From assembly GCF_000972785.3 (NCBI RefSeq), contig NZ_CP011253.3:2418001-2482000 (forward strand): a stretch of DNA of 64,000 nucleotides, in the 5' to 3' direction. Shown here in pieces: positions 1 to 64,000 of the stretch. Made by a program: the position numbers and the translations under genes. The notes beneath the pieces were generated by a model, which was not told the DNA's origin, did not search any database, and was given only the letters and a program-made list of their open reading frames with translations. This DNA comes from Pandoraea oxalativorans. Its GTDB lineage: Bacteria; Pseudomonadota; Gammaproteobacteria; Burkholderiales; Burkholderiaceae. How positions within the stretch are numbered: position 1 is the stretch's first letter; each line of letters starts with the position of its first letter.

Positions 1-151
1 GCGCAGTTCCATGGCCGACGTCGATGCTTCTCGCCCGATGTCGGTCCGTGGACAGAACACTTCGGCGTCGTTGCGGTCAGACGACATGTCCCGCCATTGC
101 GGGGCGTCGGGGAACTAGCTGGCCACCAAGGTCGGCGCTTCAGGGGAAAAC

Positions 152-1126
152 ATGTTATCCAACGTCGCATTCATTCTCTTCATCATCGCGGTGATCATCG
201 CGGCCCGGTCGATCAAGATCGTGCCGCAGCAGCACGCGTGGGTGGTGGAGCGTCTCGGTAAGTATCACGGGACGCTTACACCGGGCCTGTCGATCGTCGT
301 GCCGTTTGTCGACCGTGTCGCTTACAAGCACGTGCTCAAGGAAATTCCGCTCGACGTTCCGAGCCAGATCTGTATCACCAAGGACAACACGCAGCTGCAG
401 GTGGACGGCATTCTGTACTTCCAGGTGACGGATCCGATGAAGGCGTCGTACGGCTCGAGCAACTTTATCGTGGCCATTACACAGCTCGCACAGACGACCC
501 TGCGCAGCGTGGTCGGCAAGCTGGAACTGGACAAGACGTTCGAGGAGCGGGAGTTCATCAATCACAGCGTGGTGAATGCGCTCGATGAAGCGGCGGCGAA
601 CTGGGGCGTGAAGGTCCTGCGCTACGAGATCAAGGATCTGACGCCGCCGAAGGAAATTCTGCACGCCATGCAGGCGCAGATCACGGCAGAGCGTGAAAAG
701 CGTGCGTTGATCGCAGCCTCGGAAGGGAAGAAGCAGGAGCAGATCAACCTGGCGTCAGGTGCGCGCGAGGCGGCGATTCAGAAGTCGGAAGGCGAGCGTC
801 AGGCGGCGATCAACCAGGCGCAGGGCGAGGCGGCGGCCATCCTTGCCGTGGCGGAGGCCAACGCCGAAGCCATCCACAAGATTGCCACGGCGATTCAGAC
901 GCAAGGCGGGATGGAAGCCGTCAACCTGAAGGTCGCCGAGCAGTATGTCGACGCCTTCAGCAAGGTCGCCAAGACGAACAACACGCTGATCGTGCCGGGC
1001 AACTTTTCGGACATGAGCGGCATGATCGCATCGGCACTCAAGATCGTGCGTGGCACCGAGGGTGGCTCGAATGCCCCTGTCGACGGTAGCACTGGCGGCT
1101 TCGGCAACTCTGCGCCGCGCCGTTAA
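152..1126 (+). CDS. SPFH/Band 7 domain protein (stomatin/paraslipin, QmcA-like)
   Basis: A 324-residue protein with one N-terminal membrane anchor (about residues 4-20), then an SPFH/Band 7 domain (about 20-190) and an Ala/Glu/Gln-rich stretch (about 190-260) typical of the stomatin coiled coil. The motif VPQQHAWVVERLGKY right after the anchor is the classic paraslipin/QmcA opening. Family members assemble into membrane-associated rings and scaffold membrane proteases or other complexes; the client is unknown. The usual partner is an upstream NfeD gene. The 118 bases before this gene contain an open frame ending in TAG at 116-118 that I could not match to NfeD. Confident in family, not in precise role. 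Confidence 0.9.
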   Translation: MLSNVAFILFIIAVIIAARSIKIVPQQHAWVVERLGKYHGTLTPGLSIVVPFVDRVAYKHVLKEIPLDVPSQICITKDNTQLQVDGILYFQVTDPMKASYGSSNFIVAITQLAQTTLRSVVGKLELDKTFEEREFINHSVVNALDEAAANWGVKVLRYEIKDLTPPKEILHAMQAQITAEREKRALIAASEGKKQEQINLASGAREAAIQKSEGERQAAINQAQGEAAAILAVAEANAEAIHKIATAIQTQGGMEAVNLKVAEQYVDAFSKVAKTNNTLIVPGNFSDMSGMIASALKIVRGTEGGSNAPVDGSTGGFGNSAPRR

Positions 1127-1189
1127 GTGAAAGCGGGCGGACGAGGGTGCCGGGAGGCGCCCTCAGTCGCGCAGATGACTGACGAAATG

Positions 1190-1217
1190 AAAACGGCCCG
1201 AGCGGGCCGTTTTCTTT
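1190..1217. terminator. bidirectional intrinsic terminator
   Basis: A 10-bp perfect stem (1190-1199 with 1204-1213, loop GAGC) is flanked by A residues on the left and T residues on the right. It lies between two convergent genes, the SPFH gene and smpB, so it can end both transcripts. Confidence 0.7.
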
Positions 1218-1262
1218 TGCGCGCGAGCGCTGTCGCGCTTCATTTGTCCTTCAGCGTCTATC

Positions 1263-1709
1263 TCAGGTCGGATTGCGCATGAGGCGCGCTTTCTCGCGAT
1301 TCCAATCGCGTTCCTTTTCCGTCTCTCGCTTGTCGTGCAGCTTCTTGCCCTTGCCCAGCCCGATCTCGCATTTCACGAGGCCCTTGCTGTAGTGAAAGTT
1401 AAGCGGGACGATCGTGTAGCCGCGTTGCTCGACTTTGCCGATGAGTTTCTTGATTTCATCGGCTTTGAGCAGCAGTTTTCGGGTGCGGACCGGATCGGGG
1501 TTGATGTGCGTCGATGCCGATTGCAGCGGGCTGATGTGCGCGCCGATCAGAAAGATCTCGCCATTCTTGATGACGACATAGCCTTCCTTGATCTGCGCCC
1601 GCCCGGCGCGAATAGCCTTGACTTCCCACCCTTCGAGCGCGATGCCGGCTTCGAATCGCTCCTCGATGAAGTAGTCGAAGAAGGCCTTTCTGTTGTCGAT
1701 GATGCTCAT
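1263..1709 (-). CDS. smpB: SsrA-binding protein SmpB (trans-translation)
   Basis: 148 residues starting [19 protein letters not shown]. The family signatures are all present: the [11 protein letters not shown] stretch, the [13 protein letters not shown] strand region and the basic C-terminal tail rich in K/R/E that enters the ribosomal A site. SmpB delivers tmRNA to stalled ribosomes. The open frame runs about 135 codons further upstream with no SmpB similarity, so the ATG at 1709 is the start that gives the normal family length. It diverges from ratA, a common arrangement in proteobacteria. Base use is ordinary for the window. Confidence 0.95.
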
Positions 1710-1856
1710 GGATCCTTGGCGGGGTAACTTGGTCGGACCCGGTGAGTCGGGCTCGGGTAAAATAGCGATTTTAACAAAGAGTCTCGGCAAGAGGCGGCTT
1801 GCGACACACGCGCATCGACAGCGCACGTATCGCATGCACTCACAGCCCGACAGACG

Positions 1857-2291
1857 ATGGCCGAAGTCAGTAAAACCGTTCTCGTGCATTTTTCCGACGA
1901 GCAAATGTACGATCTGGTGACCAATGTCGCCGATTACCCTAAATTCCTGCCGTGGTGCGGCGGTGTCGATATTCGGCATCAGGACGAGCACAGCATGGAA
2001 GCGTCGCTGATCATCGACTTCAAGGGGCTGAAGCATTCGTTCGCGACGCGCAATATCCAGGAGCGTCCGCACTCGATCCAGATGACCTTCGTCGAGGGGC
2101 CTTTCAAACGTTTTCACGGCACGTGGAAGTTTACGGCCCTACGCGAGAACGCCTGCAAGATCGAATTCGGTCTGCACTACGAGTTTACGAATTTCCTGCT
2201 CGAAAAGGTCATCGGCCCGGTGTTCAGTCACATTGCGAACACATTCGTAGACGCCTTCGTCAAACGTGCGGAGACGGTTTATGCCAAGTGA
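1857..2291 (+). CDS. ratA: RatA/COQ10-type START-domain protein
   Basis: 144 residues covering a single polyketide-cyclase/START-like (COQ10) fold. The opening [20 protein letters not shown] and the [14 protein letters not shown] motif are diagnostic. E. coli RatA was described as a toxin that blocks 50S-30S joining, while the fold is that of the ubiquinone-binding COQ10 proteins; the sequence alone does not choose between these roles. It is transcribed away from smpB and overlaps the next gene (rnfH) by 11 bases, the conserved RatA-RnfH pair. Confidence 0.9.
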
Positions 2292-2619
2292 GCTTAACGT
2301 CGAAGTCTGCTACGCACTGCCCAGCGAGCAAACGATTATCCCGCTGACGCTGGCACAAGGCGCGACGATGCGCGACGCGATCGAGCGCAGCGGATTGCTG
2401 CAACGGTTCCCGGCGCTGGATCTCGGCCGCATGAAGGTCGGCGTTTTCGGCAAGGTGCGCGCGCTGGATGCTGCGGTGGAGGCGGGCGATCGTGTCGAGA
2501 TCTACCGCGCGCTCAAGGCGGATCCGAAGCTGGCGCGTCAGCGCCGCGTCGAAAAAGTCCGCAACGAGGGCAGCCGCGAAGGGCAGAAGTGGCTGGGCAG
2601 CGCCCGCAAGGGTAGCTGA
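2281..2619 (+). CDS. rnfH: RnfH family ubiquitin-like protein
   Basis: 112 residues of the RnfH (UPF0125) family, a small beta-grasp ubiquitin-like fold. Visible hallmarks are VCYALPSEQ near the start, the GVFGKV motif, GDRVEIYRALKADPK and a basic tail. The ATG at 2281 is chosen over the in-frame ATG at 2266 because the family begins with MP..LNVEV and because it makes the usual overlap with ratA. The family is paired with RatA and was proposed as its partner; its biochemical function is not settled. Confidence 0.9.
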   Translation: MPSELNVEVCYALPSEQTIIPLTLAQGATMRDAIERSGLLQRFPALDLGRMKVGVFGKVRALDAAVEAGDRVEIYRALKADPKLARQRRVEKVRNEGSREGQKWLGSARKGS

Positions 2620-2676
2620 GGCCGATGGGGCAAGGCTGAGGCGGACCGGACGGTTTCGTGCCGGATCTGCCGTCGA

Positions 2677-3606
2677 TCAGTGCGTCGATCCCCGCGAGTG
2701 CAATCGCACCGATGCGCTGACGCCCGCCAACAATAACGTCACCGCGGCGATCTCCAGCAGACGCGGCAGCCGGTGCTCGTAGATAAAGCCGTAGACGAGC
2801 GCGAACAGCGTTTCAAACACGATCAGTTGCCCCGACAGCGTGAGCGGCAGCGTCCGGCTCGCTGCATTCCAGAATGCATTGCCGATGGTCGACGCGCCGA
2901 TGGCCACGGCGATATTCACGATCAGAAACATCTGCCAGTCACGCGGCACGTCCGCTGTCCCCGGATGCGGCAGCAGCAGGGCGGCAATCGCCAGTGCGCA
3001 TGCCAGCACCCCTGTCGCCACCCCCGTCAGCAACGACCATTCTTGACTCGTGAAATGCCCGAATTTCGCGAGATATCGGGCGTTGGCGACGGCATACCAT
3101 GTCCAACTCGCCAATGCCCCCACCGCGCAAACGACGCCAGCAAGCGTCAGCCGCCAGTCGCCACCGCTCGCGGCGGCATGCGTGAAGACGTCGACATTGA
3201 TGCAAACAATCCCGGCGACGACCAGGGCCAGCGGGCCCGCGAGCTTCGACAGCGGGAGGGCGCCATGATCGCGACTGCCGATCAGAGTGACCGTCACAGG
3301 GAGCACACCCACGATCAGCGACGCCGGCGCGATGCCCGCCATCTGCACCGAGGCGGCGACAAACAGGTAATAGACCAGATTGCCGACGAGACTCAGGCGG
3401 AATAACGCCCGCCAGTCGTTACTCGTGACGGTATGGCGCAAGCGCGGCCAAAGTGGGGCGAGGAATACTGCCGAGACCAATCCGTACAGGACGTAGCGCG
3501 CTGCCGACAACTCCAGCGGCGAGAAGCCGGGCAGCAGGCGTGGGGCAAGGAACACCAGTCCCCACAGCGCGCCCGCCGCCAGTCCGTACGAAATGCCTTT
3601 CCCCAT
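2677..3606 (-). CDS. EamA/DMT-superfamily exporter
   Basis: 309 residues with about ten hydrophobic segments arranged as two EamA repeats, the normal size for 10-TM drug/metabolite transporters. The N-terminal GLAAGALWGLVFLAPRLLP and SPLELSAARYVLYGLVSA are typical of the first EamA repeat. Substrates of such carriers (amino acids, drugs, nucleosides) cannot be read from sequence. It is a single gene convergent with rnfH and divergent from guaB, with no visible operon partner. Confidence 0.85.
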   Translation of the reverse strand: MGKGISYGLAAGALWGLVFLAPRLLPGFSPLELSAARYVLYGLVSAVFLAPLWPRLRHTVTSNDWRALFRLSLVGNLVYYLFVAASVQMAGIAPASLIVGVLPVTVTLIGSRDHGALPLSKLAGPLALVVAGIVCINVDVFTHAAASGGDWRLTLAGVVCAVGALASWTWYAVANARYLAKFGHFTSQEWSLLTGVATGVLACALAIAALLLPHPGTADVPRDWQMFLIVNIAVAIGASTIGNAFWNAASRTLPLTLSGQLIVFETLFALVYGFIYEHRLPRLLEIAAVTLLLAGVSASVRLHSRGSTH

Positions 3607-3855
3607 GAAATCTAGCCCGTGGTTGGTGGTGAATGCGTGGTTATGCGGTGGTTAATGCAGGAAGCGCCCGGTCGAGTGCCTGCCGTAGAGGGCGCAAGAA
3701 TAGCACTCGCGCCGTGCGGGCTGATTGTGAAATCCGGCACTTGGCGGGGGCGAGGTCCGGCCCATGACTTCCTGCCGGGCGATGGCGGGTTTTGCCCTCA
3801 GCGGGGGGGCGAATCTGTCCCTCGGGGAAAAAGCCCCTTGACATGTGGGGCAGAC

Positions 3856-5372
<1,517 letters not shown>

Positions 5373-5378
5373 TTGCCC

Positions 5379-6071
5379 ATGAAGGCCATGTTGCGTACGG
5401 TACTGTTCCTCGATGCGGCGTTGAATCTGGCACTCGGTGTGCTGCTGATTGCGTCGTTCTGGTCATCGCTGTATGCGGCCATCGATGTGCCCGCGCCATC
5501 GCCTGTGCTGTATGCGCAGGTGCTGGGCGTGGCCTTCATCGGCGTGGCCTGGCTGCAATGGCACGCCACCGTGAATGGCCAGTTGACGTCGACCGTCGCG
5601 AAAGTGACGGGGCATATCAACTGGATCAGCGGTGCGTTCGTGCTGGGGTGGCTGATCTCCGGCCAGTTGGTGGCGTCGAGCGGTGGCAAGTGGATGCTTG
5701 CCATACTCGGGGCTGTCCTGCTGGTAGTGGGCGGGATTCTCGTCAAGCTGGCGTCGAGTGTGCGCACGAAGGAGCGCGTACAGGCGGCGCAGCAGGCCGG
5801 CGAGCGGGTGCGAGGCGGTGTCGTGAGCGACACGCGACGCGACGCACCGAGAGATTATGCCGATGCCCGGGTCGTCGACGAGGCCCGTGGCACGCGCGCT
5901 GAGCCGCGCATGGAGACGCCTCGCGGCGGCTCCGCACCAGTCAATACCACGCCGGTCGCGCCTGTGGGCGCCACCGGCATTGTCACGCCCGTGCCGTCCG
6001 ACACGGCGCCGACGTCCAACGAATCCACTTCATCCGTACCTCACGATGCACGACAAAATCCTCATTCTTGA
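5379..6071 (+). CDS. small multispanning membrane protein between guaB and guaA
   Basis: 230 residues if the ATG at 5379 is used (an in-frame TTG at 5373 would add two). The first ~130 residues form four hydrophobic helices; the last ~100 are polar, rich in Arg/Asp then Pro/Thr/Ala, and look disordered. I do not recognise a characterised family. It begins 6 bases after guaB stops and its end overlaps the guaA start by 26 bases in another frame, so all three genes are probably cotranscribed and translationally coupled. No function is assigned. Confidence 0.7.
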
Positions 6072-7629
6072 CTTCGGCTCGCAAGTCACCCAGCTCATCG
6101 GACGCCGCGTTCGCGAAGCGCACGTCTACTGCGAGATTCACCCGAACGACGTCACGGACGAATTCATCCGCGAGTTCAATCCGAAGGCGGTCATTCTGTC
6201 GGGTAGCCACGCGAGCACCTATGAGGATCAGGATCTGCGTGCGCCGCAGGCTGTCTGGGATCTGGGCGTGCCGGTACTGGGCATCTGCTATGGCATGTTC
6301 GCGATGACGGTCCAGTTGGGCGGTCAGGTCGAAGCCAGCAACCATCGCGAATTCGGTTACGCCGAAGTGCGCGCCCATGGCCATACGCCGTTGCTCGACG
6401 GCCTTGAAGATTTCCGTACCGACGATGGTCACGGCATGCTCAAGGTGTGGATGAGCCACGGCGACAAGGTCACGCAACTGCCGGAAGGTTTTGCGCTGAT
6501 GGCGTCCACGCCGAGCTGCCCGATCGCCGGGATGGCCGACGTCAGGCGTCATTACTACGCTGTGCAGTTCCACCCGGAAGTCACGCACACCGTGAAGGGC
6601 CGCGAACTGCTCGAGCGCTTCGTGCTGGAGATTGCAGGCGCGAAGCCGGACTGGATCATGCGCGACCACATCGAGGAAGCCGTCAAGGCGATCCGGGAGC
6701 AGGTGGGCGACGAGGAAGTGATTCTGGGTCTGTCGGGCGGCGTGGATTCGAGCGTTGCGGCGGCGCTGATCCATCGCGCAATTGGCGATCAACTGACGTG
6801 CGTGTTCGTCGATCACGGTCTGTTGCGTCTGAACGAAGGCAAGATGGTGATGGAAATGTTCCGGGGCCGTCTGCACGCGAAGGTCGTGCACGTCGATGCC
6901 ACGGCGCAGTTCATGGGCCACCTGACGGGCGTGACGGATCCGGAACAGAAGCGCAAGATCATCGGCCGCGAGTTCGTGGAAGTGTTCCAGGCGGAAGCGA
7001 AGAAGCTGAAGAACGCGAAGTGGCTGGCGCAGGGCACGATTTATCCGGACGTGATCGAGTCGGGGGGCGCGAAGACGAAGAAGGCGACGACGATCAAGAG
7101 CCACCACAACGTGGGTGGCCTGCCGGAGACGCTGGGTCTGAAGTTGCTGGAGCCGCTGCGCGATCTGTTCAAGGACGAAGTGCGCGAACTGGGCGTGGCG
7201 CTTGGCTTGCCGCACGACATGGTCTACCGTCACCCGTTCCCGGGCCCGGGTCTGGGTGTGCGTATTCTGGGTGAAGTGAAACAGGAATACGCGGACCTGC
7301 TGCGTCGTGCCGATGCGATCTTCATCGAAGAACTGCGCAACACGGTCGAGCCGAACAGCGGCAAGACGTGGTACGAACTGACGAGCCAGGCGTTCGCGGT
7401 GTTCCTGCCGGTCAAGAGCGTGGGCGTGATGGGCGACGGCCGCACGTACGAGTGGGTTGTGGCACTGCGCGCCGTGCAGACGCAAGACTTCATGACGGCG
7501 CACTGGGCCCACCTGCCGCACGAACTGCTCGGCAAGGTCTCGAACCGCATCATCAACGAAGTGCGAGGTTTGAACCGGGTTGTCTATGACATCTCGGGCA
7601 AGCCGCCGGCGACGATTGAGTGGGAGTAA
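6046..7629 (+). CDS. guaA: GMP synthase (glutamine-hydrolysing)
   Basis: 527 residues: class I glutamine amidotransferase (1-200), ATP-pyrophosphatase domain with the PP-loop [13 protein letters not shown], and the C-terminal dimerisation domain ending with PPATIEWE. It converts XMP to GMP. The start at 6046 gives the canonical [13 protein letters not shown]. The nucleophile motif reads GICYGMFAM (Cys81) where the family almost always has GMQ; the Gln-to-Phe change four residues after the Cys is confirmed in the DNA (ATG TTC). His and Glu of the triad are present in FHPEVTHT. Third gene of the guaB unit, followed by a strong terminator. Confidence 0.96.
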
Positions 7630-7687
7630 CTGACGAACCTCTGCGTTAACCGGCAGAGGCTATTCGTTGAAGTCTCGTAAGCGAGAA

Positions 7688-7717
7688 GGGCGGACGCGTT
7701 GGCGTCCGCCCTTTTTT
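7688..7717 (+). terminator. intrinsic terminator after guaA
   Basis: A 10-bp perfect GC-rich stem (7688-7697 with 7702-7711), loop GTTG, followed by six T residues. It closes the guaB-guaA unit. Confidence 0.9.
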
Positions 7718-7735
7718 GTTGTCGGATGAAATCGC

Positions 7736-7875
7736 TCAGTCCGCCGACGTCACCGAGTCCCGAAACCACCTCACCAAAAAATCCGCCAGCGCATCCGTTT
7801 TGGCGCAGGGTGACTTTTCGTTGGATAAACAAGCTTGATGTCGGCGGTCGGCAACGTCCAATCAGGCATGTCACC
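7736..7875 (-). pseudogene. decayed C-terminal remnant of a LysR-type regulator
   Basis: Reading the minus strand gives DMPDWTLPTADIKLVYPTKSH, then after a one-frame shift TDALADFLVRWFRDS and a stop at 7736-7738. This is the typical end of GcvA-like LysR proteins (..LVYP.(R/K).H.P.K..AL.DFL..). Only about 45 residues remain, in two frames, with no DNA-binding domain. It lies just downstream of the ABC substrate-binding gene of the flavoprotein operon. Recognised by eye only. Confidence 0.5.
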
Positions 7876-7891
7876 GGGCGGGCAGTCCCAT

Positions 7892-8872
7892 TCAGGTCTG
7901 CCATTGTTGCAGGGCGAAGTCGTTGCGAATCAGGCGACCACCGAGCAAAAAGCGTTTGACGCCGTCGAGGAGCTGGATCCCCGACGGGGGAAATGCTTCG
8001 ACCGGATAGTTGGCGATGGGGTGCGAGATTTTGATCGTCTCGATCGGAATCCCGCTCGTGCGCTGGTGGAAATCGAAGTAGGCCGCAGGGTCCCGGTCGA
8101 TATCGGCCAGCGCGGCGCGTCGCGCCCGGTTCCACGCCGCAGGCAACTCCGGTGCGCGGCTCAGCAAGTCGTTCGAGGACACGATGACCGACGATCCAAG
8201 CAGTTCGGGATGTTGGTTGGCTTTGTCGATGACGGGATAGCCGAGCGCTGCGAGCGTTGGCCCGAGGTCCGATTGAGCGGCGTAAGCGCCGATGGACCCA
8301 TGCTCGAGCGCTGCGCCCGCATCGCGGCCGAGCATGTGAACCACGCGCACCCGGCCCGTGAGTCCTGCACCGTTGAGCACGCCGAGCAGATAGCGATGGA
8401 TGTACGAACCGAGCGGCACGCCGACGGTCTTGCCCTCCAGAGCCTTAACATTGGCCGCACCGCCGCGGGGCGTCAGCAACCAGGCCGCGAGGCCGATTTC
8501 TTCGAACCCGATCAATCGTGCTTTGAGGCCCTGCGAGCGGGCGACTACGGCGGGGGTGTCGCCATAGATGCCGACGTCGAGCGTTCCCGAGAAAAAGGCT
8601 TCATTCAGGTCGGGGCCGTTCGAGAACATATCGAAGCGGACGTTGTTAAAGCCAAGGGGCGCCAACTCGCGCAGCAGATAGCCGCGATCGAGCGCATAGC
8701 CGGTCGGTGCCGCCGGGGCGCGTGCCGGGCCGATCACGCCGAAGCGCAGCGTCTTGCCGTTGCCGCTTGCCGCCCGAACGCCGTTGCCGGCAAGTAGGAG
8801 TCCGCCGGCCGCCGCGCTTTTCAGTAGCGTGCGGCGGGTGCGCGAAACGTTGAGTCGAGTGTCTTTCGTCAT
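7892..8872 (-). CDS. Tat-exported ABC substrate-binding protein (SsuA/TauA-like)
   Basis: 326 residues. The N-terminus carries a twin-arginine signal (SRTRRTLLKS followed by an Ala/Gly/Leu core ending GVRAAS), suggesting export of a folded protein. The mature part has the NMT1/SsuA architecture: GTLDVGIYGDTPAVVARSQGLKARLI, then LEGKTVGVPLGSYIHRYL. Proteins of this type bind sulfonates, nitrate, taurine or thiamine precursors. No permease or ATPase gene is adjacent. The start ATG overlaps the ferredoxin stop by one base (TGATG), so translation is coupled to the redox genes. Substrate unknown. Confidence 0.85.
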   Translation of the reverse strand: MTKDTRLNVSRTRRTLLKSAAAGGLLLAGNGVRAASGNGKTLRFGVIGPARAPAAPTGYALDRGYLLRELAPLGFNNVRFDMFSNGPDLNEAFFSGTLDVGIYGDTPAVVARSQGLKARLIGFEEIGLAAWLLTPRGGAANVKALEGKTVGVPLGSYIHRYLLGVLNGAGLTGRVRVVHMLGRDAGAALEHGSIGAYAAQSDLGPTLAALGYPVIDKANQHPELLGSSVIVSSNDLLSRAPELPAAWNRARRAALADIDRDPAAYFDFHQRTSGIPIETIKISHPIANYPVEAFPPSGIQLLDGVKRFLLGGRLIRNDFALQQWQT

Positions 8873-9210
8873 CAATGTGCCTTCGTCAACAAAACATAAC
8901 TGGCGTCGAGCGACGCCGTGGCGCGACGTCCCGGTCCCCAGCCGAGCGCGTCGCGATAGCTGCCCCAAGTGGCGTCGCGCAGCACGCGCGCGTCGTCGGC
9001 ATTTGCGACGTTGGCGGGACGGTCTGCCTGTGGGGCCACGAACAGGGCGTCTTCGGGGCAATACAGTTCGCACATGAAGCAGGTCTGGCAATCGTCCTGC
9101 CTTGCAATCCGGGGGATACCCCCCGCGACGGCTTCGAAAACGTTGGTTGGGCAGGCGCGCACGCAGATGTTGCAGGCGGTGCAACGCGTTTCGTTCACGA
9201 TCTCGATCAT
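8872..9210 (-). CDS. 2x[4Fe-4S] ferredoxin, partner of the flavoprotein
   Basis: 112 residues. Two complete cluster motifs are visible: CTACNICVRACP (about residues 9-20) and CQTCFMCELYCP (about 41-52), each CxxCxxCxxxCP, so two [4Fe-4S] clusters are expected. About 55 residues follow without cysteine. The start overlaps the flavoprotein stop by 4 bases (ATGA) and its stop overlaps the next gene, a tightly coupled operon. It resembles the beta subunit of adenylylsulfate-reductase-like pairs, probably passing electrons to or from the FAD subunit. Partner assignment is inference from context. Confidence 0.88.
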   Translation of the reverse strand: MIEIVNETRCTACNICVRACPTNVFEAVAGGIPRIARQDDCQTCFMCELYCPEDALFVAPQADRPANVANADDARVLRDATWGSYRDALGWGPGRRATASLDASYVLLTKAH

Positions 9211-10841
9211 GCGAGCGCTCCTTGCAGGCTGACGCTATGCACCGCACGAAGGTTGACCGGATGTTTGCGCACCCAGATCTCGTCGAGTCCGCCGCTTAGC
9301 AGGCGGTGGTGCTGCGCGTCGTCGGTAACGGTGTATTCCACGCGCCGATGCATGCCGCGCGTCTCCGTGCGTTGCTGCGCGCTGCGGTACATCCACCGCG
9401 CCGTGGCGAGCATCGCGGCGGCTTCGCGCGCACGCACGGCGTCCTGCGCGTTGCGCACTGGGGCGCTGGTACGCAAACGTTTCCACAGCGCATCCAGCCG
9501 CCCGAGTGAATCGTCCAGAAGATCGGCACTGCGCCACCAGTTGCGCTCGAATGGGAAGACCTCGTCCTGTACGGCCCGAATCACCTGCGCGCTATCGATG
9601 TCGCCCGCCCCGGACGTTTCCTGCAACGCCACGCCGCCCGTGTGATACCGCGACGCGCCAGGCGCACGTCGATTACCTGCCGCGAACGTGGCTGCACCCG
9701 CGCCCGCCCAGAATCCCGAAGACATGGCCCATGCGGCGTTGTGGCTGCCGCCGCCGGTGAAGCCGCCGCAGATCAACTCGCGCGTGGCGGCGTCTCCTGC
9801 CGCATAGAGGCCTGTGACCGAGGTGGCACAGTCATGTCCCGCGACGTTCAGGCCGCCAGTGCCTCGCACGGTGCCTTCCAGGCGCAAGGTCACGGGGAAA
9901 TGCTGGGTGAAGGGGTCGATGCCAAGCCGGTCGAACGGCAGAAAGAAGTTCGGTTGCGCCGTGCGCATCCATGCGCGAATTTGTTCATCGGCCTGATCGA
10001 GACAGCCGAACACCTTGCCCGTGCACAACTCGCGGGCGATGACGCCGCGTCCGCGTGCCGAGCCAGCACCTTCGATCTTCTGGCCGGCTTCGTCGTAGAA
10101 CGTCGCCCATTTGTAGAACATCGACTTGGTGACGGAGGCGAAGGCGGGGCCGAGACCGTAGGCATTCGAGAATTCCATCCCGGACAGTTCGGCCCCCACT
10201 TCGGCTGCCATCAACTGACCATCGCCGGTAAGCACATTGCAACCGAGTGCGCGACTCAGGAAAGCGCATCCGCCCGTGGCAATCACGACGGCGTTGGCTT
10301 GCACGAGCCATGTCTCGCCGGTCTGACGGTTGACGCCGGTCGCGCCCGCGACCGCACCGTCATCGTCCACCAATAGTTCGAGCGCCGGGCTGTGATCAAG
10401 AATGCGCGCACCGCTTTCCTTCACGCGCTTGCGCATGAGGCGCATGTAGTCCGGTCCCTGCACGGATGTGCGTTGCGATTCGCCGAACTCGTCCACGGGA
10501 AACGGGTAACCCCAGTCGGCCAGTTGCTGGACGTTGGCCCACGTCTGGTCGAGCACCCGGTCCATCCATTCGTTTTCGGCCAGTCGTCCCCCCATCTCGA
10601 AGCGGCTCGCCTTAGCACGTTCGCGCGTTTCGCCGTCGTCGGGAACGTACCAGACCGCGGTACCGGATGGCGCGGTCGCCCCGGACGTGCCGCAATACCC
10701 CTTGTCGGCCAGCACCACCCGGGCACCTCTGGCGGCCGCGCTGATGGCGGCCCATGTGCCTGCGGGGCCACCGCCGATCACAAGCACATCGACATCGTGC
10801 CGCTTGCCGACGAAGACGTCGTTCACTTTGCGTTTTGTCAT
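9207..10841 (-). CDS. FAD-dependent oxidoreductase (fumarate reductase/AprA-like flavoprotein)
   Basis: About 544 residues. An N-terminal FAD-binding fold is clear (VLVIGGGPAGTWAA, then ADKGYCGTSGATAPSG). A second FAD contact, GLYAAGDAATRELICGGFTGGGSHNAAWAMSSG, is the hallmark of the succinate dehydrogenase/fumarate reductase flavoprotein family, which includes AprA, NadB and L-aspartate oxidase. The ATG at 10841 lies 9 bases after GAGGAG; an ATG at 10847 is only 3 bases from it and less likely. First gene of a three-gene operon (flavoprotein, ferredoxin, binding protein) divergent from a Crp/Fnr regulator. Real substrate unknown; not a housekeeping SdhA because no membrane anchor genes or SdhB are present. 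Confidence 0.85.
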   Translation of the reverse strand: MTKRKVNDVFVGKRHDVDVLVIGGGPAGTWAAISAAARGARVVLADKGYCGTSGATAPSGTAVWYVPDDGETRERAKASRFEMGGRLAENEWMDRVLDQTWANVQQLADWGYPFPVDEFGESQRTSVQGPDYMRLMRKRVKESGARILDHSPALELLVDDDGAVAGATGVNRQTGETWLVQANAVVIATGGCAFLSRALGCNVLTGDGQLMAAEVGAELSGMEFSNAYGLGPAFASVTKSMFYKWATFYDEAGQKIEGAGSARGRGVIARELCTGKVFGCLDQADEQIRAWMRTAQPNFFLPFDRLGIDPFTQHFPVTLRLEGTVRGTGGLNVAGHDCATSVTGLYAAGDAATRELICGGFTGGGSHNAAWAMSSGFWAGAGAATFAAGNRRAPGASRYHTGGVALQETSGAGDIDSAQVIRAVQDEVFPFERNWWRSADLLDDSLGRLDALWKRLRTSAPVRNAQDAVRAREAAAMLATARWMYRSAQQRTETRGMHRRVEYTVTDDAQHHRLLSGGLDEIWVRKHPVNLRAVHSVSLQGALA

Positions 10842-10952
10842 CTTCATACGCTCCTCAGTCGAATTTCCATATGTCGATTCATCACTAAGCAGGGGCGCGA
10901 AACGCGGTACGGTGGATACCCGCGAACGTACTCCCACTGAACTTTCAGCGTT

Positions 10953-11813
10953 ATGCAGCAAACTTCCGCGCATCCTCGCGTGCCGTTGGCGACGTCAGCG
11001 TCGGCACCTGACGTCGGTTTCAGCCAGTCCAATGCCGGGCAGGACATTGCGGCGCAGGCGGCCTCGCATTTGCCGTTGCGCTCGAACGGGCGGGATCTCA
11101 CCGTCAGACAGCGCGAAATCATCTGGACGGCCTTTCGAAACAACCTGGGCCTGCGCACGTGGTCAGACGACGTGCTGGGCGCGCTGATTCGGGCCGGGCA
11201 TTTACAGACCTATCCCGACGGCGCACTCATCTACGCGGCGGGTGATCCTTGCCCGGACATACACGTCATCCTTTCTGGCGTGCTCGAATGGGAGTGGACC
11301 AGTCCGGACGGCGGGCGCGCCGTCGAAGACTTCATTCCCCCGGGCGAAGTCGCGAACTTCATCGCTGTGCTCACTGGCGAAACCTCCGTTCACCATCAGC
11401 GCGCCCGAGGACTGACGCGGTTATTCCACATCCCCGCACAGGCGCTGCATATCCAGTTCGAACGCGACGCGACACTCATGGCATCGTTGCTGCGTCTGAT
11501 TGCCGCCCGGGCGCGTGGCCTGCATGATCGGCTCGGACGTCACAGCCTCATGCCGTTTCGTTCCCGGCTCGCCTATCAGTTACTCGCACTCGCGCGTCGC
11601 TACGGTGTGCCCGACGCGCACGGCGTCACGCTGAGCCTGCGGCTCTCGCAGGAAGATCTGGCTGCCTTGCTCATGGCGTCGCGGCAATACCTGAACCGGG
11701 AGTTCCGCTGGTTCCTCGACCGACAACTCGTGCGTGTGGGCTACGGACGCGTGACGTTGCTGGACGTTGAAGCATTGCGGCGTATCAGCGAGGGCGGTGA
11801 GGTGGCGCCCTGA
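10953..11813 (+). CDS. Crp/Fnr-family transcriptional regulator
   Basis: 286 residues: a long N-terminal extension (~50 residues), a cyclic-nucleotide-binding-like beta barrel (GALIYAAGDPCPDIHVILSGVLEWEW, residues ~85-160) and a C-terminal winged helix (LRLSQEDLAALLMASRQYLNREF). It lacks the N-terminal cysteine cluster of true FNR, so oxygen sensing through Fe-S is not supported. It is divergent from the flavoprotein operon across about 110 bp and is its probable local regulator. Ligand unknown. No clear ribosome-binding site precedes the ATG. Confidence 0.85.
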   Translation: MQQTSAHPRVPLATSASAPDVGFSQSNAGQDIAAQAASHLPLRSNGRDLTVRQREIIWTAFRNNLGLRTWSDDVLGALIRAGHLQTYPDGALIYAAGDPCPDIHVILSGVLEWEWTSPDGGRAVEDFIPPGEVANFIAVLTGETSVHHQRARGLTRLFHIPAQALHIQFERDATLMASLLRLIAARARGLHDRLGRHSLMPFRSRLAYQLLALARRYGVPDAHGVTLSLRLSQEDLAALLMASRQYLNREFRWFLDRQLVRVGYGRVTLLDVEALRRISEGGEVAP

Positions 11814-12079
11814 CCGACCCGGTGGATGCCGCTGGCTCGACGGGTGCGATGCGCCATTGTGGTGGCGGGCGTGTGACGCGATCTGTCGCCAACCGGACAG
11901 TGTTTCGCGAGATTTCTACTTTCTAAAGCGTGACAATTGCTAAAGTGCGGGAACAGCACTCGACGAGTGGCAACGGGTGGCGTCCGACGTGCGTGGGCAC
12001 CCGCTGCCTTGCGGCCATTACATTGCGGAAGAAGCGCCCGAAGTGCTGCTGGCCGACGTCCTCCCGTTCCTGTGCGACG

Positions 12080-12784
12080 TCACACCGAGCGCGTAAGCCC
12101 GCCGTCGACGCGAATGTTCTGGCCCGTGATGTAACCGCCACCTTCGGACGCCAGGAAGGCCACCGTCGCCGCGATTTCTTCGGCTTTCCCGTAACGCTGC
12201 ATCGGAACGTTCTCGCGGCGCACCTCCTGCTGCGGCAGGCTGTCGATCCAGCCTGGCAGAATGTTGTTCATGCGGACGTTGTCCTTTGCGTACTTGTCCG
12301 CAAACAGCTTCGTGAACGATGCCAGCCCGGCACGGAACACGGCCGACGTCGGGAACATCTCACTCGGCTCGAACGCCCATGCCGTCGAAATATTGATGAT
12401 CGCGCCCGCACCTTGCTGTTGCATGATCGGCGTGACCAGACGCGTCGGGCGGATCACGTTCATCAGATACGTGTCCATGCCGCGATGCCAGTCCTCGTCG
12501 CTGATCTCCAGAATGGCAGCGCGCGGACCGTGGCCAGCGCTATTCACGAGCACGTCGATACGTCCCCAGCGCTGCACCGCTAAATCGACCAGTGCCTTGA
12601 GCGATTCGTTGGACTGGTTCGAGCCCGTCACGCCAACGCCACCCAGTTCGGCCGCCAGCGCCTCCCCCTTGCCGGACGAGGACAGAATGCCGACCTTGAA
12701 GCCGTCCGCGGCGAGACGTCGCGCCGCCGCTGCACCCATGCCGCTGCCACCGGCCGTAATCAATGCCACTTTTTCTACTGTCAT
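12080..12784 (-). CDS. short-chain dehydrogenase/reductase-like protein with altered active site
   Basis: 234 residues with a Rossmann fold: glycine motif TAGGSGMG (residues 10-17), NSAG (81-84), and the C-terminal GGGYITGQNIRVDGG typical of classical SDRs. The catalytic YxxxK is missing: alignment on the following helix puts Ser147 at the Tyr position and Arg151 at the Lys position (PTSAVFRAGL). It may therefore be a non-catalytic or unusual SDR. The start at 12784 has a good site, GGAGGAT, 6 bases upstream; in-frame sequence further upstream lacks similarity. A truncated LysR gene lies divergently next to it. Confidence 0.82.
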   Translation of the reverse strand: MTVEKVALITAGGSGMGAAAARRLAADGFKVGILSSSGKGEALAAELGGVGVTGSNQSNESLKALVDLAVQRWGRIDVLVNSAGHGPRAAILEISDEDWHRGMDTYLMNVIRPTRLVTPIMQQQGAGAIINISTAWAFEPSEMFPTSAVFRAGLASFTKLFADKYAKDNVRMNNILPGWIDSLPQQEVRRENVPMQRYGKAEEIAATVAFLASEGGGYITGQNIRVDGGLTRSV

Positions 12785-12967
12785 GCTGCTATCCTCCGAT
12801 GACGTCGGGTGCCGCTCGATGGGCACGTCAGACGGGTTAACACTGTTCTCAAGTGTTCGAAGCGTAACACCGTGCGACCCGGTCGACGAATCAGATTTCG
12901 ACACGTTACTCAGCAGAAACATCCTGGCAAAACGAATGGCTCAGGGAGCGCTGGGAGCCTGCGAGGT

Positions 12968-13312
12968 CATGCTTTGCTTCACGACGCCCACAACGCCTGG
13001 CCGCAGTTTCTCGATCTCAGCTTACCCAAGGCGCAGACGTCGGAAGCGAAGAACGTATGGTTCAACCAGACGGCGCTGGCCATCTATGCCGCTGTCGCAG
13101 GGCAAGGTCTGGCGCTCGCACATCGCGACTTCGTCGCAGCGGATATTGCCGCAGGGCGTCTCGTGCCGCTCTTTGATACCGTGCTGCGTACTGGGGCGGG
13201 CTTTTACATCGTGTATCCCCGCCGCACCCGGTACGCCGCGCAAATCGCCGACGTCCACGAATGGCTCTTAAGGATGGCCGTCGCACAGCGTCTGACGGCT
13301 TCCGCAAGCTGA
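12968..13312 (+). pseudogene. 5'-truncated LysR-type regulator
   Basis: About 114 residues matching the C-terminal effector half of GcvA-like LysR proteins: HALLHDAHNAWPQFL, then NQTALAIYAAVAGQGLALAHRDFV, AAGRLVPLFDT and YIVYPRR. No helix-turn-helix or dimerisation helix precedes it; the same frame upstream (from 12809) has no LysR similarity. It is divergent from the SDR gene, the position a dedicated regulator would hold. A non-functional remnant is likely. Confidence 0.75.
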
Positions 13313-13321
13313 GGAGGGCGC

Positions 13322-14599
13322 TCACCGCGTGGTCGCAATCTGATGCGGCGTGCGCGTCGCAAATCCGTGGCGTCGTGCGGCGAACGCGACGACCCACGCA
13401 GCGAGTGCAAGCGTCAGGAGAACATGAGGCAGCGCTGCGGCCCCCCACGTTGCCAGCACAGTCCCGCCCAGCACGCCGCTCGCGGCAAACGAAAGATTGA
13501 AGACCGTCACGAGCATCGACTGCGCCACGCTCTCGTGCTTGCCTGCGGCGTTGCCCAACGCGGTCTGCAAGATCGTCGGCGCACCACTGAAGCTCAGTCC
13601 CCAGAGCACGGCACCCGCCATCAGCACGGGCCACGACGTCGGCCAGCAGCCAAAGGCGACGATCACGACGACGAACGTTGCCAGTGCCGTCAACGCGAGT
13701 CGGCGCAGCCAGCGGTCCACCCACAGGCCAATGCCCCAGAGCCCGACGAGCGTGAAGATGCCGAAGACCGAGAGCATCGTCGCGAGTCGTTCGCTCATGC
13801 CGGACGACGCGAGAAATGGCGCGATGTACGTGTAGAGCGTGTAATGCGCCACGACCCACAGCATGACCACCGCAAGTACCGGACGCACGCCCGGCAAACG
13901 CAATACGTCCATCACGCTGGCGCGGGCTGCCGGAGCGAGGGTAGCGTCGCTCTTTCCATCGCCAGGTGCATTCGCTACCTCCGGCACGATCAGCAACATC
14001 CATCCGACAAGAATCAGCGCGCACGCCGACAAGCCGCCGAAGACCCAGCGCCAGCCGATCAGATGGCCGAGGGTCGTGGCGGCAGGAACACCGACCGCAA
14101 GCGCGAGCGGTATGCCAAGCATGGCGAACGCGAGCGCACGACCTTGCCGTGACGGACTCACGAGGCGTCGTGCGTACGTGGCAATTTCACTCCATGCGAG
14201 CCCCGTCGCGAGTCCGACGACAAAGCGTGCGGCGAGCGTCAGCACAAAGTCCGACGAGAACGCCGTGACGGCGTTGCACAACGCGAAGCCGAGCAGGGCG
14301 ACAACGAGGACCATGCGACGCGACCAGCGGTGCATCAGTACCGTGAGCGGCACGGCGCCGAGACCTGCGCCCAACGCACACAGCGTCACCATCTGACCGG
14401 CCCACGATTCGGAAATGCGAAAGCTGCCCGCCAGTTGCGGCAGCAATCCGGCGGGGACGGTCTCGTTCGCTGCGGCGACAAAGGTCGCGAGCATCAGCGC
14501 GGTGAGCGATGCCCATGCGGTGGCGTCGCTCCGATGCGCCGGGGAGGCCGAGGGGGACGTTGAGGGCGGTGGCGGGACGGCTGGCGAGGAAGCGGACAT
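13322..14599 (-). CDS. MFS transporter (DHA1, sugar/drug efflux type)
   Basis: 425 residues from the ATG at 14599, with about 12 hydrophobic helices. The first loops show the DHA1 family pattern (TEVPAGLLPQLAG-like stretch NETVPAGLLPQLAG and the inter-helix motif MHRWSRRMVL), closest in style to AraJ/YdhP-type exporters. The cargo cannot be read from sequence. It ends 10 bases from the LysR remnant (convergent) and is divergent from an intact LysR gene at 14713, its likely regulator. The frame extends 28 codons further upstream, but those are low-similarity residues. Confidence 0.85.
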   Translation of the reverse strand: MSASSPAVPPPPSTSPSASPAHRSDATAWASLTALMLATFVAAANETVPAGLLPQLAGSFRISESWAGQMVTLCALGAGLGAVPLTVLMHRWSRRMVLVVALLGFALCNAVTAFSSDFVLTLAARFVVGLATGLAWSEIATYARRLVSPSRQGRALAFAMLGIPLALAVGVPAATTLGHLIGWRWVFGGLSACALILVGWMLLIVPEVANAPGDGKSDATLAPAARASVMDVLRLPGVRPVLAVVMLWVVAHYTLYTYIAPFLASSGMSERLATMLSVFGIFTLVGLWGIGLWVDRWLRRLALTALATFVVVIVAFGCWPTSWPVLMAGAVLWGLSFSGAPTILQTALGNAAGKHESVAQSMLVTVFNLSFAASGVLGGTVLATWGAAALPHVLLTLALAAWVVAFAARRHGFATRTPHQIATTR

Positions 14600-14712
14600 G
14601 GGCGAGCGTTGAACGTGAATGTCCCGGCGGGACGATGCGATGTAGTCTGCCGATGCGCGTTGTATTTGATAATCTGTCGCCAATTTGAATGACTTTCAAA
14701 ACCAGATAGAAA

Positions 14713-15687
14713 ATGGCGACGGACAAACTAGGCGACATGCGCCTGTTCACCACGGCCGCGACACTGGGCAGCCTCTCGGCGGCCGGACGCAAGCTGGGGC
14801 TGTCGCCTGCGGCGGCGAGTGCGCGGCTGGCGAAGCTGGAGGCGTCGTTGCAGACCCGTCTTTTCGTCCGCACGACGCGTCAGCTACGGCTCACGGAGGA
14901 GGGGCGCGTCTACTTGTCGCATTGCCTGGTCGCGTTGCAGGTCATCGACGATGGCGAGGCGGCGCTTCAGGCGGGGTGCGAAGCGATTCGCGGAAAGATT
15001 CGGCTGTCGGCATCGACCGATTTCGGCACCCATAAGCTCTCGCCGTGGCTGGATGCGTTCGTTGCGCGGTACCCGGACATTCGGCTATCGCTGACGCTCA
15101 CCGACTCGATCGCCAATCTCGTTCAGGACGATGTGGATATCGCCATTCGCTTCAGTGAGCCGGAGGACGGCACGCTTGTGGCCAGGCGTCTTGCGCCGAT
15201 GTGCCGGGTGCTGTGTGCGTCGCCCGACTATCTGGCGCGCTACGGAGAGCCGCAAACTCCGGACGCGCTGGGCGCGCATCGGTTCATCGTCCTCGTCACG
15301 TCCTCGGGGCCGCTCAACGAGTTCCATTTCAAAAAGGATGAGACGACGTGGCAATTCTCGGTGCCGATGGCGCAGGCGTGGGAGACGAACGACGGCACGA
15401 TTGCGCGCCGCTGGGCGCTCGACGGCCGGGGAATCGTGCGCAAGACGTTGTGGGACGCCGCCGACGACGTCCGCGCCGGGCGGCTGAAGATATTGCTGCC
15501 GACGTTCGTTGCGCAGGAGGCCGGTGTGTATGCGGTGCGACATCGCACGCGTTACATGGTGCCGCGCGTGCGCGCCATGCTCGACTTCCTGATCGAACGT
15601 TTCGCGCAGGAGTCGACCACGTTGCCGGACATTTGTCGGTTGAAGCATGGCGGTGACGTGGGTGCCATGCCGTTCGGGGCGCAGTGA
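14713..15687 (+). CDS. LysR-type transcriptional regulator
   Basis: 324 residues. The N-terminal winged helix is textbook LTTR: DMRLFTTAATLGSLSAAGRKLGLSPAAASARLAKLEASLQTRLF with residues ~8-65. The C-terminal ligand-binding domain follows (VQDDVDIAIRFSEPEDGTLVARRL). LTTRs usually control the divergent neighbour, here the MFS exporter 113 bp away. A TGG/ATT-rich gap between them may carry the T-N11-A operator, but I did not pin it down. Inducer unknown. Confidence 0.9.
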   Translation: MATDKLGDMRLFTTAATLGSLSAAGRKLGLSPAAASARLAKLEASLQTRLFVRTTRQLRLTEEGRVYLSHCLVALQVIDDGEAALQAGCEAIRGKIRLSASTDFGTHKLSPWLDAFVARYPDIRLSLTLTDSIANLVQDDVDIAIRFSEPEDGTLVARRLAPMCRVLCASPDYLARYGEPQTPDALGAHRFIVLVTSSGPLNEFHFKKDETTWQFSVPMAQAWETNDGTIARRWALDGRGIVRKTLWDAADDVRAGRLKILLPTFVAQEAGVYAVRHRTRYMVPRVRAMLDFLIERFAQESTTLPDICRLKHGGDVGAMPFGAQ

Positions 15688-15766
15688 GGCGTCAAGACGC
15701 GGGATCGGGGGGGGCGCCCGGAATACCGGGGCGACGCGTCACATGACACTTGCAGAGGACAACTTC

Positions 15767-16396
15767 ATGTCATCATATGGCATGGCACAGATCCCGCTCT
15801 TCCCGCTCGGCAACGCCTTGTTCCCTTCCGGGGTGTTGCATTTGCGCATCTTCGAGGTGCGCTATCTCGACATGATCAAGCGATGTCTGGCGGACGGCAC
15901 CGAGTTCGGTGTCGTGGTGCTGCGACAGGGCAGCGAGGTCAGGCTGCCGGACAGCGTCGAGGAGCCCGCGATGATTGGCACCATGGCACGTATCGAAGAC
16001 TGGCGCGCACCCATGCCTGCGTTGCTCGAACTGGTGTGCCGGGGCACGACCAAGTTCCGGCTGTCGTCCGTCGAGTTGGGCAAGTACGGGTTGTGGACGG
16101 GCGAGGCGAAGATGTTGCCCGCCGACGACGGCGTCGCCATTCCCGACACGCTGCAAGTCAGTGCGGACACCCTGGGCAAGCTGATCGCCGGGTTACAGCG
16201 CGACCCGGCCCGGGCGGCCAAGTTGCCGCTGGCGCCGCCGTACCGTCTGGACGAATGCGGTTGGGTGGCTGACCGTTGGGCCGAACTGCTGCCATTGCCC
16301 GCGCATGAGAAGGAGACGCTGCTGGGCATTGCCGATCCGGTGGCGCGTCTGGCCCGGATTCAGGCATTTCTGACGGACCACGGCGTACTGTCCTGA
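15767..16396 (+). CDS. Lon N-terminal (LAN/PUA-like) domain protein
   Basis: 209 residues made of a Lon substrate-binding domain alone: IPLFPLGNALFPSGVLHLRIFEVRYLDMI and VVLRQGSEV are the signature. It lacks the AAA+ and protease domains of Lon. Stand-alone members are widespread in beta-proteobacteria and their function is unresolved; substrate recognition or adaptor activity is an inference. The ATG at 15767 has AGAGG upstream; an ATG at 15743 in the same frame would add eight residues. It stands alone downstream of the LysR gene. Confidence 0.85.
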   Translation: MSSYGMAQIPLFPLGNALFPSGVLHLRIFEVRYLDMIKRCLADGTEFGVVVLRQGSEVRLPDSVEEPAMIGTMARIEDWRAPMPALLELVCRGTTKFRLSSVELGKYGLWTGEAKMLPADDGVAIPDTLQVSADTLGKLIAGLQRDPARAAKLPLAPPYRLDECGWVADRWAELLPLPAHEKETLLGIADPVARLARIQAFLTDHGVLS

Positions 16397-16499
16397 GTGC
16401 GCCCGGCGATTTCGTCAATCCCGGCCGGACAGGCGATAATGTCGCCTGCCCAGATTTTCCATGCCGTTGCCTCGGGCGACGGCATCGTCACACACATCC

Positions 16500-17372
16500 A
16501 TGACAGTCCAGATTAACCAAGAACTCAAGGCGTACATCGATCCGCTCACGCCTGACGAATACGCTGCCCTCGAACAGAGCCTGCTTGCCGAAGGTTGCCG
16601 CGACGCGCTTGTCCTGTGGGGCGACGTGCTGGTCGACGGCCACAATCGCTACGAGATCTGCCGCAAGCACGACATCGAATTCCGAACGGTCCAGAATTCG
16701 ACGTTCCAGTCGATGGACGACGTGCATCTGTGGATGATCGACAACCATCTGGGGCGTCGCAGCGTTTCCGATTACCAGCGCGGTGTGCTGGCCCTGCGCA
16801 AGAAGACCATTCTCGAGGGACGAGATACTCCGGAAGCACCGGCGGCAACTGAACCGACGGCACCTGCGGCGGGCGACGCGTCGGCACCGGAGGCGGACGG
16901 ATCGAAGTCGTCGATCCCGGCGCACACCATGGCGCTCACGCGTGCAGCGCTGGCGCGCGCGGCACGTCTGTCGAGCAATACACTGGGGCAGATCGAGCAG
17001 ATCCACAATGCGGCGGCACCGGAGTTGGTGGACGCGGTCAAGCGTGGTGAAGTGTCGATCAACGCGGCGGCGGCGGTGTCGACCTTGCCGCAGGCGGCGC
17101 AGGTCGCAGCGGTGGTGGCAGGCAAGCAGGAGTTGCGCGAGTTGGCGCGTTCGGTGCGCGAGGCGCGTCCGGTCAAGCCGCGCAAGAAGAAAGAGGAAGA
17201 GATCGTCGAAGACGACGACGGCACACCCCCGTGGGACACCAGCGCCGATCCGTCCGACGAGTTGACGCGGCTGTCGAAGGAACTCAAGGCGATGACGGCC
17301 GAGCGCGACGCGCTCAAGAAGAAGGTCGCCCATCTCACCATTGCGTTGGCCGAGGCGCGCGCGGGCAAGTAA
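16500..17372 (+). CDS. orphan ParB-like protein
   Basis: 290 residues. N-terminal ParB/sulfiredoxin-like nuclease fold (IDPLTPDEYAALEQSLLAEG, WGDVLVDGHNRYEI, residues ~10-60), a helix-rich DNHLGRRSVSDYQRG segment, an Ala/Pro/Thr linker, and an HTH-like block (LARAARLSSNTLGQIEQI) followed by a charged coiled coil at the C-terminus. The linker and RKKKEEE stretch look disordered. Similar proteins occur on plasmids and in integrative elements, but no parA or mobile element is adjacent. The ATG at 16500 gives the ParB-like start; an ATG at 16461 adds 13 residues. DNA target unknown. Confidence 0.75.
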   Translation: MTVQINQELKAYIDPLTPDEYAALEQSLLAEGCRDALVLWGDVLVDGHNRYEICRKHDIEFRTVQNSTFQSMDDVHLWMIDNHLGRRSVSDYQRGVLALRKKTILEGRDTPEAPAATEPTAPAAGDASAPEADGSKSSIPAHTMALTRAALARAARLSSNTLGQIEQIHNAAAPELVDAVKRGEVSINAAAAVSTLPQAAQVAAVVAGKQELRELARSVREARPVKPRKKKEEEIVEDDDGTPPWDTSADPSDELTRLSKELKAMTAERDALKKKVAHLTIALAEARAGK

Positions 17373-17401
17373 CTTCAGGCGTCCGATAAACATCGACGAC
17401 C

Positions 17402-17439
17402 GGCATCGCAACGCACGTCTCGCTGTGCGTTGCGATGCC
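17402..17439. terminator. long hairpin between convergent genes
   Basis: A perfect 15-bp stem (17402-17416 with 17425-17439, 8-base loop) lies in the short gap between the ParB-like gene and livF, which point at each other. There is no T tract, so it is probably a bidirectional or factor-assisted terminator. Confidence 0.6.
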
Positions 17440-17446
17440 CGCCGCG

Positions 17447-18166
17447 TCAGGCGGCGCGTCCTCCCAGGTACAACTCGCGTACCTGTTCATCTTCCAGCAA
17501 GGCGTTGGCTGCGCCCGTGAGCGCGACCGTTCCCATCGACAGCACATAGGCACGATCCGAGATTCGGAGCGCTTCCATCGCATTTTGCTCGACCATCAGA
17601 ATGGTGACTTGCTCCTGATCGCGAACGCGGACGATGGCGTCGAAGACTTCGTGCAGCACCTTGGGCGAGAGACCGGCAGACGGCTCGTCGAGCAGCAGCA
17701 AGCGCGGCCGGGGCATCAGTGCGCGCGCGAGCGCCAGGATCTGGCGTTCGCCGCCGGACATCGATGCCGCCGGGGCATTGCGCTTGCGACCGAGCACCGG
17801 ATAGAGCGTGCAAAGTTCATCGATGCGTCGGCTGCACTCGCTATCGCTCAGATAATGTCCACCGACCTGAAGATTCTCGCGAATCGTCAGCGTACCGAAA
17901 ACGTTATCCGTCTGTGGCACGAAGCCGACGCCGCACTGGCGAATTTTGCGATGCACCGGTAACTGCGACACGTCTGCGTTTTCCAGAACGATGCGGCCCT
18001 CACGCGGCAGCACGAAGCCTGCGATAGTCTTCAGGAGCGTCGACTTGCCGCAACCGTTCGGGCCGAGCAGCGTGACGATTTCGTGCGGCGCTGCGTGCAG
18101 CGTCATCCCTTTGAGTATGTCGACCTCTGCGGTATATCCCGCGACGACATTGTCGATCTGAATCAT
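17447..18166 (-). CDS. livF: ABC transporter ATP-binding protein, LivF type
   Basis: 239 residues: Walker A GPNGCGKST, signature MSGGERQ, Walker B LLLLDEPSAGL and switch His region (LMVEQN). Length and the ILKGMTLHAAPHEIVTLLG opening fit LivF of the branched-chain amino acid (HAAT) importers. Last gene of a five-gene minus-strand operon; its start overlaps the livG stop by 4 bases. Paired with LivG as the heterodimeric motor. The cargo may be an amino acid or an amide/urea-like compound rather than leucine; the sequence does not say. Confidence 0.92.
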   Translation of the reverse strand: MIQIDNVVAGYTAEVDILKGMTLHAAPHEIVTLLGPNGCGKSTLLKTIAGFVLPREGRIVLENADVSQLPVHRKIRQCGVGFVPQTDNVFGTLTIRENLQVGGHYLSDSECSRRIDELCTLYPVLGRKRNAPAASMSGGERQILALARALMPRPRLLLLDEPSAGLSPKVLHEVFDAIVRVRDQEQVTILMVEQNAMEALRISDRAYVLSMGTVALTGAANALLEDEQVRELYLGGRAA

Positions 18167-18978
18167 GCGGACTCCGTTTCTCTCATGCGTGCGCTGGGCG
18201 TTGCCGTGTGAGCGCCACCCCCGAGGTAGGCCTGCAATACCCGTTCGTTGGACGACAGATCGTCCGGATGGCAACTGGCGACGATGTGCCCTCGATCGAG
18301 CACGATGCAGCGCGTGCACAGCTCACGGATGAAGTGCATGTCGTGCTCGACCACTACGAGCGTCATGCCCTGAGCGTTCAACCGCTTGAGTGCTGCGACG
18401 ATGTCTCGTCTCAGATTCGGATGCACGCCCGCCGTCGGTTCGTCGAGCATCAGCATGCGGGGCGCGCCCATCAGCGCGCAGACGATACCCAACAGCTTTT
18501 TTTGACCGCCCGAGAGCGCGCTGGACGGTAAGTCACGGACATGGGTGAGCAGCAGTTCGTCGAGCAGGGCCGTTGCTCTGACACGTGCGGCGGCTTCCGC
18601 TTCGCGAGCGCCGCGCGTGCCCAGCAGCGTCGAGAACACCCCATGGTGCGCCGTGGCGGCGGCCATGGCGACTTCCATCACCGACATGCGTGCGGGCATC
18701 GACGGCAACTGGAACGTTCGCGCGACGCCTTGAGCCACGATACGGTCGGCCCGGAGCGTATCGATACGATGCGCGTCGAGTGAGATGTGTCCGGCGTCAA
18801 GGCTTTCGAAGCCGGTAATCGTATTGAGCAGCGTGCTTTTTCCCGACCCGTTCGGGCCCAGCAGACCGACGATTTCGCCAGGCATGACGTCGAACGTCAC
18901 ATCCTGGAGGACCTTATTGCCACCGAATGCTTTGGCGACGCCTTGCACTTCCAGTAAAGGTTTGACGGGATGCGTCAT
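18163..18978 (-). CDS. livG: ABC transporter ATP-binding protein, LivG type
   Basis: 271 residues: Walker A GPNGSGKST, the LivG-specific GVARTFQLPSMPARMSVMEV stretch, signature LSGGQKK and Walker B MLMLDEPTAGVHPN. The C-terminus extends ~20 residues past the domain. The ATG at 18978 overlaps the livM stop by 4 bases. In-frame sequence upstream of this ATG is the livM gene read in another frame. Second motor subunit of the HAAT importer. Confidence 0.92.
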   Translation of the reverse strand: MTHPVKPLLEVQGVAKAFGGNKVLQDVTFDVMPGEIVGLLGPNGSGKSTLLNTITGFESLDAGHISLDAHRIDTLRADRIVAQGVARTFQLPSMPARMSVMEVAMAAATAHHGVFSTLLGTRGAREAEAAARVRATALLDELLLTHVRDLPSSALSGGQKKLLGIVCALMGAPRMLMLDEPTAGVHPNLRRDIVAALKRLNAQGMTLVVVEHDMHFIRELCTRCIVLDRGHIVASCHPDDLSSNERVLQAYLGGGAHTATPSARMRETESA

Positions 18979-19862
18979 GCGATTTTCCTCAGTTTTTCCG
19001 GCACGAGTCCTTCGCTGCGCCACATCAGGCAGGCCAGCAGGATCAGACCGATGACACCCAGTCGAAGCGCACCGGCGCTGTCCGAGCCGAAATGCAGGTA
19101 GTCCTTGGCAAACGGGACCAGCGTGTACGCCCCTTGTACGATTGCCGTGCCTGCGAGTACGCCCCATACGTTGCCGATGCCGCCAATCATCAGGATCGTC
19201 CACAACGCGAACGTCTCCGAGGAGAGGAGATAGTCGGGGCCGGTGAAGCTCATGAAGTGTGCATACAGCGAACCGGCCACGGCGGTGACGGCGGCGCTGG
19301 TCATCACGGCGCGAGATTTGAGCGAGCGCAGGTTATAGCCAAAGCAGGCGGCGAGTTTCGGCTCTTCGCGCATCACACGCAAGGCACGACCGAAGCGGCC
19401 GTCGGCGAGGCGCTTGGTGAGCCACGTGAAAGCGGCCAGTATTGCGATCACAAGGGCCAGAAACGCCAGCGTGTCGTAGGGGCGTGGCAGCGAGTCGAAG
19501 AGCATCGGAATCGGGCTGATGCCATTCGCGCCTCCCGTGAGCCAACCCTCGTTGGTGGCGATGGTGCGCAGGATTTCCGCAATCGCGAGGGTTGCGATGC
19601 CCCAGTAGTCGGCACCCAACTGACGTCCGAGACGCGCAATACCCGCGCCGAGTGCGACAGCGGCAACGACGCCGATCGCCATGCCGAGGAGCGGCGATCC
19701 ACCGGCTTGCATCGTGATGGCGGTGGCGTAGGCCCCGAGCCCGGCGAACGCAATGTGACCGAAGTTGAGCAGCCCGGCGTAACCTGCCTGAAGGTTCAGG
19801 CCGAGGGCCATGATCCCGTAAATGCCGGCCACCGTGAGGGTGGCAACAATGAACTCAAACAC
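18975..19862 (-). CDS. livM: ABC transporter permease, LivM type
   Basis: 295 residues with about nine hydrophobic helices and the LivM loop signature GANGISPIPMLFDS plus FGRALRVMREEPKLAACFGYN. The start is a GTG at 19862 that overlaps the livH stop by 8 bases; no ATG in this frame fits the family N-terminus (VFEFIVATLTVAGIYGIMALGLNLQAGYAGLLNFG). Forms the channel with LivH. Confidence 0.9.
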   Translation of the reverse strand: MFEFIVATLTVAGIYGIMALGLNLQAGYAGLLNFGHIAFAGLGAYATAITMQAGGSPLLGMAIGVVAAVALGAGIARLGRQLGADYWGIATLAIAEILRTIATNEGWLTGGANGISPIPMLFDSLPRPYDTLAFLALVIAILAAFTWLTKRLADGRFGRALRVMREEPKLAACFGYNLRSLKSRAVMTSAAVTAVAGSLYAHFMSFTGPDYLLSSETFALWTILMIGGIGNVWGVLAGTAIVQGAYTLVPFAKDYLHFGSDSAGALRLGVIGLILLACLMWRSEGLVPEKLRKIA

Positions 19863-20748
19863 GGCGCACCTCGCGATCGAACAGCCCGTAGGGCTTGAAG
19901 AGCAATGCCAGCAACAGGATAAGAAACGCACCCGCATTGATGTAGCCCACTGGTAGGAAGGCGACGGTCTTGCCGAGCATCGGGCCGAAATTCAGGTTCG
20001 TCACCAGCGTTTCCGTCAGCGCGATGAGTACGGCCCCGGCCACTGCGCCGAGCGGATTGCCCAGGCCGCCCAGAATCGCGGCGGCGAACACGGGAAGCAG
20101 CATGTCGTTGCCGAGTTGCACGTGCGCACCGGCCGACAGGGCCAGCAGTCCGCCGCCCAGACCGGCGACGGCGCCCGATGCGAAGGTGACGCCTCGTGTG
20201 ATCCATTCGGCGTTCAGGCCCGACGCGGCGGCGAGCGACGGATTCGTCGCGAGCGCGCGCATGGCACGTCCAGCGCGTGTGTAAAAGAGGACCAGCGCAA
20301 AGACGGCCAGCAGCGCAATCGTGGTCGACACGGAATAGAGCTGCAACTGCGTGATGCGGGCGTCGCCGATAAGCATCGGGGGTGTGAGGGGCAGGTTGAA
20401 CATTTTCGGGAACGAGCCTGCGATGCCCTGGCAGAAGGCGATCACGAGCATCGAGACGGCGAGCGAGCCGATCATGGCGATGGCCGGTCCGCCGCGCAAC
20501 AGTTTGCGAAAGACGAGCCGGTGCATGGTTAGCGTGAGTGCGCCGGTCATGAGCGCGGCAAGCATGAGCGACGCCCAGAGCGGCAGACCGAACGTCGCCA
20601 TCGCATAGGTGAGGTAGGCCCCCGCCATGGCGTACTGCACGTGGGCGATATTCGGAAACTTGACGAGTCCGTAGACCATGGACAGCCCGAGGGCGATCAG
20701 GGCCAGATCGGACGCGCGTAACAGCGTATCGACAAGAAGTTGGAGCAT
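19855..20748 (-). CDS. livH: ABC transporter permease, LivH type
   Basis: 297 residues, about eight hydrophobic helices, starting MLQLLVDTLLRASDLALIALGLSMVYGLVKFPNIAHVQYAMAG in the LivH manner (the GLxxVYGLxxxxNxAH signature). The C-terminal half contains LGGLGNPLGAVAGAVLIALTETLV, the conserved permease loop. It sits 146 bp downstream of the binding-protein gene; a strong hairpin lies in that gap. Confidence 0.9.
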   Translation of the reverse strand: MLQLLVDTLLRASDLALIALGLSMVYGLVKFPNIAHVQYAMAGAYLTYAMATFGLPLWASLMLAALMTGALTLTMHRLVFRKLLRGGPAIAMIGSLAVSMLVIAFCQGIAGSFPKMFNLPLTPPMLIGDARITQLQLYSVSTTIALLAVFALVLFYTRAGRAMRALATNPSLAAASGLNAEWITRGVTFASGAVAGLGGGLLALSAGAHVQLGNDMLLPVFAAAILGGLGNPLGAVAGAVLIALTETLVTNLNFGPMLGKTVAFLPVGYINAGAFLILLLALLFKPYGLFDREVRRV

Positions 20749-20810
20749 GAAATGAATTCGCAGTGAAGCGTTGGCATGGGCGGCGATCGTTCGACGCCGC
20801 CGGACACGAC

Positions 20811-20840
20811 ATCGGCAACGCCGGTCATGGCGTTGCCGAT
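20811..20840. repeat. 12-bp perfect hairpin between binding-protein gene and livH
   Basis: The 12-bp arms 20811-20822 and 20829-20840 pair perfectly around a 6-base loop in the middle of the 146-bp gap. No T run follows in the direction of transcription, so it is more likely an mRNA-stabilising or processing structure that favours the binding-protein message than a full terminator. Confidence 0.6.
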
Positions 20841-20894
20841 GCGCATCACGTTCAAACCGAGGTAGCTAACCTGGCCAACGAGAGGAGTGGCGAT

Positions 20895-22004
20895 TTAGCG
20901 CGGCACCACCTTGCCGTCGTACTTCAGCTTTGCATACGGCGGGTCGATACGTTGACGATCCGCGTCGAACGAAATCGGGCCAGTGACCCCGGCAAAGTTG
21001 TTGCCAACGGTCTTCAATGCAGCTTGCACGGCTGCAGGCTGAGTCGACTTTGCCTTGTTGATGGCGGCAGCGCTCAGCATGACGGCGTCGTAGGCGTAAC
21101 CCGTGTACGACGTCTTCGGTGCCTGACCGTACTTCGCCTGGAATGCGTCGATGTACTGCTTGCCGACGGTCCCCTGGACCGAGCCGACTTCCATGCCGAG
21201 TTGGCCGTTGGCGATATTCGCGGGGGTATCCGAGAGGCTCATCGACAGCAAGATCGCGTACCAGGGCTTTTGACGCAAGCCGAGTTCGAACGCTTCGCGA
21301 TTGAGGACGGCCGATTCCTGACCGTACGCGGTGTAGATGTAGGCGTCCGGATTGCTGCGCGAGGCCTGCTGAAGTTCGCGGCGATACGTGGATTGGCCTG
21401 CGGTGTACAGCAGTTCCGTGGCGACCTTGCCGCCGAGCTTTTCGAATTCCTCCCGGAAGCCGTGCGCCACGCCCTGACCGTAAGCGTTGTTGGGTGCGAT
21501 CAGGGCGATATTGCGATAACCGAGATCCCACGCGTCTTTGGCGGAGAATTTGTTGCCGAGGTTCTCCAGACCGATCAGATTGAATGAAGTCGCGCCGAGA
21601 TCCTTAACTTTCACGCTCGTGCTGGCGATGTTGATGTGCGTCACGCCTTCTTTCACCAGATATTGCGCCATCGGCAGCGTAATGCCGGACGAATATTCGC
21701 CGATGACCACGGGCACTTTGTCGACGGTGGCGAGCTTGCGTGCGGCATTCAGAGCGGTGGTCGGATTGCCCCCCGAGTCTTCGACGACGACGTCGAACTT
21801 CTTACCCATCACGCCGCCTTGCGCGTTGACCTTTTCCACCGCAAGCGCAACGGCACGGCGAACATCTTCGCCCACCGTAGCGTTTGCACCGGTCAGCGAG
21901 AGTACCGCCCCCATGCGGACCGTATCGTCTGCCGCGTTGACATGCGAAGCAAAGGCGAATGCCAGTGCGGCCGGGACGATCAACTTGCGAAGTTTCAATG
22001 ACAT
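20895..22004 (-). CDS. periplasmic substrate-binding protein of LivJ/HAAT type
   Basis: 369 residues with a Sec signal peptide (MSLKLRKLIVPAALAFAFASHVNAA) and the periplasmic-binding fold of the branched-chain amino acid family (MGAVLSLTGANATVGEDVRRAVALAVEKVNAQGG). It leads the liv-type operon and is divergent from a GntR/FCD regulator. Such proteins also bind urea, amides or aromatic acids. The ATG at 22004 has a GGGGGA ribosome site; codons upstream in frame do not match. Confidence 0.9.
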   Translation of the reverse strand: MSLKLRKLIVPAALAFAFASHVNAADDTVRMGAVLSLTGANATVGEDVRRAVALAVEKVNAQGGVMGKKFDVVVEDSGGNPTTALNAARKLATVDKVPVVIGEYSSGITLPMAQYLVKEGVTHINIASTSVKVKDLGATSFNLIGLENLGNKFSAKDAWDLGYRNIALIAPNNAYGQGVAHGFREEFEKLGGKVATELLYTAGQSTYRRELQQASRSNPDAYIYTAYGQESAVLNREAFELGLRQKPWYAILLSMSLSDTPANIANGQLGMEVGSVQGTVGKQYIDAFQAKYGQAPKTSYTGYAYDAVMLSAAAINKAKSTQPAAVQAALKTVGNNFAGVTGPISFDADRQRIDPPYAKLKYDGKVVPR

Positions 22005-22178
22005 GAATTTCCCCCGAAAAGAGTCAGTTGAGCCTGCAGAAAAAAGCGCGTTTGGCCGATGACCGTGCGTCCACATGTCGGCGGCGACGCTCGGGGGAGC
22101 GCCGCATGACGACCGATGTCGTCATGTGGACTGTCTCCCCTGGTAGAACCCATTTGCACCTGTCAAAACAGGATTGAT

Positions 22179-22227
22179 TTGGATCCAAAATAATATATTG
22201 GATCCAATGCTAGACGATTGGATCCAG
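22179..22227. promoter_or_regulatory. three tandem GntR-type operator palindromes
   Basis: Perfect palindrome TTGGATCCAA at 22179-22188 and 22198-22207, and a 9-of-10 copy TTGGATCCAG at 22218-22227. Start-to-start spacing is 19 and 20 bp, close to two helical turns. They lie between the divergent binding-protein gene (start 22004) and the GntR gene (start 22268), in an AT-rich patch. Likely the regulator's own operator; that it is GntR which binds is inference. Confidence 0.75.
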
Positions 22228-22267
22228 AATCGCAATATGGGTAAAAAATATGCTCTAATCGCGCCAT

Positions 22268-22939
22268 ATGCGAACCCCCGGACCCCAAGCACTTCATCAG
22301 GCCATCCGCGACACGCTTCGAGACGAGATCTTGAGTGGCGTGCTCCCGGGTGGATTTCAATTGCGTCAGGAAGCGCTCGCCGAGCGTTTTCGGTCAAGCC
22401 GGGTGCCTGTGCGCGAAGCGCTGCGGCAGCTCGAAGCGGAGGGATTGGTCACGCACCATCTGAACCGTGGTGCGACGGTTGCGAGCATGAATCTCGAACA
22501 GCTGATGGAGATGCTCGACATTCGCGTGGCGCTCGAATGCCATGCCGCCAAGCTGGCGGTACCGAATATGGCGGAGCGCGATTTCCAGTTGATGGAACAG
22601 ATCCTGGCCGAGTATTCGGCCTCCGAGGTCGTCTCCGAATGGGCGGAATACAACCGCCGTTTCCATCTGGCGCTTTCGGCGCCGGCGAACAATCGCCGTT
22701 TGCGGATCCTGATCGAAGAGTATTGCCTGAACACCGATCGATATTCGCATTTGGCAATGTCGCAGGCGACCGGCAAGGAAAAGCCGCAGCACGATCATTA
22801 CGAGATTCTTGCGGCCTGTCGTCGACGTGATGTGGCGGCCGTCGTCTCGATGCTCGAAGCGCACATCCTCACAACGCGTAACGAGATCAAGGCGCTCGCC
22901 CGCGAAGATCTCAGCTTCCTGTCGCGCGCGTCGTTCTGA
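22268..22939 (+). CDS. GntR-family (FCD) transcriptional regulator
   Basis: 223 residues. The N-terminal winged helix matches GntR (ILSGVLPGGFQLRQEALAERFRSSRVPVREALRQLEAEGLV, residues ~20-65) and the C-terminal all-helical FCD domain carries metal-ligand-like residues in EYNRRFHLAL, HDHYEIL and EAHI. FCD regulators usually sense organic acids or amino-acid-derived ligands. It is divergent from the liv-type operon with three palindromes in the gap, so it probably controls both. Confidence 0.92.
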   Translation: MRTPGPQALHQAIRDTLRDEILSGVLPGGFQLRQEALAERFRSSRVPVREALRQLEAEGLVTHHLNRGATVASMNLEQLMEMLDIRVALECHAAKLAVPNMAERDFQLMEQILAEYSASEVVSEWAEYNRRFHLALSAPANNRRLRILIEEYCLNTDRYSHLAMSQATGKEKPQHDHYEILAACRRRDVAAVVSMLEAHILTTRNEIKALAREDLSFLSRASF

Positions 22940-23049
22940 CGCCCACGGCGCGTCCGGTGAATTGCCCGAGTGGACGCTGTGCGAGAATAGTGCATTGCCG
23001 CTTGCGGCCAATCGCGCCGGACTTCGTGGATACCGGGATGATTCCGTGA

Positions 23050-24596
<1,547 letters not shown>

Positions 24597-24647
24597 ACGA
24601 ACGCCGGGTGTGCGGGCATCCGGAAATGTGGGAATCGCGAGTAACGG

Positions 24648-24687
24648 AAGCACGCCGGGAGGAGTTCGTCGCCCGGCGTGCTTTTTT
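24648..24687 (+). terminator. intrinsic terminator after ldcA
   Basis: A 12-bp perfect stem (24648-24659 with 24672-24683, 12-base loop) runs into a T tract. It separates tadA-ldcA from the purine catabolic genes. The 264 bases from here to the allantoinase show no gene. Confidence 0.88.
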
Positions 24688-24951
24688 GTCGTCCGGAAGA
24701 ATGCCGTGATTTTGCTGATGTTGAGGGTGATTTGGTGGGTGTTTGAGAGGAATTGCGGCACAGGGCGTAAGTGGGGAAATAAATGCCGCCTGTGCGTTCG
24801 GTATGGCGGTCCGGCGCCTTGATAGTGCCGTTACGGGGGGCGACTATATGTCAAAGCGCAGGCTGAATATCTGAATATGGCTATGTTTCGTGCGGATGTA
24901 TTTGGCTAAACTTCTTCGATCGTTCCGCCATCAGAAGGACGCCAAGACATC

Positions 24952-25896
24952 ATGGCCAGCAGCAACGCGAATTCCAAGGATTATCCCCGCGACCTTATCG
25001 GCTACGGCCGTCATGTCCCGTTTGCCGACTGGCCGGGACGTGCGCGCATTGCCGTGCAGTTCGTGCTGAATTACGAAGAGGGCGGCGAGAACTGCGTGTT
25101 GCACGGTGACAAGGCGTCCGAGCAGTTCCTGTCCGAGATCATTGGCGCGGCCGCTTACGAGGCCCGTCACATGAGCATGGAGTCCATCTATGAGTACGGA
25201 TCGCGCGCGGGCGTGTGGCGCATCTTGCGCGAGTTCGAGCGGCGGGGCTTGCCGCTGACCGTGTTTGGCGTGGCGATGGCGATGCAGCGTCACCCGGAGG
25301 TGACGGCAGCATTCCAGGCGCTTGGGCACGAGATTGCGTGTCACGGCTGGCGCTGGATTCACTATCAGAACATGGACGAGGCGACAGAGCGTGAGCACAT
25401 GCGCATCGCCATCGACATCTTCAAGGAAATGACCGGTAGCGCACCGTTGGGTTGGTACACCGGTCGCGACAGTCCGAACACCCGCCGTCTCGTCGTCGAG
25501 CAGGGTGGTTTCGTGTACGACTCCGACAACTATGGCGACGACCTGCCGTTCTGGACGCAGGTGCAGACCAGCAGTGGCGAAGTGAAGCCGCACCTTGTGG
25601 TGCCATACACGCTCGACACCAACGACATGCGCTTTGCTGCGCCGCAGGGTTTCAACACGGCGGACCACTTCTTCCATTACCTGCGCGACGCGTTCGACGT
25701 CTTGTACGCCGAGGGGGACGAAGCGCCGAAGATGCTGTCGATCGGGATGCACTGCCGGTTGCTGGGTCGTCCGGGCCGTTTCGCAGCGTTGCAGCGATTC
25801 CTCGATCACATCGAAAAGCACGATCGCGTGTGGGTGTGCCGTCGTATCGACGTGGCGCGCCACTGGCAAGAGCGCCATCCGTTCGTCGCGGCGTGA
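24952..25896 (+). CDS. puuE: cofactor-independent allantoinase PuuE
   Basis: 314 residues of the polysaccharide-deacetylase (NodB-like) fold rather than the amidohydrolase fold of DAL1. It hydrolyses allantoin to allantoate. Family marks: YPRDLIGYGRHVPFADWPG at the N-terminus, FVLNYEEGGENCVLHGD, EYGSRAGVWRILREF, and the barrel motifs HGWRWIHYQNM and GWYTGRDSPNTRRLV. It starts a run of four urate-pathway genes in the same direction (puuE, uraD, alc, allA), consistent with an operon. Confidence 0.93.
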   Translation: MASSNANSKDYPRDLIGYGRHVPFADWPGRARIAVQFVLNYEEGGENCVLHGDKASEQFLSEIIGAAAYEARHMSMESIYEYGSRAGVWRILREFERRGLPLTVFGVAMAMQRHPEVTAAFQALGHEIACHGWRWIHYQNMDEATEREHMRIAIDIFKEMTGSAPLGWYTGRDSPNTRRLVVEQGGFVYDSDNYGDDLPFWTQVQTSSGEVKPHLVVPYTLDTNDMRFAAPQGFNTADHFFHYLRDAFDVLYAEGDEAPKMLSIGMHCRLLGRPGRFAALQRFLDHIEKHDRVWVCRRIDVARHWQERHPFVAA

Positions 25897-26045
25897 GCGG
25901 GCGATTGAATCGCAGATCAGGTCTTTGATAGGGGCGTGTCCGGCAGGACGTGACCGCCCGACATTGAATTCGAATCCGACAGGCGTCATCGGGCTGCGCG
26001 AGAAGTGCGGCGGGGCGCCACCGTTGTTCTCCAGGAGAGCAGTTA

Positions 26046-26579
26046 ATGAACGCCCCGTTGCCTATGACCCAACGTACCGTTGCCGAGCTGTCGGCGCTAC
26101 CGCGCGCCGAATTCATTGCCGCGCTCGACGGCATTTTCGAGCATTCCCCGTGGGTGGCCGAAACGGCGTGGGAAGACCGCCCGTTCGCGACCGTCAATGC
26201 ACTGCACGACGCGATGTGCCAAGCCGTGATCGATGCGGGTGAGACGCCGCAACTCGACCTCATCCGCGCCCACCCGGAACTGGCTGGCAAAGCGGCTGTG
26301 CGTGGTGAGCTGACTGCCGAATCGACGCGTGAGCAGGCAGGTGCCGGACTGGACCAGTGCAGTGCAGAAGAGTTTGCGCGACTGACTGCGCTGAACGACG
26401 CCTACAAAGTCAAATTCGGCTTCCCGTACATCCTGGCCGTGCGTGGCCACACCCGCAGCAGCATCATCGAGAACTTCGCGACGCGTCTGGAGAACAGCCG
26501 TGCGGACGAAATCGAAGAATGCCTGCGCCAGATTTTCCGTATCGCCGGTTTCCGGCTGCAAGACCTCGTGCGCGACTGA
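26046..26579 (+). CDS. uraD: OHCU decarboxylase
   Basis: 177 residues. It decarboxylates 2-oxo-4-hydroxy-4-carboxy-5-ureidoimidazoline to S-allantoin. The family signature LIRAHPELAGKAAV carries the catalytic His of the HPxLA motif, and the C-terminal block FPYILAVRGHTRSSIIENFATRLEN is the conserved (F/Y)(I/V)xxxxG box. A ribosome site AGGAGA precedes the ATG. Lies between allantoinase and allantoicase. Confidence 0.93.
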   Translation: MNAPLPMTQRTVAELSALPRAEFIAALDGIFEHSPWVAETAWEDRPFATVNALHDAMCQAVIDAGETPQLDLIRAHPELAGKAAVRGELTAESTREQAGAGLDQCSAEEFARLTALNDAYKVKFGFPYILAVRGHTRSSIIENFATRLENSRADEIEECLRQIFRIAGFRLQDLVRD

Positions 26580-26636
26580 GCGTACGACACCGTCATATTT
26601 TAAGTTTCAGACATTACCGAGCAACAAGGAGTTTGC

Positions 26637-27659
26637 ATGGCCCTCGTCCCGCAAGACCCGAACGCACCGGACTTCGTGCGCCGTTATGTGAATCTGGCCG
26701 ACCCGCGTCTGGGTGCCGAAGCGCTTGTCGCGACCGACGAATTCTTCGCGGCCAAAGAGCGCATGCTCAACCCGGAGCCCGCTGTCTTCATCCCGGGCAA
26801 GTACGACGAGAACGGCAAGTGGATGGATGGTTGGGAGACGCGTCGCAAGCGAGTGAACGGCTATGACTGGTGCATCGTCAAGCTGGCGCGCCCGGGCGTG
26901 TTGTTCGGCGTCGATCTGGACACGAGCCACTTCACGGGCAACTTCCCCCCGGCCGCGTCGCTTGAGGGTTGCTACAGCCCGGACGGCGCACCGACCGAGT
27001 CGGCCGAATGGTTCGAACTGCTGCCGTCGACCACCTTGCAGGGCAACGCACACCACTACCATGCCATCACACAGCAGCGCGCGGCGACCCACGTACGCGT
27101 GAACCTGTACCCGGATGGCGGTCTGGCGCGTTTGCGCTTGTATGGGTTGCCGCAGAGCGACTGGGCGGGCCGGTCGCGAGATGAGCTGATCGACCTGATC
27201 GCGATGGAAAACGGCGGTTACGTGGTGGCGGCAAACAACCAGCACTTCGGTTTGGCGTCGAACTTGTTGATGCCGGGCCGTGGCGTGAACATGGGCGATG
27301 GGTGGGAGACGCGTCGTCGTCGTGAGCCGGGCAATGACTGGGCGATTATTGCGTTGGCGCAGCCGGGCGAGATTGGCAAGATCGAAGTGGACACGGCGCA
27401 CTTCAAGGGCAACTTCCCGGACCGCTGTTCTATCCAGGCGGCGTACGTGACGGGCGGGACCGAACAGTCACTGATTACGCAATCGATGTTCTGGCCCGTG
27501 TTGTTGCCGGAGCAGAAGTTGGCGATGGACAAGCAGTTCTACTTCGAAGAGCAGGTGCAGAAGTTGGGGGCGATCACGCACATCCGTTTCAACATCATTC
27601 CGGACGGCGGCGTCTCACGCCTGCGTCTGTGGGGACGGTTGAGCGACAAGAAGGCGTGA
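26637..27659 (+). CDS. alc: allantoicase
   Basis: 340 residues, two tandem jelly-roll repeats: [13 protein letters not shown]...[26 protein letters not shown] (about 60-105) and [43 protein letters not shown] (about 220-265). It hydrolyses allantoate to ureidoglycolate and urea. RBS AAGGAG upstream of the ATG. The second repeat is the most diagnostic. Third of the four-gene unit. Confidence 0.94.
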
Positions 27660-27719
27660 TGAGGTGACCGCGAAGGACAGCAGCACAGCGAAACGAACAG
27701 AGAGAACAAGGAGCGTGAC

Positions 27720-28253
27720 ATGGCGGGACCGGCATTGAAGATCGAGCGGTTGACGCGAGAGGCGTTCGCGCCGTTCGGCGATGTGATCGAGTTGGAGGGT
27801 GCGAAGCATTTCGCGATCAATGGCGGGACGACGGAGCGTTTCCATGATTTAGCGACGGTGGATCTGGGCCCGGAGGGCGGACGCACGTTGGTCAACGTCT
27901 TCCGAGGCCAGCCGAGACAGTTGCCGTATGAGGTGAAGATGTTGGAGCGTCACCCGTTGGGCAGTCAGGCGTTCATCCCGTTGAAGACGACGCCGTATTT
28001 AGTGGTCGTCGCTCCGGCGGGCGAGTTGGACGTGAGCAAGCTGCGTGCGTTCGTCTCGGATGGATGGCAGGGGGTGAACTATGCCAGGGGCGTGTGGCAT
28101 CACCCGTTGTTGGCGTTGGATGAGGTGAGTGACTTTGTGGTGGTGGACCGGGGTGGTGAGGGGCACAACTGTGACGAGCAGGATTTGCCGGGTGTGTATT
28201 TGCTGACGCAGGCGGCGCTGGATGCGGTGGTAGGAGCGCAGAAAGCTGCGTAA
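27720..28253 (+). CDS. allA: ureidoglycolate lyase
   Basis: 177 residues, cupin-like family. It splits ureidoglycolate to glyoxylate and urea, the last purine-ring step here. Diagnostic stretches: [44 protein letters not shown] and [18 protein letters not shown] precedes the ATG. Followed by a terminator, so it closes the puuE-uraD-alc-allA unit. Confidence 0.93.
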
Positions 28254-28287
28254 GTGAAGAAGGAAGCGAAGGAAGCGGTAATAAGGG

Positions 28288-28313
28288 ACGCCGGGCGATG
28301 CTCGGCGTTTTTT
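28288..28313 (+). terminator. intrinsic terminator after allA
   Basis: Six-bp GC stem (ACGCCG with CGGCGT at 28288-28293 and 28303-28308) with a T tract at 28308-28313. Short stem, so moderate confidence. Confidence 0.65.
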
Positions 28314-28387
28314 ATTGGGCGGGGGAAAAGCGAAGTGAGGCGTGGAGGAAAGGGGTGAGGCGTGGGGAGGGACAGGAGACGTGTGGG

Positions 28388-28392
28388 CGGCG
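28388..28392. repeat. left 5-bp target duplication of the IS2-like element
   Basis: CGGCG directly abuts the left inverted repeat and recurs at 29729-29733 directly after the right one. Confidence 0.85.
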
Positions 28393-28456
28393 TGGAGCGG
28401 CCCCATGAAACACCGGACACAGCGACCCACTTACAATAACGGGTAGGCATAAGACT

Positions 28457-28852
28457 GTGTTTTTGACTAACACCAAGCAGGAAGTGATGGAAGTGTTGAC
28501 GGGCCCAGAGCGCCGGCGTCGCTGGACGGCGGAGCAGAAACTGTCGATGGTTCGCGAGAGTTTCGAACCGGGAAAATCGGTTTCAATGGTCGCGCGCCAT
28601 TACGGCGTGAACCCGAACCAGCTATTCCACTGGCGCAAGCTGTACCAGGACGGTAGCCTGTCAGCGGTCAAGGCTGGCGAAGAAGTGGTTCCGGCATCGG
28701 AGTTGGCTGATGCGCTCAAGCAGATTCGCGAGCTGCAACGGATGCTCGGCAAAAAAACAATGGAGAACGAGATTCTCCGGGAAGCAGTTGAATACAGCCG
28801 AGCAAAAAAATGGATAGCGCACTCGCCCTTGCTGCCGGAGGACGGCCAGTGA
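28457..28852 (+). CDS. IS2-type transposase OrfA (InsC-like)
   Basis: 131 residues from a GTG. An N-terminal HTH ([44 protein letters not shown]) followed by a leucine-rich coiled coil ([18 protein letters not shown]). It carries an A7 stretch at 28804-28810 where a -1 slip (A AAA AAA) joins it to orfB, the standard IS3 route to the OrfAB transposase. Intact. Confidence 0.9.
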
Positions 28853-29697
28853 AACTGGTCTGTGAAGTTCTCGGCGTGTCGCGCTCGAACGTATCGGCAC
28901 GACTGTCGCGTCCGGCGACGTGGCGCGATGGCCGGCAATCAAGGCCGACCGACGACGAAACTGTAGTCGAGGAAATCCGCCGTGTCGTCGGCGATTTGCC
29001 CAGCTATGGCTACCGGCGGGTTTGGGGCACGTTGCGCAACGAGCGCGTTGCAGTTGGACTGGCGCCGTTCAATGCCAAGCGCATTTATCGCATCATGCGA
29101 ACGCATGGGCTGCTGACGCAGCGCCGACCGATTGCGCCGCGAGCCCACCGTCGACATGATGGCAAAGTGGCCGTCGCGCGCAGCAATCAGCGATGGTGCT
29201 CGGACGGCTTCGAGTTCCGCTGCGACAACGGCGAGCCGCTGCGTGTGACGTTTGCGCTGGATTGCTGCGACCGAGAAGCGATGAGCTGGGCGGCGACGAC
29301 AGCAGGCCACAGCGGCGACATTGTGCGCGACGTGATGCTGGCCGCAGTGGAAAATCGGTTCGGCAACGAGGTGCATACGCCGTCCGAAATCGAGTGGCTG
29401 AGCGACAATGGTTCGGGCTATACGGCTGACGATACGCGCCGGTTTGCGATGAACATCGGACTAAAGCCATTGACCACGCCCGTGTGCAGTCCGCAAAGTA
29501 ACGGCATGGCCGAGAGCTTCGTGAAAACGATGAAGCGCGACTACGTCGCCTTCATGCCGAAGCCGGATGCTGCAACCGCTGCTCACAATCTGGCCATTGC
29601 ATTTGAGCATTACAACGAGAAGCACCCCCATAGCGCGCTGAAATACCGCTCGCCTCGCGAGTTCCGGCGCTCGATGGATTCAGCAACCTTAGTGTGA
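28810..29697 (+). CDS. IS2-type transposase OrfB (InsD-like, DDE integrase)
   Basis: 295 residues, one frame back from orfA and overlapping it. HTH_21-like region then rve catalytic core: [12 protein letters not shown] (first Asp), [13 protein letters not shown] (second Asp) and [19 protein letters not shown] (Glu), giving a complete DDE triad. Likely made mainly as an OrfAB fusion by -1 frameshifting at the A7 run. Intact. Confidence 0.9.
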
Positions 29698-29737
29698 TGG
29701 TGTGTCCGGTTTTACAGGGTCAACTCCACGGCGTCAC

Positions 29738-29788
29738 GGCCCCTTTCTGCAGCGAGTTGGGTTTATGTCTGAGCGGCGGAAAGGGGCC
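29738..29788. repeat. 10-bp inverted repeat upstream of the ATP-grasp operon
   Basis: Arms GGCCCCTTTC (29738-29747) and GAAAGGGGCC (29779-29788) with a 31-base loop. It starts 5 bases after the IS2-like target duplication. The rest of the 285-bp gap 29729-30013 shows no gene; the promoter of the next operon must lie here or inside the IS. Confidence 0.45.
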
Positions 29789-30013
29789 CCGGTCCGTTAG
29801 GGGGAAGGTGTTAGGGGGCGGGGGTAAACACAACAGTCCGAGTAGAACCCCAACTCCTATACTTCGAAACACCGATGTGGTGCGTAGGCGGTGGTGCAGG
29901 GAGGTGGGCGCACCGAAAGCGTGCGGAAAGCGGCAAAAGGTTAAAAAAGGGCGGAAAAACAGCTCGGGCATGGATATTGCTCGATCTCGACACAGCAATC
30001 TGCGGAGAAGCCT

Positions 30014-31438
30014 ATGGTCGAGAGCTATAACGAGATGGCGAGCATCACGGGTGCGACGCGTTCGCACTACCGTCGGTTTGACGACTGGTTGAAATGTCAG
30101 ACAGAAGATGTCTTGCACCATAAGCGAGCCGAGGCCGATCTGGCGTTCAGGCGCGTGGGGATCACGTTTGCTGTGTATGGGAATGAGGCGGGCACGGAGC
30201 GTCTGATCCCGTTCGATCTGATCCCTCGGATCATTCCTGCGCATGAGTGGCATACATTGCAGACGGGTTTGCGTCAGCGAGTCGAGGCGCTCAACAAGTT
30301 CATCCACGACGTTTATCACGACCAGAACATCCTGCGTGCGGGCGTGATCCCGGCGGATCAGGTGTTGAAGAATGCGCAGTACCGTCCGGAGATGCAGGGT
30401 GTGGACGTTCCCGGCGACATCTACTCGCACATCGCGGGCGTCGACGTAGTTAGAGCGGGAACGGGAGACGATGGCGTCTTCTACGTCTTGGAAGACAACT
30501 TACGGGTGCCATCCGGCGTGTCGTACATGCTGGAGAATCGCAAGATGATGATGCGGTTATTTCCGGAGTTGTTCGCGCGCAATCGCATTGCACCGGTGGA
30601 GCATTACCCGGACTTATTGCTCGACAGCCTGCGGGCCGTAGCGCCGATCGGCGTGGACGATCCCACCGTCGTCGTGATGACGCCGGGCATCTACAACTCT
30701 GCATACTTCGAGCATGCGTTCCTGGCGCAACAGATGGGGATCGAGCTGGTCGAAGGGCAGGATTTGTTCGTCGAGGACAACCTCGTCTACATGCGCACGA
30801 CCAACGGTCCGAAGCGTGTCGACGTTATCTATCGCCGCATTGACGACGACTTCCTCGACCCGCTTGCTTTCCGCGCCGACTCCACACTGGGCGTGCCGGG
30901 GTTGCTGAGCGTCTATCGTGCGGGGCGCGTGACATTGGCCAACGCCATCGGTACGGGCGTCGCCGACGACAAGTCTATCTACCCGTTCGTCCCCGACATG
31001 ATCGAGTTCTACCTCGGAGAGAAGCCGATCCTGAATAACGTGCCGACCTACCAGTGCCGTCGGCCCGACGACCTTGCGTACACGCTCGACAACCTCGGGG
31101 AACTGGTCGTCAAGGAAGTCCACGGTGCGGGCGGGTACGGCATGCTCATCGGTCCGGCGTCCACCAAGGCCGAAATCGAAGCCTTCCGGCAGCGGCTTAT
31201 CGCGAAACCCGACGGCTACATCGCACAACCCACGCTGGCACTCTCCGCATGCCCGACGTTCGTAGAAGCCGGTATCGCCCCGCGACACATCGACCTGCGG
31301 CCGTTCGTGTTGTCCTCGGGCAAGGGTGTCACCATGGTGCCGGGCGGCCTGACGCGCGTAGCGCTCACGGAGGGTTCGCTGGTCGTCAACTCCTCGCAAG
31401 GGGGCGGGACCAAGGACACCTGGGTACTGGAAAAGTAA
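30014..31438 (+). CDS. circularly permuted ATP-grasp protein (amidoligase type)
   Basis: 474 residues of the circularly permuted ATP-grasp family (CP_ATPgrasp, formerly DUF404/DUF407). Because the fold is permuted, the metal-binding motif comes early (VLEDNLRVPSGVSYMLENRK, about 154-173) and the glycine-rich nucleotide loop late (VKEVHGAGGYGMLIGP, about 363-378). ATP-grasp enzymes join a carboxylate to an amine with ATP, so a peptide or isopeptide ligase role is predicted; the substrate is unknown. First of four genes with alpha-E, transglutaminase and Anbu proteins. GGAGA precedes the ATG at 30014; an in-frame ATG at 30035 is also possible. Confidence 0.9.
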   Translation: MVESYNEMASITGATRSHYRRFDDWLKCQTEDVLHHKRAEADLAFRRVGITFAVYGNEAGTERLIPFDLIPRIIPAHEWHTLQTGLRQRVEALNKFIHDVYHDQNILRAGVIPADQVLKNAQYRPEMQGVDVPGDIYSHIAGVDVVRAGTGDDGVFYVLEDNLRVPSGVSYMLENRKMMMRLFPELFARNRIAPVEHYPDLLLDSLRAVAPIGVDDPTVVVMTPGIYNSAYFEHAFLAQQMGIELVEGQDLFVEDNLVYMRTTNGPKRVDVIYRRIDDDFLDPLAFRADSTLGVPGLLSVYRAGRVTLANAIGTGVADDKSIYPFVPDMIEFYLGEKPILNNVPTYQCRRPDDLAYTLDNLGELVVKEVHGAGGYGMLIGPASTKAEIEAFRQRLIAKPDGYIAQPTLALSACPTFVEAGIAPRHIDLRPFVLSSGKGVTMVPGGLTRVALTEGSLVVNSSQGGGTKDTWVLEK

Positions 31439-31508
31439 GCGGCAGAGGCCATAGAGAGCGCGCAAGTCAGCCAGACCGCGCACATCGGAAAATTATCGGG
31501 AAGAGATC

Positions 31509-32507
31509 ATGCTCAGCCGTACCGCCGACCACTTGTTCTGGATGGCCCGCTATATGGAGCGAGCTGAAAACACCGCTCGCCTGCTCGACGTCAATTTGCA
31601 AAACCTCCTGCTTCCGCAGGATGCCGTCGACGACGAAGACGATACCGACATGGCGCAGGTCCTCGCTGGCGGCATCGACAATGAAGCGGGTTGGCGCGCC
31701 ACCTTGCGCATCTCCGAGCTGGAGCCTGCGTTCAACCGCAAACATGGGCGCGCGACGCGCGCCAACGTGCTCGACTTCGTGGTGCGCGACCCCGAGAACC
31801 CGTCGAGCATCGCCTGCTGTCTGGCCGCCGCGCGGGAGAACGCCCGTGCCGTACGCGGCACATTGACCACCGAGCTATGGGAGAGCGTCAACAGTACCTG
31901 GCTGGATTTCCCGCGCATCCTCGATCTGCTTGAGCGCGATCCCGCGCACCTGTTCGAATGGGTCAAAGTGCGCTCTCACCTGTCGCGGGGCGTGAGCTTC
32001 GGCACCTTGTTTCAGGACGACGCCTTCTACCTCACCCGGCTCGGCCTGTTCCTGGAGCGCGCCGACAACACCGCCCGCATTCTCGACGTCCGTTTCCACG
32101 AAGCGGTGCGAGCCGACAAGGCGGGGCCGGACGCGTCGCATCCGACCGACTTCTACTACTGGTCGGCCGTCCTGCGCAGTGTCTCCGGCTTCGAGATCTA
32201 CCGGAAGGTCTACCGGGACGTCATCACACCCGAGCGCGTCGTCGAGTTGCTGATGCTCAACGCGCACATGCCGCGCTCGTTGCTCGCGTCGCTCACGGGC
32301 GTGTGCGAAAACCTCGCCACGCTCTCCAATGCCCAGTCCGGCGAGGTCGAACGCTATGCAGGCAAACTACAGTCCGAACTCAAATACACCGACATCCAGC
32401 AAATTCGACAGCAAGGCCTGCACCCCGTGCTGACCGAATTCCTCGAGCGAGTCTCCGTGCTCGGCAACAAGATCAGTCAGACCTTCCTGATCCCGCTCGC
32501 CGCCTGA
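31509..32507 (+). CDS. alpha-E domain protein (formerly DUF403)
   Basis: 332 residues, nearly all helical, opening MLSRTADHLFWMARYMERAENTARLLDVN, the family signature. Alpha-E proteins are almost always encoded beside a circularly permuted ATP-grasp gene and are presumed to work with it, perhaps as a carrier or binding partner; no activity is established. 70 bases after the ATP-grasp gene with a GGAAGAG ribosome site; next gene starts 4 bases after its stop. Confidence 0.9.
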   Translation: MLSRTADHLFWMARYMERAENTARLLDVNLQNLLLPQDAVDDEDDTDMAQVLAGGIDNEAGWRATLRISELEPAFNRKHGRATRANVLDFVVRDPENPSSIACCLAAARENARAVRGTLTTELWESVNSTWLDFPRILDLLERDPAHLFEWVKVRSHLSRGVSFGTLFQDDAFYLTRLGLFLERADNTARILDVRFHEAVRADKAGPDASHPTDFYYWSAVLRSVSGFEIYRKVYRDVITPERVVELLMLNAHMPRSLLASLTGVCENLATLSNAQSGEVERYAGKLQSELKYTDIQQIRQQGLHPVLTEFLERVSVLGNKISQTFLIPLAA

Positions 32508-32511
32508 TGCC

Positions 32512-33315
32512 ATGCGCCTGACCATCCGCCACGAAACCACCTACCGCTACGACACGCCGGTGCGCTACACCATCCAGCAGCTTCGGCTCACGCCGAGCGC
32601 GTCGGAGGTGCAGCGCATCGTGCAATGGCGACTGAACGCGCCGGGCAAGGTCACGCCCGCACGTGACGCCTTTGGCAACGACATGCATACGCTCGTGCTG
32701 CATCAACCGCACGATGAGATCCATCTGCTGGCCGAAGGCGAGGTCGAAACGACACCGCTCATCGACGGCAGGCTGGGGGAAACGAGCCATGCCGTACCAG
32801 TGTTATGCTTCGCCAGCCCTACGCCGTTGACGGGGCGCAGCGACGGCATCGACGCACTGGCGGGCGACGCCGGGGTTGCCACGCCGGGAGAGTTGCTGGC
32901 GCTGGCGGCGGCCATTTGCGAGCAGGTCGATTACGAGTCGGGGATCACCGCCGTGACCAGCACCGCTGCACAGGCACTCGCACTGGGACGCGGCGTCTGT
33001 CAAGACCACGCACACCTCATGCTGGCCGTGTGCCGCGCGCGAGGCGTGCCAGCGCGCTACGTCAGCGGGTACATCGATCCGGGCGACGTGCCGCACGCGG
33101 CCAGCCATGCCTGGGTCGACGTGTGGGTAGAGGGCGCAGGGTGGGTCAGCATCGACGTCACGCATGCCTGCTTCGCCAGCGGCAACTACTGCCGTCTTGC
33201 AGTGGGGCGTGATTACGAATCTGCGGCGCCCGTCAGAGGCATGCGCAGCGGCGGTGCGACCGAGAAGTTGCACGTATCGGTCAGTGTCGATACGGCACCG
33301 CTCGATCAACAATAA
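32512..33315 (+). CDS. transglutaminase-like cysteine peptidase
   Basis: 267 residues. Bacterial transglutaminase-like N-terminal strand region (MRLTIRHETTYRYDTPVRYTIQQLRLTP) then a papain-like core with Cys in GRGVCQDHAHLMLAVCRARG, His in ASHAWVDVWV and Asp in WVSIDVTHAC, a complete C-H-D triad. Members of these operons are thought to cut or transfer amide bonds, i.e. reverse or edit what the ATP-grasp makes; this is inference. Starts 4 bases after the alpha-E gene. Confidence 0.9.
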   Translation: MRLTIRHETTYRYDTPVRYTIQQLRLTPSASEVQRIVQWRLNAPGKVTPARDAFGNDMHTLVLHQPHDEIHLLAEGEVETTPLIDGRLGETSHAVPVLCFASPTPLTGRSDGIDALAGDAGVATPGELLALAAAICEQVDYESGITAVTSTAAQALALGRGVCQDHAHLMLAVCRARGVPARYVSGYIDPGDVPHAASHAWVDVWVEGAGWVSIDVTHACFASGNYCRLAVGRDYESAAPVRGMRSGGATEKLHVSVSVDTAPLDQQ

Positions 33316-33368
33316 TAGCTTTTCAACGTAGCGAGGCAGCGCGCCTTGCACGGCAAGACAGGAACGAC

Positions 33369-34217
33369 ATGACGTATTGCGTGGCCATGAAGCTCGATGC
33401 CGGGCTGGTCTTTCTTTCCGACACCCGCACCAACGCGGGCGTCGATCATGTGAGCACATTCCGCAAGATGCTCGTGTTCGAGCGTCCGGGCGAACGCGTC
33501 ATCGTGCTGCTCTCGGCGGGGAATCTTGCGTTGACGCAGGCGGTACGCCAGCAACTGGTCGAGGCGCGCGACACCGAAACGCTGTGGACCGCGAAGACCA
33601 TGAGCGACGTGGCGCGCGTCGTCGGGCAGGCCATTCGCGACGTCTATACGCGCGACGCCAAGTCGCTCGAAGCGTTCGGCGTCGATTTCAATTGCAGCTT
33701 CCTGCTCGGCGGGCAAATCGCCGGTGCGCGCAGCCGTCTGTTCCAGTTGTACTCGGCGGGTAATTTCATCGAGGCGTCCTCCGTCAATCCGTACTTTCAG
33801 ATCGGCGAATCGAAGTATGGCAAGCCCATCATCGACCGGCTGGTCACGCCCGCAACGTCGCTCGACGACGGCGCGAAATGTGCCCTCATTTCGATGGACT
33901 CCACGCTGCGCTCGAACGTCTCCGTCGGGTTGCCGCTGGATCTGCTCGTCTACGAAGAAAACAGTTTGCGCGTGACACGCTTCGCGTCGCTCGACGACGA
34001 GAACGTCTACTACAAGATGATCCACGACACCTGGGGCTCGCGTCTGCGTCAGGTGTTCGACGAACTGCCCGAGCCGCAGTGGGCGACGTCCGGCGCGGCC
34101 TGTGCGCCCGCGTCGCTGCCGCCGCGGGCCGAGCCGCCCGAAGGCATGCCCGGTGCGGATGAGCCGGGGAGCGTTCAGTCGCTCGCACAGACCGTATCGC
34201 TCAAGATGCCGTCCTAA
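33369..34217 (+). CDS. Anbu, proteasome/HslV-like peptidase
   Basis: 282 residues of the proteasome beta-subunit superfamily, Anbu branch. After Met removal the chain starts TYCVAMKLDAGLVFLSDTRT: Thr1 nucleophile, Asp17 and a Lys at about 32 in TFRKM, matching the N-terminal-nucleophile set of HslV. No HslU, Lon or other unfoldase gene is adjacent. The last ~45 residues (after PEPQW) are Pro/Ala/Gly-rich and look disordered, an extension past the core. Fourth gene of the ATP-grasp operon. Anbu rings are known structurally but their substrate is not. Confidence 0.93.
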   Translation: MTYCVAMKLDAGLVFLSDTRTNAGVDHVSTFRKMLVFERPGERVIVLLSAGNLALTQAVRQQLVEARDTETLWTAKTMSDVARVVGQAIRDVYTRDAKSLEAFGVDFNCSFLLGGQIAGARSRLFQLYSAGNFIEASSVNPYFQIGESKYGKPIIDRLVTPATSLDDGAKCALISMDSTLRSNVSVGLPLDLLVYEENSLRVTRFASLDDENVYYKMIHDTWGSRLRQVFDELPEPQWATSGAACAPASLPPRAEPPEGMPGADEPGSVQSLAQTVSLKMPS

Positions 34218-34270
34218 GCCTCAGGCGCAGATGCGCGTCGGCCTTTGCGCGACACACATCTGCGCAGCCA

Positions 34271-35649
34271 TTACGCCAACCCGAGACTGCGGTGCTGCTT
34301 CCGATACAGCCATGCGCTGAGCGCGAGCGTCGTCGCTTCCGTGGCGAGTAGCGTGTACCAGATCGCGCCGCCGCCGAAGCGCGCGTCGAGCAACCAGAGA
34401 ATGCCCAGCAGCAGAATCCAGCTGCGCAGCATCGCGATGGCCGCCGACGGGCCCGGCGCTTCGACCGCCGTCAGATAGCCCGCAACGATCAGATTGCCCG
34501 CTGCGGGCAGAAACGCCAGCGCGTACCAGATGACCGCGTGTTCCAGAATCGACCAAGCGTCGCCACCGGCAGGCAGGAAGAGGAACGTCAGCGGACGCGC
34601 CAGCGCCGCCATCGCCAGGGCGACCAGCAGCGAGAATCCCATCACCGCGACGACGCCCAGACGGAACGCCCCCTGGAGCGCCTTCGCATCCCGCGCACCG
34701 CGATAAAAGCTGATCATCGGCTGCATGCTCTGCACGAGTGCGACCATCGTCACCGTGGCCCCGAGCGTCATATATTCGAGGATGGCGTAAGCGGCCAGCC
34801 CCGGCTCACCGAAGTTGACCAGAATCACGCGGTTGAAGACGAACACCGTCACTGCCGGTGCGATCGCGCCGAGGAACTCCGACGCGCCGTTGTACATCGC
34901 CCGCCACACATACGACACGTGCGTTTCCCCGCCACCGAAAGCGTGACGGGCAGGCACCACTTGCTTCGCCAGGCAGAGGTGATACGCCAACATCACGCTG
35001 CTCGACACCATCATCGACAGCCCGGTGGCCAGCGCGGCGCCGTGCATCCCCATCTCACGAACCACGATGAACCAGTAGTCGAGCGCCACGTTCGCGAGCG
35101 CGCCCATCAACATCGCATACAACCCGAAACGGGCGGCGGGCGCGCCTTCGACGCGCAGGAACAACTCCATCGCGTAGAGGCCGTTGGCAAACAGCACGAA
35201 CCAGCCCCAGCCGGAAAGATAGGCGACGACGTGCGCCGTGATTGCGCCTTGCGCACCCAGTGCAGCAGCGATCTCATGCCTGAAGACGAGTACGGCAGCA
35301 CTCATCGCGACGCCCGAGACGAGCATCACCCACAGCACCTGCGAGAACGCGCGACGCGCCTCGGCATTGCGCCGCTCGCCCAACAGGCGGGCGATGAGCG
35401 TTGCGCCCCCGACGCCCACCATCACACTGAGCGCGTACGGCACATAGAGCACGGCACCACAAGGTTCAGCGCGGCCAGCGCTTGCTGGCCGACATAGCGG
35501 CCGATGAAGATCCCGTCGATCAGCGTGTAGATCGTGTACACCCAGCCGGAGAGGATCGTCGGAATCGCGAGAGACGTAAATTCCTTGAGCAGAGACGTCC
35601 TTGCGCCCTGCGAATGACTGCAATGATGATTAGACGTGGAAAGAGACAT
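34271..35649 (-). pseudogene. MATE-family efflux transporter broken by a frameshift
   Basis: The N-terminal part (from the ATG at 35649: TSLLKEFTSLAIPTILSG...YTLIDGIFIGRYVGQQALAALNLVVP) is in one frame and stops soon after; the rest, beginning VLYVPYALSVMVGVGGATLIARLLGER, continues in another frame to 34271. The crossover is at about 35450-35462 and adding one base there joins them into a normal ~459-residue, 12-helix MATE protein. Either a real inactivating single-base loss or a sequencing error. Convergent with the Anbu operon. Confidence 0.82.
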
Positions 35650-36027
35650 GGTCCCCCCGATGACTTCGCACCGTGTCGTGTCGGGACGCGGCTCACCGTG
35701 GCTTGCACATCAAAGGCTTCAGAACTTCAGAGACTTCGGAGTGGAGAGAGTCGTCGCTCACGCGCAAGCGATGGCGTGAGCGCTCCGCCCCGCTGCGTCA
35801 CGCCCGGGCGGGTGGACGCAAGCGAGGCAGTCAGACGGACGGAGGGAACATCGCCTGGTGCAGATGCACCCAGACGACGCCTTGCCGGGAGGAACAGAAG
35901 AGGAGGAAATTCATGATGTTTGTCGTTCGGCCCGAAAAGCCGGGCGCGTATGACAGACAAGCGGTGTCACACCGAAGTTCCCGCGCTTGACGTCAAGCGG
36001 TGGCTGACCTCATGGGAACGTCACGAC
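35650..36027. other. intergenic stretch without an identified gene
   Basis: About 380 bases between the MATE start and the terminator of uraH-puuD. Short frames here have no recognisable similarity. It must hold the MATE promoter; nothing more could be supported. Confidence 0.5.
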
Positions 36028-36052
36028 AAAAAAAGGGGCGCCTAAGCGCCCC
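36028..36052 (-). terminator. intrinsic terminator after puuD
   Basis: On the minus strand, a 7-bp GC stem (36046-36052 with 36035-36041, 4-base loop) is followed by seven T residues. It closes the uraH-puuD unit. Confidence 0.85.
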
Positions 36053-36085
36053 AACATGGGTCCAGCAAGAAAGACGGTGTCGCCG

Positions 36086-37291
36086 TTATTGTTGTGCGCC
36101 GCCGTTAAACCACGCGGCAATTTTCTGGCGCTCTTCATCGGTCATTTGCGTCACGTTGCCCAGGGGCATCGACTTGAGCGCGACCGATTGTTGATAAATG
36201 CGTTGCGCGTTCTGCGAGATCTCCGCGGGCGTATCGAGCATCACGCCGGCCGGCGCGCTGCCCATCATCGTCGGCTTGGCCGAGTGGCAGGTGGCGCAAC
36301 GTTGCGTCAGGATCGGCTGGATCTCCGAGAGCTTCACGGCCGGGGCCGCCGCTTCACCGTGCGCACCGGCGGCAGGGGCCGGGGCGGAGCGCGGGGCGGC
36401 AAATACGGCGACCCCTGCGAGCAGTGCAGCACCGACAACCGGCAGCGCGTACAGATTCTTGCCTGCGTGACGCAGCACGAAGAACTGACGAATCATTGCG
36501 CCCGCGGCCGTGATGATCGTGAGGATCACCCAATTGTACGGATTGCTGTACGTGAACGCGTAGTGATTGCTGATCATGATGAACACGACCGGCAGCGTGA
36601 AGTACGTGTTGTGCACCGAACGTTGCTTGCCGAGCTTGCCCCAGATCGGGTTCGGGACTTCGCCCTTCGAGAGCGCATCCACGCTCTTGCGCTGTCCCGG
36701 AATGATCCAGAAGAACACGTTCGCCGACATCGACGTCGCCATCATGGCGCCGACGATCAGAAAGGCGGCGCGACCGGCGAAGATCTGCGTCGTTGCATAC
36801 GTTGCGGCCACCACGAACAGTGCCACACCCATACCGAGCACACGCTCGTTCTTGCCCAGCAGACGGCACAGGAAGTCATAGACGAACCAGCCGCCGATCA
36901 GGAACGCGACCGCAAGGCCCACAGCCTGACCCGGTTGCAGATCCATCACGTTCTTGTCGATCAGATACGTCTGCGGTTGCAGCAGGTACAGCACGCAGAA
37001 CAGAGCGAAGCCCGAGAGCCACGTCGTGTACGACTTCCACTTCGACCAGTGCAGATCTTCCGGCATCTGCGGCGGCGAATTCAGATACTTCTGCGCGTGA
37101 TAAAAACCACCGCCGTGCACCGACCACATCTCGCCGAACACGCCTTTCTGTTTGTCCTCGGCCGCTTTGGGCGGCTTCAGGCCATTGTCCAGCATCACGA
37201 AATAGAACGACTCGCCAATCCAGGCGATGGCCGCCACCACATGCAGCCAGCGCAGCAACAGATTGACCCAGTCGGTAATAAACGCTTCCAT
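36086..37291 (-). CDS. puuD: urate hydroxylase PuuD (membrane, cytochrome c-linked)
   Basis: 401 residues. An N-terminal integral-membrane part with about eight helices (VNLLLRWLHVVAAIAWIGESFYFVMLDN and several His residues in loops) and a C-terminal cytochrome c domain (about 320-401) with heme motif CATCH and a distal Met region (KSMPLGN). It oxidises urate to 5-hydroxyisourate using the respiratory chain instead of oxygen-dependent uricase. GAGGAG precedes the ATG. Downstream of uraH in the same operon. Confidence 0.93.
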   Translation of the reverse strand: MEAFITDWVNLLLRWLHVVAAIAWIGESFYFVMLDNGLKPPKAAEDKQKGVFGEMWSVHGGGFYHAQKYLNSPPQMPEDLHWSKWKSYTTWLSGFALFCVLYLLQPQTYLIDKNVMDLQPGQAVGLAVAFLIGGWFVYDFLCRLLGKNERVLGMGVALFVVAATYATTQIFAGRAAFLIVGAMMATSMSANVFFWIIPGQRKSVDALSKGEVPNPIWGKLGKQRSVHNTYFTLPVVFIMISNHYAFTYSNPYNWVILTIITAAGAMIRQFFVLRHAGKNLYALPVVGAALLAGVAVFAAPRSAPAPAAGAHGEAAAPAVKLSEIQPILTQRCATCHSAKPTMMGSAPAGVMLDTPAEISQNAQRIYQQSVALKSMPLGNVTQMTDEERQKIAAWFNGGAQQ

Positions 37292-37331
37292 CTTATGTTC
37301 TCCTCAACTGCCTGACGTTCACGTTCGCGAT

Positions 37332-37682
37332 TTAGCTACCGCGATACGTTGAAAAGCTCCACGGCGACACCAGAAGGGGCACGTGGTAATGCTGGGACGG
37401 CTGCGCGATGCCAAAACGCAGCACCACGCGATCCACGAAGCGCGGCGACGGCACGTCCACGCCCTGTGCGGCGAAATAGTCGCCCGCGTGGAACACCAGT
37501 TCGTATTCGCCGGCGGCGAATTCCTCACCTTCGAGCAGCGGTTTGTCGCAGCGGCCGTCGGCATTCGTCTGCACGTCGCGCAGCGAACGGCGCTCGCCGT
37601 CCACGCGCCACAACTCGACACGGATGCCCGCGCCTGGCTTGCCGTGCGATGTATCTAGTACGTGGGTAGTCAGTCGTCCCAT
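37332..37682 (-). CDS. uraH: 5-hydroxyisourate hydrolase (transthyretin-like)
   Basis: 116 residues. It hydrolyses the product of PuuD. Family motifs: LTTHVLDTSHGKPGAGIRVEL at the N-terminus, the HAGDYF strand and the C-terminal YHVPLLVSPWSFSTYRGS, which is the near-invariant YRGS ending that forms the active site. The ATG at 37682 gives the standard length. 40 bases upstream of puuD, so cotranscribed. Its product is then the substrate of UraD encoded 11 kb away. Confidence 0.95.
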   Translation of the reverse strand: MGRLTTHVLDTSHGKPGAGIRVELWRVDGERRSLRDVQTNADGRCDKPLLEGEEFAAGEYELVFHAGDYFAAQGVDVPSPRFVDRVVLRFGIAQPSQHYHVPLLVSPWSFSTYRGS

Positions 37683-38120
37683 GATGTCTCCTGTGATGGA
37701 TGGGTGCATTGTAGGGAGATGGCGGCGCGGCAACGCGCGCAATACCAAAGATAAAAACGCGCACATACCCCGTTATGCAGGACAAAAAGATGACGCGCAT
37801 CAATAGGGCATCGCGACGTCTGAAGCGTACGCTACGTGCACCGGAATTGGGATTTTTTGGAGGACTATCGGATTCTGTTATCCAGCGAATAACACGTGAC
37901 GTATGAGCCGTTATCGCGACAGGAGACGCATCGTCCGGGAAGCCCAATGGTTACGTGCGTGCTTGGGGAAAACCCGAGACGCAAGATAAGCATTCATGCA
38001 TACGTTTCATGAAAAAAACACTATAGCCTCCGGCGGTCTTGCCGCAAAGTGCGTCGACCTGCACCATTGAGTCACCCTAAAAAATAGACATTAAACAGCC
38101 CCCCGAGGGACGGAGACGCA
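37683..38120. other. divergent regulatory region between uraH-puuD and the permease
   Basis: 438 bases without a gene between two divergent purine units. It contains the dyad GTTAT-N7-ATAAC at 37877-37893 (17 bp, the size of a LysR-type site) and AT-rich stretches suited to promoters. The dyad's role is inference; a LysR gene sits 5.5 kb away. Confidence 0.45.
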
Positions 38121-38841
38121 ATGAGTGTGACAACCAATGCCGTGGATCCGGTCGATGAGCGACTGCCGATCGGAAAATTGTTCATGCTGGGCCTGCAACA
38201 CGTTCTGGTGATGTACGCGGGCGCGGTGGCCGTGCCGCTCATCATCGGCGGCGCGCTGGGCCTTCCCAAGGATCAGATTGCGTTTCTGATCTCCGCCGAT
38301 CTGATGTGCTGCGGCATCGCCACGCTGATTCAAAGCGTCGGTGTGGGCCGCTTCGGTATCCGGATGCCCGTCATCATGGCGGTCACCTTTGCCGCCGTCG
38401 GGCCGATGCTCGCCATCGGTACGAACCCCTCGCTCGGCTTGCCCGGTATCTTCGGGGCGACCATTGCCTCCGGCATCATCGGCACGCTGATCGCGCCGCT
38501 CGTCGGCAAGCTGCTGCGCTTCTTCCCGCCGATCGTGACCGGCATCGTCATTACGTCCATCGGCCTGACCATCATCGGCGTGGGCATCAACTGGGCGGCA
38601 GGTGGCGTGGGCAATCCCGACTACGGCGACCCGGTCTATCTCGGTGTGTCGTTCGCGGTGCTCATCTTCATTTTGCTGATCACGCGCTTCGTGAAGGGCT
38701 TCTTCTCGAACATCGCCGTGCTGCTCGGCATCCTGTTCGGATTCGGCATCGCGCTGTTGCTGCACAAGGTGAATTTCGACGGTCTCGATCAGGTGAAATG
38801 GTTCGACATCGTGCTGCCGTTCCACTTCGGCATGCCGGTGT
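38121..38841 (+). pseudogene. 5' part of NCS2 uric acid/xanthine permease, split by an IS
   Basis: Residues 1-240 of a nucleobase:cation symporter-2: LFMLGLQHVLVMYAGAVAVPLIIGGAL at the start, then GIATLIQSVGVGRFGIRMPVIMAV and ITSIGLTIIGVGINWAAGG. The coding sequence is genuine to about FHFGMPV; beyond 38841 the frame runs into the insertion sequence and stops at 38903. Closest in style to UacT/UapA-type urate or xanthine carriers, which fits the cluster. See the 3' part at 40524. Confidence 0.88.
38837..38841. repeat. left 5-bp duplication flanking the permease insertion
   Basis: GGTGT, repeated at 40524-40528. Removing the interval plus one copy rejoins the permease frame as GMPVFDPWAIV. 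Confidence 0.7.
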
Positions 38842-38881
38842 CGGAAATTTTCAAGCTAGTTGTCGCCTCCACGAATAAATT

Positions 38882-39961
38882 TCAGGCGGCCTTTCTCTCC
38901 TGACTACGGCGCTGTGCGGCGACGTCCTGGTGGTCGATGCGATCCGGGTTCAGGTGCACAGCATCGACGCGCTGCCAGTTGCGCGTGCGGCCTTTCCAGC
39001 GCAGCGGGTGGCGTTGCCGGGCGGCCTCATAAAGCGCTGCTCGTCGATCCAAAATGGTCTGGTCGAGATTGGCATGGCGCTGCGCCGGCGTCACGAACCG
39101 GATCGCGCTGTGACGGTGCTCTTCGTTATACCAGCGCACCAGCGCGCCCACCCAGGTGCGTGCGGCGAGCAGGGTGTCAAATGCCCTCAGCGGGTAAGTC
39201 GGCCGGTACTTTAGGGTCTTGAACAACGATTCAGAATAAGGGTTGTCGTTGCTCACGCCCGGGCGGCTGAGCGAGTGCATGACGCCCAGCGTCTGGAGGG
39301 TGGCGAGCATCGTCGCACCTTTCATCGGGCCGCCGTTATCCGAATGCAGAATCACCTGGTCGGGTGGTATCGCTTCGCGCGCACACAGGTCCTTGAGCAC
39401 TTCACTGGCCAGTGCGCTGCTTTCCTGCGCATAGACCTGCCAACCAACGATCTTTCGGCTGAACACGTCCAGAAACAGGTACAGATAAAAATACTGCCCG
39501 CGAACCGTGCTCGGCAGATAGGTGATGTCCCAGCTGTACAACTGGTTCGGCGCACGCGCGCACACCGCACGGGGCTTGCTATGGGCCTGGGCCGGCCGTT
39601 CGCTGCGCCGGTGGGCGAGTTGCTTCTCGGCCTTCAGGACCCGGTAGAAAGTCGATTCCGAGGCAATATAGCGTTGCTGATCTGCCAAGCGCGGCACGAT
39701 CTGGCTGGGCGGCAGATGACCCAATTCGGCCGAGTTCGCCACCGCCAGAAGCTCGGCGCGCTCCTCGGCGCTAAGCTTATGGCGCGGCTCGTGGTGTCGT
39801 AATGTGCGCCGGTCCACTGCGTCAGGTTCGCCGCGCTGCCAGCGCTGAACGGTGCGGGCACTGAGCCCCAGAATGACGCACGCGCGTGCTTGGCGAGCCC
39901 CGGCCCGAGTCGCCTCGGTGATCAGACCAATCAATACTTTGCGCTGCTCAGACGACGTCAT
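38882..39961 (-). CDS. IS3-family transposase OrfB (DDE integrase core)
   Basis: 359 residues. N-terminal HTH (RACVILGLSARTVQRWQRGE), then the rve core with YSWDITYLPS (Asp), ILHSDNGGPMKG (Asp) and DNPYSESLFKTLKYRP (Glu). The ATG overlaps the orfA stop by 4 bases (ATGA), so it is translated by coupling rather than by the -1 slip typical of IS3. Intact. Confidence 0.9.
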   Translation of the reverse strand: MTSSEQRKVLIGLITEATRAGARQARACVILGLSARTVQRWQRGEPDAVDRRTLRHHEPRHKLSAEERAELLAVANSAELGHLPPSQIVPRLADQQRYIASESTFYRVLKAEKQLAHRRSERPAQAHSKPRAVCARAPNQLYSWDITYLPSTVRGQYFYLYLFLDVFSRKIVGWQVYAQESSALASEVLKDLCAREAIPPDQVILHSDNGGPMKGATMLATLQTLGVMHSLSRPGVSNDNPYSESLFKTLKYRPTYPLRAFDTLLAARTWVGALVRWYNEEHRHSAIRFVTPAQRHANLDQTILDRRAALYEAARQRHPLRWKGRTRNWQRVDAVHLNPDRIDHQDVAAQRRSQERKAA

Positions 39962-40461
39962 TCGGCCTCGTCCCCGAGCAGCGCACGGTACTTTTTTTGC
40001 AGCACCAGTAGCGCCGCAGCCTCAGCCAGCGCCTTCTCCTTGCGCTTCAACTCGCGCTGCAGTTCAACATTGGCCTGCTTCAGAACCCGCACCTCTTGGG
40101 CGCTTTCGCGCCGGCTATCACCGTTTCTGCCCGCGGCACAGAACTGCGCTCGCCACTGCGCGAGATGATGCGCAAACAAGCCGCGCTCCCGGCACCAGCC
40201 ATGCAAGGCTTCGTCGACCAGACCATGGCTCTCCTGCAAGGCCATTAGCCGTTCCTCCAGCGACCAATCTTCCGGTCGTTTTGCGTGTGCAGAGCCCGAG
40301 CTCCGATTCGCGGCAGCGGCGCCTCTCATCCATTTCCTCAATGTCAGTACGTTCACGTTCAATTCGTCGGCCACCGCGCCAACCGTGCGGCTCCCACGCC
40401 GCAGGACCTTCGACAGCGCTTGCTCCTTGAACTCGACAGAATACGTTTGTTTCACTTTCAA
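39958..40461 (-). CDS. IS3-family transposase OrfA (HTH protein)
   Basis: 167 residues. Homeodomain-like HTH at the N-terminus (YSVEFKEQALSKVLRRGSRTVGAVADELNVNVLTLRKWM) and a Lys/Glu-rich coiled coil near the end (LKQANVELQRELKRKEKALAEAAALLVLQKK). Starts just inside the right end of the element. Intact. Confidence 0.88.
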   Translation of the reverse strand: MKVKQTYSVEFKEQALSKVLRRGSRTVGAVADELNVNVLTLRKWMRGAAAANRSSGSAHAKRPEDWSLEERLMALQESHGLVDEALHGWCRERGLFAHHLAQWRAQFCAAGRNGDSRRESAQEVRVLKQANVELQRELKRKEKALAEAAALLVLQKKYRALLGDEAE

Positions 40462-40523
40462 CTTACACCTCTGACGCTACTTAATAAGGAAGTTCAGAGG
40501 CGACAACTAGTATGACGCCGGGG

Positions 40524-41181
40524 GGTGTTCGATCCGTGGGCCATTGTGACGCTCACCATCGTGATTCTGATTACCTTCATCGAATCGACGGGCATGTTCC
40601 TCGCGCTGGGCGAAATCGTCGGCAAGCCGGTGGACGAGAAGGCGCTGGTCGCCGGTCTGCGTGTCGATGGCGTTGCAACGGTCATTGGCGGCCTGTTCAA
40701 CACCTTCCCGCATACCTCGTTCTCGCAGAACATCGGTCTTGTTGGCGTGACGGGCGTGAAAAGCCGCTGGGTGTGCGCCTCGGCCGGCGTCATCCTGCTC
40801 GTGTTCGGCCTGATTCCGAAGATGTCGGTCGTGGTGGCGTCCATTCCCCAGTTCGTGCTGGGCGGCGCGGGGGTCGTGATGTTCGGCATGGTGCTCGCCA
40901 CGGGCATCAAGATCCTGTCCAAGGTCGACTACTCGCATAACCGCTACAACCTGTATATCGTAGCCATCAGCATCGGTATGGCGATGATCCCGGTCGCGTC
41001 GAACAAGTTCTTTGCGAAGATGCCCGAACAACTCGCGCCGTTGCTGCATAGCGGGATTCTGCTCGCTACGCTGTCCGCCGTGATCCTGAACGCCTACTTC
41101 AACGGCTTCAAGGCGCCGGTGACGCACGGCAACGGCCACGGCGAGAAGAACGGATCGAGCATGGGGCTGGAGGCGCATTGA
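40524..41181 (+). pseudogene. 3' part of the NCS2 uric acid/xanthine permease
   Basis: About 219 residues beginning VFDPWAIVTLTIVILITFIESTGMFLALGE, the second half of the transporter; NTFPHTSFSQNIGLVGVTGVKSR is the NCS2 signature region. Joined to the 5' part at 38121 after removing 1,687 bases it gives 457 codons, the normal family size, with no internal stop. As it stands no promoter or start is evident, so uptake by this carrier is probably lost. Its stop overlaps the next gene by one base. Confidence 0.88.
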
Positions 41182-42539
41182 TGAAAACGTTGCTTGTCCG
41201 GAATGCCGAAGTGCTGGTCACGATGGACGCCGGTCGCCGCGAGATCGCGCGCGGCGGGCTGTACATCGAAGACAACCGGATCGTGGCCGTCGGCACCAGC
41301 GATATGCTGCCGACGCACGCCGACGAGGTGCTCGATCTGACGGGGCACGTCGTCATTCCGGGGCTGGTCAACACGCACCACCACATGTACCAGAGCCTCA
41401 CGCGGGCGATTCCGGCCGCGCAGGACGGCGAGCTCTTCAACTGGCTGACGAATCTCTATCCGGTGTGGGCGAACCTTACGCCGGAGATGATTCGCGTCTC
41501 CACGAAGACTGCGATGGCCGAATTGCTGCTCTCGGGATGCACCACGTCGAGCGACCATCTTTATGTCTACCCGAACGGCTGCAAGCTCGACGACAGCATC
41601 GAGGCTGCGGCCGAGATCGGCATGCGCTTCCACGCGAGCCGGGGCAGCATGAGCGTCGGCCAGAGTCAGGGCGGACTGCCGCCCGACCGTGTGGTCGAGC
41701 GTGAAGACGACATTCTTAAAGACACGCAACGCCTTATCGAGACGTACCACGATGAAGGCCGTTACGCGATGCTGCGTGTGGTCGTCGCCCCCTGCTCACC
41801 GTTCTCGGTGAGTCGTGACCTGATGCGCGAGTCGGCCACGATGGCGCGCCACTACGGCGTGTCGTTGCACACCCATCTGGCCGAGAACGTCAACGACATT
41901 GCCTACAGCCGCGAGAAGTTCGGCATGACCCCGGCCGAGTACGCGCAGGATCTCGGCTGGGTCGGTCACGACGTCTGGCACGCCCACTGCGTTCAGCTCG
42001 ACGACGCGGGTATCGCCCTCTTCGCGAAAACCGGCACCGGCGTGGCGCATTGCCCGTGCTCGAACATGCGGCTCGCCTCGGGTATCGCCCCGATTCGCAG
42101 GCTGCGCGATGCCGGTGTGCCCGTCGGACTGGGTGTGGACGGTTCGGCGTCCAACGATGCGGCGAGCATGATCAACGAAGCGCGTCAGGCGTTGCTGCTG
42201 CAACGGGTCGGGTTCGGCCCGAGCGCGATGACGGCGCGCGAAACGCTGGAGATCGCGACGGTCGGCGGCGCACGCGTGCTGGGTCGCGACGACATCGGCG
42301 TGCTCGCGGCAGGCATGGCGGCGGACTTCGTGGCGTTCGATACGCGTGGCGTCGGCATGGCGGGTGGTCTGCACGACCCTGTGGCGGCGCTCGTCTTCTG
42401 TAATCCTGGACAAGCCGCGTACAGCGTGGTGAACGGACGGGTGGTGGTGCGCGAAGGGCGTCTGACGACGCTCGACCTGCCGTCGCTCGTCACGCGTCAC
42501 AACGCGCTGGCGCGGCAACTGGCCGAGGCTTCCCGGTAA
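41181..42539 (+). CDS. 8-oxoguanine deaminase (amidohydrolase)
   Basis: 452 residues of the TrzN/ATZ amidohydrolase group. Metal and catalytic motifs: NTHHHMYQSLTRA (HxH), HTHLAE, HAHCVQL and LGVDGSASND (Asp). The NTHHHMYQS..RAIPAAQD..LFNWL pattern is that of 8-oxoguanine deaminase, converting 8-oxoguanine to urate, which links it to the urate route here. The ATG at 41181 overlaps the permease stop (TGATG). It may now depend on a promoter in or after the IS, since the permease is split upstream. Confidence 0.87.
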   Translation: MKTLLVRNAEVLVTMDAGRREIARGGLYIEDNRIVAVGTSDMLPTHADEVLDLTGHVVIPGLVNTHHHMYQSLTRAIPAAQDGELFNWLTNLYPVWANLTPEMIRVSTKTAMAELLLSGCTTSSDHLYVYPNGCKLDDSIEAAAEIGMRFHASRGSMSVGQSQGGLPPDRVVEREDDILKDTQRLIETYHDEGRYAMLRVVVAPCSPFSVSRDLMRESATMARHYGVSLHTHLAENVNDIAYSREKFGMTPAEYAQDLGWVGHDVWHAHCVQLDDAGIALFAKTGTGVAHCPCSNMRLASGIAPIRRLRDAGVPVGLGVDGSASNDAASMINEARQALLLQRVGFGPSAMTARETLEIATVGGARVLGRDDIGVLAAGMAADFVAFDTRGVGMAGGLHDPVAALVFCNPGQAAYSVVNGRVVVREGRLTTLDLPSLVTRHNALARQLAEASR

Positions 42540-42754
42540 GGCGTTGCCACACCGGCCGCACATTCATGGTGTGAGGCCGCGGGACTGCTCACCCTAATCG
42601 GCAGATTCGGGTGAGCCGGTTCCGGCGTGGCGATGGGCAAGCGGGGAGTCGGGGCGGCGTTCCTGTGCATGGGGAACGCGGCCGTGCGGTTCGGCGGGGC
42701 GGTGGGGGCCGCTCCGCCGGTAAAAACGGCACAGCCCCATCGATCGAATCGATA

Positions 42755-43693
42755 TCAGGACGGCGTGCGCGATTCCAGCAGGGTGCGCGTTGCGTCGGAA
42801 ATCACACTGCGCAGCCAGCGCACTTCGTCCGAGTAATGCGTGCGCTCGTGCCACAACTGGTAGTACTGCATCGGCGGGAAATCGATGGGCGTCTCCAGCA
42901 CCGTGAGCGGCAGGAATTCCGCGTAGTGGTCGGCAAACAGGCGTGTCGTCGTAAAAATCAGATCGGATTTGAGCAGGACGTACGGCGCGAGATTGAAGTA
43001 CGGAATCGTGACGACGACATTTCGCTTCAGGCGTTCACGCGCGAGGTGCATGTCGATCGCGCCGCGCTGGGCGACGGAATAGGGCGTTGGCGCGAGGTGC
43101 GGGCTGCCGAGGTATTGCTCGAGCGTGAGCCCGCGCTTGGCGTACGGATGCGTATTACGCACCAGACACACGATCTGGTCGACGAACAGATTCGAGAGGT
43201 GAAGCTGCTCGGGCGGTTCCGGCCAGTTGCCGATGACGATATCCACCTTGCCGTCTTCGAGCGCGTGCTCGTAGTCGAAGGCGGGGCCGAGCGAGTGCAG
43301 TTCCAGTTGCGCGTTGGGGGCTTGCTGGCGGAAACGTTCGACGACCGTCGGCACGAACAGCGTATTCAGATAGTCGGGCGAACCGATGCGAAACGTGCGC
43401 ACCGTCGTGGCCGGGTCGAAATTCGATTGCTGCACCGTAATGCGCTCGATTTCGCGCAGTGCGTTTTGCGTCGGCTCCAGCAACGACTGACCGTATTCGG
43501 TCGGCACCATGCCCGATTTGCCGCGAACCAGCAGCGGATCGCCGGTAATGTCGCGCAAACGGCGCAGCGCGGCGCTGATCGCCGGTTGCGACTGATTCAG
43601 TTTGACGGCCGCACGCGTCACGCTGCGCTCGATCAACAGGGTATGAAGAACGCGCAGCAAATAAGTGTCAATCGGTTCGCGGTTTTGGCTCAT
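42755..43693 (-). CDS. LysR-type transcriptional regulator of the purine region
   Basis: 312 residues from the ATG at 43693. LTTR winged helix (LRVLHTLLIERSVTRAAVKLNQSQPAISAALRRLRDITGDPLLVR, residues ~10-60) with an effector domain of the NodD/PnbR-like class (FRIGSPDYLNTLFVPTVVERFRQQAPNAQLEL). Convergent with the deaminase gene and divergent from the BMP-type ABC genes. Probably controls one or both; ligand unknown, possibly urate. Confidence 0.88.
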   Translation of the reverse strand: MSQNREPIDTYLLRVLHTLLIERSVTRAAVKLNQSQPAISAALRRLRDITGDPLLVRGKSGMVPTEYGQSLLEPTQNALREIERITVQQSNFDPATTVRTFRIGSPDYLNTLFVPTVVERFRQQAPNAQLELHSLGPAFDYEHALEDGKVDIVIGNWPEPPEQLHLSNLFVDQIVCLVRNTHPYAKRGLTLEQYLGSPHLAPTPYSVAQRGAIDMHLARERLKRNVVVTIPYFNLAPYVLLKSDLIFTTTRLFADHYAEFLPLTVLETPIDFPPMQYYQLWHERTHYSDEVRWLRSVISDATRTLLESRTPS

Positions 43694-43927
43694 GAGAAAT
43701 ATAACGATCCGAATATGTCGGACCCTGTAGTGCATAAGTAAATCATTATGAAGGACAAGGTCGGGGGCCTCTATAGCGGAAAGTCCCTATCACGCGCGTC
43801 GTTCGTAAGGTGGCCTTAGATGTCCCTGTTAATGACACAGACTCGACATTTCGCCGCGAATTGGGTATTTTCGGACCGCCCAAGCCCCGAACTCAGACTC
43901 AGTCAGACTCCGCAAGTGACCCTTCCC

Positions 43928-45475
43928 ATGCAATCGACGCCACGTCTGGCGCTGACCGGCATCATCAAACGCTATCCGAGCGTGGTGGCCAACGACGACA
44001 TCGCGTTGAGCGTATTACCCGGCGAGATCCACGCCGTACTGGGTGAGAACGGCGCAGGTAAAAGCACGTTGATGAAGATCATCTACGGTGCCGTACGCCC
44101 CGACGCCGGAGAAATCCTGTGGGAAGGTCAACCGGTTCGCACCGACAGTCCGGCCGCGGCACGCAAGCTCGGCATTGGCATGGTCTTCCAGCATTTCTCA
44201 TTGTTCGAGACGCTGACCGTCGCCGAGAACATTTCGCTTGCGCTCGACGACGCCGACCGTGACCTCAAGGTGCTGGCCAAACGCATCCGCGAGGTCTCGA
44301 CCCAGTATGGGCTTGAGGTCGATCCGCTGCGCCACGTACATAGCTTGTCCGTCGGCGAACGTCAGCGCGTGGAGATCGTGCGCTGCCTGTTGCAGAATCC
44401 GCGTCTGCTCATCATGGACGAACCGACCTCGGTGCTCACGCCGCAGGCCGTCCAGAAACTCTTCACGACGTTGCGCCGCCTCGCCGCCGAGGGATGCAGC
44501 ATCGTCTATATCAGTCACAAACTCGACGAAATTCGCGACCTCTGCGACCGCGCGACCGTGTTGCGTGGCGGACGCGTCTCCGGTCACGCCGTGCCGCGCG
44601 AGGAAACCGCCGAGACGCTCGCGCAGATGATGATCGGACGCGCGTTGCCGCAGATCGAGCGTCGTGCGCATCAGCCGGGTGACGTGCTGCTGTCTTTGAA
44701 GAACCTCTCGATGCCAAGCGAGGACCCGTTCGGGACCTCGCTGCATGACGTCAATCTCGACGTGCATGCGGGCGAAATCGTGGGCATCGCGGGTGTGTCC
44801 GGCAACGGGCAGGCCGAGTTGCTGGCAGCACTCTCGGGCGAGGCGCGGGCACCGCAAGCGGAGGCCATTGCGCTGCACGACCGCGCGGTCGGCCGGATGG
44901 GCGCGGCCACACGGCGACGGCTCGGACTCGCCTTCGTCCCGGAGGAGCGTCTGGGGCGCGGCGCAGTGCCGAGCATGTCGCTCACGGATAACGCCTTGCT
45001 GGGCGCTTCGGGCACGGCGCATCTCGGCTTGCTTCGCGGGGGATGGATTCGTCGTGGCACGTTGCGCAAGTTCGCGACGTTGTGCATCGAACGCTTCAAC
45101 GTGAAGGCCGGCGGCCCTGACGCTGCCGCGCAAAGCCTCTCGGGCGGCAATCTGCAGAAGTTCATCGTCGGACGCGAGATTTTGCAGGAGCCGCGTGTGC
45201 TGGTGGTAGCGCAGCCGACATGGGGCGTGGATGTCGGGGCGGCGGCCTTCATCCGTCAGCAATTGCTGGACCTGTCGGCGCGTGGCGTGGCCGTGCTGGT
45301 GCTCTCCGAAGAACTCGACGAGCTGTTCGAGATTTGCGACCGGATTACCGTGCTGGCGCAGGGACGCTTGTCGCCCGTGCGTAAGCCCGAGCAGACCGAC
45401 GCGCGCGAGATCGGTCTGTGGATGGCGGGAATGTTCCCCGGTGGCCCGGGAGAACGCGCCGCAGCGGCAGCCTGA
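43928..45475 (+). CDS. ABC transporter ATP-binding protein, BMP/nucleoside type
   Basis: 515 residues containing two ATPase domains, as in RbsA and YufO/NupO. First Walker A GENGAGKST and signature LSVGERQ; the second half has GVSGNGQ in place of a full Walker A and signature LSGGNLQ, a usual asymmetry. The ATG at 43928 fits the family; the frame extends upstream without similarity. First gene of an importer set with two permeases and a BMP lipoprotein. Near purine genes, so a purine nucleoside cargo is plausible. Confidence 0.9.
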   Translation: MQSTPRLALTGIIKRYPSVVANDDIALSVLPGEIHAVLGENGAGKSTLMKIIYGAVRPDAGEILWEGQPVRTDSPAAARKLGIGMVFQHFSLFETLTVAENISLALDDADRDLKVLAKRIREVSTQYGLEVDPLRHVHSLSVGERQRVEIVRCLLQNPRLLIMDEPTSVLTPQAVQKLFTTLRRLAAEGCSIVYISHKLDEIRDLCDRATVLRGGRVSGHAVPREETAETLAQMMIGRALPQIERRAHQPGDVLLSLKNLSMPSEDPFGTSLHDVNLDVHAGEIVGIAGVSGNGQAELLAALSGEARAPQAEAIALHDRAVGRMGAATRRRLGLAFVPEERLGRGAVPSMSLTDNALLGASGTAHLGLLRGGWIRRGTLRKFATLCIERFNVKAGGPDAAAQSLSGGNLQKFIVGREILQEPRVLVVAQPTWGVDVGAAAFIRQQLLDLSARGVAVLVLSEELDELFEICDRITVLAQGRLSPVRKPEQTDAREIGLWMAGMFPGGPGERAAAAA

Positions 45476-45608
45476 CGGGCAAACACGGGCACACACGGGC
45501 ATACGCAGCATTTTCCTTTTTCGACGTGTTTCGGTGCGTGACGAACGACTGCTCGCCCGCCGGAACACCGTAATGTTTTCATCGGTTTTCATCGATTCAT
45601 CAGACACC

Positions 45609-46715
45609 ATGTTCGATCTCACGCTTGAGCCACGATCAGGTCCCTCCCGCACCATGCGGCTCGCGATGCCGCTGGTGGCTACGCTCATCACGTTGGCTGG
45701 CGGCGTGCTTATCTTCAGCTTTCTCGGCAAGAATCCTGCGCAGGCGATGGCGGCGTTCTTCCTCGCGCCGATCAGCAGTCTGAACGGCTGGTCGGAGTTG
45801 CTGCTCAAGGCGTCGCCGCTGTGCCTGATCGCGTTGGGGCTTGCCATCGGCTATCGCGCGAACGTCTGGAACATCGGCGCGGAAGGGCAGTTGTTGCTCG
45901 GCGGGATCTTCGCGTCCGGCGTGGCGATTCATTTCGACGGTCATGGCGGTGCGTGGCTGCTGCCGCTGATGATGGCGGCCGGTGCGCTCGGCGGCATGCT
46001 GTGGGCCGCGATTCCGGCGCTGCTGCGCGTGCGCTTCAATGCCAACGAGATTCTCGTGAGTCTGATGCTCACCTACGTCGCTACGCAGTTGCTGATCTAT
46101 CTGGTCAGCGGACCGTGGCAAGACCCGCATGGGATGAACTTCCCGCAGTCCATCAACTTCAGCCGCGAAGCGCTGTTCCCGCGCTTCTTCGGCGACTGGC
46201 GCTGGGCGACGTGGCGGGGCACGCGTCTGAATGCCTCGATCTTCATGACCGTGGTGGCGGTGCCGCTTGCGTGGTTCTTCATGCGCAAGAGCTTCGCGGG
46301 ATACCGCATGGAAGTCGGTGGCCTCGCACCGCTCGCTGCACGCTATGCCGGTTATTCGGAACCGCGCGCAGTGTGGGTCGCGTTGCTGATCGGTGGCGCG
46401 GCGGCCGGACTGGCCGGGACAGGGGAAGTGGCCGGGCCGGTGGGGCAGTTGCAGGCGACGTGGGCGCCGGGGTATGGCTTCACGGCTATCATCGTCGCGT
46501 TCGTCGGCCGCTTGCATCCGGTGGGCATCGTGCTGGCGAGTCTGCTCATGGCGCTGCTGTATCTCGGCGGGGAAGCGGTGCAGACGTCGCTTCAGTTGCC
46601 CAAAGCCATCAGCGGCGTGTTCCAGGGGCTGCTGCTGTTCAGCCTGCTGGGCTGCGACGTGTTTGTGAACTACCGACTGCGTCGGCGCGCTCGCGCGCTG
46701 ACGCGCGACGCCTGA
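45609..46715 (+). CDS. ABC transporter permease, BMP/nucleoside type (subunit 1)
   Basis: 368 residues, about ten helices, with IGYRANVWNIGAEGQLLLGGIFA, the signature shared with LivM-like permeases of the YufP/NupP group. A 133-base gap separates it from the ATPase gene. It extends to the next permease with a 10-base gap. Forms a heterodimer with the following product. Confidence 0.9.
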   Translation: MFDLTLEPRSGPSRTMRLAMPLVATLITLAGGVLIFSFLGKNPAQAMAAFFLAPISSLNGWSELLLKASPLCLIALGLAIGYRANVWNIGAEGQLLLGGIFASGVAIHFDGHGGAWLLPLMMAAGALGGMLWAAIPALLRVRFNANEILVSLMLTYVATQLLIYLVSGPWQDPHGMNFPQSINFSREALFPRFFGDWRWATWRGTRLNASIFMTVVAVPLAWFFMRKSFAGYRMEVGGLAPLAARYAGYSEPRAVWVALLIGGAAAGLAGTGEVAGPVGQLQATWAPGYGFTAIIVAFVGRLHPVGIVLASLLMALLYLGGEAVQTSLQLPKAISGVFQGLLLFSLLGCDVFVNYRLRRRARALTRDA

Positions 46716-46725
46716 GGAGCGCGGC

Positions 46726-47655
46726 ATGGACTGGATCAATCTGCTGACGCCGCTGGCCGCAAGTGCGGTGATCGCCGCCATCCCCCTGATGCTCGCTGCG
46801 CTGGGCGAACTGGTCACCGAGAAATCGGGCGTGCTCAATCTCGGCGTGGAAGGCACGATGCTCATGGGCGCTATTGGCGCGTTCGCCGTCACCGTGCAGA
46901 CGGGGAGCCTCTGGCTGGGTGTCGTCGCCGGTATCGCGTCGGGCGCCGTCATGTCGGCCGTCTTCGCGTGGCTCACGCTCTCGCTCATGGCCAATCAGGT
47001 CGCCGCAGGTCTGGCGCTGACGATCTTCGGCATCGGCCTGTCGGCGTATGTCGGTCGTCCGTACACCGATGCGACGATTCCGATGCTGCGCGATATGCCG
47101 ATTCCCGGTCTGTCGTCGATTCCCGTGCTGGGCGCGTCGATCTTCTCGCTCAATCCGCTGGGCTATCTCTCGGTCGCACTGCTCGCGGCGATTGCATGGT
47201 TCCTTTACCGTACCCGCGCCGGTCTGGTGCTGCGCTCGATTGGCGAAGCGCCGTCTGTCGCCCATGCCATCGGCTATCCGGTGGTACGGATTCGCTATTT
47301 CGCGACGCTGTTCGGCGGTGCGATGTCGGGACTTGCCGGGGCCTACTACTCCGTCGGCTATCTGCGTCTGTGGCAGGAGAACCTGACCGCCGGGCGCGGC
47401 TGGATCGCGCTTGCGCTGGTGGTCTTCGCCACATGGCGGCCGGGGCGCACGGCGCTCGGTGCGCTGCTGTTCGGCGTTGTCATGGCGCTGCAATTTCAGG
47501 CGCAGGCCATGGGCATCCGGATCCCGTCGCAAGCGCTCGCAAGCCTGCCGTATCTGGCGACCATCGTCGTGCTGGTGATCATTTCTCGCAATCGTCAGAC
47601 GATTCGCCTGAACGCACCGGCGTCGCTGGGTAAACCGTTTTTTGCCGGGTCGTGA
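46726..47655 (+). CDS. ABC transporter permease, BMP/nucleoside type (subunit 2)
   Basis: 309 residues, about nine helices, with AALGELVTEKSGVLNLGVEGTMLMGAIGAF, the YufQ/NupQ signature. Follows subunit 1 closely and precedes the binding lipoprotein. Confidence 0.9.
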   Translation: MDWINLLTPLAASAVIAAIPLMLAALGELVTEKSGVLNLGVEGTMLMGAIGAFAVTVQTGSLWLGVVAGIASGAVMSAVFAWLTLSLMANQVAAGLALTIFGIGLSAYVGRPYTDATIPMLRDMPIPGLSSIPVLGASIFSLNPLGYLSVALLAAIAWFLYRTRAGLVLRSIGEAPSVAHAIGYPVVRIRYFATLFGGAMSGLAGAYYSVGYLRLWQENLTAGRGWIALALVVFATWRPGRTALGALLFGVVMALQFQAQAMGIRIPSQALASLPYLATIVVLVIISRNRQTIRLNAPASLGKPFFAGS

Positions 47656-47744
47656 TGCCGTAATGATGCCGGGCTGACGACGGCGTGCATGCAGTATGCG
47701 ATACAAGCATTTCACTGAAACAATCGATGACGAGGAGAAAATCG

Positions 47745-48893
47745 ATGCGACGTAAAGTCCTGATCACAATGGCAAGCCTGGCGGCCGCCATGCTGGTCTC
47801 CGCCTGCGGCAAGCAGGAGAACACGAATGCCAACGCACCGGCTGCGGCGTCCGACGCACAGGCCTCCGCAGCACCGGCAGGCAAGGGCCCGATGGGCGTG
47901 GCGTTCGTCTACATCGGCAACCCGGGCGACGCAGGCTGGACCTTTGCGCATGAGCAGGGCGCGAAGGCGGTCGAAGCCAAGTACGGCGACAAGGTGACTG
48001 TGACCCGCGTGGAGAATGTGCCGGAAGGCGCGGACTCGGAGCGCGTGTTCCGCGATCTGGCGAGCAAGGGCAACAAGCTGATCTTCGGCACGTCGTTCGG
48101 TTACATGGACTCGATGGTCAAGACGGCCGCCGACTTCCCCGACGTGACGTTCGAGCACGCCACGGGCTTCAAATCGGCGCCGAACCTGGGCACGTACGAC
48201 GTGCGCACGTACGAAGGCGCGCATCTGGCGGGCGTCGTCGGCGGTTACGCCACGAAGTCGAACGTGATCGGCTACGTGGCGTCGGTGCCGATTCCCGAGG
48301 TGATCCGCAATATCGATGCGTTCACCATCGCCGCACGCGAAGTCAATCCGAAGGTCAAGGTGAAGGTCGTCTGGATCAATAGCTGGTTCGATCCGGGCAA
48401 GGAGCGTCAGGCCGCAGAATCGCTCGTGGGGCAGGGGGCGGACGTGCTCATGCAGAACGTCGACTCGGCCGTGGTCATGCAAGTGGCCGAAGAGAAAAAG
48501 ATCCACGCCTTTGGCTGGGATTCGGACATGAGCAAGTTCGGCCCGAACGCGCATCTGGCATCGGCCGCCATCGACTGGAGCAAGTACTACATCCGCACGG
48601 TCGGTGAAGTCATGCAAGGCACGTGGAAGAACACGCCGGTCTGGGGTGGCATCAAGGAAGACGAAATCAACCTCGTCGCCATCAACGACAAGGCCGTGTC
48701 GGAAGCTGCCCGCAAGGCGGTGACCACGCGCCACGATGCGATTCGCGACGGCAAGTACGACCCGTTCACCGGCCCGCTCAAGGGGCAGGACGGCAAGGAA
48801 ATAGTGCCGGCGGGCAAGACCCTCAACGACGACGAAAAGCACCAGATCAACTGGTTCGTGGAAGGCGTCGAGGGCTCGCTGCCGAAGCAGTAA
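47745..48893 (+). CDS. BMP-family substrate-binding lipoprotein
   Basis: 382 residues. A lipobox (MLVSAC) follows a basic N-terminus; the mature protein has the PnrA/Med fold (GVAFVYIGNPGDAGWTFAHEQGAKAVEAKYG, then GTSFGYMDSMVKTAADFPDVTFEHATGFK). This family binds purine nucleosides in other bacteria. GAGGAG precedes the ATG at 47745. Last gene of the importer set and probably the most expressed. Confidence 0.92.
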   Translation: MRRKVLITMASLAAAMLVSACGKQENTNANAPAAASDAQASAAPAGKGPMGVAFVYIGNPGDAGWTFAHEQGAKAVEAKYGDKVTVTRVENVPEGADSERVFRDLASKGNKLIFGTSFGYMDSMVKTAADFPDVTFEHATGFKSAPNLGTYDVRTYEGAHLAGVVGGYATKSNVIGYVASVPIPEVIRNIDAFTIAAREVNPKVKVKVVWINSWFDPGKERQAAESLVGQGADVLMQNVDSAVVMQVAEEKKIHAFGWDSDMSKFGPNAHLASAAIDWSKYYIRTVGEVMQGTWKNTPVWGGIKEDEINLVAINDKAVSEAARKAVTTRHDAIRDGKYDPFTGPLKGQDGKEIVPAGKTLNDDEKHQINWFVEGVEGSLPKQ

Positions 48894-49008
48894 TGGCTTC
48901 GCAAGGTGTGACGCCGTACACAGGGCGCGTGACACGCATCGGTGTTAAAATGTCAGGTTTCGTGGCGCAATTTCGTGCCGCCGCAACTCATCACCCCGGA
49001 TACCGCCT

Positions 49009-50604
49009 GTGCTGTCTACTGCCAATATCACGATGCAATTCGGCGCCAAGCCGCTCTTCGAGAACATCTCCGTCAAATTCGGCGGGGGCAACCGCTATGG
49101 CCTGATCGGCGCCAACGGTTGCGGCAAATCGACGTTCATGAAGATCCTTGGCGGAGACCTGGAGCCGAGCGCCGGCAACGTCATGCTCGAACCGAACGTG
49201 CGTCTGGGTAAGCTCAAGCAGGATCAGTTCGCGTATGAGGACATGCGCGTGCTCGACGTCGTGATGATGGGCCACACCGAAATGTGGGCGGCCATGAGCG
49301 AGCGCGACGCAATCTACGCCAATCCGGAAGCGACGGACGACGACTACATGCACGCCGCCGAACTCGAAGCGAAGTTTGCCGAGTACGACGGTTACACCGC
49401 CGAAGCGCGTGCAGGCGAGCTGCTGCTGGGCGTGGGCATTCCGACGGATCAGCATCAGGGTCCGATGAGCAATGTCGCGCCGGGCTGGAAGCTGCGTGTG
49501 CTGCTCGCGCAGGCGCTGTTCTCGAATCCGGACGTGCTGTTGCTCGACGAACCGACCAACAACCTGGACATCAACACGATCCGCTGGCTGGAAGACGTGC
49601 TCAACGAGCGCAACTCCACCATGATCATCATTTCGCACGATCGCCACTTCCTGAACGCCGTGTGCACGCACATGGCCGATATGGACTACGGCACGCTCAA
49701 AATTTACCCGGGCAACTACGACGACTACATGCTGGCGTCGGCGCAGGCCCGTGAGCGTCAGATGGCGGCGAACACCAAGGCGAAGGAACGCATCACCGAC
49801 CTGCAAGACTTCGTGCGCCGCTTTTCGGCGAACAAGTCGAAGGCACGTCAGGCAACGAGCCGTCTCAAGCAGATCGACAAGATCAAGGTGGAAGACATCA
49901 AGCCGTCGTCGCGTCAGAACCCGTTCATCCGTTTCGAGTTCGAGAAGAAGCTGCACAACCTCGCGTTCGAATTCGAGGGCATTTCGAAAGCCTACGACCG
50001 CCAGATTTTCAAGAACTTCACCGGTGCCGTGCGCGCGGGCGAACGTGTTGCGATCATCGGTGAGAACGGTGCCGGTAAGACCACGCTTCTGCGCAGCCTG
50101 ATGGCCGATCTGCCGGTCGACAGCGGCCACGTGAAGTGGGCGGAAAACGCAAACATCGGCTATTTCCCGCAGGATACGTCCGAAGCATTCCCTGAAGACC
50201 AGACGCTCACCGACTGGATGACGCAATGGGGCAAGGAAGGCGACGACGATCAGGTGATTCGTGGCTCGCTCGGCCGTCTGCTGTTCGGTGGCGACGACGT
50301 GGGCAAGTCGGTGCGCGTGCTGTCCGGGGGTGAAAAGGGCCGCATGATCTGGGGCAAGCTGATGCTGGGTCGTCACAACGTCATGATGATGGACGAGCCG
50401 ACCAACCACATGGACATGGAATCGATCGAATCGCTTCAGATCGCGCTCGACAAGTATCCGGGCACGCTGATTTTCGTGTCGCATGACCGCGAATTTGTGT
50501 CGGGGCTTGCCATGCGCATCATCGAAGTGAAGAACGACGGCACGCTGGTCGATTACGCCGGGACTTACGAAGAGTACCTGGCCAGCCAGGGCGTGGAAGT
50601 CTGA
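49009..50604 (+). CDS. ybiT: ABC-F family ATPase, YbiT-like
   Basis: 531 residues from a GTG start: two ATPase domains (Walker [10 protein letters not shown] and GENGAGKTT), the inter-domain linker with [32 protein letters not shown], and the first signature written as [15 protein letters not shown] in place of LSGG, which marks YbiT rather than EttA or Uup. ABC-F proteins act on the ribosome E site; the exact role of YbiT is not settled. No membrane domains. Stands alone. Confidence 0.9.
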
Positions 50605-50671
50605 TGGGCGACGACGTTCGCTGACGCCCGCTGACGTTCGGCAACTCGGTCGTTCGGTCGTATCAGGTGAG

Positions 50672-50698
50672 CAGGGCGCTTGCATCGCAGGCGCCCTG
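50672..50698. terminator. hairpin after ybiT
   Basis: 8-bp perfect stem CAGGGCGC (50672-50679) with GCGCCCTG (50691-50698); only two T residues follow, so a weak intrinsic terminator at best. Confidence 0.45.
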
Positions 50699-50762
50699 TT
50701 CGCGTTTACGGAGGGCGGACTACAATGGCCATTCGTTGCTCAACGCCAGCAGGAGGCAATGC

Positions 50763-52196
50763 ATGAAGACGTACGACAAGTTTTTCATCGACGGACAGTG
50801 GGTGACGCCGGTCGGGCGCGGTGCGCTGGACGTCTTCCATTCGGCCGACGCGAAGCTCATGGGCCGCATTCCCGAAGGTGCGGCGCAGGATACGGAAGCT
50901 GCGATTGCGGCGGCGCGCAATGCGCGTGACGCATGGGCGGCCACACCGGCTGCCGAGCGCGCCGGGTATCTGCGCGAGATTGCGGCGGGCCTGAAGGCGC
51001 GCACCGACGAGCTGGCGCAGGTCATGACGGGCGAGACGGGCATGCCGATCAAACTCGTGCGTGCTATTCAGGTCGGCGGTCCGGTGTATCACTGGAACAA
51101 GTACGCCGAGCTGGCCGAATCGTTCGAGTTCGAGGCGCGCGTCGGCAATTCGCTGGTGGTACGCGAGCCGGTTGGTGTTGTGGGGGCGATCACGCCGTGG
51201 AATTACCCGCTGAACCAGATCACCCTCAAGGTCGCGCCCGCGCTGGCTGCCGGTTGCACGGTGGTGTTGAAGCCGTCGGAAGTCGCACCGTTCAACGCGT
51301 TCATTCTGGCCGAAGTGATCGAAGCGGCTGGACTGCCGCCGGGCGTGTTCAACCTGGTGACGGGGCTCGGGCCGGTCGTCGGCGAGGTGCTTGCAAGGCA
51401 TCCGGACGTTGACATGGTGTCGTTCACCGGATCGACGCGTGCAGGCAAACGCGTGTCGGAGGTGGCGTCGCAGACCGTCAAGCGTGTTGCGCTGGAGTTG
51501 GGGGGTAAGTCGGCCTCGGTGGTGCTCGACGACGCAGACCTTGCCGCAGCCGTTAAAGGAACGCTCAACGCCTGCTATCTGAATTCGGGGCAGACCTGTT
51601 CTGCACACACGCGCATGCTCGTACCGGCGTCGCGTTATGACGAGGTCAAAGCGTTGGCGAAAGAGGCGGTGGCGCGTTTTACGCTGGGCGACCCGCGCGA
51701 GGAAACCACGCGTCTCGGGCCGCTTGCGTCGTCTGCGCAACGCGAGCGTGTGCAGACCTACATCCGCAAGGGTTTGTCGGAAGGTGCAGAGTTGATTGCG
51801 GGGGGGGATACGGTACCCGAGGGCTTCGAGGCGGGCTTCTTCGTACAGCCGACGGTGCTGGGGCGTGTAACACCGGACGCCACCGTAGCGCAGGAAGAGA
51901 TCTTCGGCCCCGTGCTGTCGATCATCACGTACCAGGACGAAGCCGACGCAGTGCGTATCGCCAACGATTCGATCTACGGGTTGGGCGGTGGCGTGTGGTC
52001 AGGCGACGAGGCGCGCGCGGTACGCGTGGCGCGTCAGATTCGCACCGGACAGGTCGACATCAACGGCGGGGAGTTCAACGTACAGGCCCCGTTCGGTGGA
52101 TTCAAGCAGTCGGGGCACGGGCGGGAGAACGGCGTCTACGGCTTCGAGGAGTTCCTGGAATACAAGTCGCTTCAATTCAAGTCTGCGAAGTCGTAG
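50763..52196 (+). CDS. aldehyde dehydrogenase family protein
   Basis: 477 residues, NAD(P)+-dependent ALDH. Motifs: [25 protein letters not shown] (substrate/NAD site), [26 protein letters not shown] (catalytic Glu) and [13 protein letters not shown] (nucleophile Cys). RBS AGGAGG lies 6-7 bases before the ATG. Substrate not determined; similar enzymes take aliphatic or betaine aldehydes. Ends 20 bases inside the convergent DUF1289 gene. Confidence 0.92.
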
Positions 52197-52440
52197 AACT
52201 GCTGTCGCAAAAGCGCATCCCCGTGCCTTCGCGGATGATGCGCTCCCACACCGCCGCCTTCTCCTGCTCGGTGAAGAACACCCAGTTGGAGACTTCGTAG
52301 GCGGTGCGGCCGCAACCTTTGCAGACGTCGTCGAAAAGTGTCGAGCAAACGCCAATGCAAGGGCTGTCGGGGCGGTCGTGCAATTCGGACATAGGGGAGA
52401 ATTCGGCCAGGTCTGGCGGGGTGACACAAGATGTTGCCAT
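52177..52440 (-). CDS. DUF1289 small cysteine-rich protein
   Basis: 87 residues if started at 52440, or 71 from the ATG at 52392; neither has a clear ribosome site. The DUF1289 pattern [28 protein letters not shown] is present: four cysteines (CxxxC...CxxC) likely to bind a metal or Fe-S, followed by the [12 protein letters not shown] helix. Function unknown in the family. Its 3' end overlaps the aldehyde dehydrogenase gene by 20 bases on the opposite strand. Confidence 0.82.
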
Positions 52441-52542
52441 TATCGCATCGATGGCCGGGGCAGTTTCGATTCCCCTACGGGCGGGCGCGGACGGTGGACA
52501 TTTGCGCCCGTTTCAGGTTGGCAAGGGTATTCATGGGTGACG

Positions 52543-52971
52543 ATGGTTATGCTGCGTAGCTGGCAACTTTTTGCGCTGGGCTCGGCGTTTTTCGCTGCGC
52601 TGACTGCGATATTCGGCAAACTCGGGGTGGCTCAGGTCAACTCGAATATGGCCACGTTGATTCGAACCGTCATCATTTTCGGGGTGACGCTGGCTATCGT
52701 CGGCACGCGCGGCGAGTGGCAAAGGCCGACAAGCCTGAGCGCCAACACGTGGGCCTTCCTCGTTCTGTCGGGGGTCGCCACGGGGCTGTCGTGGCTCTGT
52801 TACTTCCGGGCGTTGCAACTGGGGCCGGTGTCGGGCGTCGCGCCGCTCGACAAGCTCAGCGTGGCGATGGCCATGCTGATCGGGTGGGTGGTGCTAGGCG
52901 AGCCGTTCTCGCTTAAGGAGGCACTCGGCGGCGCGTTGATCGTCGCCGGTGCCCTCGTGCTGGTGTTGTGA
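52543..52971 (+). CDS. half-size EamA transporter
   Basis: 142 residues with five hydrophobic segments, one EamA repeat only: WQLFALGSAFFAALTAIFGKLGVAQVNSNMATLIRT, ending GEPFSLKEALGGALIVAGALVLVL. Such short members form dimers, unlike the 10-helix exporter at 2677. The ATG at 52543 (or 52549) gives the family start. Cargo unknown. Convergent with the phospholipase gene. Confidence 0.85.
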   Translation: MVMLRSWQLFALGSAFFAALTAIFGKLGVAQVNSNMATLIRTVIIFGVTLAIVGTRGEWQRPTSLSANTWAFLVLSGVATGLSWLCYFRALQLGPVSGVAPLDKLSVAMAMLIGWVVLGEPFSLKEALGGALIVAGALVLVL

Positions 52972-52975
52972 TGCC

Positions 52976-54274
52976 TCACCAACGGAACACGCTGTAGCCA
53001 ATGCGCACCTGCGACGGCGAGTGGCGATTGTAGTCGAGCATGTCTTCGCCGTAGCCAGTGAAGTAACCGAGCCAGATGTAGCCACCGGTGCCCGGAATCA
53101 GCTTGCCGAGCGGATAGGTGACCTGCACATCTACGCTACCGTAGTTACGCTTCATGCCCTTGCGAAGCGTCGCGCCGATCTGCCAGCCATTGGGCTTGCC
53201 CCACAACACGAGCAGGTCCATGTAGCCGCGATAGTCCTGAATGTCGGAGTTGTCCTTCTTCTCCAGATAGGCATAGAGCTTCGGCGCGATCGTCCAGTGA
53301 TACTCCGATGGATTACCGAACGTGAGGATCGGTTTGACGAAGACGGTGTTGATGCTGCGCGAGTCGTCACCCGCTTTGCCGTTGGACTCATGCTCGATAC
53401 CGGCGGCGATACCCAGCGACGAGAACCAGCCAGCCCGCACGCCGGTGTCGGGAACGTAATAGAAGAAGCTCGGACGGTAATTCGAGTCGCGGAACGGCGC
53501 GGACTCGGCTTCCAGATCCCAAATCGACAACTGGGTGTAGCCGAAGTACAGATTGTCGAGGAAGGACTTCGACGAGGGATTGTCGGGTTTCAGGATGTGT
53601 AACTTGAAGCTGAGCTGAAAGCGTGCGTTCGCGTCGCCATTCTTGCCAAACGCGATGTACATCGGCTCGTGCGACGAAATGCGGGCAAACTCGGTGTCCG
53701 CTGTCGGGGCAATGGCCTCTGACGACGTGGCAGCCGGTGCCGCCGCAACTGCGCCAGACGGGAGGGCTGCGGTGCGGTTGCCAGTCCCGGGGGCCGTGCC
53801 GCTTTCTGCTGGGATCGGCGCAGCGGCGACCATCGGCTCGGCGGGCGCGGCGCGATCGAGCACCACTGTGGTGATCGAGGCGTCCCAGTCGACCGGCTCG
53901 ATGCGTACGGACCCGCGTAACTCTTTGGGCAGGACTGCTGAATAAGGGACGCGGCGGAACTGTCCGTTGGACAGCGTGAGCTGAGTGGGGACGATGGCCG
54001 CGCGCTTCAGATGCAGTAGCGTCGGTTTGAAGTCGTCGTTAGAGATGCGAACGACGATTTCCTCCGGCAACTGGACGGTCTTGCGGCCTGGCGAATCCTG
54101 TGTGGCCAACAGCATGAGCTGCAATGGCGCGCCTCCCGCGAGGGCGCGCGGCGGTTGCAGTAGCGAGAGATCCGCATGTGCGGCGCTACTCAGGGCCAGG
54201 CAGAGAGCGGCCGCACCGACCTGAATGGCGCGAAGCGGCGATGGGGCGAATGTGGCGAGATTCGTCTTGAGCAT
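52976..54274 (-). CDS. pldA: outer membrane phospholipase A (PldA-like)
   Basis: 432 residues with a signal peptide ending near AAHA. The C-terminal ~230 residues form the 12-strand OMPLA barrel; the active-site run GIEHESNGKAGDDSRSINTVFVKP carries the His-Ser of HxSNG and the Asn partner, and the last residue is an aromatic (VFRW) as needed for BAM insertion. The N-terminal ~180 residues are an extra periplasmic part with an Ala/Pro-rich linker, making it much longer than E. coli PldA (about 290). Terminal gene after the c-di-GMP pair. Confidence 0.9.
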   Translation of the reverse strand: MLKTNLATFAPSPLRAIQVGAAALCLALSSAAHADLSLLQPPRALAGGAPLQLMLLATQDSPGRKTVQLPEEIVVRISNDDFKPTLLHLKRAAIVPTQLTLSNGQFRRVPYSAVLPKELRGSVRIEPVDWDASITTVVLDRAAPAEPMVAAAPIPAESGTAPGTGNRTAALPSGAVAAAPAATSSEAIAPTADTEFARISSHEPMYIAFGKNGDANARFQLSFKLHILKPDNPSSKSFLDNLYFGYTQLSIWDLEAESAPFRDSNYRPSFFYYVPDTGVRAGWFSSLGIAAGIEHESNGKAGDDSRSINTVFVKPILTFGNPSEYHWTIAPKLYAYLEKKDNSDIQDYRGYMDLLVLWGKPNGWQIGATLRKGMKRNYGSVDVQVTYPLGKLIPGTGGYIWLGYFTGYGEDMLDYNRHSPSQVRIGYSVFRW

Positions 54275-54321
54275 CGGTCCGGTCTGAGTTGGCGACTTCA
54301 GGCCGGGATGCCTGAAGCCGG

Positions 54322-56004
54322 TTAAGTCCCGCCTCGGGTGAGTACCCGTAGGTCGGATTCGCGGGCGCAGCGATCGCGTCCGCGCGATTTGGCAAGGTAC
54401 AGCGCTGCGTCGGCACGTTGCAGCCAGGCATTGTCGTCGTCACCCGCGTGCCATTGGGCTACGCCGGCACTTATCGTGAACTTAAGTGATCGACCGTCGA
54501 CGTTGATGCGTGCTTCGCGAACGGCGTCGCGCAGCCGTTCAGCGGCGTCGAACGCCCGTGCTTCCGTGGCGCCACTCAGGATAATAGCGAATTCTTCGCC
54601 CCCCAAACGACCGCAGATGTCATCTTCGCGTAACGATTCGTGACAAAGCCGGACAAAGGTGGCCAATACCGTATCGCCCAGCGCATGTCCCCACGTGTCG
54701 TTGATCTGCTTGAAATGGTCCAGGTCGACGAGGATGACACTGGTCGGCACGTCCGCCGAAGCCGCTTGCATGACGCCGACACGCAGGCGCTTGAGGAAGT
54801 GTCCGCGTGAGAGCGCGCCGGTCAGTGCGTCGTACTTCACTTCGTGTTCGAGGGCTGCATTTTTTGCCAGCGTGTCCGTCAACTGGAGCTTTTCGCGGCG
54901 CAGGTAACGCACGAGCAGGTAGAGCGCGCCAGCCGAGATGAGCAGCAAAGCGAATACCAGTGAGGCATAGCGGCGTCGCTCTATCGAGAGACTGCCGAGC
55001 GTTGGCGCTTCGCTCATGGTGTAAATCACCATGTCGCCGTCCGAGGACGGTTCGACATCCAGCAAATAGGGCTGATTGTCAGGGCGTACGCGCACCAGCC
55101 GCGCACGGTGTTTGTTGTCCTCGTCGTCCGGCCCCATTTGCAGGAAGTTGGGCGTGCCGGGCGTCAGATCGTAGTTTTCGATGGGCACGACAGTGAAGTC
55201 TTCCTGCAAATACAGATGACGGCGCTCTCGGCGCGTGAGGTTGAACACCGCCGCACCCGGCACTGCCAGCCCGGTAAAGGTCGGGTCGTTGGCGAGCACG
55301 ATCACGCCATTCTTATCCGTGATAAACGAAGCGCCGCTGTCGACCCAGTGCGACAACCGGCGAATGCCGAGCTTGACGACAAGGACGCCGACCAGAATGC
55401 CGTCGTGATAGACCGGCGCGGTGAAGTACATGCCGGGCATGCCGGTCTTGCGTCCGGTGACGTATTGCTGCCCCGCGCCACCCAGCACCGCCGTGTTGAA
55501 GTAGTCGCGGTCGCCGTAGCGGTCGCCGATCAGCGGGTTCGTGGTATTGAAATCGCTGGACGCAATGGTGATGCCGTCGGGCGCGCCCAACCAGACAAGA
55601 TCCGCGCCGAAGTACAGTTGCGCGGCGCGCAGCAGCTCATTGACGGGCTTCAGCACGGGATTTGCCAGCAACATCTGGCGCGCTTTGTCCTGCGGAACGC
55701 CCGTTAGCGGATGGGTGGCTATCGTGTTTGCTGCGGACTGGATCTGCCCGATCTGCGCGAGGACCTGCGGGATGCCGCGAATGAGTATCAGGTCCTGATC
55801 GACCGTATGAACGGTGCCGTGCGCCAGCCGCGTGGCGATGCTGCGCTCCTCGTAAAGCAGGCGCGCGGCGCGATTCGCTACGAGTTGATCGGCAGCGAAG
55901 CGCGCCAGACCCCAGGCGATCAGGACACACAGCAGGACGACGACGCCGCACAGAAAGGCGGAAGCGGCATGTCGACGGGAGAGAGGAGCGTTGACCAACG
56001 GCAA
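54322..56004 (-). CDS. membrane diguanylate cyclase (dCache-GGDEF)
   Basis: 560 residues. TM helix near the N-terminus (~15-35), a periplasmic Cache-type sensor (~40-330), a second TM (~350-370), then a GGDEF domain whose motif is GGEEF, an active variant. The I-site RxxD (REDD) lies just upstream, so feedback inhibition by c-di-GMP is expected. Makes c-di-GMP. Follows the EAL gene by 18 bases. Confidence 0.92.
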   Translation of the reverse strand: MPLVNAPLSRRHAASAFLCGVVVLLCVLIAWGLARFAADQLVANRAARLLYEERSIATRLAHGTVHTVDQDLILIRGIPQVLAQIGQIQSAANTIATHPLTGVPQDKARQMLLANPVLKPVNELLRAAQLYFGADLVWLGAPDGITIASSDFNTTNPLIGDRYGDRDYFNTAVLGGAGQQYVTGRKTGMPGMYFTAPVYHDGILVGVLVVKLGIRRLSHWVDSGASFITDKNGVIVLANDPTFTGLAVPGAAVFNLTRRERRHLYLQEDFTVVPIENYDLTPGTPNFLQMGPDDEDNKHRARLVRVRPDNQPYLLDVEPSSDGDMVIYTMSEAPTLGSLSIERRRYASLVFALLLISAGALYLLVRYLRREKLQLTDTLAKNAALEHEVKYDALTGALSRGHFLKRLRVGVMQAASADVPTSVILVDLDHFKQINDTWGHALGDTVLATFVRLCHESLREDDICGRLGGEEFAIILSGATEARAFDAAERLRDAVREARINVDGRSLKFTISAGVAQWHAGDDDNAWLQRADAALYLAKSRGRDRCARESDLRVLTRGGT

Positions 56005-56022
56005 AGGCGGTTGCTGACGCGT

Positions 56023-57357
56023 TTACAGGCGCCCGTGCCAGTCTCGAATGAACGTTTCGATATGCCCGGGCGGTAAGGGACGCGTGCAATGATACCCCTG
56101 CCACGCGTGACAGCCCAGCGATGCAAGCGCATCGCGTTGCGCACTGGTCTCCACGCCTTCGGCCACCGTTTCGATTTCGAGCTTGCGGGCGATGGCGATG
56201 ATCGCGCGGATCAGTTCGGTATCGTAGCCGCCGAGCAGCACCCCGGCCACGAACTGATAGTCGATCTTGACCGTGCCGAATGGCCAGCGTTTGAGTCGTA
56301 CGAAGCTCGAATAGCCCGTGCCGAAATCGTCGAGCGACAAGCGCACGCCCATCGCGACGAGTTCGTTCATCAGCGTGGCGGCTTCGTCGAGATGCGAGAT
56401 TAGCGAGGACTCGGTGATCTCGATCTCCAGCTTGTCCGGCGGCACGCGGTGGTGTTTGAGGGCGTAGCGAACCGTCTCCAGCGTCTGCACACGCATTTGC
56501 TGAGCGGAGAGATTCACGGCCACGCGAGGGTACTCTTCACCGTCCGTATGCCACTTGTCGAGCTGACGGCAGGCTTCGTGCAGTGTCCAGTCGCCGATGG
56601 GGCCGATGACGTCGCAACGCTCGGCCGCCGGGATGAACTCACCCGGCATGATGAGCTCGTCGTCCCGTTGCCAGCGGATCAGGGCTTCGAGGCCCGTCAG
56701 CCGGTGCGTGCGCATGTCTATCTGCGGCTGATAGTGCAGGCGGAATTCCGAGTCCGACAGCGCGCGTCCGATGGCGCCGCGCCAGTAATGCTCGTTGCCT
56801 GCGTCGTCCGGCGGGGCAATGCCCTCGGTCGGCGCGGCCGGGGCTTCGGTGACGAGAAAGCGCGACGCGCTCTCGCGAATGGCCTGATCGGCGACGTCGG
56901 ACGTATGTTCCAGCAAGGTGGCCGGCCACACGGGCACCTGCGGCAGATGCGTGATGCCCGCCGAGACAATCGGATAGAGCAGCCCGTTACCGCAGGGCAC
57001 TGGCGATTCGCCAGCCCGAATGAAGCGGCGCGTGATCTGTACGGCGGCCTCGCGGCTGCTCAGGTCGCGTAGCAGGATCGCGACCTGCTGATCCGAAACG
57101 CGGCCGATGAGGTCGCGGCGTCGAATACGCGAGCCGATGCGAAATGCCACCGTCGCGAGCAGATCCGCGTCGGAGATGGCCTGTTGGCTGGACGCCGTAC
57201 GCTGGCCCCGGCCCACGTGCAGCACGACCAGCGCGCTGTGACTATTGGGCGGACTGGGGGTCCTCAGCTCAAGACTGAGGGCGCGCAAAAGCCGCTGGCG
57301 ATCCAGCAGCAAATCGGCGAGGACGACTTGCCGTCGCAGCGCGTTCGTATCGTTCAT
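56023..57357 (-). CDS. EAL-domain c-di-GMP phosphodiesterase
   Basis: 444 residues. A degenerate GGDEF-like domain (~25-170, no GGDEF motif), then EAL (~190-440). All catalytic blocks are present: EALIRW, the Asn in VNLSAQQ, EITES, DDFGTGYSS, KIDYQFV and EGVET with QGYHCTRPL, so it should hydrolyse c-di-GMP. Upstream of and cotranscribed with the cyclase. Confidence 0.92.
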   Translation of the reverse strand: MNDTNALRRQVVLADLLLDRQRLLRALSLELRTPSPPNSHSALVVLHVGRGQRTASSQQAISDADLLATVAFRIGSRIRRRDLIGRVSDQQVAILLRDLSSREAAVQITRRFIRAGESPVPCGNGLLYPIVSAGITHLPQVPVWPATLLEHTSDVADQAIRESASRFLVTEAPAAPTEGIAPPDDAGNEHYWRGAIGRALSDSEFRLHYQPQIDMRTHRLTGLEALIRWQRDDELIMPGEFIPAAERCDVIGPIGDWTLHEACRQLDKWHTDGEEYPRVAVNLSAQQMRVQTLETVRYALKHHRVPPDKLEIEITESSLISHLDEAATLMNELVAMGVRLSLDDFGTGYSSFVRLKRWPFGTVKIDYQFVAGVLLGGYDTELIRAIIAIARKLEIETVAEGVETSAQRDALASLGCHAWQGYHCTRPLPPGHIETFIRDWHGRL

Positions 57358-57692
57358 CTCGGCAGGCAGGCAAACATCGCCTGAACGGTTGAGCGATTGT
57401 CACCGGCGCGTTCAATGCTGGCGAGGCCATCCAGCAGGAAAAGCCCACGCGTCGAACAGGTCGTGCCGCCAGAAAACCCTTGAATCATGTTCTGCATAAG
57501 ACGCGTAAATGTGTCGGCCGTCATGCGAGGGGCGAAGCGTGCAGACCGGTGCGCCGCTTCCCTCGCGTTGCGGCAGACCGCGCGCAAGGCGTGGCCCGAC
57601 TAGAAGCTCGTTCCCGATCGCGAGACCGGGTCCTTTGACCTTTAACGGCACCCAAATTTGAAAATTGAGTGCGGGTTTCACCTACGGTCAGC
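57358..57692. other. gap between the EAL gene and SQR
   Basis: 335 bases. A minus-strand frame of 89 codons (57412-57681, MKPALNFQIWVPLKVKG...) lies in it without recognisable similarity or clear ribosome site; I do not support it as a gene. It should hold the promoter of the EAL-GGDEF operon and the end of the SQR transcript. Confidence 0.4.
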
Positions 57693-58943
57693 TCAGCGTG
57701 GGCGTGCGAGCCATTCGCGGCCCCGAAGCATGAAGTCCCAATAAACCTTTGGCAGCACGTATTTTTTCAGCACCCATGCAAAGCGGTTCGCATGCGTACC
57801 GTCGATAGGGAATGTAGGGAGAAGTTTCCCGCCATAGCCGAATTCCGCAAGCACAATCTTGCCGTGCTCCACGGTCAGCGGACAAGCCCCGTAGCCGTCG
57901 TAATGCAGCGAGAGGGGACGGCCGTCCATCGAAGCGAGCAAGTTCTCGGCGACGACAACGGCCTGCTTGCGCGCGGCGGCGGCGGTTTTGGCGTTGGGCG
58001 CCGAGATCGCGTCGCCGAGACCGAAGACGTTGGCGTAGCGCGCGTGGCGCAGCGTCTCCGGGACGACTTCACACCAGCCGGCGGCGTCGGCCAGCGGACT
58101 CGCCCGCAAGACGTCCGGCGCGCTTTGCGGCGGCACGACGTGCAGCAGATCGAAGGGCTTGTCGACAAACCGCGATTGCCCGTCGGCATCGAAAATCTCG
58201 AAACGCGCCACACGGCGCTCACCGTCCACCGCACGCAGATGCGAGAGGTGATTGAGCGAGATGCGATAGCGCCGGACGTACTCCATCAGCGCCGGGATGT
58301 AGTCTTTGACGCCGAACAGGGCGGGCGCCACAAGATGAAACTCGATCTTCGTCTTGTCCAGCAGACCGCGTTGACGCCACGTATCGGCTGAGAGATACAT
58401 GGCTTTTTGCGGCGCGCCCGCGCACTTGATGGGCATCGGCGGTTGCGTGAACAGGGCATTGCCGCCCTTGAATTCGCGAACCAGCGACCACGTGTACGGC
58501 GCGAGATCTAAGCGGTAATTGGAGGTCACGCCATTGCGACCGAGCGTTTCGCTCAAGCCGTCGATGGCTTCCCAATTCAATTGCAGCCCGGGGGCCACAA
58601 TGAGGAAGCGGTAGCCGAGGCGACGCCCGTCCGAGAGCAGCACTTGCTGGCGCTCCGGTGCGAATGCCGTGACCGCGGCCTGGATCCAGTTCACGCCTTC
58701 GGGAATCACGCTCGACATCGGGCGAGCGGTGCGGGCCGCATCGAATTCACCGGCACCGACGAGCGTCCAGGCGGGCTGATAGTAATGCGTGTCGGCCGGA
58801 TCTACGATCGTGATCGAGAGCGTCGGACGGCGGCGGCGCAGGCTTGCGGCGACCGAAATGCCGGCCGCCCCCGCACCCATGATGACGATGTCGGCGTTGC
58901 TCTCCGTCGCGGGTGCTGGCGTCGCGGATACATCGCTGGACAT
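57693..58943 (-). CDS. sulfide:quinone oxidoreductase (SQR, HMT2-like)
   Basis: 416 residues. FAD/NAD(P) Rossmann start (ADIVIMGAGAAGISVAASLRRR), the active-site region TQPPMPIKCAGAPQKAMYLSADTWRQRG with the catalytic Cys, FGLGDAISAPNAKTAAAARKQA (FAD C-terminal GD motif) and YDGYGACPLTVEHGKIVLAEFGYGGKLLPTFP, the pattern of type II SQR. It oxidises sulfide to persulfide and feeds electrons to quinone. No sulfur dioxygenase gene follows. Confidence 0.92.
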   Translation of the reverse strand: MSSDVSATPAPATESNADIVIMGAGAAGISVAASLRRRRPTLSITIVDPADTHYYQPAWTLVGAGEFDAARTARPMSSVIPEGVNWIQAAVTAFAPERQQVLLSDGRRLGYRFLIVAPGLQLNWEAIDGLSETLGRNGVTSNYRLDLAPYTWSLVREFKGGNALFTQPPMPIKCAGAPQKAMYLSADTWRQRGLLDKTKIEFHLVAPALFGVKDYIPALMEYVRRYRISLNHLSHLRAVDGERRVARFEIFDADGQSRFVDKPFDLLHVVPPQSAPDVLRASPLADAAGWCEVVPETLRHARYANVFGLGDAISAPNAKTAAAARKQAVVVAENLLASMDGRPLSLHYDGYGACPLTVEHGKIVLAEFGYGGKLLPTFPIDGTHANRFAWVLKKYVLPKVYWDFMLRGREWLARPR

Positions 58944-59366
58944 AAGGTCTCCGACAAGTGATCAAAATTGAAACGGATTACGACATATCGATGCGTATCC
59001 GGAGCGATGCGTAACGTGCGATGTAAGGCAGTCGCAAAACGTGCGGGACATTCTACGTTCACTTGTCCCTTAATTCGCGGGAAACAGGCCGATTTCTCAC
59101 AATTTTTACGTTTTTATCAATTGTGAAACGTGTAGGGCGTGTGCCATCGGCGTGAAGTCGCTGCGTTTGCTCGACCGCAGATCGTGACGCGCATGTCATG
59201 CGATACGATTTGTCTTGTGCGACGGTGGCCGCGCAGAGCGCCGCAGCGAACGGCGGACGTCTGCGCGGAGATCACGTATGTGATGCCCGGGAACGTTTGT
59301 GTAACGTGAAGAATGGGTTTGGGTCGCCAGGTATGCGACGCGAAAAGAAGCGGGAACGTTGGCGAT
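58944..59366. other. regulatory gap upstream of SQR
   Basis: 423 bases with no supported gene; SQR starts at 58943 on the minus strand and CadR ends at 59367. It holds the 8-bp dyad at 59097-59126 (separate entry). Confidence 0.4.
59097..59126. promoter_or_regulatory. candidate operator dyad upstream of SQR
   Basis: Arms TCACAATT (59097-59104) and AATTGTGA (59119-59126) with a 14-base AT-rich spacer, in an otherwise GC-rich genome. About 150 bp before the SQR start. A regulator binding site is inferred, not shown. Confidence 0.5.
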
Positions 59367-59843
59367 TTACGCGTGATCGTGATTGTGGTCGTGCTCGCAC
59401 GCGACCTCGATGGGTTCCGTCTCGTTGTGACAAGGGCAAGCTTCACCCTGTGCGCCTTGCATGAGTGCGCGCAAGATGCCGCAGTCGCTCGTCTCATGAC
59501 GGCTGCGGCATTGCGCTTGCAGATGCAGAAGCTGCTGCTCGAGCGCCTGCAATTCGTGGATGCGTGAATGCACACGTGCCAGATGTGCCTCGATCAGTTG
59601 GTTGGCGTCTTCACACGTCACGTGGGTGTCGTGCGCCAGTTCGCCGAGTCGTTTGGCATCGGCGAGTGGCATGTCGAGCGAACGGCAGTGACGAATGAAG
59701 CGCAGGGCTTCCAGGTGTTCGTCGCCGTAGGTGCGATAACCCGCGTCGGTTCGCGGCGGCGACGGTAGCAGGCCGGCGCGCTCGTAATAGCGGATGGTTT
59801 CAACATCGGTGCCCGCCGCCCGGGCCAATTCTCCGATTTTCAT
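59367..59843 (-). CDS. cadR: MerR-family Cd(II)/Pb(II)-responsive regulator
   Basis: 158 residues from the ATG at 59843. N-terminal MerR winged helix (MKIGELARAAGTDVETIRYYERAGLLPSPPR), a coiled-coil dimerisation helix, metal-ligand cysteines at residues 77, 112, 121, 136 and 138, and a His-rich tail (EHDHNHDHA). Cys77 and Cys112 fit the CadR/PbrR pattern. It activates the divergent P-type ATPase from the promoter between them. Frame upstream of 59843 runs into that promoter and is not coding. Confidence 0.92.
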   Translation of the reverse strand: MKIGELARAAGTDVETIRYYERAGLLPSPPRTDAGYRTYGDEHLEALRFIRHCRSLDMPLADAKRLGELAHDTHVTCEDANQLIEAHLARVHSRIHELQALEQQLLHLQAQCRSRHETSDCGILRALMQGAQGEACPCHNETEPIEVACEHDHNHDHA

Positions 59844-59845
59844 GC

Positions 59846-59876
59846 TTGACTCCGTAGTCACTACAGGGTTTTGAAT
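59846..59876 (+). promoter_or_regulatory. MerR-type promoter of the metal ATPase gene with CadR operator
   Basis: -35 TTGACT at 59846-59851 and -10 TTGAAT at 59871-59876 are separated by 19 bp, the long spacer MerR proteins correct by bending DNA. Between them is the imperfect palindrome ACTCCGTAG-TNA-CTACAGGGT (59849-59869), a CadR-type operator. Confidence 0.85.
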
Positions 59877-59911
59877 GAAGGGTAACACGAATCATGTAAC
59901 CAGGAGTTCAC

Positions 59912-62440
59912 ATGACTGACGCTTCGGAATCGGCCCATTCGGCCCATTCGGCCCGTTCGGCCCGTTCGGCGGGTCTGAAGACTACGGCGACGGCGGATCG
60001 GGAGATGCCCGGCCATGGAAATGGTCCGGCACAAGGGCATGATCACGAGACCTGTCACGGGCATTCGCATGAACGGGCGACGCCACCACAGGCGCATCGG
60101 CATGCCCAAGATCACGGCCATTGTCACGACGGTCATGCTCACGACCGCGACCACGACCACGACCACGACCATGACCATGACCATGACCATGACCCCGGCA
60201 GCCATGGCGTAACCGCCGCCCATACGCATGACGAAGCGTCGTGCTGTGCCGGCGGCGGGAGTGTTGCGCCGTCGGCACCGGCCCCCACGACGGATGCCCC
60301 GCAAGCGCGCTTTCGCATCGATCAGATGGACTGTCCCACGGAGGAGCGTCTGATTCGCGACCAGCTTGAGCGTCGTCCCGGTGTCGAGACGTTGTATTTC
60401 AACCTGCTCAAGCGTGAACTGACGGTCGTTTTCGACAAGCGCGCGTCGGCGTCCGACATCGCCGGTGAGCGCGACGCCGTGGCGGACACCCTGCGCAAAC
60501 TGGGGATGACGCCGGTGCTGCTGTCCGGCGAGAACGCTGGTGCAGCCGCACCGCCGCCCGCCAACCGGGCAAACGACGCCGCCCGGCTCATAGCCGGTGG
60601 TGTGCTGGCTGCGGCGAGCGAGGTCGCTGTCTGGTCCGGCGTGCCCGAGCACAGCCTGTGGGTGGGGGGCATGGTTGTCGCCGCCATCCTTGCGTGCGGC
60701 TTGCCGACCCTCAAGAAGGGCTGGATCGCGCTGCGACACTTCACGCTGAACATTCACTTCCTGATGTCGCTTGCCGTGATCGGCGCGATGTTCATCGGTC
60801 AGTGGCCCGAAGCCGCCATGGTGATCGTGCTGTTTGCGTTGTCCGAAAAGCTCGAGGCGGCATCGCTGACCCGGGCGCGTCGCGCCGTCGAGGCTTTGAT
60901 GCGTCTCGCGCCGGATCAGGCGTCGGTGCAGCAGGCCGATGGCACCTGGGCAGACGTCCCTGCTGCAACGCTTGTCGTGGGGGCGCGGGTGCGCGCGCGT
61001 CCGGGCGAGCGCATTGCCATCGACGGCGTGATCGAGGAGGGGGCCTCGGCACTGAATCAAGCGTCGATTACCGGTGAGAGCGTGCCCGTCGACAAGACGG
61101 TTGGAGACGACGTCTTCGCAGGCAGCATCAACGAAAGCGGTCTGATCGTGTATCGCACGACGGTCGCCCCTCGCGATACGACGCTCGCGCGCATCGTGCG
61201 CATTGTCGAGACGGCTCAGCAGCAACGCTCGCCGACGCAACGCTTCGTCGACAAGTTCTCACGCATTTACACGCCGGTCGTGGTGCTTTGCGCGCTGCTG
61301 GTCGCGATTGTGCCGCCGCTGGTGTTTGGATTGGCCTGGTCGCCGTGGATCTACAAGGCGCTCGTGATGCTGGTCATCGCATGCCCCTGCGCGCTGGTGA
61401 TTTCCACGCCGGTCACCGTCGTGAGCGGGCTGACCGCTGCGGCGCGCGCCGGGATTCTGATCAAGGGCGGGGCATTTCTGGAGAGCGGACGCCTGATCCG
61501 TGCCGTCGCGCTCGACAAGACCGGCACGCTCACGCGAGGCGAACCGCGCCTGACCGATGTCGTGCCATTACGCGGCACCTCTCGCGACGATGCGCTGACG
61601 CTCGCTGCCGCACTCGACGCCCAGACGACTCACCCGATCGCTCGCGCTGTTGTCGACGGTCATGCGCAGGCGGGGCTTGGGGCGTTGCCGTCCGTCACCG
61701 ATTTCGAAGCGCTGGTGGGCATGGGCGTGAAGGGACGCATCGGCGAAACGCTCTACTTCCTCGGAAACCATCGTCTGATCGAATCGCTGGGCGTGTGCAG
61801 TGCCGAGGTGGAAGCCGAGCTGACGCGTCTCGAAGCGCAGGCGCGCACCGCTATCGTGCTGGCAAGCGAAACGCAGGCGCTGGCAGTGCTGGCGGTGGCC
61901 GACACGCTGCGTGAGGAAAGTCGTGAGGCCATTGCCCGGTTGACGAAAATGGGCGTACGCACCGTCATGCTGACGGGCGACAACCGAGCCACTGCTCAGG
62001 TCATCGGTGAGCAATCGGGTGTGAGCGATGTGCGCGCCGAAATGCTGCCGGAAGACAAGTGGCAAGCCGTGTCGTCGCTGCGCGAAAAGTACGGGCACGT
62101 AGGGATGGTGGGCGATGGCATCAACGATGCGCCCGCGCTGGCCGCGGCCGACGTCGGCTTCGCGATGGGGGTGACGGGCACGGACAGCGCGCTCGAGACC
62201 GCCGACGTCACGCTGATGGACGACGATTTGCGCAAATTGCCAGCCTTTCTGGCGCTTTCGCAACGCTCGGCGACGGTACTTAAGCAAAACATCGCTGTCG
62301 CCCTCGGGATCAAGGCCGTGTTTTTCGCACTCGCGGTAATGGGCCTGGCATCGCTGTGGATGGCGGTGTTTGCGGATGTGGGTGCGAGCCTGCTGGTGAT
62401 CGCCAACGGCATGCGCCTGCTTCGTACCCGGGTCGTTTGA
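59912..62440 (+). CDS. cadA: heavy-metal P1B-type ATPase (Cd/Zn/Pb exporter)
   Basis: 842 residues. A His/Asp-rich N-terminal region (residues ~32-108, with a DH repeat run) and Ser/Ala repeats, a heavy-metal domain with a single Cys in MDCPTEE, eight TM helices with metal site CPC in ACPCAL, TGES (actuator), phosphorylation site DKTGTLTRGE, HP motif THPIARAV, and GDGINDAPAL. Exports Cd2+, Zn2+ or Pb2+. Divergent from cadR, with its promoter in the gap. The His-rich N-terminus and tandem repeats are unusually long. Confidence 0.93.
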   Translation: MTDASESAHSAHSARSARSAGLKTTATADREMPGHGNGPAQGHDHETCHGHSHERATPPQAHRHAQDHGHCHDGHAHDRDHDHDHDHDHDHDHDPGSHGVTAAHTHDEASCCAGGGSVAPSAPAPTTDAPQARFRIDQMDCPTEERLIRDQLERRPGVETLYFNLLKRELTVVFDKRASASDIAGERDAVADTLRKLGMTPVLLSGENAGAAAPPPANRANDAARLIAGGVLAAASEVAVWSGVPEHSLWVGGMVVAAILACGLPTLKKGWIALRHFTLNIHFLMSLAVIGAMFIGQWPEAAMVIVLFALSEKLEAASLTRARRAVEALMRLAPDQASVQQADGTWADVPAATLVVGARVRARPGERIAIDGVIEEGASALNQASITGESVPVDKTVGDDVFAGSINESGLIVYRTTVAPRDTTLARIVRIVETAQQQRSPTQRFVDKFSRIYTPVVVLCALLVAIVPPLVFGLAWSPWIYKALVMLVIACPCALVISTPVTVVSGLTAAARAGILIKGGAFLESGRLIRAVALDKTGTLTRGEPRLTDVVPLRGTSRDDALTLAAALDAQTTHPIARAVVDGHAQAGLGALPSVTDFEALVGMGVKGRIGETLYFLGNHRLIESLGVCSAEVEAELTRLEAQARTAIVLASETQALAVLAVADTLREESREAIARLTKMGVRTVMLTGDNRATAQVIGEQSGVSDVRAEMLPEDKWQAVSSLREKYGHVGMVGDGINDAPALAAADVGFAMGVTGTDSALETADVTLMDDDLRKLPAFLALSQRSATVLKQNIAVALGIKAVFFALAVMGLASLWMAVFADVGASLLVIANGMRLLRTRVV
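59928..59972 (+). repeat. 9-bp tandem repeat in the ATPase gene
   Basis: Four near-identical 9-bp units (TCGGCCCAT/TCGGCCCGT) in frame encode S-A-H or S-A-R triplets near the N-terminus. Approximate bounds. Confidence 0.7.
60145..60193 (+). repeat. 6-bp tandem repeat encoding an Asp-His tract
   Basis: About eight copies of GACCAC/GACCAT in frame give a run of alternating Asp-His, a metal-binding linker. The first copies end in C, the later ones in T. Likely to vary in length between strains. Confidence 0.8.
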
Positions 62441-62467
62441 GTCGTGTGACGTTCGCTTGCCCGATGC

Positions 62468-63505
62468 CTAAGCGCGGCGCATGCCGCGCTCAAGGCGATG
62501 GGCATCGGGCAATTGGCATAGCGCGTGCGCGGCGCGGCTGGTAGCGTTGACGATGATCGCGTCGAGGCGTCCCGTCAGCGTCTCGCGATGTTCCATCGAG
62601 ATGAGCATATCCTCAAGCGCCCGCTGCGCGAGCGCAGCGTCGTTGATATGCCCGAGCAACGTTTGCGCGGTGCGCAATGTTTCGTGATACGGCGAGCGAA
62701 ACGATTTCCGTAGCCACGGCGTGAGCGCCTCGGCGCTGTAACGCGCCTTCTTGATCTTCACACGCAACGCGTGCAACTGCTCGGTATCGAGCATGGCCAA
62801 CTGGCGACAATCAGGAAATAACTCAATGTATCGTTCGCGAAGCACGTTGTGCGCGTGTTTCGCCAGGGCGCGTGGCCGCTTGCCGGGCGTACGCGACGGA
62901 CGTCGCAGGGCTTTGGCCGCACGCGCATCGGTCGTACCGTTGTCCTGGACGCCAAAGGCATCGCGCAGCAGTCCATGCAACGCGCGCTGGCGGTCGCTGG
63001 TCAGCGCGGCGGCGGCTTGCGCGCGGGCGTCGCTGCGAACCTTCGACAGATGCGCATCGACGGCAATCCAGTCGACTTCCGGATATTCGAGGCGTAACGC
63101 CGGAAGTGTCTCGGTGGTCAAAACGTCCGCGTCGCGCGCGGGGCCCATCGAATGCCCGAGCCAACGCAGTTCGGCGACGAGTTCGCGGTGCCAGCGCGGT
63201 TTGAGCCACGGCGAGTAGATGTCGATCAGCGCACGAAGACGACGCGTCGCGATACGCAACTGATGAACGGCTTCAGGAGGAATGGCGTCGATGTGGGCCA
63301 CGTATTCTCCCGCATCGGTCAGCGCGGGCCATTGCGCCAACGCAGACGCCGCGTGCATGACCAGCAGACGAGACGCCGACATACGCCGCATTTGGGCAGA
63401 CGACGGCAGCGCGATTTCCTCTGCCTGACGAGCGCCGGCAGCGGAGAAAACTTCGGAAGAGGTGGCGGAAGCCGCCAACGGCGCGCGTGTCATGTTACGC
63501 AACAT
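62468..63505 (-). CDS. CHAD-domain protein
   Basis: 345 residues. CHAD domain with the conserved basic HQLRIATRRLRALIDIYSPWL (about 80-100) and HALRVKIKKARYSAEALTPWLRKSF motifs, Lys/Arg/His-rich helices that bind polyphosphate; a common partner in polyphosphate granules. No CYTH domain in the same protein. Convergent with the metal ATPase. The ATG at 63505 or 63493 (MTRAPL) is possible. Confidence 0.88.
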   Translation of the reverse strand: MLRNMTRAPLAASATSSEVFSAAGARQAEEIALPSSAQMRRMSASRLLVMHAASALAQWPALTDAGEYVAHIDAIPPEAVHQLRIATRRLRALIDIYSPWLKPRWHRELVAELRWLGHSMGPARDADVLTTETLPALRLEYPEVDWIAVDAHLSKVRSDARAQAAAALTSDRQRALHGLLRDAFGVQDNGTTDARAAKALRRPSRTPGKRPRALAKHAHNVLRERYIELFPDCRQLAMLDTEQLHALRVKIKKARYSAEALTPWLRKSFRSPYHETLRTAQTLLGHINDAALAQRALEDMLISMEHRETLTGRLDAIIVNATSRAAHALCQLPDAHRLERGMRRA

Positions 63506-63735
63506 AGCATAGTTGCCGGAGCGTATGACGCGGCAAAACGGGTGCAGCGCTTTGTCGCGGGCGCCTGCTTTCCGCAGGGCGGGGCACAGGCCACCCGCGA
63601 GGCACGCAACGTCACATCAGTCGTGGACCTCGCGAGAGGATGACGTGACGCTTTCTCGTTGCTGCGCATGGCGCATCGGAATTCAGACGCGGAATCCCGC
63701 AGGGATCCTGTTGAAACCGAGGGCCGGATGCGAGC

Positions 63736-63765
63736 AAAAAAGATAGGCCGGCACGGAGGCCGGCC
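63736..63765 (-). terminator. intrinsic terminator after the HU gene
   Basis: On the minus strand, a 7-bp GC stem (63759-63765 with 63746-63752, 6-base loop) is followed within four bases by a T6 run. Confidence 0.8.
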
Positions 63766-63780
63766 TGCGCGCAACTGGTT

Positions 63781-64000
63781 TTACTTCTTGTTCACAGCGT
63801 CCTTGAACGCCTTGCCAGCCGTGAACTTCACGGTCTTGGCTGCCGGGATCTTGATCGCTTCGCCAGTCTTCGGGTTGCGGCCGGTACGCGCAGCGCGCTT
63901 GCCCGAACCGAACGAGCCGAAGCCGATCAACTGAACCGAGTCACCCTTGGCGACAGCCTTCTTGACGGTCTCGAGCAGAGCGTCGATGGTTTCGCCAGTT
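63781..64000 (-). CDS. HU family DNA-binding protein (5' end outside the window)
   Basis: The C-terminal ~72 residues are present: [19 protein letters not shown], then [40 protein letters not shown] and a final NKK. The DNA-binding arm motif GRNPKTGE is intact. HU is a histone-like nucleoid protein, about 90-95 residues in full; the start lies beyond position 64000. Confidence 0.95.

Follow-up and report, generated by a model that had tools for sequence, protein, structure and literature searches.

Anbu has been discussed as a protein near the origin of the proteasome. PMC6376114 and PMC5666114 credit the Anbu operon to Valas and Bourne 2008 and Iyer et al. 2009, and cite the latter for the idea that it serves peptide tagging and degradation. 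In the excerpts of PMC5666114, Anbu has a proteasome fold and an open-ring architecture, Anbu-1 binds proteasome inhibitors, and the authors prefer a role in protein degradation. The excerpts further report that Anbu of relatives cleaved neither three fluorogenic substrates (PMC6376114) nor a standard set (PMC5666114), that no stable complex was found among the operon proteins (PMC6376114, PMC5666114), and that the ATP-grasp protein of Y. bercovieri, from the same operon type, frees phosphate from ATP (PMC6376114).

NtrC control of the operon is already in print for relatives: the excerpted text of PMC5491218 reports a 6- to 9-fold drop of B. cenocepacia I35_5080-83 in an ntrC mutant, and places polyamine transport genes in the same NtrC regulon. 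In P. putida, PP_2686-2688 were up 11-15 times under nitrogen limitation and the Anbu gene PP_2685 1.12 times; PP_2686-2688 were still induced 14-20 times in an rpoN mutant (excerpts of PMC7801951), which counts against a strict need for sigma-54. On nitrate compared with ammonium, Anbu was up by 4.4 log2, similar to the ATP-grasp at 4.0 (excerpts of PMC8050072), and as excerpted the two P. putida studies are in conflict over Anbu induction. In marine metagenomes, DUF403/404/407 and Bact_transglu_N track urea genes (PMC3597751, in excerpt).

The window analysed here is a 64,000-nucleotide stretch of the Pandoraea oxalativorans genome, and four of its genes are an intact copy of this already published operon, not a new system. 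They lie adjacent on the plus strand in the published order, with gaps of 70, 4 and 53 bases in the ORF list: a circularly permuted ATP-grasp gene encoding a predicted amide (carboxylate-amine) ligase (30014-31438), an alpha-E gene whose product, a constant neighbour of the ATP-grasp, is predicted to be all-helical (31509-32507), a gene for a transglutaminase-like cysteine protein (32512-33315) and the Anbu gene, encoding an Ntn-hydrolase of proteasome fold (33369-34217). The original prediction had described four tightly spaced genes of these families, and the ORFs together with Pfam and PDB matches bear this out; its claim of a novel system falls, because both the operon and the tagging idea had been printed before. 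None of the four proteins matched an NCBIfam family or, at E up to 0.1, a PADLOC anti-phage defence model, and Rfam gave no match at gathering scores anywhere in the window.

The ATP-grasp protein matched the Pfam profiles CP_ATPgrasp_2 (E 5e-168) and CP_ATPgrasp_1 (E 1e-156), entries PF14403 and PF04174, with a full-length permuted domain (PF14403 covers 374/374 positions), and is the sole CP_ATPgrasp_1 match in the genome. Its best solved counterpart is 3n6x (E 1e-223). A family-profile search of structures scored only this entry at E up to 10 and no enzyme of known reaction; residue mapping onto glutathionylspermidine synthetase was abandoned, as 3n6x alone was returned. The alpha-E protein, again the sole match in the genome, carries PF04168 (E 3e-94); a profile search for a relative of solved structure found none, its top match having E 0.07. 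The earlier view of the ATP-grasp as a maker of amide bonds is supported to the extent of a likely amide ligase, in line with the relative's ATP turnover (PMC6376114, in excerpt).

The triad ascribed to the transglutaminase-like protein, Cys-His-Asp as in the papain-like transglutaminase superfamily, is present as C163, H199 and D215; among 21 aligned sequences H199 and D215 are invariant and C163 is lost in one (L020). The protein matched Transglut_core and Bact_transglu_N (PF01841 and PF08379; E 1e-23 and 6e-22) and PDB 3isr (E 1e-14). Anbu scored slightly under the curated cut-off of Pfam Proteasome (E 2e-4) and matched five deposited Anbu-type structure sequences (5loy, 5nyw, 5nyj, 5nyf and 5lox; best E 4e-96). 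The predicted Thr1 and Asp17 were found: T2 (Thr1), directly after Met, D18 (Asp17) and K33 (the Lys32/33 position) are invariant across 8 aligned Anbu proteins, the bracketed Thr and Asp numbers excluding Met. Its S1 pocket (T21, F31, S49, L53 and T56, counting Met) is Anbu-1-like, with 3/5 residues identical to those excerpted for P. aeruginosa Anbu (T20, F30, T48, L52 and S55; PMC5666114) and two T/S exchanges. No AAA+ unfoldase partner was seen among the genes identified beside the operon.

Upstream of the operon lies a sigma-54-type promoter, CGGGCATGGATATTGCT (29965-29981, plus strand), 49 bases before the ATP-grasp start. This -24/-12 element has GG-N10-GC spacing, scores 23/26 and deviates at 2/14 fixed consensus positions. 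It is preceded by an NtrC-like palindrome, ACACCGATGTGGTGC (29869-29883, 10/12 fixed bases), and a second NtrC-like site, GCACCGAAAGCGTGC (29910-29924, 9/12), neither assigned to a strand. Across 18 genus sequences (that of the window and those of 17/20 relatives; L126 and L133 were too short upstream and L136 too divergent), the promoter and both NtrC-like sites form conserved islands in an otherwise more variable upstream region. Judged by these elements, the operon is predicted to be regulated by NtrC and sigma-54.

To follow this promoter across genomes, we counted sigma-54 sites with a score of at least 21, derived expected counts from first-order resampling and used the opposite strand as a control; on P-II genes (30 of 39 matches, glnB and glnK pooled) the scan recovered 9/30, against 1/30 on the opposite strand. 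Sites preceded the operon in 20/51 genera (3.5 expected; the other 31/51 had no site at this cut-off) and in 22/31 Burkholderiales operons (1.3 expected), the scoring having been fixed only after the window's own site had been seen. Where the ATP-grasp/alpha-E pair lies apart from Anbu, a site was present at 33/39 pairs (3.5 expected; opposite strand 2) and at 5/47 detached Anbu genes (3.3 expected; opposite strand 7), in locus sets that are phylogenetically related and not independent. Among 23 genomes with both a detached pair and Anbu, 22 pairs had a site versus 1 Anbu, and in genomes free of Anbu 12/20 pairs retained one (opposite strand 0/20). NtrC-like sites at 10/12 followed the same pattern in operon genera (9/51, 1.2 expected), Burkholderiales operons (14/31, 1.1), detached pairs (14/39, 1.2) and detached Anbu (1/47, 1.8); at the looser 9/12 the contrast is weak, with 18/47 detached Anbu genes against 12.7 expected. 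A second, internal sigma-54 site ahead of Anbu was considered and rejected, occurring in 1/51 operons. Taken together, the genome comparison suggests that it is the ligase genes, rather than Anbu, that own the switch responding to nitrogen starvation. As far as searches of the openly available literature reach, this split is new; a search on Anbu with NtrC returned nothing relevant, judged by title.

The linkage of Anbu to the ligase genes is nevertheless conserved. With one genome per genus in a phylum sample, the exact same-strand order of four genes recurred in 51/77 Anbu-bearing genera, which places Anbu commonly for co-transcription. In a count over 299 genomes, alpha-E was present in 119/121 Anbu genomes, only 2/121 having Anbu without it. 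The dependence does not run the other way: alpha-E occurred in 172/299 genomes overall, 53/172 of them without Anbu. At Anbu-free loci the transglutaminase gene directly followed alpha-E in 11/20, so that the minimal unit there would be three genes, not two; for detached pairs, with about 2 kb fetched, the figure was 8/39. The proposal that Anbu destroys the product as an obligate last step is weakened by these Anbu-free genomes, by the promoter staying with the ligase where the two are apart, and by the uncleaved proteasome substrates and missing stable complex in the excerpted reports (PMC6376114, PMC5666114).

We consider the chances about even that the known Anbu operon works as a nitrogen-limitation operon, with the ATP-grasp and alpha-E proteins as its core and Anbu as an accessory. 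In nitrogen shortage, NtrC at 29869-29924 would activate sigma-54 polymerase at 29965-29981, a step read from the sequence and from NtrC dependence in relatives. Next, the ATP-grasp protein and its constant partner alpha-E would spend ATP on coupling a carboxylate with an amine, giving a peptide-type amide, and the transglutaminase-like protein and Anbu may be separable hydrolases that open or recycle it. Anbu would be nearly always in the same genome as the core, which could do without it.

Protein tagging, in which the ATP-grasp and alpha-E proteins mark proteins, the transglutaminase trims and Anbu degrades (Iyer 2009, as cited, and the original prediction), draws on the conserved gene order, the near-absence of Anbu without alpha-E and the inhibitors bound by Anbu-1 (PMC5666114, in excerpt). 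We regard it as unlikely, given the substrates left uncleaved and the missing stable complex in the excerpts of PMC6376114 and PMC5666114, the 53 Anbu-free genomes, the nitrogen-type promoter not seen ahead of detached Anbu, and flanks that hold a transposase pair on one side and a MATE transporter on the other in place of an unfoldase. Equally doubtful is a small-molecule make-and-break cycle, in which the ATP-grasp links a small peptide to an amine (e.g. a polyamine), like glutathionylspermidine synthetase, a cysteine hydrolase splits the product and Anbu is secondary. The closest solved structure, 3n6x, was deposited as a putative glutathionylspermidine synthase, but this name is an annotation and not an assay, nor did the profile search find an enzyme whose reaction is known. 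The polyamine transport genes of the B. cenocepacia regulon (PMC5491218, in excerpt) and the low count of transglutaminase genes at detached pairs favour such a cycle, and the retention of that gene at 11/20 Anbu-free loci fits it and the nitrogen-limitation reading alike. General protein turnover in starvation, with Anbu as the working protease and the remaining three genes activating or supplying it, has the proteasome fold, the open ring and the authors' preference behind it (PMC5666114, in excerpt), as well as the Anbu induction in the excerpted PMC8050072, but is very improbable in view of the promoter that upon separation remains with the ligase, the Anbu-free genomes that retain the ligase (the promoter too in 12/20) and the lack of Anbu activity in the excerpts from two groups (PMC6376114, PMC5666114).

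Returning to the nitrogen-limitation reading, we put at slightly less than even the further proposal that the Anbu operon is in essence something other than a proteasome system. At its core would be a nitrogen-starvation amide ligase working without Anbu, an accessory Ntn-hydrolase which in Comamonadaceae and near kin would have escaped nitrogen control entirely, its translation now coupled to that of mutS, a mismatch-repair gene. Detached Anbu often follows mutS, with a 4-base overlap in 16/41 loci, and regions upstream of mutS had a sigma-54 site in 2/37 (one a slicing artefact; opposite strand 5/37). mutS is the gene ahead of most detached Anbu genes. As a widespread trait the neighbourhood was rejected: in the one-per-genus sample it was found at 7/77 loci, all of one family (f2) and all among the 15 loci with Anbu alone. 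The matches listed in a literature search on mutS with Anbu held nothing on the subject, by title. If nitrogen control does belong to the ATP-grasp/alpha-E pair, searching nitrogen-limited cells for what the ligase makes would be more productive than trying further proteasome substrates on Anbu, and mutS-linked Anbu offers an independent natural setting for asking what Anbu does alone.

The surroundings of the operon, assigned by Pfam and in part NCBIfam, may add another nitrogen-scavenging module, a urate/allantoin degradation locus. Before the operon lie allantoinase PuuE (24952-25896) and, on the plus strand, genes for OHCU decarboxylase, allantoicase and ureidoglycolate lyase (26046-28253); behind it, on the minus strand, lie a MATE-family transporter (MatE, 34271-35623) and urate oxidase PuuD with hydroxyisourate hydrolase (36086-37766). 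A plus-strand transposase pair (HTH_Tnp_1 and rve, 28457-29697), which we take to be of IS3 type, separates ureidoglycolate lyase from the operon's regulatory region, and its second ORF had no match in 20 genus stretches. The operon sits within the urate/allantoin locus in 19/20 genus loci, and a MATE match follows it in 19/20 stretches, in L135 only about 6 kb on. Three genus members (G012, G023 and G025) retain urate oxidase without the operon. A general link to purine genes was rejected, since 0 of the best 80 loci elsewhere matched the window's purine genes within the at most 10 kb fetched on either flank, less on the many shorter contigs. The original prediction was silent on the purine-catabolism neighbours and on the nitrogen link, and a literature search on Pandoraea with purine, urate and nitrogen gave nothing relevant by title.

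Compared with the published Anbu operon, the present locus has the same four families, order, strand and Anbu-1-like active site; unlike it, the operon is embedded in a urate/allantoin locus in this genus and has a transposase pair upstream in the present strain. RimK/RimB and RloABC of Pseudomonas (excerpts of PMC12239564) likewise combine an ATP-grasp with a peptidase, and rlo also has a transglutaminase-like domain; however, their peptidases are aspartic, the transglutaminase is membrane-bound and inactive, and the paper contains neither the word alpha-E nor Anbu. Two NtrC regulon members, PP_2685-PP_2688 of P. putida and I35_5080-5083 of B. cenocepacia, share with this locus the ATP-grasp, alpha-E and transglutaminase genes under nitrogen control. 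In the excerpt the B. cenocepacia cluster ends with a large transglutaminase and no Anbu is listed, and NtrC control, measured there, is predicted here.

All four open reading frames of the original prediction were borne out in position and shared strand: the ATP-grasp (30014-31438), alpha-E (31509-32507), transglutaminase-like (32512-33315) and Anbu (33369-34217) genes lie on the forward strand, separated by 70, 4 and 53 bases. Family and structure searches identified a circularly permuted ATP-grasp, an Alpha-E protein, a transglutaminase-like protein with a bacterial N-terminal domain, and Anbu; Alpha-E and CP_ATPgrasp_1 each have one match in the genome. The catalytic residues of the transglutaminase and of Anbu are in place, the transglutaminase triad being intact (C163, H199, D215) and Anbu carrying Thr1, Asp17 and a Lys that are all invariant across an alignment of eight sequences. 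In the Caballeronia glebae transglutaminase (locus L020, 9136-9930), the catalytic cysteine is gone, with the His and Asp kept.

The linkage of the genes, which the original prediction needed, is conserved. Taking one locus per Anbu genus (n = 77 including the window; stretches of ~9.7 kb), we found the exact same-strand order in 51, Anbu alone in its stretch in 15 and other arrangements in 11. In an even draw of 299 genomes from the phylum, Anbu was present in 121 and alpha-E in 172: 119 genomes had both, 2 had only Anbu, 53 had only alpha-E and 125 had neither; the genomes are related, so a test on these counts is descriptive only. A GTDB contig scan yielded at least 592 Anbu relatives, and among the best 80 the ATP-grasp and alpha-E genes lay beside Anbu in 31, none of the three partners was detected in 47, and 2 loci were cut by contig ends. 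For at least five of the 47, the upstream sequence is shorter than 1.5 kb and partners could lie further out; alpha-E was found in 26 of the 27 genomes searched among those with partnerless loci. Taken together, the pairing in 119 of 121 Anbu genomes, the 53 alpha-E genomes lacking Anbu and these 26 of 27 indicate that Anbu accompanies the ATP-grasp/alpha-E core, and that the core can do without Anbu.

Individual loci varied. An Acidithiobacillus caldus megaplasmid (L006) carries Anbu together with a long transglutaminase, ATP-grasp and alpha-E, in the vicinity of genes annotated as ntrC, glnL and glnA. Solitary Anbu genes on Azospirillum plasmids (L004, L009) lie near amidase, Asp/Glu racemase, amidohydrolase and ABC transporter genes; L004 also has dihydropyrimidinase nearby, and L009 hydroxyisourate hydrolase. 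Four Anbu matches contain one in-frame stop each (G258:C17:150739-151470, G078:C23:119545-120276, G223:C7:212650-213372 and G247:C1:2775345-2776067), and G247 has a second match free of in-frame stops.

Alignment of 18 upstream regions from the genus (the window and 17 of 20 relatives; two short and one divergent were dropped) revealed conserved islands comprising NtrC-like sites at 29869-29883 and 29910-29924 and a sigma-54-type -24/-12 element (29965-29981, forward strand), 49 bases 5' of the ATP-grasp start. Sites were scored with weights of our own setting and a cut-off of 21 of 26 against YTGGCACGRNNNTTGCW, which we take to be the sigma-54 consensus. The form printed in PMC5491218 is GGcacg-N4-ttGC.

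Within 250 bases, 18 of 51 operon genera had a site, compared with 1 of 51 on the opposite strand, 4.8% at random places and 2.9% in shuffles; in Burkholderiales operons the counts were 21/31 and 6/31, and P-II genes, used for calibration, gave 9/30 and 1/30. Pairs detached from Anbu (40 loci, one without ATP-grasp left out; L315, among the 39, is from a genome without an Anbu match) had a site in 33 of 39 loci, against 2 on the opposite strand. Pair-bearing genomes without Anbu (20 of the 53, from the better alpha-E matches listed) gave 12/20 and 0/20, and detached Anbu 5/47 and 7/47. Where both were scanned in one genome (n = 23), the site was at the ligase only in 21, at both in 1, at Anbu only in 0 and at neither in 1. 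First-order resampling as background gave the same pattern, as did NtrC-like sites at 10 of 12 bases; at 9 of 12 the contrast was weak (detached Anbu 18/47 vs 12.7 expected). These sequence scores suggest that a putative nitrogen-type promoter accompanies the ligase pair and not Anbu, which is what the analysis adds to published work.

Detached Anbu mostly follows mutS, which lies upstream on the same strand in 41 of 47 loci (L059 and 40 others among L035-L090); the mutS stop and Anbu start overlap by 4 bases in 16, are 9-108 bases apart in 16 and farther apart in 9. Upstream of mutS there was no sigma-54 signal (2/37, one of them, L085, artefactual, vs 5/37 on the opposite strand). The arrangement is confined to a single clade: mutS occurs in 7 of the 77 genus-level loci, all in one family, presumably Comamonadaceae judging by the named loci in the best-80 set. 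A literature search on both words, with the titles of the listed hits judged, found no paper on it.

The operon's location is a genus habit, given its recurrence in 19 of 20 stretches (drawn from 27 other Anbu-bearing genomes of the genus) and the exceptions within the genus; purine-locus placement as a general rule was rejected. In those 19, MATE transporter, urate oxidase, hydroxyisourate hydrolase and xanthine permease genes lie downstream, in L135 only ~6 kb after the operon. Of these 19, 13 have ureidoglycolate lyase upstream, and the contigs of the remaining 6 stop less than 0.7 kb from the ATP-grasp start. Anbu and urate oxidase share a contig, ~17 kb or less apart, in 27 of 28 Anbu genomes of the genus, the exception being G030 (~2.2 Mb). 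Four of 32 members lack both Anbu and alpha-E, and three of these retain urate oxidase; G012, one of the three, has a transposase gene (Pfam DDE_Tnp_1_6) at the place expected for the operon, with ureidoglycolate lyase on one side and the MATE gene on the other. The placement fits two nitrogen-scavenging modules side by side.

In the window, a transposase pair of a different kind (28457-29697) separates ureidoglycolate lyase from the operon's regulatory region, and the xanthine permease gene is split (38121-38861, 40525-41178) by a stretch with a reverse-strand transposase gene (38882-39961, rve domain). Two relatives in the genus carry extra DNA, between transglutaminase and Anbu (~2 kb, L126) or between Anbu and MATE (~6 kb, L135). 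Upstream of the purine genes lie ABC transporter genes (17447-22076), whose binding protein has branched-chain amino acid and urea type matches, below their cut-offs.

Gene content, residues, linkage and promoter-like sites are established directly here. Under nitrogen limitation, the ATP-grasp with alpha-E may yield an amide product, which the transglutaminase and Anbu would turn over. NtrC dependence, ATP turnover and Anbu inactivity on the substrates tried come from others' work in relatives (PMC5491218, PMC6376114, PMC5666114). Against a ligase-centred reading, P. putida Anbu is induced as strongly as the ligase (PMC8050072) and an rpoN mutant still induces the P. putida genes (PMC7801951); furthermore, 31 of 51 operon genera have no site at the chosen cut-off in the resampling comparison, and transglutaminase directly follows alpha-E in 11 of 20 Anbu-free loci.

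PMC6376114 and PMC5666114 (both 2017) credit Valas and Bourne 2008 and Iyer et al. 2009 with the operon of four genes in this order and with the idea of peptide tagging, and the original claim of novelty is not supported. These papers report no cleavage by Anbu of the proteasome substrates tried, no stable complex among the operon proteins, and phosphate release from ATP by the ATP-grasp; PMC5666114 prefers protein degradation and rates a peptide-synthesis role less likely. Nitrogen control of B. cenocepacia I35_5080-83 (PMC5491218) and P. putida PP_2685-2688 (PMC7801951; PMC8050072) is already published, and COG3484 is listed among sigma-54 regulons (PMC12316311). The observation behind the original prediction stands, and its scheme of tagging, editing and destruction by Anbu closely resembles the one ascribed to Iyer. 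The copy in the window is a real, intact and ordinary example of a known but unexplained operon.
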